This document shows positions 1 through 32,392 of a stretch of DNA of 32,392 bases, piece after piece. The notes under the pieces are model-generated. The model was given only the letters and a program-made list of their open reading frames with translations, searched no databases and was not told where the DNA came from. The stretch spans positions 1-32,392 of the forward strand of contig VGBK01000013.1 of NCBI GenBank assembly GCA_016870535.1, read 5' to 3'. Both the position numbers and the translations under genes were made by a program. The stretch's first letter is position 1. Each line of letters starts with the position of its first letter. Source of the DNA: Actinomycetota bacterium (GTDB lineage: Bacteria; Actinomycetota; Acidimicrobiia; Spongiisociales; UBA11373).

Positions 1-417
1 CACGCGCGCCCTCCGCAACCCTCCCCCCAACCCCCTCCCGCCGGAGCGGGAGGGGGTGCCACCCTCTCCTCCCCCGCGACGGCGGGGGAGGTGGCCCGCA
101 GGGCCGGAGGGGGAAGCGAAGAGCGCGACCAAGCCCCACGCGCGCCCTCCGCAACCCTCCCCCCAACCCCCTCCCGCCGGAGCGGGAGGGGGTGCCACCC
201 TCTCCTCCCCCGCCCCAGCGGGGGAGGTGGCCCGCCAGGGCCGGAGGGGGAGCCGGGCTCTTCTCCTCCCCCGCCCCAGCCGGGGAGGTGGCCCGCCAGG
301 GCCGGAGGGGGAAGCGAAGAGCGCGACCAAGCCCCACGCGCGCCCTCCGCAACCCTCCCCCCAACCCCCTCCCGCCGGAGCGGGAGGGGGAGAAACCGCC
401 CCCTCCGCAACCCTCCC
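1..417. repeat. GC-rich tandem repeat array
   Basis: This stretch has no believable gene. A 56-bp block beginning CACGCGCGCCCTCCGCAACC starts at 1, 137 and 335, so the spacing is 136 bp and then 198 bp. The extra 62 bp in the second interval comes from duplication of a roughly 61-bp subunit that contains CCCCCGCCCCAGCGGGGG (near 202-251 and 262-311). Each unit holds self-complementary blocks such as CTCCCGCCGGAGCGGGAG, so the array can fold into a series of hairpins. Reading frames through it give only Pro/Arg/Gly-rich low-complexity text. It continues past the left edge of the window. It is probably a dispersed intergenic repeat family; no transposase is present. Confidence 0.85.
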
Positions 418-551
418 CCTTAGGGGCCGCGCGGATTGGGCGAGCGGAGCGAGCCCCATCCGCCGGACCCCCGCCCGAAGGCGCAGCTTCTTCGGGCGGA
501 ACAGACCAAACCGCGGGCGAAGCCCACCGCCTATCCGCTGGCCCCCTTAGC
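418..551 (+). repeat. 120-bp structured element, copy A
   Basis: The core (425-544) is flanked by CCTTAGG (418-424) and CCTTAGC (545-551). Its ends are imperfect inverted repeats: GGCCGCGCGGAT on the left, ATCCGCTGGCCC on the right. An internal hairpin has the arms GCCCGAAG and CTTCGGGC. Copy B (28228-28347, opposite strand) has the same 120-bp length and differs at about four positions by direct comparison. The element has no coding capacity of its own and is too short for an insertion sequence, so it looks like a MITE or REP-like element. The right boundary supplies the TAA stop (547-549) of the gene that runs leftward into it. Confidence 0.8.
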
Positions 552-1392
552 CCCCTATAGCCCCCCCGGCAGGGGGAGGCACCTCACCGGCCGCCCCCGG
601 CACGGGAAGCACCGCTCCCGGGAGAACCTCGCGCTGCGCGGCGGTGACCTGGAGGATGCCCAACTCGTCGAGGGCCACCGAGGTGTTGTCGCACCCGCCT
701 TCGGCCCGCGCCTGGTAGTTGACCCTGACGTGGGCCGGGCGCAGTTCCTCCCCGGCGGTGGACACGGCGCGCAGGTCGCTCCAGCGCACCACCACCGACG
801 GGTGCTCGCAGCGGGCGAACACCTCGGACCACACCATCGGCGAGTGCAGGTACTCCCCCCGGGTGTAGAGGTCCCGTACCACCCGGTGCTCGCCGCCGTC
901 GAGGTCCTCCACCGTGCCCCGCCAGGCCCGCAGGCCCTCGGGGGCTTCCGGGGCCGGGGCCGGAGCCACCGTCAGGCGGTAACGGTGCCCCAGCCTCCAG
1001 GGGAACTCCCGGGTGTTGGGGTTGCGCCGCGGGCCCGGCAGCTCCGACGTGCTTCCCTCGAGCACCCGGGTCCCTCGCTCCGCCGGGCCGTATCCTCCGA
1101 AGTTCACCGCGGTCGACCCGGCGAGGCGGGGGTGCCACTGCAGCCCGAGGTGCGCCCCTCCCATCAGGCGCGGGCCGGCGCCGAAGGACGCCTGCAGCGC
1201 CCAGAAGTAGAGGCGGGGCACCGCCGGGGGCACCACTACCTCCAGCGTGGCCTCCACCTCCCGCAACGGCACCGGGTCGACCTCCCAGATCAAGTGGAAC
1301 GACGAGGCGCCGTTGGTCGATCGCGGCTCCCCCGAGACGCGCTGGCGGGCTTCCCAGGCGGCCGCCGCCCGCTGCAGGTTGCGGCGGATCAC
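547..1392 (-). CDS. Unrecognised protein, possibly DUF3472-like
   Basis: The 281-residue product has no signal peptide and no membrane segment. The middle is rich in aromatic residues and Gly (YFWALQASFG, then GGAHLGLQWHP and NFGGYGP), which suggests a beta-sandwich and weakly recalls DUF3472 proteins; I do not claim a family. A GTG start is chosen because GGGAG, overlapping the stop of the preceding gene, sits at a good distance. Only four bases separate it from the RTX/transglycosylase-like gene upstream, so the two are probably co-transcribed and may act together. The last ~20 residues are Gly/Pro/Ala-rich, and the stop codon lies in the boundary of repeat copy A. The native C-terminus may therefore have been replaced by repeat-derived sequence. 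Confidence 0.7.
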   Translation of the reverse strand: MIRRNLQRAAAAWEARQRVSGEPRSTNGASSFHLIWEVDPVPLREVEATLEVVVPPAVPRLYFWALQASFGAGPRLMGGAHLGLQWHPRLAGSTAVNFGGYGPAERGTRVLEGSTSELPGPRRNPNTREFPWRLGHRYRLTVAPAPAPEAPEGLRAWRGTVEDLDGGEHRVVRDLYTRGEYLHSPMVWSEVFARCEHPSVVVRWSDLRAVSTAGEELRPAHVRVNYQARAEGGCDNTSVALDELGILQVTAAQREVLPGAVLPVPGAAGEVPPPAGGAIGG

Positions 1393-1396
1393 CGGC

Positions 1397-2692
1397 TCAC
1401 TCCCAGACTTCCTTGCCCTTCAAGACCTCGTCGCAGGCCCAGTGAGTCCACGGGTCTCGGCCGGCCTCGATGTCCCGCGCCACCATCCATGCCGCCACCC
1501 GCGAGTTGGCCAGGGGGTCGAAGACGCTGGCCCCCGGGTACCCGGCGGCCGCGGCTCGCGAGGCCCAGTGGATGGACTTGTGCTGGAAGAGGCCGTCGAC
1601 GGTGGCCGTTGGATACCCCGGTGAAGACGACGGCGTCATCTGGAAAGGATCTCCCAGGCTCTCGCAGGCCACGATCTGCTTGGCGTGCTCGACCTCGGCC
1701 AGCAGCCGGTCGGCCACCCACTGCTTGCCGTCCTGAAGCAATCGCTGCGCCCGCTCGTCGAACGCCCGGCCAATTTGCCACCACCACTCCCGGGAAGTGT
1801 CTTTGAGGTACCCGTACCCGCGCGACCCTCGGCGGGTGTCGCACCCGTCGGGCAGCGTGGCGCTCCGGTTACAGGCATCCAGTTTCGGCCCGCCCTGGTA
1901 GGTGTCGCCGGATTCCGCGGGAATCGACGAAGAGGGCGGACGACCACTGGGCACCGACCGGCACTTCATGGGGGAGCCCAACACGCACTCCCCACCCCAC
2001 AACTCGTCGAAGCCGTCCTGCCCGTAGAGAGCATCGGACCCGCGGCCGCCCTGCAGCAGGTCGTCGCCGGCGCCCCCCACCAGCAGGTCGTCGCCGTCGT
2101 CCCCCCAGAGGAAATCGTTCCCCGAGCCGCCGTAGAGGCGATCGTTCCCGGGACCGCCCTGCAACTCGTCGTCCCCCAGGCCGCCGTACAGCCGATCCCG
2201 TCCACCCCCGCCGAAGAGAAAGTCGTTTCCTGTCCGCCCGAAGAGGGTGTCGTTGCCGGGGCCGCCGTAGAGCAAGTCGCGACCGGCGCCCCCGTCGAGG
2301 AAATCGGAGCCTGCTCCCCCCCGGATCTCGTCTCTCCCATCTTCGCCGTACAGCCGATCGTTACCAAGGTCGCCGTGGAGGTCGTCGTTGCCCGGCCCGC
2401 CGTACACCACGTCGTCCCCCGGCCCGCCGTACACCACGTCGTTGCCCCCCCGGGAGCAGATGAGGTCGTTCCCCCCCTCGCCGTAGATGACGTCGGGTCC
2501 CGGAGTCCCGACGATCACGTCGTCCCCGGGGGTGCCCACGAAGGTGACTCCGGGGGTGACGAGGTGCGTAGCCGGGTTCCCGGCACAAGCGGCCGTCGTC
2601 TGTCCGGAAGCGCCGGCGGGCAATACCAGCACTGCCGCCAGGGCGGCCACCATCGCCGCAGGGCGCACACGCGGCGCGCGCCGGGAAGTCAT
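1397..2692 (-). CDS. Secreted RTX-repeat protein with lytic-transglycosylase-like domain
   Basis: The 431-residue product starts with a Sec signal peptide (basic start, then VAALAAVLVLPAGASG, cleavage near residue 30). About 20 tandem nonapeptides of the GGxGxDxUx type follow (roughly residues 53-233), each able to bind Ca2+ in a parallel beta-roll. The C-terminal ~140 residues contain an ACES motif, then a spaced GLFQ, and an Ala/Trp-rich helical tail. This resembles Slt/lysozyme-like transglycosylases, in which Glu in 'ES' is catalytic and GLxQ lines the cleft. The ATG start is preceded by AGGAGG. A likely role is wall-associated, Ca2+-dependent peptidoglycan processing; that is inference. 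The partner gene begins 4 nt after the stop. Confidence 0.85.
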   Translation of the reverse strand: MTSRRAPRVRPAAMVAALAAVLVLPAGASGQTTAACAGNPATHLVTPGVTFVGTPGDDVIVGTPGPDVIYGEGGNDLICSRGGNDVVYGGPGDDVVYGGPGNDDLHGDLGNDRLYGEDGRDEIRGGAGSDFLDGGAGRDLLYGGPGNDTLFGRTGNDFLFGGGGRDRLYGGLGDDELQGGPGNDRLYGGSGNDFLWGDDGDDLLVGGAGDDLLQGGRGSDALYGQDGFDELWGGECVLGSPMKCRSVPSGRPPSSSIPAESGDTYQGGPKLDACNRSATLPDGCDTRRGSRGYGYLKDTSREWWWQIGRAFDERAQRLLQDGKQWVADRLLAEVEHAKQIVACESLGDPFQMTPSSSPGYPTATVDGLFQHKSIHWASRAAAAGYPGASVFDPLANSRVAAWMVARDIEAGRDPWTHWACDEVLKGKEVWE

Positions 2693-2722
2693 GGGCCTCC
2701 TGTGGGTGGAAAGGACCGGCCC

Positions 2723-2728
2723 AGTATG
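2723..2728 (-). promoter_or_regulatory. -10-like box of the RTX/transglycosylase-like gene
   Basis: On the minus strand the box reads CATACT, about 30 nt before the ATG at 2692, which has its own AGGAGG. Similar boxes (CATAGT) lie in the same position before the esterase (9387-9392) and the rhodanese lipoprotein (13737-13742). No convincing -35 is visible. Confidence 0.4.
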
Positions 2729-2760
2729 CCATCCGAACCACGGTCTGCCTTCCGGTGCGG

Positions 2761-2766
2761 TAGCGT
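2761..2766 (+). promoter_or_regulatory. TAGCGT -10 box, probable leaderless start
   Basis: TAGCGT ends 9 nt before the GTG start of the HIT gene. There is no Shine-Dalgarno sequence in between, so transcription would begin at or next to the start codon. Confidence 0.5.
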
Positions 2767-2775
2767 GGCCCTCTC

Positions 2776-3198
2776 GTGATCGAGTGCCTGTTCTGCGAGA
2801 TCATCTCCGCCGGGCGGCCCGCCGACCTTGTCCTCGACGAGACCGAAGCCGTGGCCTTCCTCGACCAGCGCCCGGTCTTCCCCGGCCACGTGCTGCTGGT
2901 GCCCCGGCGGCACGTGGAGACCCTCGACGACCTGCCTCCCGAACTCGTCGCTCCGCTCTTCGACGCCGCCCGCCGCCTCAGTCGCGCGGTGCGACTGGCC
3001 GTCGAGGCCGACGGCTCCTTCGTCGCGGTGAACAACCGCATCAGCCAGAGCGTCCCCCACCTGCACGTCCACATCCTGCCGCGCCGCCGCCGCGACGGCC
3101 TGCGCGGCTTCTTCTGGCCGCGCCTGGGCTACGAGGACGAGGTGCACCGCTCCCGCACCGCCCGGGCCATCCGGGCCGCCCTGGACTCGGCTCCCTGA
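2776..3198 (+). CDS. HIT-family nucleotide hydrolase
   Basis: The 140-residue product is a compact histidine-triad protein. CLFC (residues 4-7) opens the fold as in Hint/Fhit-type proteins. The triad HLHVH is at residues 95-99 followed by ILPRR, where the middle His is the catalytic nucleophile in the family. Members hydrolyse or transfer nucleotides from dinucleoside polyphosphates or nucleoside phosphoramidates in the cytoplasm; the exact substrate cannot be read here. The GTG start is supported by the full domain beginning there and by a TAGCGT box 9 nt upstream. The gene is transcribed divergently from the RTX/transglycosylase-like gene. Confidence 0.9.
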   Translation: MIECLFCEIISAGRPADLVLDETEAVAFLDQRPVFPGHVLLVPRRHVETLDDLPPELVAPLFDAARRLSRAVRLAVEADGSFVAVNNRISQSVPHLHVHILPRRRRDGLRGFFWPRLGYEDEVHRSRTARAIRAALDSAP

Positions 3199-3220
3199 CC
3201 TTCCGCCCCCACCCGGGTCA

Positions 3221-3281
3221 CGCCATCGCCGGGCCGGTTCTCGACGCGACGTCGGCCCGGCGATGGCGCCGGGCCGACGTC
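3221..3281. terminator. Bidirectional terminator with two alternative stems
   Basis: Between two convergent genes lie two perfect stems sharing one arm. Stem 1 pairs 3221-3236 with 3253-3268 (16 bp, 16-nt loop). Stem 2 pairs 3248-3261 with 3268-3281 (14 bp, 6-nt loop). They cannot form together. No T-tract follows on either strand. A terminator or transcript-end barrier serving both genes is the simplest reading. Confidence 0.65.
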
Positions 3282-3299
3282 TCTCCCGCTCCCCTCCCG

Positions 3300-3893
3300 C
3301 TACGACTTCTTGCCGAAGAGGCCTTTCAGGAACTCCATGAGCTTGCCCAGCAAGCCGGAGGCACCGCCGGCACCCCCCACCAGGCTCAGCAGCCCCGCCA
3401 GCCCGCCCGGAGCACTCTGCTCGATCTGGCGGCGCTCACCGGCCAGAGCCCCGGCCACGCCCGTAGCGTCGAGTCCCTGCTGCTGCTTCAACTGGCCCAG
3501 CGCCCCCATCATCAGGGGAGCCAGCGTCACGAGCAGGCTGCTCGACTGCTGCGGGCTCAGCCCGGTCTCCCGCCCGATGGCGGCGGCTACCGGGTCCTGC
3601 TTCTTCCCCAGGACGTGGCCCAGGATGGCGGCCCCGGGACCGGCCCCGGCGTTCCCCAGGAAGTCGCCGATACGCCCGAAGATGCTGCCGTCGTGGTCCT
3701 TGGCCAGCGCCTGGTCCAGGGCCGCCGCGCCCTTCGGCTTGGCGGCGTTGCCCGCCAGGGCGCCGGTGAGCACGCTCAGGCCGGTCTGCACCGCGCCCTG
3801 CGCCTGGTCCTGACCGATGCCGAGTTGACCGGCAATAGCGCTGATGCCGCCCGAGCCCAACTGCGACGTTATGAGATCGACAAGACCGGCGAT
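3300..3893 (-). CDS. DUF937/YidB-like protein with apparent AUC start
   Basis: The product (about 197 residues from codon 3893) is helical and rich in Gly, Ala and Leu, without a signal peptide. The N-terminus AGLVDLITSQLG matches the usual start of DUF937 (COG3753) proteins, where Met precedes AGL. Here that codon is ATC. AAAGGGGA lies about 4 nt before it, and a TTGACA-N17-GAGACT promoter places the transcript start near 3912, so the frame-open region further upstream (to 4034) would not be transcribed. No ATG, GTG or TTG lies in frame between that point and the ATC. The C-terminus is Gly-rich and ends LLGKLMEFLKGLFGKKS, an amphipathic basic helix. The function of the family is unknown. Confidence 0.8.
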   Translation of the reverse strand: MAGLVDLITSQLGSGGISAIAGQLGIGQDQAQGAVQTGLSVLTGALAGNAAKPKGAAALDQALAKDHDGSIFGRIGDFLGNAGAGPGAAILGHVLGKKQDPVAAAIGRETGLSPQQSSSLLVTLAPLMMGALGQLKQQQGLDATGVAGALAGERRQIEQSAPGGLAGLLSLVGGAGGASGLLGKLMEFLKGLFGKKS

Positions 3894-3918
3894 GGCTTCC
3901 CCTTTCGACGTTGCGCGG

Positions 3919-3947
3919 AGTCTCGGCGCTCGGCAACAGGCTGTCAA
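3919..3947 (-). promoter_or_regulatory. Promoter of the DUF937 gene
   Basis: On the minus strand a perfect TTGACA (3947 to 3942) is followed after 17 nt by GAGACT (3924 to 3919). The predicted start near 3912 leaves a ~19-nt leader containing the ribosome-binding sequence AAAGGGGA. The -10 is weak. Confidence 0.5.
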
Positions 3948-4117
3948 CTGGCCGATCCATCGAACGACGGCGCCCACCGGTCGGAGATCGCCCGGGCCGC
4001 GACCCAGGCCCCAAACCCCGGCATGTCGCCTCAAAGGAGCGCCCCGCCACGCGTACCGGCCCGGGCCAACCGCCCCTCTACCTCGCGTCTAGGGTCTGCC
4101 CCGGCGAAGGGAGAACC

Positions 4118-5779
4118 ATGAACACGCCATCGGCCCTGCTCCGGTCCCTGGGAGGCCATACCCCCGCCGTTGCGGCCCGCCTGGAGCGCTGGCACGAGGA
4201 AGGCGCCGTCGCCCGCCTGTGGGCCAAAGACCATGCCCTGTGGATCCCGGAGCCTGCCCCGGAGATCGACAACCGCCTGGGCTGGCTGAGCCTTCCCGAC
4301 GCGATGCGGCCGCAGGTACCCGTCCTGGAAGCCTTCGCCGCCGAGGTCGCCGATGCCGGCATCACCCATGTGGTACTGCTCGGTATGGGAGGCTCCAGCC
4401 TGGCGCCCGAAGTGTTCGCCCGCACCTTCGGCTCCCGCCCCGGCTACCCCACTCTCCTGGTGCTCGACAGCACCCATCCCGACGCGGTGCGTGCGGTGGA
4501 CGAGCAGGCCGATCCGACCACCACCCTCTTCGTCGTCTCCTCCAAGTCGGGGACCACCATCGAGCCCAACTCGTTCTTCCACCACTGCTGGGAGCGCGTC
4601 GTCGCGGCGGCCTCGCGCCCGGGGAAGCACTTCGTCGCCATCACCGACCCCGGCACCTCGCTGGCCGCCCTGGGCGAGGAGCGGGACTTCCGCCGGGTCT
4701 TCCTGGCGCCACCCGACGTGGGCGGGCGCTTCTCCGCCCTGAGCCACTTCGGCCTGATCCCGGCGGCCCTCATCGGGGTGGATCTCACCCGCCTGCTCGA
4801 CCACGCCGCGGCCACCGCCGACGCCTGCCGCCGCCACCCGGGAGGCAACCCCGGCCTCCTGCTCGGCGCGGTGCTCGGGGAGCTCGCCGCCGCCGGGCGC
4901 GACAAGGCCACCTACCTGGTCTCCCCCGCCCTGGCCGCCCTGCCCGCCTGGATCGAGCAGCTAGTCGCCGAAAGCACCGGCAAGCAGGGGGCCGGCATTC
5001 TCCCCGTGGCCGGCGAACCCGTGGCGGGGCCGGAGGCGTACGGCGACGATCGCCTCCTCGTCTACCTCGCCCTGGCCGGCGACCGGGACGACGCTCAGGT
5101 GGCCGCGCTCGGCGCCCTCGAGGCCGCCGGGCACCCGGTGGTGCGTCTGCACCTCAACCACCGGACCGAACTGGGCGCCGAGATGTACCGCCAGGAAGTG
5201 GCAGTGGCGATGGCGGGCAGCGTCCTGGGCATCCATCCCTTCAACCAACCCGACGTGCAGTTGGCCAAGGAACTGGCGGCGCGCGCCATGGCCGGTGAGG
5301 CGGCGGGCGAACCCATCCCGGCCGTCCCCGCTGCCGACTCGCCCCGGCTGGGAGCAGCCCTCCACGGTTTCCTGGCGTCGGCTCGCCCCGGCGACTACCT
5401 GGCGGTCCAGGCCTTCCTCGCCCCCACCCCGCAGGCCGAAGGCGCGCTCCAGGGCCTGCGCCGGGCGGTACGCGACGACCGGCGCCTGGCCACCACCCTG
5501 GGGTTCGGCCCCCAGTTCCTCCACTCCACCGGTCAACTCCACAAGGGGGGGCCCAACACCGGCCTCTTCCTGCAGGTGGTCGACGACGCCGCTCCCGACC
5601 TGCCCGTACCGGGTACCGCCTACTCGTTCGGCCGCCTCATCCGGGCCCAGGCCGACGGGGACTACCGGGCGCTGGCCGCCAAAGGACGCCGCGTCCTCCG
5701 CGTCGACCTGAACGACGACCCGGTGGGCGGCCTGGCAGCCCTCGAGGAGGCCGCCGGGGAAGAGGCTCTCATCTCCTGA
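4118..5779 (+). CDS. pgi: Glucose-6-phosphate isomerase, TAL-PGI type
   Basis: The 553-residue protein interconverts glucose 6-phosphate and fructose 6-phosphate in glycolysis and gluconeogenesis. The sugar-phosphate-binding SIS fold is seen in VLLGMGGSSLAPEVF and in the phosphate-binding loop VVSSKSGTTIEPN, followed by GGRFSALSHFGL. The C-terminal segment HSTGQLHKGGPNTGLF is typical of the PGI half of bifunctional transaldolase/PGI proteins, but no transaldolase half is present, and the ATG has its own AAGGGAG. A TAGGGT box at 4090-4095 gives a ~20-nt leader. No other glycolytic gene is adjacent; malQ lies 4 kb downstream. Confidence 0.93.
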   Translation: MNTPSALLRSLGGHTPAVAARLERWHEEGAVARLWAKDHALWIPEPAPEIDNRLGWLSLPDAMRPQVPVLEAFAAEVADAGITHVVLLGMGGSSLAPEVFARTFGSRPGYPTLLVLDSTHPDAVRAVDEQADPTTTLFVVSSKSGTTIEPNSFFHHCWERVVAAASRPGKHFVAITDPGTSLAALGEERDFRRVFLAPPDVGGRFSALSHFGLIPAALIGVDLTRLLDHAAATADACRRHPGGNPGLLLGAVLGELAAAGRDKATYLVSPALAALPAWIEQLVAESTGKQGAGILPVAGEPVAGPEAYGDDRLLVYLALAGDRDDAQVAALGALEAAGHPVVRLHLNHRTELGAEMYRQEVAVAMAGSVLGIHPFNQPDVQLAKELAARAMAGEAAGEPIPAVPAADSPRLGAALHGFLASARPGDYLAVQAFLAPTPQAEGALQGLRRAVRDDRRLATTLGFGPQFLHSTGQLHKGGPNTGLFLQVVDDAAPDLPVPGTAYSFGRLIRAQADGDYRALAAKGRRVLRVDLNDDPVGGLAALEEAAGEEALIS

Positions 5780-5812
5780 TCCCGGCAGGCCGCATCCGGT
5801 GAAGCCGCCGCG

Positions 5813-5818
5813 TAGGAT
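5813..5818 (+). promoter_or_regulatory. TAGGAT -10 box
   Basis: TAGGAT ends 26 nt before the ATG of the CnaB-like/RTX gene, whose leader carries GGAGGA. It belongs to the leadered class of TAGnnT boxes in this window, together with 4090-4095 (pgi) and 13988-13993 (Dabb gene). Confidence 0.4.
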
Positions 5819-5844
5819 CAGCCGCAGAGCAACCTGGAGGAACC

Positions 5845-6876
5845 ATGCGGAGCAAGGTCGCCTGCGCCTTGGCCCTGTTGATCGTGGGCAATCTCGCCGT
5901 GCCGGCCGGCGCCTCCATCCGGACGGGGGCGGTGATCAAGGGGACCGTGACCGACGCGGTCACCGGAAAGCCCTTCCCCGCCGGCTACACCGTCGGGGTG
6001 GACGTCTTCGAGACCGGCACCCTGGCCCGCACCCGGGTGTGGATCGGGGATCCCGCCGGTAAGTACCAGATCACCGGCCTGCCCGCCGGGCAGTACAAGG
6101 TGCGGTTCCGGGTCTGGGACGGGTCGGACCGCTTGATCCGGTACCGCTGGCACAACAACCGGCCGACCTTTGCCGCCGCCACCGCAGTCACCGTCGGCAC
6201 CGGCGCCACCGTCACCATCAACGGGAGCCTCTCCACCTTCGCCGGCGCCGCCGTCTCGGGCAAGGTCACCGAAAGGGGGACGGGGCTGCCCCTGGGCGCC
6301 AGCGGCTGCATCTTCGTCGAGCTGTTCGAGGCGAGCGGTATCTCGATGGGGGTTCTCAACGGCGTTGAACCCGACGGTACCTGGCGATTGCTCGGCAAGG
6401 CACCGGCGGGGTCCTGGGCTGCTCTCGCCGGATACTGGAAGTTCGTCGGCGGCTGCGAGCAGGGGCCCACCCACCTCGACACCTGGAGAGGCGGGGCCTC
6501 GGGCTACCCCCTGCACCCCGACGACGCCAGCGCCGACCCGGTGACTTTCGCCACCGCGAAGCGCTTCACGGTCGTCGCCGGCACGCCCCTGGGCAACATC
6601 AACCTGTCGATGCCGCCGGCCCCCACCTGCCGCGGCAAGACCCCGACCATCTTCGGCACCACCCTGGCCGACAACATCGTGGGGACTTCCGGCCGCGACA
6701 TCATCAGCGGCCTCGCCGGCGACGACACCATCAAAGGCTTGGGAGGCAACGACCTCCTGTGCGGTGACGAAGGGAACGACCGCCTCTACGGCGGCCCCGG
6801 CGTCGACGTCGCCGACGGGGGGCCGGGTTCGAACGACATCTGCGTCGCCGAAACCGTGTTCCGCTGCGAGTCGTGA
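5845..6876 (+). CDS. Secreted CnaB-like/RTX-repeat protein
   Basis: The 343-residue product has a signal peptide (residues 1-24, VPAGAS at the cleavage site). Two beta-sandwich modules of the carboxypeptidase-regulatory/CnaB kind follow: the first at about residues 30-100 (IKGTVTDAVTGKPFPAGYTV, then YQITGLPAGQYKVRF), the second at about 130-225 (VSGKVTERGTGLPLGA). The C-terminal ~80 residues carry about six RTX nonapeptides (GDDTIKGLGGNDLLCG and neighbours) and end in DIC-AETVFRC, a pair of Cys that may form a disulfide. It is probably a surface or matrix protein stabilised by Ca2+. The ATG follows GGAGGA. It is convergent with the next RTX gene. Confidence 0.85.
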   Translation: MRSKVACALALLIVGNLAVPAGASIRTGAVIKGTVTDAVTGKPFPAGYTVGVDVFETGTLARTRVWIGDPAGKYQITGLPAGQYKVRFRVWDGSDRLIRYRWHNNRPTFAAATAVTVGTGATVTINGSLSTFAGAAVSGKVTERGTGLPLGASGCIFVELFEASGISMGVLNGVEPDGTWRLLGKAPAGSWAALAGYWKFVGGCEQGPTHLDTWRGGASGYPLHPDDASADPVTFATAKRFTVVAGTPLGNINLSMPPAPTCRGKTPTIFGTTLADNIVGTSGRDIISGLAGDDTIKGLGGNDLLCGDEGNDRLYGGPGVDVADGGPGSNDICVAETVFRCES

Positions 6877-6882
6877 GCGGGG

Positions 6883-6913
6883 CCGCCGCGCCCCGAACCG
6901 CCCGCCGCGGCGG
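6883..6913. terminator. GC stem between convergent RTX genes
   Basis: CCGCCGCG (6883-6890) pairs with CGCGGCGG (6906-6913) across a 15-nt loop, and the plus strand continues into GGTTCTTCGCTTCT. The stem sits in the 49-bp gap between two convergent genes and could end both transcripts. Confidence 0.4.
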
Positions 6914-6925
6914 GGTTCTTCGCTT

Positions 6926-7720
6926 CTACGGGAGTTCGCAGGAGACCAGCACGCTCCCCGACAGGCAGGTGTCGGTCCCCAACCCCCCGTAGAGCTTGTC
7001 GTTCCCCGCTCCTCCGTCGAGGTAGTCGTCACCCTGTCGGCCGCGCAGGATGTCGTCCCCGCCGTACCCGAGCAACCGGTTCGACCGGCCGTTTCCGGAG
7101 ATCACGTCCCCATAGGGCGAGCCCAGCACGTTCTCCACCTCCCAGATCAGGGAGCCGATGGCCGGGCTGCCCAGGGAGTCGAAGTGGCCGTAGGCCAGAT
7201 CGACGCCGAACCCGACAGGGGCCAAGCGAAGGTCGAGGGTGTCGATCCCCGGACCGCCCCAGATGTCGTTGTCGCCCCAGGCGGTTATGACGATACGATC
7301 GCGACCCGCGCCTCCTTCGACCGTCCCGGTGAAGTTGGCCGCGCCGGGCCCGGGGTAGATGACGTCGTTCCCGTCCCCGCCCAGCAGGAAGCCGTCGCCG
7401 CCCTCCTGCCCGAAGATCCGGTCGTTGCCCGGGCCGCCGTCGAGCAGGTCCCCCCCGGGCCCCCCGTAGATGGTGTCGTCGCCGTAGCCGCCGCAGATGC
7501 GATCGCGGCCTCCCTTGCCGTAGATGACGTCGTTGCCGCCCAGGCCGATGATGACGTCGTCCCCGGAAGTCCCGTGAATGACGTCGTCCCCGGCGGTGCC
7601 CAGGTGGCCGGGGGTGGGAGGCAGGCCGAAGCAGTTGGGCCCCCCGGCAGCCCCCGCCGGCGCCGCCGCCGCCACCAGACCGCCCAGCACGACCAGGAGC
7701 AAGAGCCTGTTGACCCGCAT
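6926..7720 (-). CDS. Secreted RTX-repeat calcium-binding protein
   Basis: The 264-residue product has a signal peptide (LLLLVVLGGLVAAAAPAGAA) and then almost only RTX repeats: about nine nonapeptides up to residue ~130, a less regular beta-roll section, and four more near the end (GYGGDDILRGRQGDDYLDGG). The tail has the paired Cys seen in the CnaB-like neighbour (DTCLSGSVLVSCE). No catalytic domain is visible. I use ATG at 7720 rather than the GTG just before it, because GGGAGG is then five bases upstream; from the GTG it would be only two. It is probably an extracellular structural or Ca2+-buffering protein. Confidence 0.85.
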   Translation of the reverse strand: MRVNRLLLLVVLGGLVAAAAPAGAAGGPNCFGLPPTPGHLGTAGDDVIHGTSGDDVIIGLGGNDVIYGKGGRDRICGGYGDDTIYGGPGGDLLDGGPGNDRIFGQEGGDGFLLGGDGNDVIYPGPGAANFTGTVEGGAGRDRIVITAWGDNDIWGGPGIDTLDLRLAPVGFGVDLAYGHFDSLGSPAIGSLIWEVENVLGSPYGDVISGNGRSNRLLGYGGDDILRGRQGDDYLDGGAGNDKLYGGLGTDTCLSGSVLVSCELP

Positions 7721-7801
7721 CACTACCTCCCGTTCTCTCTCTGCCTCACCCGACCTCAGTCCGCTCGGCCCGCCTCGCCGCCTCGATGGCGCTCCACCGC
7801 C

Positions 7802-8293
7802 TCAACGGCCGGCGGCCAACGCCTCCCGCAGGAGCCCCCAGGTGGCCTCCAGGTCTTCCGGAATCACCCGGGTCTCCCCCACCGTGGTGACGAAACCGGT
7901 GTCGCCCGACCACCGCGGCACCAGGTGGAGGTGCAGGTGATCGGGGACTCCCGCCCCGGCGACTCGGCCCAGGTTGCAGCCGAGGTTGAACCCTTCGGGG
8001 CGCAAAGCCTCGCCGCAGGCCTGCTCGGCTCGTACCAGCAAGCGCCAGATCTCCTCGACCTCGGCGGCAGTGAGGTCGGCCGGGTCGGCAGCATGCCGGT
8101 ACTGGCTCACCATCAGGTGGCCGGTGGTATAGGGGTACCGGTTCAGCACGCTGAAGGACAGCGCTCCCCGTTCCAGGATCAGAGCCGCGGCGTCGTCCTC
8201 GCCGGGGAGACGGCAGAACAGGCACCCGGCCTCGTTCCACTCATCCGCCGAGCGAACGTAGCGGCTGCGCCACCCGGCCCAGAGGGTCTCCAC
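7802..8293 (-). CDS. HIT-family protein, Rv2613c-like Ap4A phosphorylase
   Basis: The 163-residue product carries the triad HLHLH (residues 119-123) followed by LVPRW, plus CLFC at 24-27. The N-terminal LWAGWRSRYV and the overall length match the actinobacterial branch related to Mycobacterium Rv2613c, described as a diadenosine tetraphosphate phosphorylase. It would act on dinucleoside polyphosphates in the cytoplasm. The GTG start lies 6 nt after a minus-strand TAGGCT box with no ribosome-binding site, so the message is probably leaderless. It is the second HIT gene within 6 kb and is clearly different from the first. Confidence 0.88.
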   Translation of the reverse strand: METLWAGWRSRYVRSADEWNEAGCLFCRLPGEDDAAALILERGALSFSVLNRYPYTTGHLMVSQYRHAADPADLTAAEVEEIWRLLVRAEQACGEALRPEGFNLGCNLGRVAGAGVPDHLHLHLVPRWSGDTGFVTTVGETRVIPEDLEATWGLLREALAAGR

Positions 8294-8299
8294 GACCCG

Positions 8300-8305
8300 A
8301 GCCTA
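8300..8305 (-). promoter_or_regulatory. TAGGCT -10 box, probable leaderless start
   Basis: The minus-strand TAGGCT is followed by 6 nt and then the GTG of the second HIT gene, with no Shine-Dalgarno sequence. Confidence 0.45.
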
Positions 8306-8318
8306 CTGCGCCCGCCGT

Positions 8319-9359
8319 TCAGGAGCGCACCGCACCCGCGATGGACTCGTAGAGGAAGGGCAGGGAGGTGTCCATGCGATAGTCGACGTTGGTGTGGTCG
8401 TCGTCGAACTCCTCGAAGCGGTGCGGGATGCCGGCGGCGCGCAGGGCCCGCACGAAGGCCCGGGCCCCGTGCACCAGGTGGTACTGATCGTTCACCCCGC
8501 AATCCAGGTAGAGGCCGCGCAACGACCTCAGGTTCTCCCGGCACTGCTCCTGCTTCACCAGTTCCACCGGATCGTGAGCCTTCCACGCGGCCCAGCGCAC
8601 CTCGTCCATCTCGGCCGTCTCGGGGTCGACCGGCAGGCGAATGCCCTTGGGTGCCGCCGGGTCGGGGTCGTACGAGGCGGCCATGGCCACCATCTCCATG
8701 TGGTGCAGCCACTCGTCGGTGGTCTTGGGCGCCGCAGCGAAGGCCTCCAGGAAGGGAGCCACCCCTCCCTTAGCGGCCAGGAAGCGCGCCGTGGCGGGCA
8801 GGTGGGCGCGGTAGCAGAGGTCGAACGCCATGTCGCCCGAGTGGCAGGCCACCGCTCCCCAGGCCTCCGCCCGCCGCAGTCCGTGGACTATGGAGCCGTA
8901 GCCCCCGGAGGACTTGCCGAACACCGCCCGGTGCTCGCGCCCCGGGAGGAGGCGGAACTCGGCTTCCAGACGGGGCAGCATCTCGTCGATCAGGAAGGCC
9001 TCCCAGCGCCCCATGGCCGCCGAGTCGATGTACTGGTTCCCACCCAGCGAGGTGAAGCAGTCGGGGAAGGCGGCCACCACCGGCCCCATGCAGCCCTCCT
9101 CGACCAGTCGGTCGAGGCGCTGCGGGACCGACTCGCCGAAGGCCTTCCAGTTGAGGTGGGCGAGGCCGCTCCCGGTGAAACCGACCAGGTCGACGAACAG
9201 GGGATAGCGGCGCGCCGGGTCGTCTGCGTAGCCGGGCGGCAGGTAGACCGCCACGAGGCGGCGGGTGGGATCTCCCAGGAGGTTGCCCTCCAGGGCGGCG
9301 GAGGCGATCTCGATCTCGACCAGGCGGCCGCTGGGCCGACGGAAGTTATGGACGGGCAC
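8319..9359 (-). CDS. Alpha/beta-hydrolase esterase, esterase-D/Fes-like
   Basis: The 346-residue cytoplasmic protein has the nucleophile elbow GKSSGG (Ser150), an Asp in YLDCGVNDQYH and a His in FDDDHTNVDYR, giving a complete catalytic triad in the order of the esterase D/enterochelin-esterase group. The N-terminus VAVYLPPGY and ADDPARRYPLFVDL are typical of that group. The substrate is unknown. The GTG start is supported by GAGGAG six bases upstream. A minus-strand CATAGT (9387-9392) is a likely -10. The gene is divergent from the Mut7-C gene. Confidence 0.85.
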   Translation of the reverse strand: MPVHNFRRPSGRLVEIEIASAALEGNLLGDPTRRLVAVYLPPGYADDPARRYPLFVDLVGFTGSGLAHLNWKAFGESVPQRLDRLVEEGCMGPVVAAFPDCFTSLGGNQYIDSAAMGRWEAFLIDEMLPRLEAEFRLLPGREHRAVFGKSSGGYGSIVHGLRRAEAWGAVACHSGDMAFDLCYRAHLPATARFLAAKGGVAPFLEAFAAAPKTTDEWLHHMEMVAMAASYDPDPAAPKGIRLPVDPETAEMDEVRWAAWKAHDPVELVKQEQCRENLRSLRGLYLDCGVNDQYHLVHGARAFVRALRAAGIPHRFEEFDDDHTNVDYRMDTSLPFLYESIAGAVRS

Positions 9360-9386
9360 GGCTCTCCTCGGGATGGGGGCAGCCGG

Positions 9387-9392
9387 ACTATG
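9387..9392 (-). promoter_or_regulatory. -10-like box CATAGT of the esterase gene
   Basis: It lies about 27 nt before the GTG at 9359, in the same layout as the boxes before the RTX/transglycosylase-like and rhodanese genes: minus-strand CATA(C/G)T facing a plus-strand TAGnGT box. Confidence 0.35.
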
Positions 9393-9413
9393 CCAGGCGG
9401 GCGCCGCCGCCGC

Positions 9414-9419
9414 TAGCGT
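9414..9419 (+). promoter_or_regulatory. TAGCGT -10 box
   Basis: TAGCGT ends 14 nt before the GTG of the Mut7-C gene; GGGAGC lies in between as the ribosome-binding site. Confidence 0.4.
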
Positions 9420-9433
9420 GGATCGGGAGCAAC

Positions 9434-10189
9434 GTGGCCGTCGTCGAGATCCGCTGCTACGCCGAACTGAACGACTTCCTCGCGCCCGCCCGTCGGCAGC
9501 GGCCCTTCGACTACTCGGTCGGTGCGAGAGCCGGCGTCAAGGACGCCCTGGAGGCCGCCGGAGTGCCTCACCCCGAGATCGACCTGATCCTGGTCAACGG
9601 CGAACCGGCTGGCTTCGACCGCCTCCTGGCCCCAGGCGACCGGGTGGCCGCCTACCCCCGGTTCCGCCGCCTGGAGGTGGGCGCCATCTCGCCCGTCCAC
9701 CTGCCCGCGCCGGGCGTGTGGCGCTTCGTCCTCGACGGCCATCTGGGGCGCCTGGCCCGCCATCTCCGCCTGCTGGGATTCGACGCGGCCCACCGGCCGG
9801 AGACGGAAGACGCCGATCTGGCCGCAGCCGCCGCCACCGGCGACCGCGTCCTCCTCACCCGGGACCTGGGCTTGCTGAAGCGAGGGGTGGTGCGCCGCGG
9901 CTACCGCGTTCGGCGCACCGACCCCTTCGAGCAGGTGGTCGAGGTGATCCGGCACTTCGACCTGGCCGGCCGCACCGACCCCTTCGCCCGCTGCCTGCCC
10001 TGCGGCGAGACGCTGGCGTCCACCGACACCGAGCAGGCGGCCGCCCGGGTGCCGCCCGGGGTCGCCGACCGCCACACCGACTACCGGCACTGCCCGCGGT
10101 GCGGCCGCCTGTACTGGCGAGGAACCCACTACGCCCGCCTCCTGGCGCTGGTGGAGAGGGTACGCGCCGCAGTTGCCGCTCCCGACTGA
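9434..10189 (+). CDS. Mut7-C RNase-domain protein with ubiquitin-like N-terminus
   Basis: The 251-residue product has two parts. Residues 1-80 form a MoaD/ubiquitin-like fold (the Mut7-C ubiquitin family) without a terminal Gly-Gly. Residues 95-245 form the Mut7-C RNase domain, a PIN-like fold with acidic residues at D101, D127 and D144 (LLTRDLGLL) and a zinc ribbon C187-x2-C190 with C220-x2-C223. The family is predicted to cut RNA, perhaps rRNA or tRNA; the target is not known. GTG start with GGGAGC upstream. malQ follows after 37 nt but has its own promoter-like box. Confidence 0.9.
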   Translation: MAVVEIRCYAELNDFLAPARRQRPFDYSVGARAGVKDALEAAGVPHPEIDLILVNGEPAGFDRLLAPGDRVAAYPRFRRLEVGAISPVHLPAPGVWRFVLDGHLGRLARHLRLLGFDAAHRPETEDADLAAAAATGDRVLLTRDLGLLKRGVVRRGYRVRRTDPFEQVVEVIRHFDLAGRTDPFARCLPCGETLASTDTEQAAARVPPGVADRHTDYRHCPRCGRLYWRGTHYARLLALVERVRAAVAAPD

Positions 10190-10211
10190 GGCAGCCGACC
10201 ACGACCCGGCG

Positions 10212-10217
10212 TAGCAT
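10212..10217 (+). promoter_or_regulatory. TAGCAT -10 box, probable leaderless start
   Basis: TAGCAT ends 9 nt before the ATG of malQ; the nine bases contain no Shine-Dalgarno sequence. Confidence 0.45.
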
Positions 10218-10226
10218 GCGCCCGCC

Positions 10227-11726
10227 ATGTCCGGCACCCGCCGCTCCGGCCTGCTGCTGCACCCCACCAGCCTTCCCGGCCCCTACGGCATCGGCGACCT
10301 CGGCCCCGAGGCATACCGGTGGCTGGCGTGGCTGGCCGAGACCGGTTGCACCTACTGGCAGGTCCTGCCACTAGGACCTACCGGCTACGGCGACTCCCCC
10401 TACTTCTGCTTCTCCGCCTTCGCCGGCAATCCCCTTCTGGTGAGCCCCGACCTACTGGCGGCCGAGGGCCTTCTGACGCCGTCCGATCTGGCCGACGCGC
10501 CGGCGTTCCCCGCCGACCGGGTGGACTTCGGCCAGGTGATCCCCTGGAAACTGGCCTTGCTCGATCTTGCCTTCGAGCGGTTTCGCACCGCTCCGCCGAA
10601 GGCCGCCACCGACCTCTACCGCCGGTTCCGGAAGACCCAGGCCCACTGGCTCGACGACTACGCGCTGTTCATGGCCCTCAAGGAAGCCCACGGCGGCGGA
10701 CCCTGGACGGAATGGCCGGCGCCTCTGCGCCACCGCCGTCGCGACGCCCTGGCCTCGGCCCGCTCCTCCCTGGAGGCCGAGAGCCAGCGCCAGGCCTTCC
10801 GGCAGTTCCTGTTCTTCGAGCAATGGGGCCGGCTGCGGGCTGAGGCGCAGCGCCTGGGGATGAGGATCCTGGGCGACGCTCCCCTGTACGTCGCCGGGGA
10901 CAGCGCCGACCTCTGGGCCCACCCCGGCCTCTTCAAACTGGATGGCGACCTCAGGCCCACCGTGGTGGCCGGAGTGCCGCCCGACTACTTCACCGAGACG
11001 GGCCAGTTGTGGGGCAACCCCATCTACGAGTGGGAGCATCATGCGGCGGACGGCTTCGCCTGGTGGATCTCCCGGCTCCGAGCCCTGCTGGGGCTCTCCG
11101 ACCTGGTGCGCATCGACCACTTCCGGGCCTTCGTGGACTACTGGGAGGTGCCGGCCGGCTCTCCGACGGCGGAGTCGGGCCGCTGGGTCTGGGGGCCCGG
11201 CGCCGCCTTCTTCCACCACGTTCGCCGCGCCCTGGGGGGCCTGCCGATCGTCGCCGAGGACCTGGGCGAACTGCATCCCGAAGTCCCCGCCCTCCTGGCC
11301 GAACTCGGCCTGCCGGGCATGAAGATCCTGCAATTCGCCTACGACGGCGACCCGGGCAACCCCTTCCTGCCGCAGCACCACACCGAGAACTGCGTCGTCT
11401 ACACCGGCACCCACGACAACGACACCACGGTGGGCTGGTATCGGTCGCTCCGGCCGGCGGAGCGTCGGATGGTGCGCGCCGCCCTGGGCAGCCGCGGCCG
11501 CCACATCGCCCAGGATCTGATGCGGGAAGCCTGGGCCTCGCCGGCCTTCCTCGCCGTGGCCCCCATGCAGGATGCGCTCGAAGCGGGCCCGGAGGGGCGC
11601 ATGAACACCCCCGGTAGGCTGGGCGGCAACTGGTCCTGGCGGCTGCCGCCGGGAAGGCTCACCCGATCTCGCCGGGACAGGCTGGCCGCGCTCAACCGCG
11701 AATCCGGACGCTTCCGACCGAACTAA
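10227..11726 (+). CDS. malQ: 4-alpha-glucanotransferase (amylomaltase, GH77)
   Basis: The 499-residue enzyme moves alpha-1,4-glucan segments between maltodextrins and releases glucose. It opens with RSGLLLHPTSLPGPYGIGDL, the GH77 signature. The nucleophile is D297 (RIDHFRAF), the acid/base is E344 (AEDLGE) and the stabilising Asp is D397 (GTHDND). The length is normal for the short bacterial form. It overlaps the 3' end of the FGGY kinase gene by 4 nt, tail to tail. Together with pgi nearby it points to glycogen or maltodextrin use, although no other glycogen gene is here. Confidence 0.96.
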   Translation: MSGTRRSGLLLHPTSLPGPYGIGDLGPEAYRWLAWLAETGCTYWQVLPLGPTGYGDSPYFCFSAFAGNPLLVSPDLLAAEGLLTPSDLADAPAFPADRVDFGQVIPWKLALLDLAFERFRTAPPKAATDLYRRFRKTQAHWLDDYALFMALKEAHGGGPWTEWPAPLRHRRRDALASARSSLEAESQRQAFRQFLFFEQWGRLRAEAQRLGMRILGDAPLYVAGDSADLWAHPGLFKLDGDLRPTVVAGVPPDYFTETGQLWGNPIYEWEHHAADGFAWWISRLRALLGLSDLVRIDHFRAFVDYWEVPAGSPTAESGRWVWGPGAAFFHHVRRALGGLPIVAEDLGELHPEVPALLAELGLPGMKILQFAYDGDPGNPFLPQHHTENCVVYTGTHDNDTTVGWYRSLRPAERRMVRAALGSRGRHIAQDLMREAWASPAFLAVAPMQDALEAGPEGRMNTPGRLGGNWSWRLPPGRLTRSRRDRLAALNRESGRFRPN

Positions 11727-13264
11727 GCCTCCGGCAGCGGCAGGGCGCCGGCGAGCGGGCCCAGTTGGTCGGGGAGGCGCAGCCAGGCCTGCTCGTAGAG
11801 GGCGCGGTAGGCCCCGGCGAGCTTCGCATCGGGCCCGACGATCACCCCCGAGCCCACGGCGGCGGCGCTCACGGCGGCGGCGCCGGCGGCATGATCCGGG
11901 TACTCCCCGGCCCCCACTCCGCCCAGCACCGCGGCTCCCAGAGCGGCCGGCTCCCCGGCGCCGGCCACCTCGAACTCCCTTCCGGTGATGGTCGCCTTCA
12001 TCTGCATCCAGAGCGGGAGGTTCACCGCACCCCCCAGGACGCGCACCCGTGGCGAGACCACCCCCAGGTGCTCCGCCATCCAGACGAGGTTGTGCCGCAG
12101 GGAGAAGCAGGAGGATTCCAGAACGGCTTGCAGCAGGTCGCCACGGCTGTGCCCGGTGGTCAGCCCGACGAAGGCGCCCCGCGCTCGCTCGGGCTCGAAA
12201 CGCGGCGAGGCGCCCCGCCCGAACTGCGGGAAGCACATGGCCCCTGTCGGCCGCAGCGGCGAGCGGATCTCACCGAACATGCGCCCGTAGGCGTCGGGTT
12301 CGTCATCGGGCCACCGCCAAACCTCGCGACGAAGCCAGTCCACCAGTCCCCCCGCCAGGCCCACCGAGGCCAGCAGCACCATGCGCCCGGGCACCACGTC
12401 GGCGTAGCAGTTGACGTGGGCCGCCAGGCCGGCGTCCCCCGCCGGCGCCCGGGCCACCGAGGCCACGAGCGCCTCGGCACTGCCCGTGGAGTCCACCGGC
12501 ATTCCCTCGGCACCACCGGCCACGAAGGTGGCGCACACATGATCGTGCCCTCCCAGCACCACCGGAGTGCCGGCCCGCAGCCCGGTGGCCGCGGCGGCCT
12601 CGGGGGTCACCCGCCCCACCATGGTCCCCGACTGGCCGGCAGGGGGCATCAAGCGCGCCTCCAGACCGGCGGCCGCCAGCAGCTCGGCGGACCAGTCCCG
12701 CTTCTCGCGGTCGAACAGCATGGTGCGCGCCGCCACCGAGTAGTCGGTGCAGGGCGACCCGGTGAGCCTCAGGACCAGCCAATCCTCGGTGGACAGCCAG
12801 GCGGCGGCGTGTTCCCAGACCTCGGGTTCGTGGTCGCGCACCCACATGGCCTTGTTCGCCCCGAACAGCCCGTCGAGCGTCTGCCCGCTGATGGCGTAGA
12901 CGCGCTCGCTGCCCAGCGCCTTCTCCCAGTACTCGGCGTAGCCCGCGGCCCGGATGTCGAACCAGGCGATGATCGGGCGCAGCGCCCGGCCGTGGGCGTC
13001 GACCGGCAGCCCGGCTTCCCCCACCGTCGCCGCCGCCACCGCCGCCGGCTCCACCCCGGACGGCAGCGCCGCCACCGCCTCCCGAAGGGCGGCCGCGGCG
13101 GCCGCCCATAGGGCTTCCCCATCGATGTCGGCCCACCCCGGACGAGGCCGGGAAGTCGGAGTCGGACGGCGGGCGAGGGCCAGCAGGGTGCCGTCGAGGG
13201 CGAACGCCCCGGCCCGCACCTCACGGGTGCCGGCATCGAGGCCGATGAGGCAGGCCGGGCTCAC
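11723..13264 (-). CDS. FGGY-family carbohydrate kinase
   Basis: The 513-residue cytoplasmic kinase phosphorylates a sugar or polyol with ATP. The N-terminal phosphate loop is LIGLDAGT (D10-T13). The catalytic Asp is probably D241 in VLGGHDHV. The C-terminal FGGY_C part contains VRVLGGAVNLPLWMQMKA and GEPAALGAAVLGG, which form the adenosine site. GGHDH instead of the GGGD typical of xylulokinases places it in a less characterised branch (pentulose/hexulose or polyol kinases). The GTG start follows a minus-strand TAGCCT by 7 nt and has no ribosome-binding site. Confidence 0.9.
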   Translation of the reverse strand: MSPACLIGLDAGTREVRAGAFALDGTLLALARRPTPTSRPRPGWADIDGEALWAAAAAALREAVAALPSGVEPAAVAAATVGEAGLPVDAHGRALRPIIAWFDIRAAGYAEYWEKALGSERVYAISGQTLDGLFGANKAMWVRDHEPEVWEHAAAWLSTEDWLVLRLTGSPCTDYSVAARTMLFDREKRDWSAELLAAAGLEARLMPPAGQSGTMVGRVTPEAAAATGLRAGTPVVLGGHDHVCATFVAGGAEGMPVDSTGSAEALVASVARAPAGDAGLAAHVNCYADVVPGRMVLLASVGLAGGLVDWLRREVWRWPDDEPDAYGRMFGEIRSPLRPTGAMCFPQFGRGASPRFEPERARGAFVGLTTGHSRGDLLQAVLESSCFSLRHNLVWMAEHLGVVSPRVRVLGGAVNLPLWMQMKATITGREFEVAGAGEPAALGAAVLGGVGAGEYPDHAAGAAAVSAAAVGSGVIVGPDAKLAGAYRALYEQAWLRLPDQLGPLAGALPLPEA

Positions 13265-13271
13265 GGTCGCC

Positions 13272-13277
13272 AGGCTA
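13272..13277 (-). promoter_or_regulatory. TAGCCT -10 box, probable leaderless start
   Basis: On the minus strand TAGCCT ends 7 nt before the GTG of the FGGY kinase and lies in the 24-bp gap after the rhodanese gene. Confidence 0.45.
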
Positions 13278-13288
13278 GAAGGTCCGGC

Positions 13289-13708
13289 TCAAGGAGTCTC
13301 GAAGGGCAGGCCCGCCTCGGCCCAGGCCACGATGCCGCCGCCGATCTCCGTAACCCCCAGGAAGCCCATGCCGCGCATCATCTCCCGCACCTCGCCGGAG
13401 CGGTTGCCGGTGCGGCAGTAGATGACGTAGGGGGCCAGGCGGTCGAAGGCGGCGAGCCGGTCGCCGAAGTCGGCGGCGTAGTAGTCCAGGTTCACCGCCC
13501 CGGCCAGGTGCCCGGTGCCGAACTCGTCGGGGGTGCGCACATCGAGGACCACCAGGCCCGGTGGAGCCGAATCGATCAGGGCCGCGGCGTCGGCCGGGGA
13601 GACGGTCTCGATCACCGCGGCGGGCGCCGCGGTGCCGCCTTCGCCGCCGCAGGCTGCGGCCAGCACGCCCAAGACGACGACCAGGACCACCACCAGGCTG
13701 GTGCGCAC
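13289..13708 (-). CDS. Rhodanese-domain lipoprotein
   Basis: The 139-residue product begins with a lipoprotein signal (VVVLVVVLGVLAAAC, lipidated Cys20), a Gly/Ala linker, and a single rhodanese domain from about residue 35. The active loop is YCRTGNRSG with the sulfur-carrying Cys98, and DVRTPDEF (CH2A-like) is intact. It would act outside the membrane on sulfane sulfur or thiosulfate, possibly in redox repair. The GTG at 13708 is preferred to the longer open frame because AGGAGGAG lies just before it and a lipobox then sits at the right distance. Confidence 0.88.
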   Translation of the reverse strand: MRTSLVVVLVVVLGVLAAACGGEGGTAAPAAVIETVSPADAAALIDSAPPGLVVLDVRTPDEFGTGHLAGAVNLDYYAADFGDRLAAFDRLAPYVIYCRTGNRSGEVREMMRGMGFLGVTEIGGGIVAWAEAGLPFETP

Positions 13709-13736
13709 GGACTCCTCCTGAAGGAACGCGCCGGGC

Positions 13737-13742
13737 ACTATG
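13737..13742 (-). promoter_or_regulatory. -10-like box CATAGT of the rhodanese gene
   Basis: Minus-strand CATAGT lies 28 nt before the GTG at 13708, across from the plus-strand TAGTGT of the small Cys gene. Confidence 0.35.
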
Positions 13743-13777
13743 GCGGCGTCGGGCGGCCGACACAAGCCGGGAAGGCC

Positions 13778-13783
13778 TAGTGT
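13778..13783 (+). promoter_or_regulatory. TAGTGT -10 box, probable leaderless start
   Basis: TAGTGT ends 7 nt before the ATG at 13791. An in-frame GTG (13782-13784) overlaps the box and is therefore a poor start. Confidence 0.4.
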
Positions 13784-13790
13784 GCGTCCC

Positions 13791-13937
13791 ATGCGATCCA
13801 AGTGCGCCGACTGCGCGATGCGCCGCAAGGCCGAGGCCGCGCCCAACAAGCTCATGTCCCGGCTCTGGCGCTGGCACACCAAGTGGTGCCCCGGCTGGAA
13901 GGCCTACCAGCGCGAACTGGGGGAACAAGCCTCCTGA
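13791..13937 (+). CDS. Small conserved Cys-containing protein
   Basis: The 48-residue product has C5-x2-C8 and C33 with a strongly basic, Trp-rich centre (LWRWHTKWCPGWKAYQ). Short proteins with this CxxC...RLWRWHxxWCPGWK layout occur, from memory, in several anaerobes and actinobacteria and have no known role; a metal site or a redox function is possible. The codon pattern agrees with the neighbouring genes, and a TAGTGT box at a leaderless distance supports ATG at 13791. It is transcribed away from the rhodanese lipoprotein, which may be a functional hint (sulfur/redox). Confidence 0.8.
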   Translation: MRSKCADCAMRRKAEAAPNKLMSRLWRWHTKWCPGWKAYQRELGEQAS

Positions 13938-14020
13938 CGGGGGGATCCCCCGGCGGCGGGCAGCGGAGAGGCCCCGCCTGCAGCGGCTAGCCTTTCCCGG
14001 TCACAGGAGGGTAGGTAGGC

Positions 14021-14323
14021 ATGCTGCGACACGTGGTCCTCTTCCGCTGGAAGCCGGGCACCACCCCCGAGAGGATCGAGGAGATCGAGGACGCCTTCCG
14101 CGCCCTGCCCGCCAGGATCCCCCAGATCGCCGGATTCGAATGGGGCCGGGATGTCAGTGTGCAGGGCCTGAGCCAGGGCTTCACCCACTGCTTCGTAGTC
14201 ACCTTCGCCTCGGAGGCCGACCGGGACGCCTACGCCCCTCACCCGAATCATCTCGCCTTCATCGCGCTGAGCCGGCCCCACGTCGACGGCTTGCTGGTGC
14301 TCGACTACTTCGCCGGCAGCTGA
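14021..14323 (+). CDS. Dabb-family (stress-responsive A/B barrel) protein
   Basis: The 100-residue product starts MLRHVVLFRWK, the usual Dabb opening, and ends with VDGLLVLDYF after PNHLAFI. These dimeric ferredoxin-like barrels include small enzymes such as olivetolic acid cyclase and many stress-related proteins; no specific reaction can be assigned. The ATG follows AGGAGGG, and TAGCCT at 13988-13993 may be its -10. The next gene begins 8 nt after the stop, so the two form a probable pair. Confidence 0.9.
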   Translation: MLRHVVLFRWKPGTTPERIEEIEDAFRALPARIPQIAGFEWGRDVSVQGLSQGFTHCFVVTFASEADRDAYAPHPNHLAFIALSRPHVDGLLVLDYFAGS

Positions 14324-14331
14324 GAGCGGAG

Positions 14332-14832
14332 ATGGCCGCGGGCGACGTGCAGCAAAGGGCCCGGGACCTGTTCCTGGACGACGCCAACACCTTCGGTTGT
14401 GCCGAGACCGCCCTCGTCGTGCTGCAGGAGCACTTCGCCCTCCCCGACGCCGGGAACTCCTCCGCCGCCATGGCCCTGAACGGGGGCATCGCCTACAGCG
14501 GGGGGATGTGCGGGGCCGTCACCGGTGCCGCCCTGGCCGCCGGCCTCCTGGCAGGGAGGCTGATCCCGGATCACCTCCGGGCCAAGGCCGAGGCCCGCCG
14601 GGTCGCCCAGGCGCTCCTGGCCGAGTTCACCGCGGAGTTCGGCTCCTCAGACTGCCGCCGGCTCACCGGCTACGACTTCACCCAGCCGGGGGAGCATCAC
14701 CGTTTCATCGAGAGCGGCATCTGGCGGGAGGCCTGCCTGCGCCAGATCGAGTTCGCCGTAGGGCGAATGGGACGGCTGGTCGCCGCCGCCTGGGAGGCCG
14801 CGCCCTCACCCCCCACCTCTGCGCCGGCCTGA
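14332..14832 (+). CDS. C_GCAxxG_C_C family redox-associated protein
   Basis: The 166-residue product shows the family layout: FGCAET (C23), GGMCGAVTGA (C60), SSDCRRLTGYDF (C108) and EACLRQIE (C135). Members are helical, often lie near redox or metal genes, and are thought to bind a metal or cofactor through these Cys; the function is unproven. Start ATG with GAGCGGAG directly before it, 8 nt after the Dabb stop. The family is sometimes exported by the Tat route as fusions; here no signal peptide is present. Confidence 0.88.
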   Translation: MAAGDVQQRARDLFLDDANTFGCAETALVVLQEHFALPDAGNSSAAMALNGGIAYSGGMCGAVTGAALAAGLLAGRLIPDHLRAKAEARRVAQALLAEFTAEFGSSDCRRLTGYDFTQPGEHHRFIESGIWREACLRQIEFAVGRMGRLVAAAWEAAPSPPTSAPA

Positions 14833-14895
14833 GCCCGGCAGGCACCGGCCTTCCCCGGCGCCTTCGCCGCCGCGCCCCGCCGGCCTCCGGCTCAG

Positions 14896-14924
14896 TTGAC
14901 GGGCCATGACCTGCGTCGTATCGT
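14896..14924 (+). promoter_or_regulatory. Sigma70-type promoter of catabolic operon 1
   Basis: TTGACG (14896-14901) and TATCGT (14919-14924) are separated by exactly 17 nt. The predicted transcript start near 14931 falls at the left edge of the palindrome at 14932-14944, so a protein bound there would block initiation. This is the best promoter match I saw in the window. Confidence 0.65.
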
Positions 14925-14931
14925 GGCACCG

Positions 14932-14944
14932 CTCGATAATCGAT
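14932..14944. promoter_or_regulatory. Operator-like palindrome, site 1
   Basis: CTCGATAATCGAT contains the arms TCGAT and ATCGA around one central A (14933-14943). The same 13 bases occur at 29765-29777. An AT-rich 13-mer shared exactly by two operon heads is unlikely by chance in such GC-rich DNA. The likely ligand is the GntR/FCD regulator encoded at 25674-26387. Confidence 0.65.
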
Positions 14945-14984
14945 GATTGCCCGAGCCCTCGATCACGGGCCGAGAAGGGGACGC

Positions 14985-15350
14985 ATGCTCAAGTCGGTGC
15001 GGCGCGATGAGGTCCAGGTCGTCCATCTCCCGGGTCGCGATTGGCTCCTGTACGTGGGGCCGGAGAGCGTGGGGGCCCAGAACCTGACGGTCGGCTATTC
15101 GGTCTTTCCCCCGGGCTCCGCTCCCCCGGGACACGTCCACCCGACCCAGGAAGAGGTCGTGTTCTGCGTGGCCGGACGCGGCGAACTGGTGAGCCCCGAG
15201 GGCAGCGTCCCTCTGGAGCCGGGCACCGCCGTCTACATCCCCGTCGGCGTCCACCACGCCACCGTCTCGCTCGGACCGGGGAACCTGGAGCTGGTCACCT
15301 CCTTCTCCCCGCCCGTAGTACCCGGATCGTGGGACAAGAAGGTCGAGTAG
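14985..15350 (+). CDS. Cupin-domain protein
   Basis: The 121-residue single-cupin protein has motif 1 at residues 44-64 (GSAPPGHVHP, ligands H50 and H52, EE at 56-57) and motif 2 at 80-91 (YIPVGVHH, ligand H90). The metal site is complete. Such small cupins can be isomerases, lyases or dioxygenases acting on sugar acids or aromatic fragments; the reaction cannot be named. It is the first gene of operon 1. The ATG follows GAGAAGGGG. The operator-like palindrome lies about 40 nt upstream. Confidence 0.9.
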   Translation: MLKSVRRDEVQVVHLPGRDWLLYVGPESVGAQNLTVGYSVFPPGSAPPGHVHPTQEEVVFCVAGRGELVSPEGSVPLEPGTAVYIPVGVHHATVSLGPGNLELVTSFSPPVVPGSWDKKVE

Positions 15351-15379
15351 CGACGGCGCGAACGCCGAGGAGGCAGCCA

Positions 15380-16273
15380 GTGCAGAGCGGCTCCGAAGCA
15401 GCCGGCCTCAGTGTGGCCGAGCTGGAGGACCTGGCCCGACGCGGCCGGGCCCACGTCATCAAGGCAGTGGCTCACGCCGAAGGGGGCCACATCGGCGGTC
15501 CCTTGTCGGCCATGGACATGATGATCGCCCTGTACTTCCGCATCATGCGGGTACGCCCGGAAGAGCCGGACTGGCCCGACCGGGACCGCTTCGTGCTCTC
15601 CAAGGGGCACAGCGCCATCGCGCTGTACACCGCGCTGGCGCTGCGGGGCTACTTCCCACTGGAGGAACTGGCCACTTTCGATGCCATCGACTCCCGGCTC
15701 CAGGGCCACCCCGACATGGCCCTCACCCCCGGAGTGGACATGGCCTCCGGTTCGCTGGGCCTGGGCTTCTCCGGCGCCCTCGGCATAGCCCTGGGAGGAC
15801 GAGCGGCACGCCGGGACTTCACCACCTACGTGTTGCTGGGCGACGGCGAGTGCAACGAGGGCATAGTCTGGGAAGCGGCTCACGTCGCGCCGCGCTACGC
15901 GCTGGACAACCTGGTGGCCATCATCGACCACAACAAGCTGCAGCAGTTCGGCTGGCGGGGGAAGACCGCGAGCGATCGGCTGCCCCCCTACACCGGCACG
16001 CAGTTGGCCGACCGCTGGAGGGCCTTCGGCTGGGAAGTGATGGAGATGGACGGCCACGACATGACCCGGGTCATCTCCACCATCGAGGCGGCCCGCGACT
16101 ACCGGGGCGGCCCGGTGGCCATCGTGGCCCATACCATCAAGGGCAAGGGAGTCTCCTTCATGGAAGGCAACTACGAGTGGCACACGCGCGTGCCCACCCC
16201 CGAGGAGCTGGCCGAGGCCCTGGCCCAACTCGGCGAGACGGGCGCCGCCGCCGACCGAGGAGGTGCCGCGTGA
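15380..16273 (+). CDS. Transketolase, N-terminal (TPP-binding) subunit
   Basis: The 297-residue product is the first half of a split transketolase. GHIGGPLSAMD (36-46) and SKGHSAIALY (74-83) contribute to the active site. The TPP/Mg motif is GDGECNEG (154-161) with DHNK at 183-186. It needs the C-terminal subunit encoded directly downstream (GTGA overlap) to transfer two-carbon ketol units. Split transketolases of this kind recur in dedicated sugar-acid or branched-sugar catabolic clusters rather than in the main pentose-phosphate pathway. GTG start after GAGGAGG. Confidence 0.93.
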   Translation: MQSGSEAAGLSVAELEDLARRGRAHVIKAVAHAEGGHIGGPLSAMDMMIALYFRIMRVRPEEPDWPDRDRFVLSKGHSAIALYTALALRGYFPLEELATFDAIDSRLQGHPDMALTPGVDMASGSLGLGFSGALGIALGGRAARRDFTTYVLLGDGECNEGIVWEAAHVAPRYALDNLVAIIDHNKLQQFGWRGKTASDRLPPYTGTQLADRWRAFGWEVMEMDGHDMTRVISTIEAARDYRGGPVAIVAHTIKGKGVSFMEGNYEWHTRVPTPEELAEALAQLGETGAAADRGGAA

Positions 16274-17220
16274 CCCTCGCCGACGGCAAGGCCCTTCGCG
16301 TCGCCTTCGGCGAGACCGTCGCCGAACTGGGCTCTGCCGACCCCCGCATCGTGGTCCTCGACGGCGACCTGGGCAGCTCGACCCGGGCCGACATCTTCGA
16401 GAACGCCCACCCCGACCGCTTCTTCCAGATGGGGATTGCCGAGCAGAACCTGCTCGGCGCGGCGGCGGGCATGGCGACCGTGGGCTTCATCCCGTTCGTT
16501 TCCACCTTCGCCTGCTTCGCCGTGGCGCGTGCCCTCGACTCGGTGCGAGTGCTCATCGCCCAGCCTCGCCTGAACGTGAAGGTCGTCGGGGGCTACGCCG
16601 GCCTCCTCGCCGGCATGACCGGCAAGACCCACCTCATCTTCGACGACATGGCGATCATGCGGGCCATGGCCAACATGGTCGTCATCGCGCCCGCCGACGA
16701 GATTGAGGCCCGGCACGCCATCAGGGCGGCGGCGGCCTATCAGGGTCCGGTGTACCTGCGGCTCACCCGGCAGGCCTCCCCGGTGCTCTTCGACGACTCC
16801 TACCGGTTCGAACTGGGCAGGGCGGTCGTGGTTCGTCCGGGGCGCGACGTCACGGTGTTCGGCACCGGCACCCAGACGGTGCGCGCCTACCAGGCCGCCG
16901 AGCTGCTGGCCGCGGAAGGCATCGATGTGCACCTGGTGCACCTCCCCACCGTCAAGCCGCTCGACGAGGACGCCGTGGTGGCGGCGGCGCAGGCCACCGG
17001 CCTGGTGCTGACCACCGAGGAGCACACCATCATCGGGGGCCTGGGAGGGGCGGTGGCCGAGACCCTGGGCGAGAGGTTCCCGGTGCCGCTGCGGCGTCAC
17101 GGCCTGGCCGACACGTTCGGCGAGTCGGGCCCCGATGCGGCGCTCCTGGAGAAGTACGGGATTTCCGTGACCAAGACGGCCGAAGCCATCCGGGCCTTCG
17201 TGCGCGCCCGCCGGACATGA
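16270..17220 (+). CDS. Transketolase, C-terminal (pyrimidine-binding) subunit
   Basis: The 316-residue product is the partner of the preceding subunit and overlaps it by 4 nt, implying coupled translation. The PYR domain carries MGIAEQN with the cofactor-activating Glu58 and FVSTFACF. The C-terminal transketolase domain (from about residue 190) contains VFGTGTQTVRAYQAAELLA and TTEEHTIIGGLGGAVAE. Because the TPP pocket forms at the interface, neither subunit should work alone. The acceptor sugar is unknown. It could also be read as a DXS-like enzyme, but the size and split architecture favour transketolase. Confidence 0.93.
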   Translation: MTLADGKALRVAFGETVAELGSADPRIVVLDGDLGSSTRADIFENAHPDRFFQMGIAEQNLLGAAAGMATVGFIPFVSTFACFAVARALDSVRVLIAQPRLNVKVVGGYAGLLAGMTGKTHLIFDDMAIMRAMANMVVIAPADEIEARHAIRAAAAYQGPVYLRLTRQASPVLFDDSYRFELGRAVVVRPGRDVTVFGTGTQTVRAYQAAELLAAEGIDVHLVHLPTVKPLDEDAVVAAAQATGLVLTTEEHTIIGGLGGAVAETLGERFPVPLRRHGLADTFGESGPDAALLEKYGISVTKTAEAIRAFVRARRT

Positions 17221-17272
17221 GGCGCCGGGCCCGGGTGGCAGATGAGGTGAGCAACGGCGAGAGGAAGAGAGT

Positions 17273-18058
17273 ATGAGCCTGCTGGACAAGTTCCGCCTGG
17301 ACGGCCGGGTCGTGCTGATACCGGGCGGGGGCGGCGGGATCGGATCGGTACTGGCTTGCGGCCTGGCTTCGGTCGGGGCCGACGTGGTGATCATCGAACG
17401 CACCCGTGAGCTGGGAGAGCCGGCCGCCGAGAAGGTGCGCGCCGCGGGCTGCCGCTCCCTGACCGTAGCCGGGGACATGACCAAGGAGGAGGACGCCGAT
17501 CGGGCGATCGCCGAGACCCTGGCCGAGCTCGGGCGGCTCGACGTCATCATCAACGCCATCGGCGGCGGGGCGGGCAAGGTGCTCTATCCGGCCCACGAGT
17601 ACCCCCGTGATGCCTGGGACTGGATCTTCGAGCTCAACATCCGCGCCAACCTGCTGCCCACCCAGGCGGCGGTGCGGGCCATGATCGCCGCCGGGAACGG
17701 CGGCCGGGTGCTCAACATCTCCTCGGTCCGCGCCGCCCTCGGGATCAACGCCGGCTACTCCGCCTACGTGGCGGCCAAGGGCGCCATCAGTTCCCTGACC
17801 CGGCAGATGGCCACGGAGTGGGCGCCCTACAACATCACGGTGAATGCCATCGCCCCGACCTTCGTCGATACTCCGCAGGTGGCCATGTTGCTGGAGGATC
17901 CCGCCTTCAAGCAGGGCGTGGTGGCGCGCATCCCGCTGGCCCGGGTGGGAACGCCCGAGGATCTGGTGGGCGCGGTGCTGTTCTTCTGCTCCGACGCCTC
18001 GTCGTTCGTCACCGGGCAGATCCTGCACATCGACGGCGGCCTGACCGCCACCCAATGA
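17273..18058 (+). CDS. SDR-family NAD(P)-dependent oxidoreductase
   Basis: The 261-residue product is a classical short-chain dehydrogenase. Catalytic residues are Ser151 (NISSVRA), Tyr165 and Lys169 (YSAYVAAK). PTFVDT and the C-terminal VTGQILHIDGG are typical. The nucleotide loop reads PGGGGGIG (17-24), so the usual Thr/Ser before the glycines is Pro. VIIERTRE (39-46) has an acidic residue after the second strand, which favours NAD over NADP. It probably oxidises or reduces a hydroxyl of the operon's substrate. ATG with AGAGGAAGAG upstream. Confidence 0.93.
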   Translation: MSLLDKFRLDGRVVLIPGGGGGIGSVLACGLASVGADVVIIERTRELGEPAAEKVRAAGCRSLTVAGDMTKEEDADRAIAETLAELGRLDVIINAIGGGAGKVLYPAHEYPRDAWDWIFELNIRANLLPTQAAVRAMIAAGNGGRVLNISSVRAALGINAGYSAYVAAKGAISSLTRQMATEWAPYNITVNAIAPTFVDTPQVAMLLEDPAFKQGVVARIPLARVGTPEDLVGAVLFFCSDASSFVTGQILHIDGGLTATQ

Positions 18059-18101
18059 GCAACCGAGCGCCGGAAACGGTAGGAAGAGAGATCAGGCGAC
18101 C

Positions 18102-18965
18102 ATGCAGCAAGTGACGCCCCGCGTCTTCACCGACACCACCATGCGGGGATGCAACCCCAGCTTCGTGGTCACCTCGGATGGGGTGGTGGTGATCGACACC
18201 CCGCAGCTGCCCACCCGGGCGGTGGCCATGCGGCGCCAGGCCGAAGCGCACGGGCCCGTCCGCTACCTGATCAACACCGAGCACCACGTCGATCACATCT
18301 TCGGCAACTACTACTTCCGCGGCGCGGGGCCGGTGATCGCCCACGTCGAAGTGGCGCGGAACTTCATGCTGAAGAGCCAGCACCCCAGCCCCTACGACTA
18401 CGCCCGCGAAGCCCTGCCCACCGACGATCCCGAAGGGGAGGCGATCTTCCCCGACGAGGACACCTACTTCCAGGATCCCAACCGGCCGGCGATCACCTTC
18501 ACCGAGGATCTCACCCTCCGGGTGGGCGGGCACACCTTCGAACTGCTGTTCACCCCGGGGCACACCGTGGGCCAGATCGCGGTGCACGTCCCCGAGGAGC
18601 GGGTGGTCTTCACCGGTGACACCATCTTCTGCGAATGCCAGACCTGGCTCTACGTGTCGAACGTCGACCAATGGCTGGCCGCCCTCGAACGCATCCGCAC
18701 CCTCGACGTGGACCACATCGTCCCGGGCCACGGCCCGGTGACCACCCGCGCCTACGTGGACGTGCAGCGGGCTTTCCTGCTGGAGTGGGTCACCGCAGTG
18801 GCCACCGGGATCGCCCAGGGCTGGAGCAAGGAGGAGTGCCTCGCCCGCATCTCTTTCGCCGACCGCTACCCGGTGGACGTCGGCCAGGAGTACATGATGG
18901 ACCACATCCAGCGGGAGAACGTGGCCGCCCTCTACGACAAACTGGCGGCCGGCATCCGGCCCTAG
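18102..18965 (+). CDS. MBL-fold metallohydrolase with variant zinc site
   Basis: The 287-residue product has the metallo-beta-lactamase fold. The main motif reads EHHVDH (60-65) where most members have HxHxDH, so the first ligand is Glu60; H62, D64 and H65 are kept. The remaining ligands are present in TPGHTVG, FTGDTIF and VPGHGP. It is probably a lactone, ester or thioester hydrolase in the pathway. A single-metal centre or an altered metal is possible; Glu at this position also occurs in other, less studied MBL proteins, from memory. ATG follows TAGGAAGAGAG. Confidence 0.88.
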   Translation: MQQVTPRVFTDTTMRGCNPSFVVTSDGVVVIDTPQLPTRAVAMRRQAEAHGPVRYLINTEHHVDHIFGNYYFRGAGPVIAHVEVARNFMLKSQHPSPYDYAREALPTDDPEGEAIFPDEDTYFQDPNRPAITFTEDLTLRVGGHTFELLFTPGHTVGQIAVHVPEERVVFTGDTIFCECQTWLYVSNVDQWLAALERIRTLDVDHIVPGHGPVTTRAYVDVQRAFLLEWVTAVATGIAQGWSKEECLARISFADRYPVDVGQEYMMDHIQRENVAALYDKLAAGIRP

Positions 18966-19020
18966 CGTCGCCGGCCCCGCCGCCCCGCCCGGGGCCACCC
19001 AGCAACAGGAGCGCAACGAC

Positions 19021-20247
19021 ATGACCGAGGGCCCCGCCGACCAGTCCCCGGCTCCCAGGGACCGCCGGCTCCGCACCGCGGCGTCCTACTACGCCGCCTA
19101 CCTGCTGCTCGGCCTGGTGCTCACCTCCGTGGGGCCCGGCATGGACGCCCTCCAGGAGCAGACCGGCTCCACCAAGGCCGCCGTCGGCCTCCTGGTGGTG
19201 GTGATCTCCCTCGGCTACATGTCGGGGTCCGTGGTGGGGGGCCGCCTCTACGGCAGGCTGGAAGGCCACCGCGTGGTGGCCGCCTCGCTGCTGGCCATGG
19301 CCCTGCTCACCGTCACCATCCCGTGGCTGGGGGCGCTGTGGCTGCTGATTGCCATCTTCTACCTCGTCGGGGTGGCCCTGGGAATCATGGACGTCGGCGG
19401 CAACACCCTCCTGGTCTGGCTGTACGGCGGCGATGTCGCCCCCTACATGAACGCCCTCCACCTCTGCTTCGGCATCGGGGCCTTCATCGGCCCCCTCGTG
19501 ATGAACGGCTTCGCCGCCGCCACCGGCAATGCGATCAATACCTACTGGCTGTATGCCGCCCTTATGGTCCCGGTCGCCCTCTGGCTGGCGCGCCTGCCCA
19601 GCCCGCCCCGCCCGGCTGCCGCGGCGGAGGCGGCCGGGAGCCTCCGCCGCGCCCTGCGCGGCCACGCCCTGCTGGTCATCCTCATCTCCGCCTTCTTCTT
19701 CATGCACATGGGCGCCGAGCTGGCCTTCGGCGCCTACATCACCTCCTACGCCGACGACCTCTTCTACTCGGAGTCGCTCGCCCGGGTGGTGAACTCCATG
19801 TTCTGGGGTGGGCTGGTGGTCGGCCGCATCATCGCCGTGCCCCTGGCCCTTCGCCTGCGGGCGGGGGCGATGCTCCAGATCGACCTCCTGGGCGCCGGCG
19901 CGGCCATCGCCCTCATCGCCCTGCTCCCCGGCTCGACCGCGGCGCTCTGGGTCGGAACCATCGTCCTGGGGATGAGCATCGCCTCGATGATCCCCAGCAG
20001 CATCAACTACGCCGGTGAACGCATGCCGATCACCAGCCAGGTCACCGCCGTCTTCCTGATAGGAGGCAGCCTCGGGTCGACCGTCCTGCCCCTCATCGTG
20101 GCGCAGTTGTACGGCGACGGCGCCGCCGCCCGGCCCGAAATGATGGTGTACGTGACCGCGGTCGCGGTCGCCGCCGCGGTGATGCTGTTCGCCGCCATGG
20201 CCGCCGGAACGCGCCGCCGGAAGAGCGACCCGGTCGCCGTCCCCTGA
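19021..20247 (+). CDS. MFS transporter
   Basis: The 408-residue membrane protein has about 12 predicted helices in two halves, with a cytoplasmic central loop at about 195-215 (Pro/Ala-rich). The first helices contain VGPGMDALQEQTG and VVVISLGYMSGSVVGGRLYG (motif A-like region GGRLYGRLEGHR). The sequence recalls FucP/MFSD4-type sugar permeases more than drug exporters, and its position at the end of the operon suggests uptake of the pathway's substrate. CAGGAG lies 10 nt before the ATG. It is convergent with the cyclase gene, 44 bp apart. Confidence 0.9.
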   Translation: MTEGPADQSPAPRDRRLRTAASYYAAYLLLGLVLTSVGPGMDALQEQTGSTKAAVGLLVVVISLGYMSGSVVGGRLYGRLEGHRVVAASLLAMALLTVTIPWLGALWLLIAIFYLVGVALGIMDVGGNTLLVWLYGGDVAPYMNALHLCFGIGAFIGPLVMNGFAAATGNAINTYWLYAALMVPVALWLARLPSPPRPAAAAEAAGSLRRALRGHALLVILISAFFFMHMGAELAFGAYITSYADDLFYSESLARVVNSMFWGGLVVGRIIAVPLALRLRAGAMLQIDLLGAGAAIALIALLPGSTAALWVGTIVLGMSIASMIPSSINYAGERMPITSQVTAVFLIGGSLGSTVLPLIVAQLYGDGAAARPEMMVYVTAVAVAAAVMLFAAMAAGTRRRKSDPVAVP

Positions 20248-20291
20248 CGCGGGGGCGCCGGGGTCGTCTCTGCTCCGCCTCCGGGCCCTCC

Positions 20292-21182
20292 TCAGACCAC
20301 GGCCAGGGGGTCGATCATCGACCCGGTCGCACCGCGGATCTTCAACGGCAGCGCCACGAAGAGAAACTCGTACACCCGCTCCCGGGCCAGCTCCTCCAGG
20401 TAGAGGCTCTCCATCAGGTAGATCCCGTGCTCGATGAGCAGTCGGACGTGCACCGGCTGCGGGTTGGCCGGCACCCCGCGATCGGGAGCCGGCTGCACCT
20501 CGTAGGTCTCGGTGTCGGTGCCGGTGGCGATGACGCCTCGCTCCAGCAGCCACTCCGCCGCCGACAGATCGGGGCCGGCGGTCCGGTGCTCCGCCATGGC
20601 GGCGGCGTCGGGCCAGTACTTCAGATAGCCGGTGCGGATCAGCACCACGTCCCAGGGGCGCACCTCGACGCCCTGCGCCGCAGCCACGGCCTCCAACTCC
20701 TCTCCCCCCACCGGCTCACTCGCCGGCAAGGCGTCGAGGCCCCGGTGGGCGGGCGGGTCGAGCAGCACCCCCCGGGTGAAGAACGGGGGCAGCTTCTCGG
20801 CGTCGCCCAGGTTCGGACCCTTGTCGGTGAGGTGCTCGGCGGTATTGCCCCCGCCGTACCAGTGGTTGTCGGGGCCCACCGTCATGTGGGCCAGGGCATC
20901 GATGTGGGCGCCGGAATGCGCCGTGGCCAGCAGGTACTCCGCCATGTAGCCCAGGCCGACCTCGTTGGGCGGCCCCCAGGGCTGCTCCTGTGCCGCCCTG
21001 ATGCCCTCCGGGGTGCGGTACATGACGACCTGGAAGGGGGGATGCCCGGGGAACAGAGGCATCCCCGGGTAGCGCCCCACCGACAGCGAGAAGGCCCGCC
21101 CCGTCTGCACCAGGCGCGCCGCCTCGACCAGTTTGGCCGGCGGGATGTCGCCCGCCGGGCCGACCTCACGGTAGGTGCTCAT
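20292..21182 (-). CDS. Cyclase-family (kynurenine-formamidase-like) hydrolase
   Basis: The 296-residue metal-dependent hydrolase carries the family motif HSGAHIDALAHM (HxGxHxDxxxH), which binds Zn or Mn. Relatives hydrolyse N-formylkynurenine, isatin or other cyclic amides and lactones, so ring opening or deformylation of the product of the neighbouring molybdenum hydroxylase is a reasonable guess. The ATG overlaps the stop of the hydroxylase large subunit (ATGA), which means coupled translation. Last gene of operon 2. Confidence 0.9.
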   Translation of the reverse strand: MSTYREVGPAGDIPPAKLVEAARLVQTGRAFSLSVGRYPGMPLFPGHPPFQVVMYRTPEGIRAAQEQPWGPPNEVGLGYMAEYLLATAHSGAHIDALAHMTVGPDNHWYGGGNTAEHLTDKGPNLGDAEKLPPFFTRGVLLDPPAHRGLDALPASEPVGGEELEAVAAAQGVEVRPWDVVLIRTGYLKYWPDAAAMAEHRTAGPDLSAAEWLLERGVIATGTDTETYEVQPAPDRGVPANPQPVHVRLLIEHGIYLMESLYLEELARERVYEFLFVALPLKIRGATGSMIDPLAVV

Positions 21183-23428
21183 TTCCCGTCCCTCATGGCT
21201 CGCCATACTCTTTCGGGCGAGAGCGGCAGGTCGCGAATGGCGATTCCTATGGCATCGCGCACCGCGGCGCCCAGGGCGGGGGCCACGCAGAGAATGCTGC
21301 CCTCGCTGACCCCCTTGGCCCCGTAGGGACCGGGGCCGTCGCCGTTCTCGACCTGCTCGCTGATCAACTCGAGCGGCAGGTCCTTGCTGGTGGGAATGCG
21401 GTAGTCGATGGCGCCCAGATTCCGCACCCGTCCGGCATCGTCGAAGATGTAGTGCTCCATCATGGCGTGGCCGAGGCCCATGATCGCCGCCCCGTCGTCC
21501 TGGCCCCTCACCTGCATGGGGTTCAGCGACTTGCCGGTGTCCCCCACCGTCACGTGGCGCAGTACGGTCAGCTCGCCGGTTCCCGGGTCCACCTGCACTT
21601 CGATCGCGGTGCAGTTGAACTCGAAGAACGCCGCCGTGCCCTGCAGCGGGTGGTCGGGGACGGCATCCTTCCGCCCGATCCCGTTGCCCACGTACTCGCC
21701 GCCCATCTTGCCCAGGCCGGCCTTGGCCACTTCGACGAGGGAGAGCTCCTCGCCGGTCAGGCGCACCACGCCGCGGTCCACGGTGACGGCCGCCTCGTCG
21801 ACACCGTACCGATGGGCCGCCACCGACCGCAGCTGTCCCTGAATGTCCCGGCAGGCGTTCAGCACCGCGGTCCCCATGATGACCGTGGAGCGGCTCGCCG
21901 AGGTCTGCTGGTCGTACGGCACCACCGAAGTGTCGCCCATGACCACCGACACTCGGTCCACCGCCACCCCCATCTCCTCGGCGGCGATCTGAGCGAAGAC
22001 GGTGCGCGCGCCCTGGCCCATGTCGGAAGTGCCGGAGAACACGATGACGCTGCCGTCGCCCAGCAGGCGCACGGTGGCATAGGAGAGGCCCGTAGTAGGT
22101 CCGGACTTGGCCGCCACGGCTATACCGCGCCCGCAGTGCGGCGGCATCGGCTTGCCCCAGTCGATGAGCTCCGCCGCCCGGCGCACCGTCTGCTCCCAGC
22201 GCCCGTCGGCCGGGGTGTCGCCGGGAACGAACTCCTCCTGGTAGCGCGCCAGGTTGCGCAGGCGGATCTCCAGGCAGTCGATGCCCAGTGCCAGGGCGCA
22301 TTCGTCCAGGTTCATCTCCCGGGCCCAGGCGGTCTCCGGCACCCCGAAGCCCCGCATGGCGGTCGCCGGCGGGGTGTTGGAGAGGATGCCGCGGGCGATG
22401 ATGCGCACCGCCGGCACCCGGTAGGGCCCGGCGGCCAGGTAGTTGCCCTTGCTCACCACCCGGTCGGCGATGTCGGCGTAGGCCCCTACCAGGAAGTTGC
22501 TTTCGATGTCCTGGAAGACCAGGGTGCCGTCGCTCTTCACCCCGGTCCGGATCCGGACCTCGGCCGAGGTGCGGCGCACCTGCTGGAAGACCTCCTCGAG
22601 CGTCAGGACCAGCCGCACCGGACGGCCCAGCTTGAGGGCCATGAAGGCCAGCAGCGGCTGGATGTTGGGCCACTGCTTGCCCCCGAAGCCCCCACCCAGA
22701 TCGGGGGCGATGACCCGCACCTTGGAGAGCGGCAGGCCCAGCGCCTTGGCCAGGATCTTCTGCAGCTGGAAGGGGTGCTGGTTGGTGCTCCACACCACCA
22801 CCCCGTCGCCGTCGGGGGCGGCCACGCAGGCATGCGGCTCGATGGCGAAGTGGGTCACCATCGGGTACGCGTAGCGGTTCTCGACGATCAGATCGGCGGC
22901 GGAGGCGGCGGCCTCTACATCTCCCCAGCCGAAGCGGTGCTCCGCGAACTTGTTGGTGTTCGCCAGCGGGTCGCCGGCACGCCGGATCGCCGGATCCTGG
23001 ACGAGGAAGGCATCGGGGGCCAGAGCCGCGTCCACGGTGAAGATGGCGGGCAGCTCTTCGTACTCCACCTTCACCAACCGGGCCCCCTCCTCTGCCGCCT
23101 CCTTGGTCTCGGCCGCCACCGCGGCGACGAACTCGCCGTGGTAGTTCACCCGGCCTGCTGCCAGAACGGGACGGTCGGAAGCGTGAGGGCCGAAGCGAGG
23201 CACCGGCTGAGGGAGGTCGTCGGCAGTCATCACGAAGCGCACGCCCGGCACCGCCTCGGCGGCGCTCTTGTCGACGGAGAGGATCCGGGCCCGGGCGCAA
23301 TCGAGATGGACCAGTTTCACCTGGAGGGCGTCGGCCACCTTGATGTCGGCCACGTACTGCTGGCCTCCGGTGACCCGGCTCAGGCCGCCGGTGCGGGGGA
23401 AGTCGGCCCCGATGGTCTCGGCGTTCAT
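21179..23428 (-). CDS. Molybdenum hydroxylase, large (molybdopterin) subunit
   Basis: The 749-residue product belongs to the xanthine dehydrogenase/aldehyde oxidase family. It hydroxylates a carbon centre using water; the substrate is unknown. Seen are the aldehyde-oxidase hammerhead N-terminus, DLGGGFGGKQ (molybdopterin contact), ATAMRGFGVPE, GTSDMGQGA and the catalytic Glu709 in GAKGVSEG. Most relatives have GVGE, so one Gly is Ser here. There is no AYxCSFR loop, so it is not a CO dehydrogenase. The ATG overlaps the stop of the small subunit by 4 nt. No XdhC or CoxD/E/F-type maturation gene is in the window. Confidence 0.95.
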   Translation of the reverse strand: MNAETIGADFPRTGGLSRVTGGQQYVADIKVADALQVKLVHLDCARARILSVDKSAAEAVPGVRFVMTADDLPQPVPRFGPHASDRPVLAAGRVNYHGEFVAAVAAETKEAAEEGARLVKVEYEELPAIFTVDAALAPDAFLVQDPAIRRAGDPLANTNKFAEHRFGWGDVEAAASAADLIVENRYAYPMVTHFAIEPHACVAAPDGDGVVVWSTNQHPFQLQKILAKALGLPLSKVRVIAPDLGGGFGGKQWPNIQPLLAFMALKLGRPVRLVLTLEEVFQQVRRTSAEVRIRTGVKSDGTLVFQDIESNFLVGAYADIADRVVSKGNYLAAGPYRVPAVRIIARGILSNTPPATAMRGFGVPETAWAREMNLDECALALGIDCLEIRLRNLARYQEEFVPGDTPADGRWEQTVRRAAELIDWGKPMPPHCGRGIAVAAKSGPTTGLSYATVRLLGDGSVIVFSGTSDMGQGARTVFAQIAAEEMGVAVDRVSVVMGDTSVVPYDQQTSASRSTVIMGTAVLNACRDIQGQLRSVAAHRYGVDEAAVTVDRGVVRLTGEELSLVEVAKAGLGKMGGEYVGNGIGRKDAVPDHPLQGTAAFFEFNCTAIEVQVDPGTGELTVLRHVTVGDTGKSLNPMQVRGQDDGAAIMGLGHAMMEHYIFDDAGRVRNLGAIDYRIPTSKDLPLELISEQVENGDGPGPYGAKGVSEGSILCVAPALGAAVRDAIGIAIRDLPLSPERVWRAMRDGK

Positions 23429-23901
23429 CCGCCCACCTCCTCGGCGGCGGCCAGGACGGCCTCGGTGATCTGCTCGTACCCGGCGCAGCGGCACAGGTTG
23501 CCGGCCAGCGCCTCGTGCACCTCGGCGGCGGCCGGATGCGGGTTCTCGAGGAGCAGGCCGTGGGCCGACATGAGCTGCCCCGGTATGCAGAAGCCGCACT
23601 GTGCCGACCCGTGCTCGAGGAAAGCCCGCTGCAGGGGGCCGGGACGGCCTCCCGCGGCCAGGCCTTCCACCGTCAGCACCTCGCCGCCATCGGCCTCGAC
23701 CGCCAGCATGAGGCAGGAGTTCACCGTGCGGCCGTCGACGATCACGGTGCAGGCGCCGCACTCCCCGACCACACAGCACTCCTTGGTGCCGGTGAGGCCG
23801 AGGTCGTCGCGCAGGAAGTCGAGCAGCGTGCGGTACACGGGCACATCCACCTGGTAGCGCTGCCCGTTCACCTTGAGGTCGATGGGGAACCGGTCGTTCA
23901 T
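23425..23901 (-). CDS. Molybdenum hydroxylase, small [2Fe-2S] subunit
   Basis: The 158-residue product binds two [2Fe-2S] clusters: the plant-ferredoxin type with C43, C48, C51 and C63 (VVGECGACTV) and the helical type with C102, C105, C137 and C139 (QCGFCIPGQ, LAGNLCRCAGY). It passes electrons from the molybdenum site to FAD. All eight Cys are present. ATG overlaps the stop of the FAD subunit by one base (TGATG), which fixes the start although the frame is open further upstream. Confidence 0.96.
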   Translation of the reverse strand: MNDRFPIDLKVNGQRYQVDVPVYRTLLDFLRDDLGLTGTKECCVVGECGACTVIVDGRTVNSCLMLAVEADGGEVLTVEGLAAGGRPGPLQRAFLEHGSAQCGFCIPGQLMSAHGLLLENPHPAAAEVHEALAGNLCRCAGYEQITEAVLAAAEEVGG

Positions 23902-24767
23902 CAAGCCATTCCCTTCGCCAGTCGGTCGATCGCCGTCTGCAGGGCGCGCCGCCCGAGCACCCGCAGCATGGCCAGGCGGTACTCGGGCCCGGCGCGCATG
24001 GAGCGCGGCGAGGGGCTGGCCCCGGCCAGCATCTCCTCCAGGATGGGAGCCTTGACTTCGTCCGGCGCCGCCGGGTCGGCGAGGACTCCGCTCTCGTCGC
24101 ACACCAGCACCGGGCGCGGCCCGACGCTGCCGTAGGCGAGCCGGGTGACCCCGGCCCCGTCCACCCCGGCGCACATGGTGACCGACGCCAGGTCGGTGCC
24201 CCGCCGCCGGGTGAGCCGGGTGTAGGCCGAGCCCATGCGCCCGGCCGGCAGGGGCAGTTCGATGCCGGTGACCAGCGAGCCGGCGGGCAGGGTGGTCTGC
24301 CGCGAGCGCACGAAGAAGTCGTTGATGGGGATGCGCCGCTCCCCGTCCGGGCCCACCGCCAGCACCACCGCCCCATACACCAGCAGCGGGGGGGCGGTGT
24401 CGGCCGCCGGGGAGGCGTTGCAGATGTTCCCCACCACGGTGGCCCGGTTGCGGATCTGCACCGAGCCCACCCAGGAAGCCGCCTCGGCCAGCGCCGGGAA
24501 GTGCCGGAGCACTTCGGCATCTCGCTCGACGTCCCGCATGACGGTGGTGGCGCCGAGGCACAGATGGCCGTCTTCCCGCCTGATGGCCGGGCTCAGCCCG
24601 GTGACCCGCTTCAGGTCGATGACCACGGTGGGGCGGAGCGATCCGTTGCGCAAGGCGATCACCAGATCGGTGCCGCCGGCCAGGAGGTGCGCCCCCGAGC
24701 CGTGCTCGGCGAGAAGGGCCAGGGCCTCGGGAATCGACTCCGGGCGGGCGTAGGCGAAGGCCTGCAT
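23901..24767 (-). CDS. Molybdenum hydroxylase, FAD-binding (medium) subunit
   Basis: The 288-residue product has the two FAD motifs of the CoxM/XdhB group: LLAGGTDLV (28-36) and ATVVGNICNASPAAD (109-123). The C-terminal CO-dehydrogenase flavoprotein domain follows. It accepts electrons from the iron-sulfur subunit and passes them to NAD or quinone. Gene order M-S-L is that of many three-subunit hydroxylases. The start lies one base after the stop of the HprK-like gene, so these proteins are made together. Confidence 0.95.
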   Translation of the reverse strand: MQAFAYARPESIPEALALLAEHGSGAHLLAGGTDLVIALRNGSLRPTVVIDLKRVTGLSPAIRREDGHLCLGATTVMRDVERDAEVLRHFPALAEAASWVGSVQIRNRATVVGNICNASPAADTAPPLLVYGAVVLAVGPDGERRIPINDFFVRSRQTTLPAGSLVTGIELPLPAGRMGSAYTRLTRRRGTDLASVTMCAGVDGAGVTRLAYGSVGPRPVLVCDESGVLADPAAPDEVKAPILEEMLAGASPSPRSMRAGPEYRLAMLRVLGRRALQTAIDRLAKGMA

Positions 24768-24768
24768 C

Positions 24769-25650
24769 TCAGATCACCCGATCGGCCTCATCCATGAGCA
24801 CTTGCGGAGTGGCGGCGCGGATGAGGAAGTACGGGCGAGTGCAGAACCTCTCCAGGAAGGCCGCCCGCCGCCGGCGCAGTTCGTCGGTGTCCATCAGGGG
24901 CATGGGCCAGCCGGGAGCCAGCAACTCGTTCAAGTGCAGGTAGTTCTGGAGGGAATGCAGGGTCTGGAACTGCCGCTCGAAGGGGATCATCTCGACCGTG
25001 CCCGGGGCGTAGTTCCCGTCGATGGAGGGGACGATCACCACCTCCATGTCTGCCGGGTCGAGGTGCTCCACCATGGCCGGCATCTCGGCGCCGAAGAACT
25101 TCTGGGCCCCGGCCTCGGGCGAGGCTTTGTCGGCGCGCTCGGTGCCCTTGGCGCGGGACTTCAGGAACACCGTCTTGGAGCCGGCCACGGCCACGCCGGA
25201 CTCATCGATCACGGTCGTCTCGGTCGAGATCAGCCGGCCGCCGCGGCGGCAGGCCTCGATCTGGCTCATGCTCTTGCCGTGATTGGACTCGCCGCCCAGG
25301 AAGAGGACCCCCCGGCCCCGGTAGTGAACCGCCGAGGAGTGGAAGGGGTGCAGGCCCTGCTCCTCCATGCGCAGGGCGAGCAGCGCGACGATGGACTTCT
25401 GCAGCGGCCCGGGAGCCCAATCACCCTCGAAACGCAGCATCCGCCCGTCGTAGCGCACCGACGTGGCGCCGGCGTCGCGCTCCCACACCAGGTCGGGATC
25501 GCCCAGGGTCACCGGCTCCAGCCTCACGTCGGCGAGCCGGTAGTTGAGGAAGTCCATGTTCTCGAGAACGTGCTCGGGCACCTCGCCGCCCACGACATCG
25601 ACGCGGATCCGGGCCGGACCCGCGGACATCTGTTCCGATAGCTGGCCCAT
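24769..25650 (-). CDS. HprK-like P-loop protein
   Basis: The 293-residue product has a Walker A motif GESNHGKS (120-127) preceded by HPFHSSAVHYRGRGVLFLGG, the context seen in HPr kinase/phosphorylase-like and PEPCK-like P-loop domains (LHASAV...G.GVLL.G.SG.GKS). After it comes GGRLISTETTVIDESGVAV, matching the strand where HprK has SDD; here the Asp pair is replaced by TET. An N-terminal ~80-residue domain and a C-terminal helical part are not recognised. ATG follows AAGGAGAGCGA. It lies between the regulator and the hydroxylase genes. It may phosphorylate a partner such as the swivel-domain protein encoded nearby, or serve hydroxylase assembly; neither is shown. Confidence 0.8.
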   Translation of the reverse strand: MGQLSEQMSAGPARIRVDVVGGEVPEHVLENMDFLNYRLADVRLEPVTLGDPDLVWERDAGATSVRYDGRMLRFEGDWAPGPLQKSIVALLALRMEEQGLHPFHSSAVHYRGRGVLFLGGESNHGKSMSQIEACRRGGRLISTETTVIDESGVAVAGSKTVFLKSRAKGTERADKASPEAGAQKFFGAEMPAMVEHLDPADMEVVIVPSIDGNYAPGTVEMIPFERQFQTLHSLQNYLHLNELLAPGWPMPLMDTDELRRRRAAFLERFCTRPYFLIRAATPQVLMDEADRVI

Positions 25651-25673
25651 TCGCTCTCCTTGCCTTGGCGGGC

Positions 25674-26387
25674 TCAATCGTCCGTTACCGAGCGGCGATC
25701 GGGGAGGCGGTCGCCGTCGGAGAGGTGCTCCAGGAGCCCGGAAGCCTCCACCGCGTGGTCGCGGAGCGCCACCGCCGCTCGCTCCGGGTCGCGGGCCCGG
25801 AGAGCCTCAATGATGGTGAGGTGCCGCTCCCCGAGCCAGCGCAGGTCGATGCCGGGGAGGGTGGCGGTGACGTAGGTGCGCCCGAGGGGCTCGAGCAGAT
25901 TCCACAGCCGGGCAAGAGAACGGTTCCCCGCCGCCTCCACGATGGTGGCGTGGAACTCGGTGTTCTCCACGGCTTGCTGGTGGGCGTCGCCGCGCGCCGC
26001 GGCGCCCGCCATGTCGTCGATCAGGGAGCCGAGCCGTTCCAGGCAGCCGTCGGTGATCTGCGGCGCCGCCAGTCGGCCGGCCAGCGCCTCCAGTTCACCG
26101 CGTACCACGATGGCCTCCCGCAACTCCCCCACGCTGGGGCTGCGCACCCGGGAGCCCTGGTAGGGCTGGATCTCCACGAATCCCAAGGTGGCCAGGTCGC
26201 GCAGCGCCTCCCGCACCGGCGCCTGGCTGGTCCCGAGGCGGCGGGCCACCCGGGTCTCGACGATGCGAGACCCGGGGGCCAGCTCTCCTTCCAGGATCCA
26301 CTGCAGGATCCGGTCCTTGACCCGCGCCGACAGCACCTGCCGGGCGATGGGCTCCGCTTCCCGGTCCAGACGGTGGATCTGGGTCAT
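25674..26387 (-). CDS. GntR-family regulator, FCD (FadR) subgroup
   Basis: The 237-residue product has an N-terminal winged helix (about residues 15-82; VARRLGTSQAPVREALRDL is the recognition part) and an all-helical FCD ligand domain. The FCD metal site has H146, H189 and H211, but the Asp that usually precedes FH is Asn142 (NTEFH), which could change metal or ligand binding. It is the only regulator in the window and lies inside operon 2, 10 nt after the PEP-utilising gene. It probably represses all three operons through the CTCGATAATCGAT palindromes and is released by a pathway acid. Confidence 0.93.
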   Translation of the reverse strand: MTQIHRLDREAEPIARQVLSARVKDRILQWILEGELAPGSRIVETRVARRLGTSQAPVREALRDLATLGFVEIQPYQGSRVRSPSVGELREAIVVRGELEALAGRLAAPQITDGCLERLGSLIDDMAGAAARGDAHQQAVENTEFHATIVEAAGNRSLARLWNLLEPLGRTYVTATLPGIDLRWLGERHLTIIEALRARDPERAAVALRDHAVEASGLLEHLSDGDRLPDRRSVTDD

Positions 26388-26397
26388 CTGCTCCTGC

Positions 26398-28134
26398 CTA
26401 CTTCAGGATCTCGACCAGGCCGGTCGACCCGTTCACGCGGATCCGGTCGCCGTCCTTGATCCGCTGCGTGCCCACGCTGGACCCGACCACCGCCGGGATG
26501 CCGAACTCGCGGCTCAGCACTCCGGGGTGCGACACCGGGCCGCCGGCGTCGGTGACCAGGCCGGCGATCTTGGTGAACAGGGTCACCCAGGCCGGGTTGG
26601 TCATCTGGCAGACGAGGATGTCGCCCTTCTCGACCTTGTCGAACTCGTCGATGGTCAGCACCACCTTGGCGATGCCCTCGACCACGCCGGGCGACGCCGC
26701 CAGGCCCTGCACCGTGTCGGCCGTCTCGGACTGCTCGATGTAGAGCTTCTCGGGGAAGCCCCACAGGCCCAGGTACGGGAAGGCCAACTGCGACTCGGTG
26801 GCCGTGCCGATCCAGTCCCGCGGCTTGATCTTCTCGGCCTCCTTGTAGGCGGCCCGAGCCGCGCCCACCAGGGACTTGGCGTCGAAGGTGGGGTCGCCGA
26901 TCAGGTAGCGGAGCTGGTTGTACCGGAGGTACATGACGTCCTCCGGATCGTCGAGCAGGCCGGCCTGCACCAGCTTCTTCCCGATGCAGATCAGCACCAG
27001 GCGCAGGTGGGCGTTGGTGCTCTGGTCGATGTAGAAGTGGTGGTCGGGGGTGAGGGGGGCCATCTTCAGGTTGATGGCGTTGGCCGCCTCCACCTTGGCC
27101 CGAGCCTCGCCTTCCAGGCCCTCCACCAGTTCGGCGCAGGCCTTCTTGATGTCCTCAGCCAGGCCCTTGACGTGCGAGGGGTAGTCGTAGTCGGTCTCGA
27201 TGTAGCCCTTCACCGTCTCCAGGAACGGCGCGGGGTTCTCGAACTGCGTCGGGAAGGTGAACTCGTGCACCCACACCGCCGCCCAGCCGAACTCCCGCTG
27301 GTAAGGCCGGATGTGCTCGGCGATGAACTTGCGGCCCCGCTCGGTCTGCTCCAGGGCGGCCATGACCGCGCTGCCGGACTCGGCCTTGAAGGCCTCGGTC
27401 AGGACGGCGTCGCCCTTGATCTCCTCCTTCATCTTCCAGAGAGCCTCGATGCGATCCCAGTTGCGGTCGTTGGCCGAGTTCTGCAGCCGGCCGAGGAGAG
27501 CGGAGTCGACCTCGCCGCGGGCCTCCTGCACGACGGCCTGCAGGCCCATCGTTCCCGAGAACTGGGCGAAGTTGAGCATCCAGTGGATCTTCCAGTGGCG
27601 ATCGTGGATGTCCATGGCGTCCTCGAGGATGGTCGCCCACTCCAGGAGATCGATGCTCTCCCAGTTGTCGATCTTCGCCTCGAGGTAGTCGAAGTTGCGC
27701 TTGATCTCGGGGACCAGGCGATTCCGCCACCAGCCGTCGAACTCGCGGCCGTAGACCGGCAGCACCGAGCCCAGGTAGGGGCCGATCTTGCCCGGATAGC
27801 CGGGATCGGTCACCGGAACCCGCGCCCGATAGACGTTGCCGTACTCCTCGCCGTCCACCAGGCAGTCGGCGTCGGCGGGGATGGCGGCGGTGTAGAGGTA
27901 GCCGTTGACGTTCTTGGCGATCCAGTCCGCCGCGAACGGCGTACCGAAACGGCGGAACATGTGGTCGCAGGTGAGCCACCACCCGCCGATGTCGAAGTAC
28001 ATGGGCGACAGCGGGTGCGGGCAGTGCAGGTCGTCGTAGACCCAGAAGAGCTGCTTCTCCGCTTCGCTATCCCACTTGACGGGGAAGCTCTCGTCTCCCA
28101 AGAACTGCTTGATTACCTTGCTCGTGTCGGCCAT
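26398..28134 (-). CDS. PEP-utilising-enzyme-like protein without ATP-grasp domain
   Basis: The 578-residue product ends with a phosphohistidine swivel domain: TDAGGPVSHPGVLSREFGIP (528-547), with His536 the expected phosphate carrier, preceded by GLAASPGVVEGIAKVV. The ~480 residues before it are helical and resemble the substrate-binding part of rifampin phosphotransferase or phenylphosphate synthase. There is neither an N-terminal ATP-grasp domain nor the PEP-binding barrel of PpdK/PpsA. A partner must therefore load the His, as in two-subunit phenylphosphate synthase, but no ATP-grasp gene is in the window. ATG follows AAAGGAG. The target compound is unknown. Confidence 0.85.
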   Translation of the reverse strand: MADTSKVIKQFLGDESFPVKWDSEAEKQLFWVYDDLHCPHPLSPMYFDIGGWWLTCDHMFRRFGTPFAADWIAKNVNGYLYTAAIPADADCLVDGEEYGNVYRARVPVTDPGYPGKIGPYLGSVLPVYGREFDGWWRNRLVPEIKRNFDYLEAKIDNWESIDLLEWATILEDAMDIHDRHWKIHWMLNFAQFSGTMGLQAVVQEARGEVDSALLGRLQNSANDRNWDRIEALWKMKEEIKGDAVLTEAFKAESGSAVMAALEQTERGRKFIAEHIRPYQREFGWAAVWVHEFTFPTQFENPAPFLETVKGYIETDYDYPSHVKGLAEDIKKACAELVEGLEGEARAKVEAANAINLKMAPLTPDHHFYIDQSTNAHLRLVLICIGKKLVQAGLLDDPEDVMYLRYNQLRYLIGDPTFDAKSLVGAARAAYKEAEKIKPRDWIGTATESQLAFPYLGLWGFPEKLYIEQSETADTVQGLAASPGVVEGIAKVVLTIDEFDKVEKGDILVCQMTNPAWVTLFTKIAGLVTDAGGPVSHPGVLSREFGIPAVVGSSVGTQRIKDGDRIRVNGSTGLVEILK

Positions 28135-28220
28135 TCCGACCGGCTCCTTTCCTAGACGCCTACTTCCGTCGGCCGCCTGTCACGGCCGTGCGCCGGCTTG
28201 CACCCTCTGCTCCACTGCCT

Positions 28221-28354
28221 CCTTAGGGGCCTAGCGGATAGGCGGTGGGCTTCGCCCGCTGTCTGGTCTGTTCCGCCCGAAGAAGCTGCGCCTTCGGGCG
28301 GGGGTCCGGCGGATGGGGCTCGCTCCGCTCGCCCAATCCGCGCGGCCCCTTAGG
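28221..28354 (-). repeat. 120-bp structured element, copy B
   Basis: The core (28228-28347) lies between two CCTTAGG heptamers (28221-28227 and 28348-28354). On the minus strand it matches copy A (425-544) at about 116 of 120 positions. Ends are imperfect inverted repeats (GGCCGCGCGGAT and ATCCGCTAGGCC). It forms the 3' end of the Tm-1-like coding region and provides its stop codon, so insertion into, or capture by, the gene is visible directly. Confidence 0.85.
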
Positions 28355-29611
28355 CTCCGTTGCCGATCCCTGCTGCTCGCTCTGCCGTCTCTCGACCCAC
28401 GCCCGGTAGTGCTCATCCAGGCGGGCCGCCATCGCCCCGGCGAACTCCGGGGCGTTGATGTGGGTGTCCATCTCGACCACCTCGACGGCAGCGGCGAGGG
28501 CGCCCTTCAAGCCGCCCACCAGGGCAGCATCGGCGGCCGGGTCGTGGAACACCTCGCCCTCCACTCCGATGGCCGAGAAGCCCCGCAGCGGCAGAAACAC
28601 GGTGAGGGGTCCCGACGCCCGGTTCAGCCTATCTGCCATGATCCGTCCGAGTGCGGCGCACTCCTCCACACTGGTCCGCATGAGAGTGACCGCCGGGTTG
28701 TGCCGGTAGAACCGGCGGCCCCGGAACCGTTCCGGCACGGTGTCGGGCGGTCCGAAGTTGACCATGTCTGCGGCTCCCGGAGCCACCACCTGGGGCAGGC
28801 CGAGCCTGCCGGCCACCTCGAGCCGACGCGGCCCGGCGGACCCCAGCCCACCCACCAGTTCATCGGCCAATTCCGCTGCGGTGACGTCCAGCACCCCGGT
28901 GATCAGGCCCGCCTCCATCAGTGCCTCCATGGCCTGACCCCCCGTGCCCGTGGCATGGAAGACGAGCACCTCGTACCCGCGCTCCTCCAGCCAGTGGCGG
29001 GCGGTGGCCACCGCGGGGGTGGTGTTCCCGAACATGGTGGCGCCGAGGGTCGCCTTGCCTGCGAGTCGCGGCACGAATCCCTGGTGGTGGCGAGCCATGC
29101 CGGCGGCGGCCGCGGCGGCATTCCCCAGAATGCGCTCCGACACGGCGTTGACCCCGGCGATGTCGGTGACGGCGGGCATCATGACCAGGTCGGAGGTGCC
29201 CACATAGGCGCGGGTGTTGCCCGATGCCAGGGTGGAGACGAGGAGCTTGGGCACCCCGAGGGGCAGGTCGCGCACCGCCCGGGTGAAGAGCGACGAACCG
29301 CCCGAGCCTCCCATCCCAAAGGCGCAGTGGAGGCGCCCTTCGGCGTGAAGCCGGAGCAGGACTGCGGCCGCCCCGTTCCCCATGACCTCCACCGCCGCGC
29401 CGCGATCGCCGGCGGCGGCGAGGCCGGCACGATCACGACCGGCGGCCCGGGCCACCTCATCGGCCGTCACCTCGGGTGTCAAGAGCGGCGGCCCCACGAT
29501 GCCGGCATCCACCACCACCACCTCGCAGCCGGCCGCTCGCAGTCCCTCGGCGACGAAGGCGAACTCCCGTCCCTTGGTGTCCATCGTCCCGACGAGCACC
29601 ACCGTGGCCAC
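28223..29611 (-). CDS. Tm-1-like/UPF0261 ATP-binding protein with repeat-derived tail
   Basis: The 462-residue product begins TVVLVGTMDTKGREFAFV, the start of UPF0261 (the N-terminal half of plant Tm-1), with GMGGSGGSS and ASGNTRAYVGTSDL in the ATP-binding region. Its bacterial role is unknown; the usual partner, a PEP-hydrolase-like TIM barrel, is not adjacent. The GTG at 29611 is chosen because the family starts there and GAAGGG precedes it; the open frame extends to 29713 but has no family match. The family part ends near residue 415. Residues 420-462 are translated from repeat copy B. First gene of operon 2. Confidence 0.85.
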   Translation of the reverse strand: MATVVLVGTMDTKGREFAFVAEGLRAAGCEVVVVDAGIVGPPLLTPEVTADEVARAAGRDRAGLAAAGDRGAAVEVMGNGAAAVLLRLHAEGRLHCAFGMGGSGGSSLFTRAVRDLPLGVPKLLVSTLASGNTRAYVGTSDLVMMPAVTDIAGVNAVSERILGNAAAAAAGMARHHQGFVPRLAGKATLGATMFGNTTPAVATARHWLEERGYEVLVFHATGTGGQAMEALMEAGLITGVLDVTAAELADELVGGLGSAGPRRLEVAGRLGLPQVVAPGAADMVNFGPPDTVPERFRGRRFYRHNPAVTLMRTSVEECAALGRIMADRLNRASGPLTVFLPLRGFSAIGVEGEVFHDPAADAALVGGLKGALAAAVEVVEMDTHINAPEFAGAMAARLDEHYRAWVERRQSEQQGSATEPKGPRGLGERSEPHPPDPRPKAQLLRAEQTRQRAKPTAYPLGP

Positions 29612-29937
29612 GACTACCCTTCTCCCCGCCGGCGCCGGGCTCTTCCCGACGCCGGCACGAGGAAGGGGCGCGCGCCCGAACCGGGCGGCCTCCGGCCCGG
29701 CGGGAGGTGGCACGACGCCATCACTAGGGAATCGCCTCCTCTCGCTCCGCCACGGGCGGCTATCCTCGATAATCGATTGAAGACTACCACCACGGAGGCT
29801 CCCCTGCCCATGCCCGAGCGTCGTACACCCCGGGCGGCCGTCGATCCCGAGGACGGCGTGATGGCTGCCACCCGAGGGCGGCGCGACGGCGACGGCAGGA
29901 GGGCTCTCCCCCCGAGCGCCGGAAGGGGTATCGCTTG
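29612..29937. promoter_or_regulatory. Divergent spacer between operons 2 and 3
   Basis: This 326-bp stretch separates the Tm-1-like gene (-) from the E1 alpha gene (+). It holds the operator-like palindrome at 29765-29777. TATCCT (29761-29766) could be a plus-strand -10, but no -35 fits. The part from 29810 is open as a 42-codon reading frame. Confidence 0.6.
29765..29777. promoter_or_regulatory. Operator-like palindrome, site 2
   Basis: CTCGATAATCGAT is identical to site 1. It is about 150 nt before the Tm-1-like start and about 160 nt before the E1 alpha start, so one site could control both divergent operons. Confidence 0.62.
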
Positions 29938-29938
29938 A
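29810..29938 (+). CDS. Possible 42-residue leader peptide
   Basis: The frame starts ATG at 29810, 12 nt after GGAGG, and ends in a TGA that shares one base with the ATG of E1 alpha (TGATG). The product is Arg/Gly/Asp-rich, without a recognised family. Stop-start overlap suggests translational coupling, but random GC-rich sequence often stays open this long, so coding is uncertain. Confidence 0.25.
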   Translation: MPERRTPRAAVDPEDGVMAATRGRRDGDGRRALPPSAGRGIA

Positions 29939-30929
29939 TGTCGCCGCCCAACGACACCTTCGAGATCACCGAAGCCACCCGCCTGCTCCTCTACCAGAGC
30001 ATGCTGCGCTGCCGGGCCCTGGAGAAGAAGGCCTACGACCTCTTCATGGAGGGCCTGGTCCAGGGAACTACCCATCTCGGCCTGGGACAGGAGGCGGTAG
30101 CCGCCGGGTTCGCCGCCACCCTCCGCCCCGACGACATGTCTTTCGCCACCTACCGCGGTCACAACCACATGCTGCTGCGGGGAATGGCGATGGCCCCCAT
30201 CCTGGGGGAATGCGCGGCGCGGGCCAACGGCTGCTGCGAAGGCAAGGGTGGCTCGATGCACATCACCGAGGTCGCTAAGGGCGCCATGGGCTCCTACGCC
30301 ATCGTCGGCGCCCACCTGCCGATTGCCGTCGGCGCCGCCTGGGCGGGCGTGGTGCGAGGCACCGGACAGGTCTCGCTGTGCTTCTTCGGCGACGGCACCA
30401 CCAACATCGGCACCTTCCACGAGGCGGTCAACCTGGCGGCCATCTGGAAGCTGCCGGTGGTGTTCGTGTGCGAGAACAACCTCTACATGGAGTACACCCC
30501 CATCTCGGCGGTCATCCCGGTGGAGTACCCCGCCGCCGACCGGGCGTCGGCCTACGGGCTGGAACGCATCATCGTCGACGGCAACGACGCCGACGCGGTG
30601 TACCAGACAGCCGTCACCACCGTCGAACGGGCCCGGCGCGGCGAGGGCCCCTCCCTGGTGGAGGCCCTCACCTACCGGCACAAGGGGCACTCCCGGGCCG
30701 ACCCGGGGAAGTACCGGCCCGACGAGGAGGTGGCGGCGTGGTTGGAACGGGACCCGCTGCTCGTCTACCGGGGCCGGCTCGAGAGCCTGGGGTTCCCGCC
30801 CACGGTGCTCGACGAGATGGAGCAGTTGGCTCGGGCCGAAGCGGAAGCGGCCGCCGACGAGGTACGCGCCGCCCCCTTGCCCGATCCGGCGGCCTTGATG
30901 ACCGACGTGTGGGCGAACGGAGGCTCGGA

Positions 30930-30942
<13 letters not shown>
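29938..30942 (+). CDS. 2-oxo acid/acetoin dehydrogenase E1, alpha subunit
   Basis: The 334-residue product is a PDH/acetoin-dehydrogenase-type E1 alpha. The TPP/Mg motif runs from GDGTTN (151-156) to CENN (178-181). THLGLGQEAVAAG (45-57), YRGHNHML and the KGGSMH loop (103-108) are typical. It decarboxylates or cleaves a 2-oxo or acetoin-like substrate and hands the acyl group to a lipoyl E2 not in this window. AcoA-like length and KGGSMH fit acetoin or branched substrates; the exact one is open. ATG after GGAAGGGG. Confidence 0.93.
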
Positions 30943-31901
<959 letters not shown>

Positions 31902-31959
31902 TGAGGCGACGAGATACCGGACCGGCAGCGGTGTTGCCGGCCCTCCCGAGGAGGACTTG

Positions 31960-32392
31960 ATGAACGAGTACCGGATCGCGGTGATCCCGGGAGACGGCGT
32001 CGGCACCGAGGTGTCGACCGAGGCCGAGCGGGTGCTGCTGGCCGCAGGGCGCCGCTTCGGCTTCGGGTTGAAGGTCGAGTGGTTCGACTGGGGATGCGAC
32101 CGGTACCTCAAGGATGGCGCCATGATGCCCCGGGACGCCCTCGACACCCTCTCCCGGTTCGACGCCATCTTCCTGGGCTGCATCGGCGATGCCGACCTGG
32201 TGCCGGATCACATCTCCCTGGAGATGCTGCTGGGCATCCGCAAGGGCTTCGACCAGTATGTGAACCTGCGGCCCATCCGCCTGTACCCCGGGGTGGACAC
32301 ACCGCTGCGCACCGCCACCCCGGAGACGGTGGACTTCGCCGTAGTGCGGGAGAACACCGAGGGTGAGTACTCCCGGCTCGGGGGCATCTTCA
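31960..32392 (+). CDS. Tartrate/D-malate dehydrogenase-like (IPMDH family), partial
   Basis: Only the first 144 codons are present; the gene runs off the window. The opening YRIAVIPGDGVGTEV is the dinucleotide-proximal start of the isocitrate/isopropylmalate dehydrogenase family. DQYVNLRPIRLYPGV and VVRENTEGEYS match the tartrate dehydrogenase/decarboxylase and D-malate dehydrogenase branch (the substrate-binding Arg of NLRP is present). It would oxidatively decarboxylate a 2-hydroxy acid with NAD. ATG follows CGAGGAGG, 58 nt after E1 beta. Confidence 0.9.
   Translation, partial: MNEYRIAVIPGDGVGTEVSTEAERVLLAAGRRFGFGLKVEWFDWGCDRYLKDGAMMPRDALDTLSRFDAIFLGCIGDADLVPDHISLEMLLGIRKGFDQYVNLRPIRLYPGVDTPLRTATPETVDFAVVRENTEGEYSRLGGIF

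Follow-up and report, generated by a model that had tools for sequence, protein, structure and literature searches.

Enzymes that work through a swivel histidine, including PEP synthase, PPDK, rifampin phosphotransferase (RPH) and phenylphosphate synthase, are charged by an ATP-grasp domain or by PEP. The window analyzed here (the whole stretch of DNA, 32,392 nucleotides) encodes a swivel-histidine protein that carries neither an ATP-grasp domain nor a PEP barrel, and the locus thus raises the question of what phosphorylates it. A candidate donor is encoded close by, separated from the swivel gene by exactly one gene. The relevant features are as follows.

17273..18962, plus strand: short-chain dehydrogenase and metallo-beta-lactamase-fold hydrolase
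20292..24561, minus strand: rest of the operon, with coxS-like and coxL-like subunits and a PF04199 cyclase/hydrolase (order kept in relatives)
23901..24767, minus strand: FAD subunit (coxM-like) of a molybdenum hydroxylase, immediately following the P-loop gene
24769..25677, minus strand: PEPCK/HprK-fold P-loop protein, 302 aa, the proposed phosphoryl donor subunit (profiles, model, homologues)
25270..25296, minus strand: Walker A motif GGESNHGKS of the P-loop protein (homologue alignment)
25674..26387, minus strand: GntR/FCD regulator, between the P-loop and swivel genes (Pfam)
26398..28134, minus strand: swivel-histidine protein, 578 aa, with an RPH-like substrate-binding N-terminal and central region and a C-terminal phosphohistidine domain
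26419..26631, minus strand: phosphohistidine (swivel) domain, PF00391 (Pfam)
26527..26529, minus strand: codon of the catalytic His536, in GGPVSHPG (homologue alignment)
28223..29713, minus strand: UPF0261 / Tm-1-like protein, encoded upstream in the same orientation (cluster conservation partial)

A preliminary description of this DNA held that the swivel protein keeps a phosphohistidine domain with His536 but has neither an ATP-grasp domain nor a PEP-binding barrel, and Pfam searches and 50 homologues bear this out. PF00391 (residues 502-572, E = 3.5e-22) is the sole significant Pfam domain across the 578 residues, and neither PPDK_N nor a PEP barrel was found there by Pfam. His536 lies in a GGPVSHPG segment that contains the conserved GGxxxH pattern, and this histidine shows no variation among the homologues. 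The AlphaFold model of the protein (pLDDT 91, pTM 0.91) matches rifampin phosphotransferase 5fbu (Foldseek, E = 1e-19, TMq 0.65), and a sequence profile aligns RPH over 367 residues (E = 1e-52), covering both the rifampin-binding and the swivel domains. The protein is an RPH-type dikinase half that combines substrate binding with the swivel histidine. RPH itself differs in that its single chain also includes the ATP-grasp domain, and PPDK and PEP synthase, whose swivel domain is homologous, differ in having both an ATP-grasp domain and a PEP/pyruvate barrel.

This anatomy resembles that of the two-component systems PpsAB, HpeHI and CreHI, in which a substrate-binding and swivel subunit is likewise encoded beside a separate ATP-using subunit in a catabolic cluster; HpeH has been described as the swivel and rifampin-binding domains of RPH (PMC12167813). 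The swivel family is approximately 27-30% identical to two-component paralogues of related genomes. The ATP-using subunit of the known systems is an ATP-grasp protein, whereas the candidate in the window is a P-loop protein, and no carboxylase genes were seen with the window system, in contrast to PpsAB, HpeHI and CreHI.

The P-loop open reading frame begins with TTG and overlaps the gntR gene by 4 bp, but a conserved ATG at position 25650 is more likely to be the true start. Residues are numbered below according to the A4 sequence, to which 10 must be added to obtain the ORF numbering. Matches to HprK profiles fall below the cut-offs for both Pfam Hpr_kinase_C (E = 0.023, 14.6 bits versus 33.3) and NCBIfam TIGR00679 (15.4 versus 240). 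Nevertheless, the family is real despite the weak Pfam match, because 47 homologues (at least 59% identity) share a constant GGESNHGK Walker A segment followed by Ser or Thr, and because the structural model is confident (pLDDT 92). Both a PEPCK-type core fold and a GxxxxGK[ST] Walker A motif are found in the protein. The preliminary description had assigned it to the HPr-kinase type, which holds at the level of the superfamily, although ATP-PEPCK 1ayl (Foldseek E = 8e-9, probability 1.0) is a nearer match than HprK (E = 1e-4). HprK is a kinase of a phosphocarrier protein; its target is a serine of HPr, whereas the target proposed here is the swivel histidine. The family is narrow, because a phylum-wide search of 396 genomes yielded only the window's own genome and two marginal matches.

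ATP-PEPCK is the closest solved fold, but the P-loop protein is about half its length, the two folds as a whole match only partly (TM < 0.5), and the sequence similarity is weak (E about 0.01). A correspondingly weak alignment places PEPCK residues K213, H232, K254, D269 and T255 opposite K84, H103, K125, E143 and S/T126; the first four of these are invariant among the P-loop homologues, and position 126 always carries a hydroxyl residue. By this alignment, the Lys and His of the PEPCK metal site (K213, H232, D269) are retained, its Asp is replaced by an invariant Glu, and the position of D268 is occupied by Thr. Catalysis by the P-loop protein is plausible but uncertain because of these last two changes. 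No trace of a carboxykinase substrate site is seen in the protein, in which Y207 and K212 of the E. coli enzyme are replaced by Ala78 and Gln83.

The distribution of the two genes links them closely. Among 149 relatives, 22 carry the swivel gene (at least 60% identity) and 20 the P-loop gene, with 19 carrying both (Fisher p = 6e-20), so that the P-loop gene is present in 19/22 swivel genomes versus 1/127 others. The same holds for the 177 genomes of the Chloroflexota class that includes CSP1-4 (swivel 54, P-loop 50, both 49; Fisher p = 1e-36), where the corresponding fractions are 49/54 and 1/123. A lack of co-occurrence, which the preliminary description had named as evidence against a partnership, is clearly not what these counts show.

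The genomes that lack the P-loop gene are also informative. All three swivel-only relatives (G022, G091 and G119) have an intact lone PPDK_N ATP-grasp gene in the slot that the P-loop gene otherwise occupies. Across 80 public genome loci, the P-loop gene is present at 41 and the lone ATP-grasp gene at 17, and no locus has both; 54 of these 58 partner genes lie within 2.2 kb downstream of the swivel gene on the same strand. A nearby stand-alone PPDK_N protein of the PpsAB/HpeHI type is thus found in 17 homologous loci and three relatives, but none exists in the window's own genome (96% complete), where each of the two PPDK_N proteins is fused to a swivel domain. The near-complete genomes G008 (97%) and G024 (95%) likewise have no lone ATP-grasp gene, only PPDK. 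The stand-alone ATP-grasp partner anticipated as a competing explanation therefore does accompany the swivel gene, but only where the P-loop gene is missing, which makes it evidence for replacement.

Several apparent exceptions were set aside. Lone ATP-grasp genes in the P-loop genomes examined (G553 and G536) adjoin their own, different swivel proteins, and were rejected as chargers of the protein studied here. Weak ATP-grasp matches of 28-65 bits at 26 loci belong to a fused PPDK-like protein, and two ATP-grasp genes that seemed to be disrupted by an internal stop (L059, from G119 and at 5646-6590, and L061) are intact ORFs of 315 and 313 aa in which the profile overruns the stop. A distant ATP-grasp partner was also discarded for the P-loop lineage, since none is present in the window's genome or in the near-complete relatives.

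Phylogenetic trees place the ATP-grasp as the ancestral partner. ATP-grasp forms are basal in the swivel tree, the P-loop forms group in a nested clade (support 100/100) together with the three ATP-grasp relatives, and the ATP-grasp tree mirrors the swivel tree. The ATP-grasp form occurs in Pseudomonadota, Thermogemmatispora, Rubrobacteraceae and one family of the window's order. Both versions are present within a single bacterial order, where their swivel proteins are 64-72% identical.

What was observed here, namely the domain anatomy, the conservation of active-site residues, and the co-occurrence, mutual exclusion and positional replacement of the genes, points to the following reading, to which we assign a probability of roughly 0.55: in a two-component dikinase, a kinase of PEPCK/HprK fold has taken the place of the ATP-grasp subunit and uses ATP to charge the swivel histidine. 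The swivel and P-loop proteins would be two subunits of one small-molecule phosphotransferase, probably joined in a physical complex, with substrate bound in the RPH-like domain and phosphate carried on His536. In the ancestral form, the histidine would have been charged by a separate PPDK_N subunit, in the manner of phenylphosphate synthase (PpsAB) and HpeHI, until an unrelated P-loop kinase displaced the gene for that subunit in the window's lineage. The earlier proposal that the P-loop protein charges the swivel domain is strongly supported insofar as the one protein serves the other, on the basis of co-occurrence and positional replacement, whereas we infer the direct transfer of a phosphoryl group from ATP to His536 as the most likely chemistry.

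Among the alternatives, the one that survives best is that PPDK-short succeeded the lone ATP-grasp as donor, leaving the P-loop protein another role in the same pathway. PPDK-short (approximately 720 aa) consists of an ATP-grasp domain, its own swivel domain and a C-terminal region of about 240 aa, with no PEP barrel, and the window's genome encodes it (G000:C1:70078-72213). The preliminary description had not considered this candidate donor. It accompanies the swivel gene in 47/54 Chloroflexota swivel genomes (p = 1e-31), where it lies in the operon immediately after coxL, and in 13/22 swivel relatives (p = 3e-11). At least five Chloroflexota loci that have lost the P-loop gene retain swivel and PPDK-short (L109, L117, L122, L128 and L141), and PPDK-short is missing from the three ATP-grasp-type relatives and the 17 ATP-grasp-type loci. 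However, it was not detected in G008 and G024, both of which carry the P-loop gene, or in seven Chloroflexota genomes that have the swivel and P-loop genes. Moreover, it already carries a swivel domain, and the ATP-grasp slot is occupied by the P-loop gene rather than by PPDK-short. We consider this explanation unlikely.

More doubtful is a role for the P-loop protein as a kinase of a different small-molecule intermediate in the same pathway, in which case the genes would co-occur only because the pathway is shared. Some PEPCK-fold enzymes are small-molecule phosphotransferases, and the cluster is catabolic in context, with molybdenum hydroxylase, cyclase, metallo-hydrolase and dehydrogenase genes. 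Yet L059 and L061, which are ATP-grasp-type clusters from the same order, have the same pathway genes without the P-loop protein, and a separate step for this protein would leave the swivel without a charger in G008 and G024.

Least probable is a regulatory kinase or phosphorylase that turns the activity of the swivel protein, or of PPDK-short, on and off. HprK acting on HPr and the PPDK regulatory protein acting on PPDK are precedents, and PPDK and PEP synthase are regulated through phosphorylation of a Thr that precedes the catalytic His by two positions (PMC12167813). In the window, however, Val534 stands in place of this Thr, most P-loop-type swivels also lack it, and 6/24 have VA before the His, with no Ser or Thr at either position. 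A regulator is also not expected to exclude the ATP-grasp subunit (both in 0/58 loci) or to occupy its slot.

The GntR/FCD gene is missing at some loci, among them L060 and L062, where the P-loop and swivel genes adjoin directly, and a coxM-like gene follows the lone ATP-grasp gene in two relatives of the ATP-grasp type. Dehydrogenase and metallo-hydrolase-like genes are also found beside clusters of both the ATP-grasp and P-loop types (L059, L061 and L105). The Tm-1-like gene is present as first described, but its product is not credible as a third candidate donor, being linked at only 19/80 loci.

If the P-loop kinase does charge the swivel protein, the chemistry may have changed along with the subunit. 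Dikinases of the PpsAB/HpeHI type convert ATP to AMP and Pi, passing the beta phosphate through the histidine. If it works as PEPCK and HprK do, the P-loop kinase would move the gamma phosphate and yield ADP. We judge the chances to be about even that the gamma phosphate passes directly to the swivel histidine, so that replacement of a whole subunit turned a dikinase into a kinase. The phosphorylated product would then be metabolized by the neighboring molybdenum hydroxylase and hydrolases.

The literature searched contained no P-loop or HprK-like kinase that acts on a swivel domain. If our reading is correct, this system would represent a new mode of charging swinging-histidine enzymes and a new, His-directed phosphotransferase of the PEPCK/HprK fold, placing histidine-phosphorylating activity in that superfamily. 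Charging would also consume one phosphoanhydride bond instead of two, and the substrate-binding and swivel parts would amount to a portable acceptor module to which a new power source can be fitted.

The window comprises contig 13 of a draft genome that totals 2.57 Mb and is 96% complete; the named records nearest to it are Acidimicrobiia MAGs. The operon is encoded on the minus strand in the following order:

UPF0261/Tm-1-like protein, minus strand
26398-28134, minus strand, swivel protein (578 aa)
GntR/FCD regulator, minus strand
24769-25677, minus strand, P-loop protein
coxM, minus strand
coxS, minus strand
coxL, minus strand
PF04199 cyclase, minus strand

Elsewhere in the window, RTX calcium-binding nonapeptide repeats occur in two proteins (1400-2692 and 5845-6873), and one fusion protein (9434-10186) joins a Mut7-C RNase domain to a ubiquitin-like Mut7-C domain.

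The preliminary description held that the swivel protein keeps a phosphohistidine domain (His536) and lacks an ATP-grasp, and Pfam, profile, and model analyses all agree. This domain is the only one recognized by Pfam. A profile built from 50 homologues aligns with rifampin phosphotransferase (RPH) across the rifampin-binding and swivel domains of that enzyme (E = 1e-52), and RPH is also the top structural match of the AlphaFold model (pLDDT 91). Given this single domain and the agreement of profile and model on RPH, the protein corresponds to the accepting and carrying half of an RPH-type dikinase whose ATP-grasp half is missing.

The P-loop protein had been assigned to the HPr-kinase type. 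Its confident model (pLDDT 92, pTM 0.90) does match HprK (E = 1e-4), but ATP-PEP carboxykinase (PEPCK) is the better match (1ayl, E = 8e-9), and the only Pfam match, to HPr kinase, is sub-threshold. A sub-threshold PEPCK_ATP match is found in 5 of 17 relatives, and in a kinase classification HprK and PEPCK belong to the same family (PMC1079889). Profile searches align the P-loop family with PEPCK at E = 0.009 and E = 0.01; taken absolutely, this alignment is weak, and it depends on fold and motif agreeing. Residues K84, H103, K125, S126, and E143 (numbered 10 lower than in the ORF) correspond to K213, H232, K254, T255, and D269 of E. coli PEPCK; the first three and E143 are invariant in 47 homologues, and position 126 is S or T. 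Because these conserved residues align with the PEPCK active site while equivalents of PEPCK Y207 and K212 are not retained, the protein looks, from sequence and model, like an active nucleotide-dependent phosphotransferase with an altered acceptor.

The swivel and P-loop genes proved to co-occur in the genomes compared, which are mostly MAGs. Among 149 related genomes, 22 carry a close swivel protein, 20 the P-loop gene, and 19 both (Fisher p = 6e-20); the sole P-loop-only genome is 56% complete. Among 177 genomes of a Chloroflexota class, the respective numbers are 54, 50, and 49 (p = 1e-36). Both p values count genomes as independent, an assumption that does not hold.

We consider it slightly better than an even chance (roughly 0.55) that the P-loop protein charges the swivel protein directly. 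Our confidence is no higher because there is a possible rival donor, a PPDK-like protein of ~720 aa that combines an ATP-grasp with a swivel of its own and a C-terminal region of ~240 aa but lacks a PEP barrel. Two examples are as follows:

C1:70078-72213 of the window's own genome (4079-6214 within locus L051), PPDK-like protein
17024-19165 within locus L105, PPDK-like protein

This protein may act as a further dikinase in the pathway, or as another donor to the swivel protein. It co-occurs with the swivel protein, being present in 47 of 54 swivel-bearing genomes of the Chloroflexota class and in 13 of 22 among relatives, and is almost absent from genomes that lack the swivel protein; in Chloroflexota its gene stands after coxL in the operon, and at least five loci there (L109, L117, L122, L128, and L141) have lost the P-loop gene and kept the PPDK-like protein. 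However, the searches did not detect it in two near-complete genomes (G008 and G024), nor in seven Chloroflexota genomes carrying both swivel and P-loop genes.

A stand-alone ATP-grasp (PPDK_N) partner, the alternative raised in the preliminary description, is encoded beside the swivel gene at some loci, but at none of those compared together with the P-loop gene. Among 80 loci from named genome records, the P-loop gene is present in 41, a lone ATP-grasp gene in 17, both in 0, and neither in 22. Three relatives with the swivel but without the P-loop gene (G022, G091, and G119) each have an intact ATP-grasp gene in the P-loop gene's slot, directly after the swivel or GntR gene and, in G022 and G091, before coxM. 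For 6 of the 22 loci with neither partner, the P-loop gene lies elsewhere in the genome; it also lies elsewhere in the genomes of four Acidimicrobiia loci of this group (L111, L131, L139, and L155). In the L151 genome, a lone ATP-grasp lies on a different contig, and most of the remaining loci have the PPDK-like protein. The Tm-1-like protein is not a credible donor, with UPF0261 linked in only 19 of the 80 loci.

In PPDK and PEP synthase, a regulatory Thr sits two residues before the catalytic His (PMC12167813). A PDRP-like switch at this site is unlikely here, since the position is Val in the window's swivel protein, and Ser and Thr are both missing from the two adjacent positions in 6 of the 24 P-loop-type swivels tested. 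The swivel catalytic motif itself is changed in the L117, L122, and L128 clade, to a PPDK-like GGLTSHAAVL versus SHPAV.

PpsAB, HpeHI, and CreHI are two-component dikinases (PMC12167813) with the same division of labor as the systems described here, and the ATP-grasp-type homologues are new members of this kind. The P-loop type differs in that its proposed ATP-using subunit has another fold. We found no description of this variant in the literature searched, which covered few subscription papers, so its novelty is provisional. Lone ATP-grasp and swivel pairs of the ordinary 27-30% type are found in the same or related genomes (L043:6651-10778, L209:7588-11830, and L080), where two kinds of two-component system thus coexist. 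Two ATP-grasp-type clusters include histidine-phosphatase-superfamily genes (L135:19841-20581 and L158:8946-9629), which may encode a phosphatase that acts on the phosphorylated intermediate of the pathway.

In a swivel tree with paralogous swivels as the outgroup, ATP-grasp forms from Pseudomonadota, Thermogemmatispora, Rubrobacteraceae, and other groups occupy basal positions, and all P-loop forms fall in one nested clade (100/100) along with the three ATP-grasp-type Acidimicrobiia. The latter lie next to the Chloroflexota ATP-grasp locus L127 in both the swivel and ATP-grasp trees, an agreement that suits old co-inheritance. From these placements, the ancestral partner of the swivel protein was likely an ATP-grasp, and at least two partner switches are needed. 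Because SDR, metallo-beta-lactamase fold, and cox genes recur around both the P-loop and ATP-grasp forms, the pathway appears to be the same in both, with the power unit alone differing.
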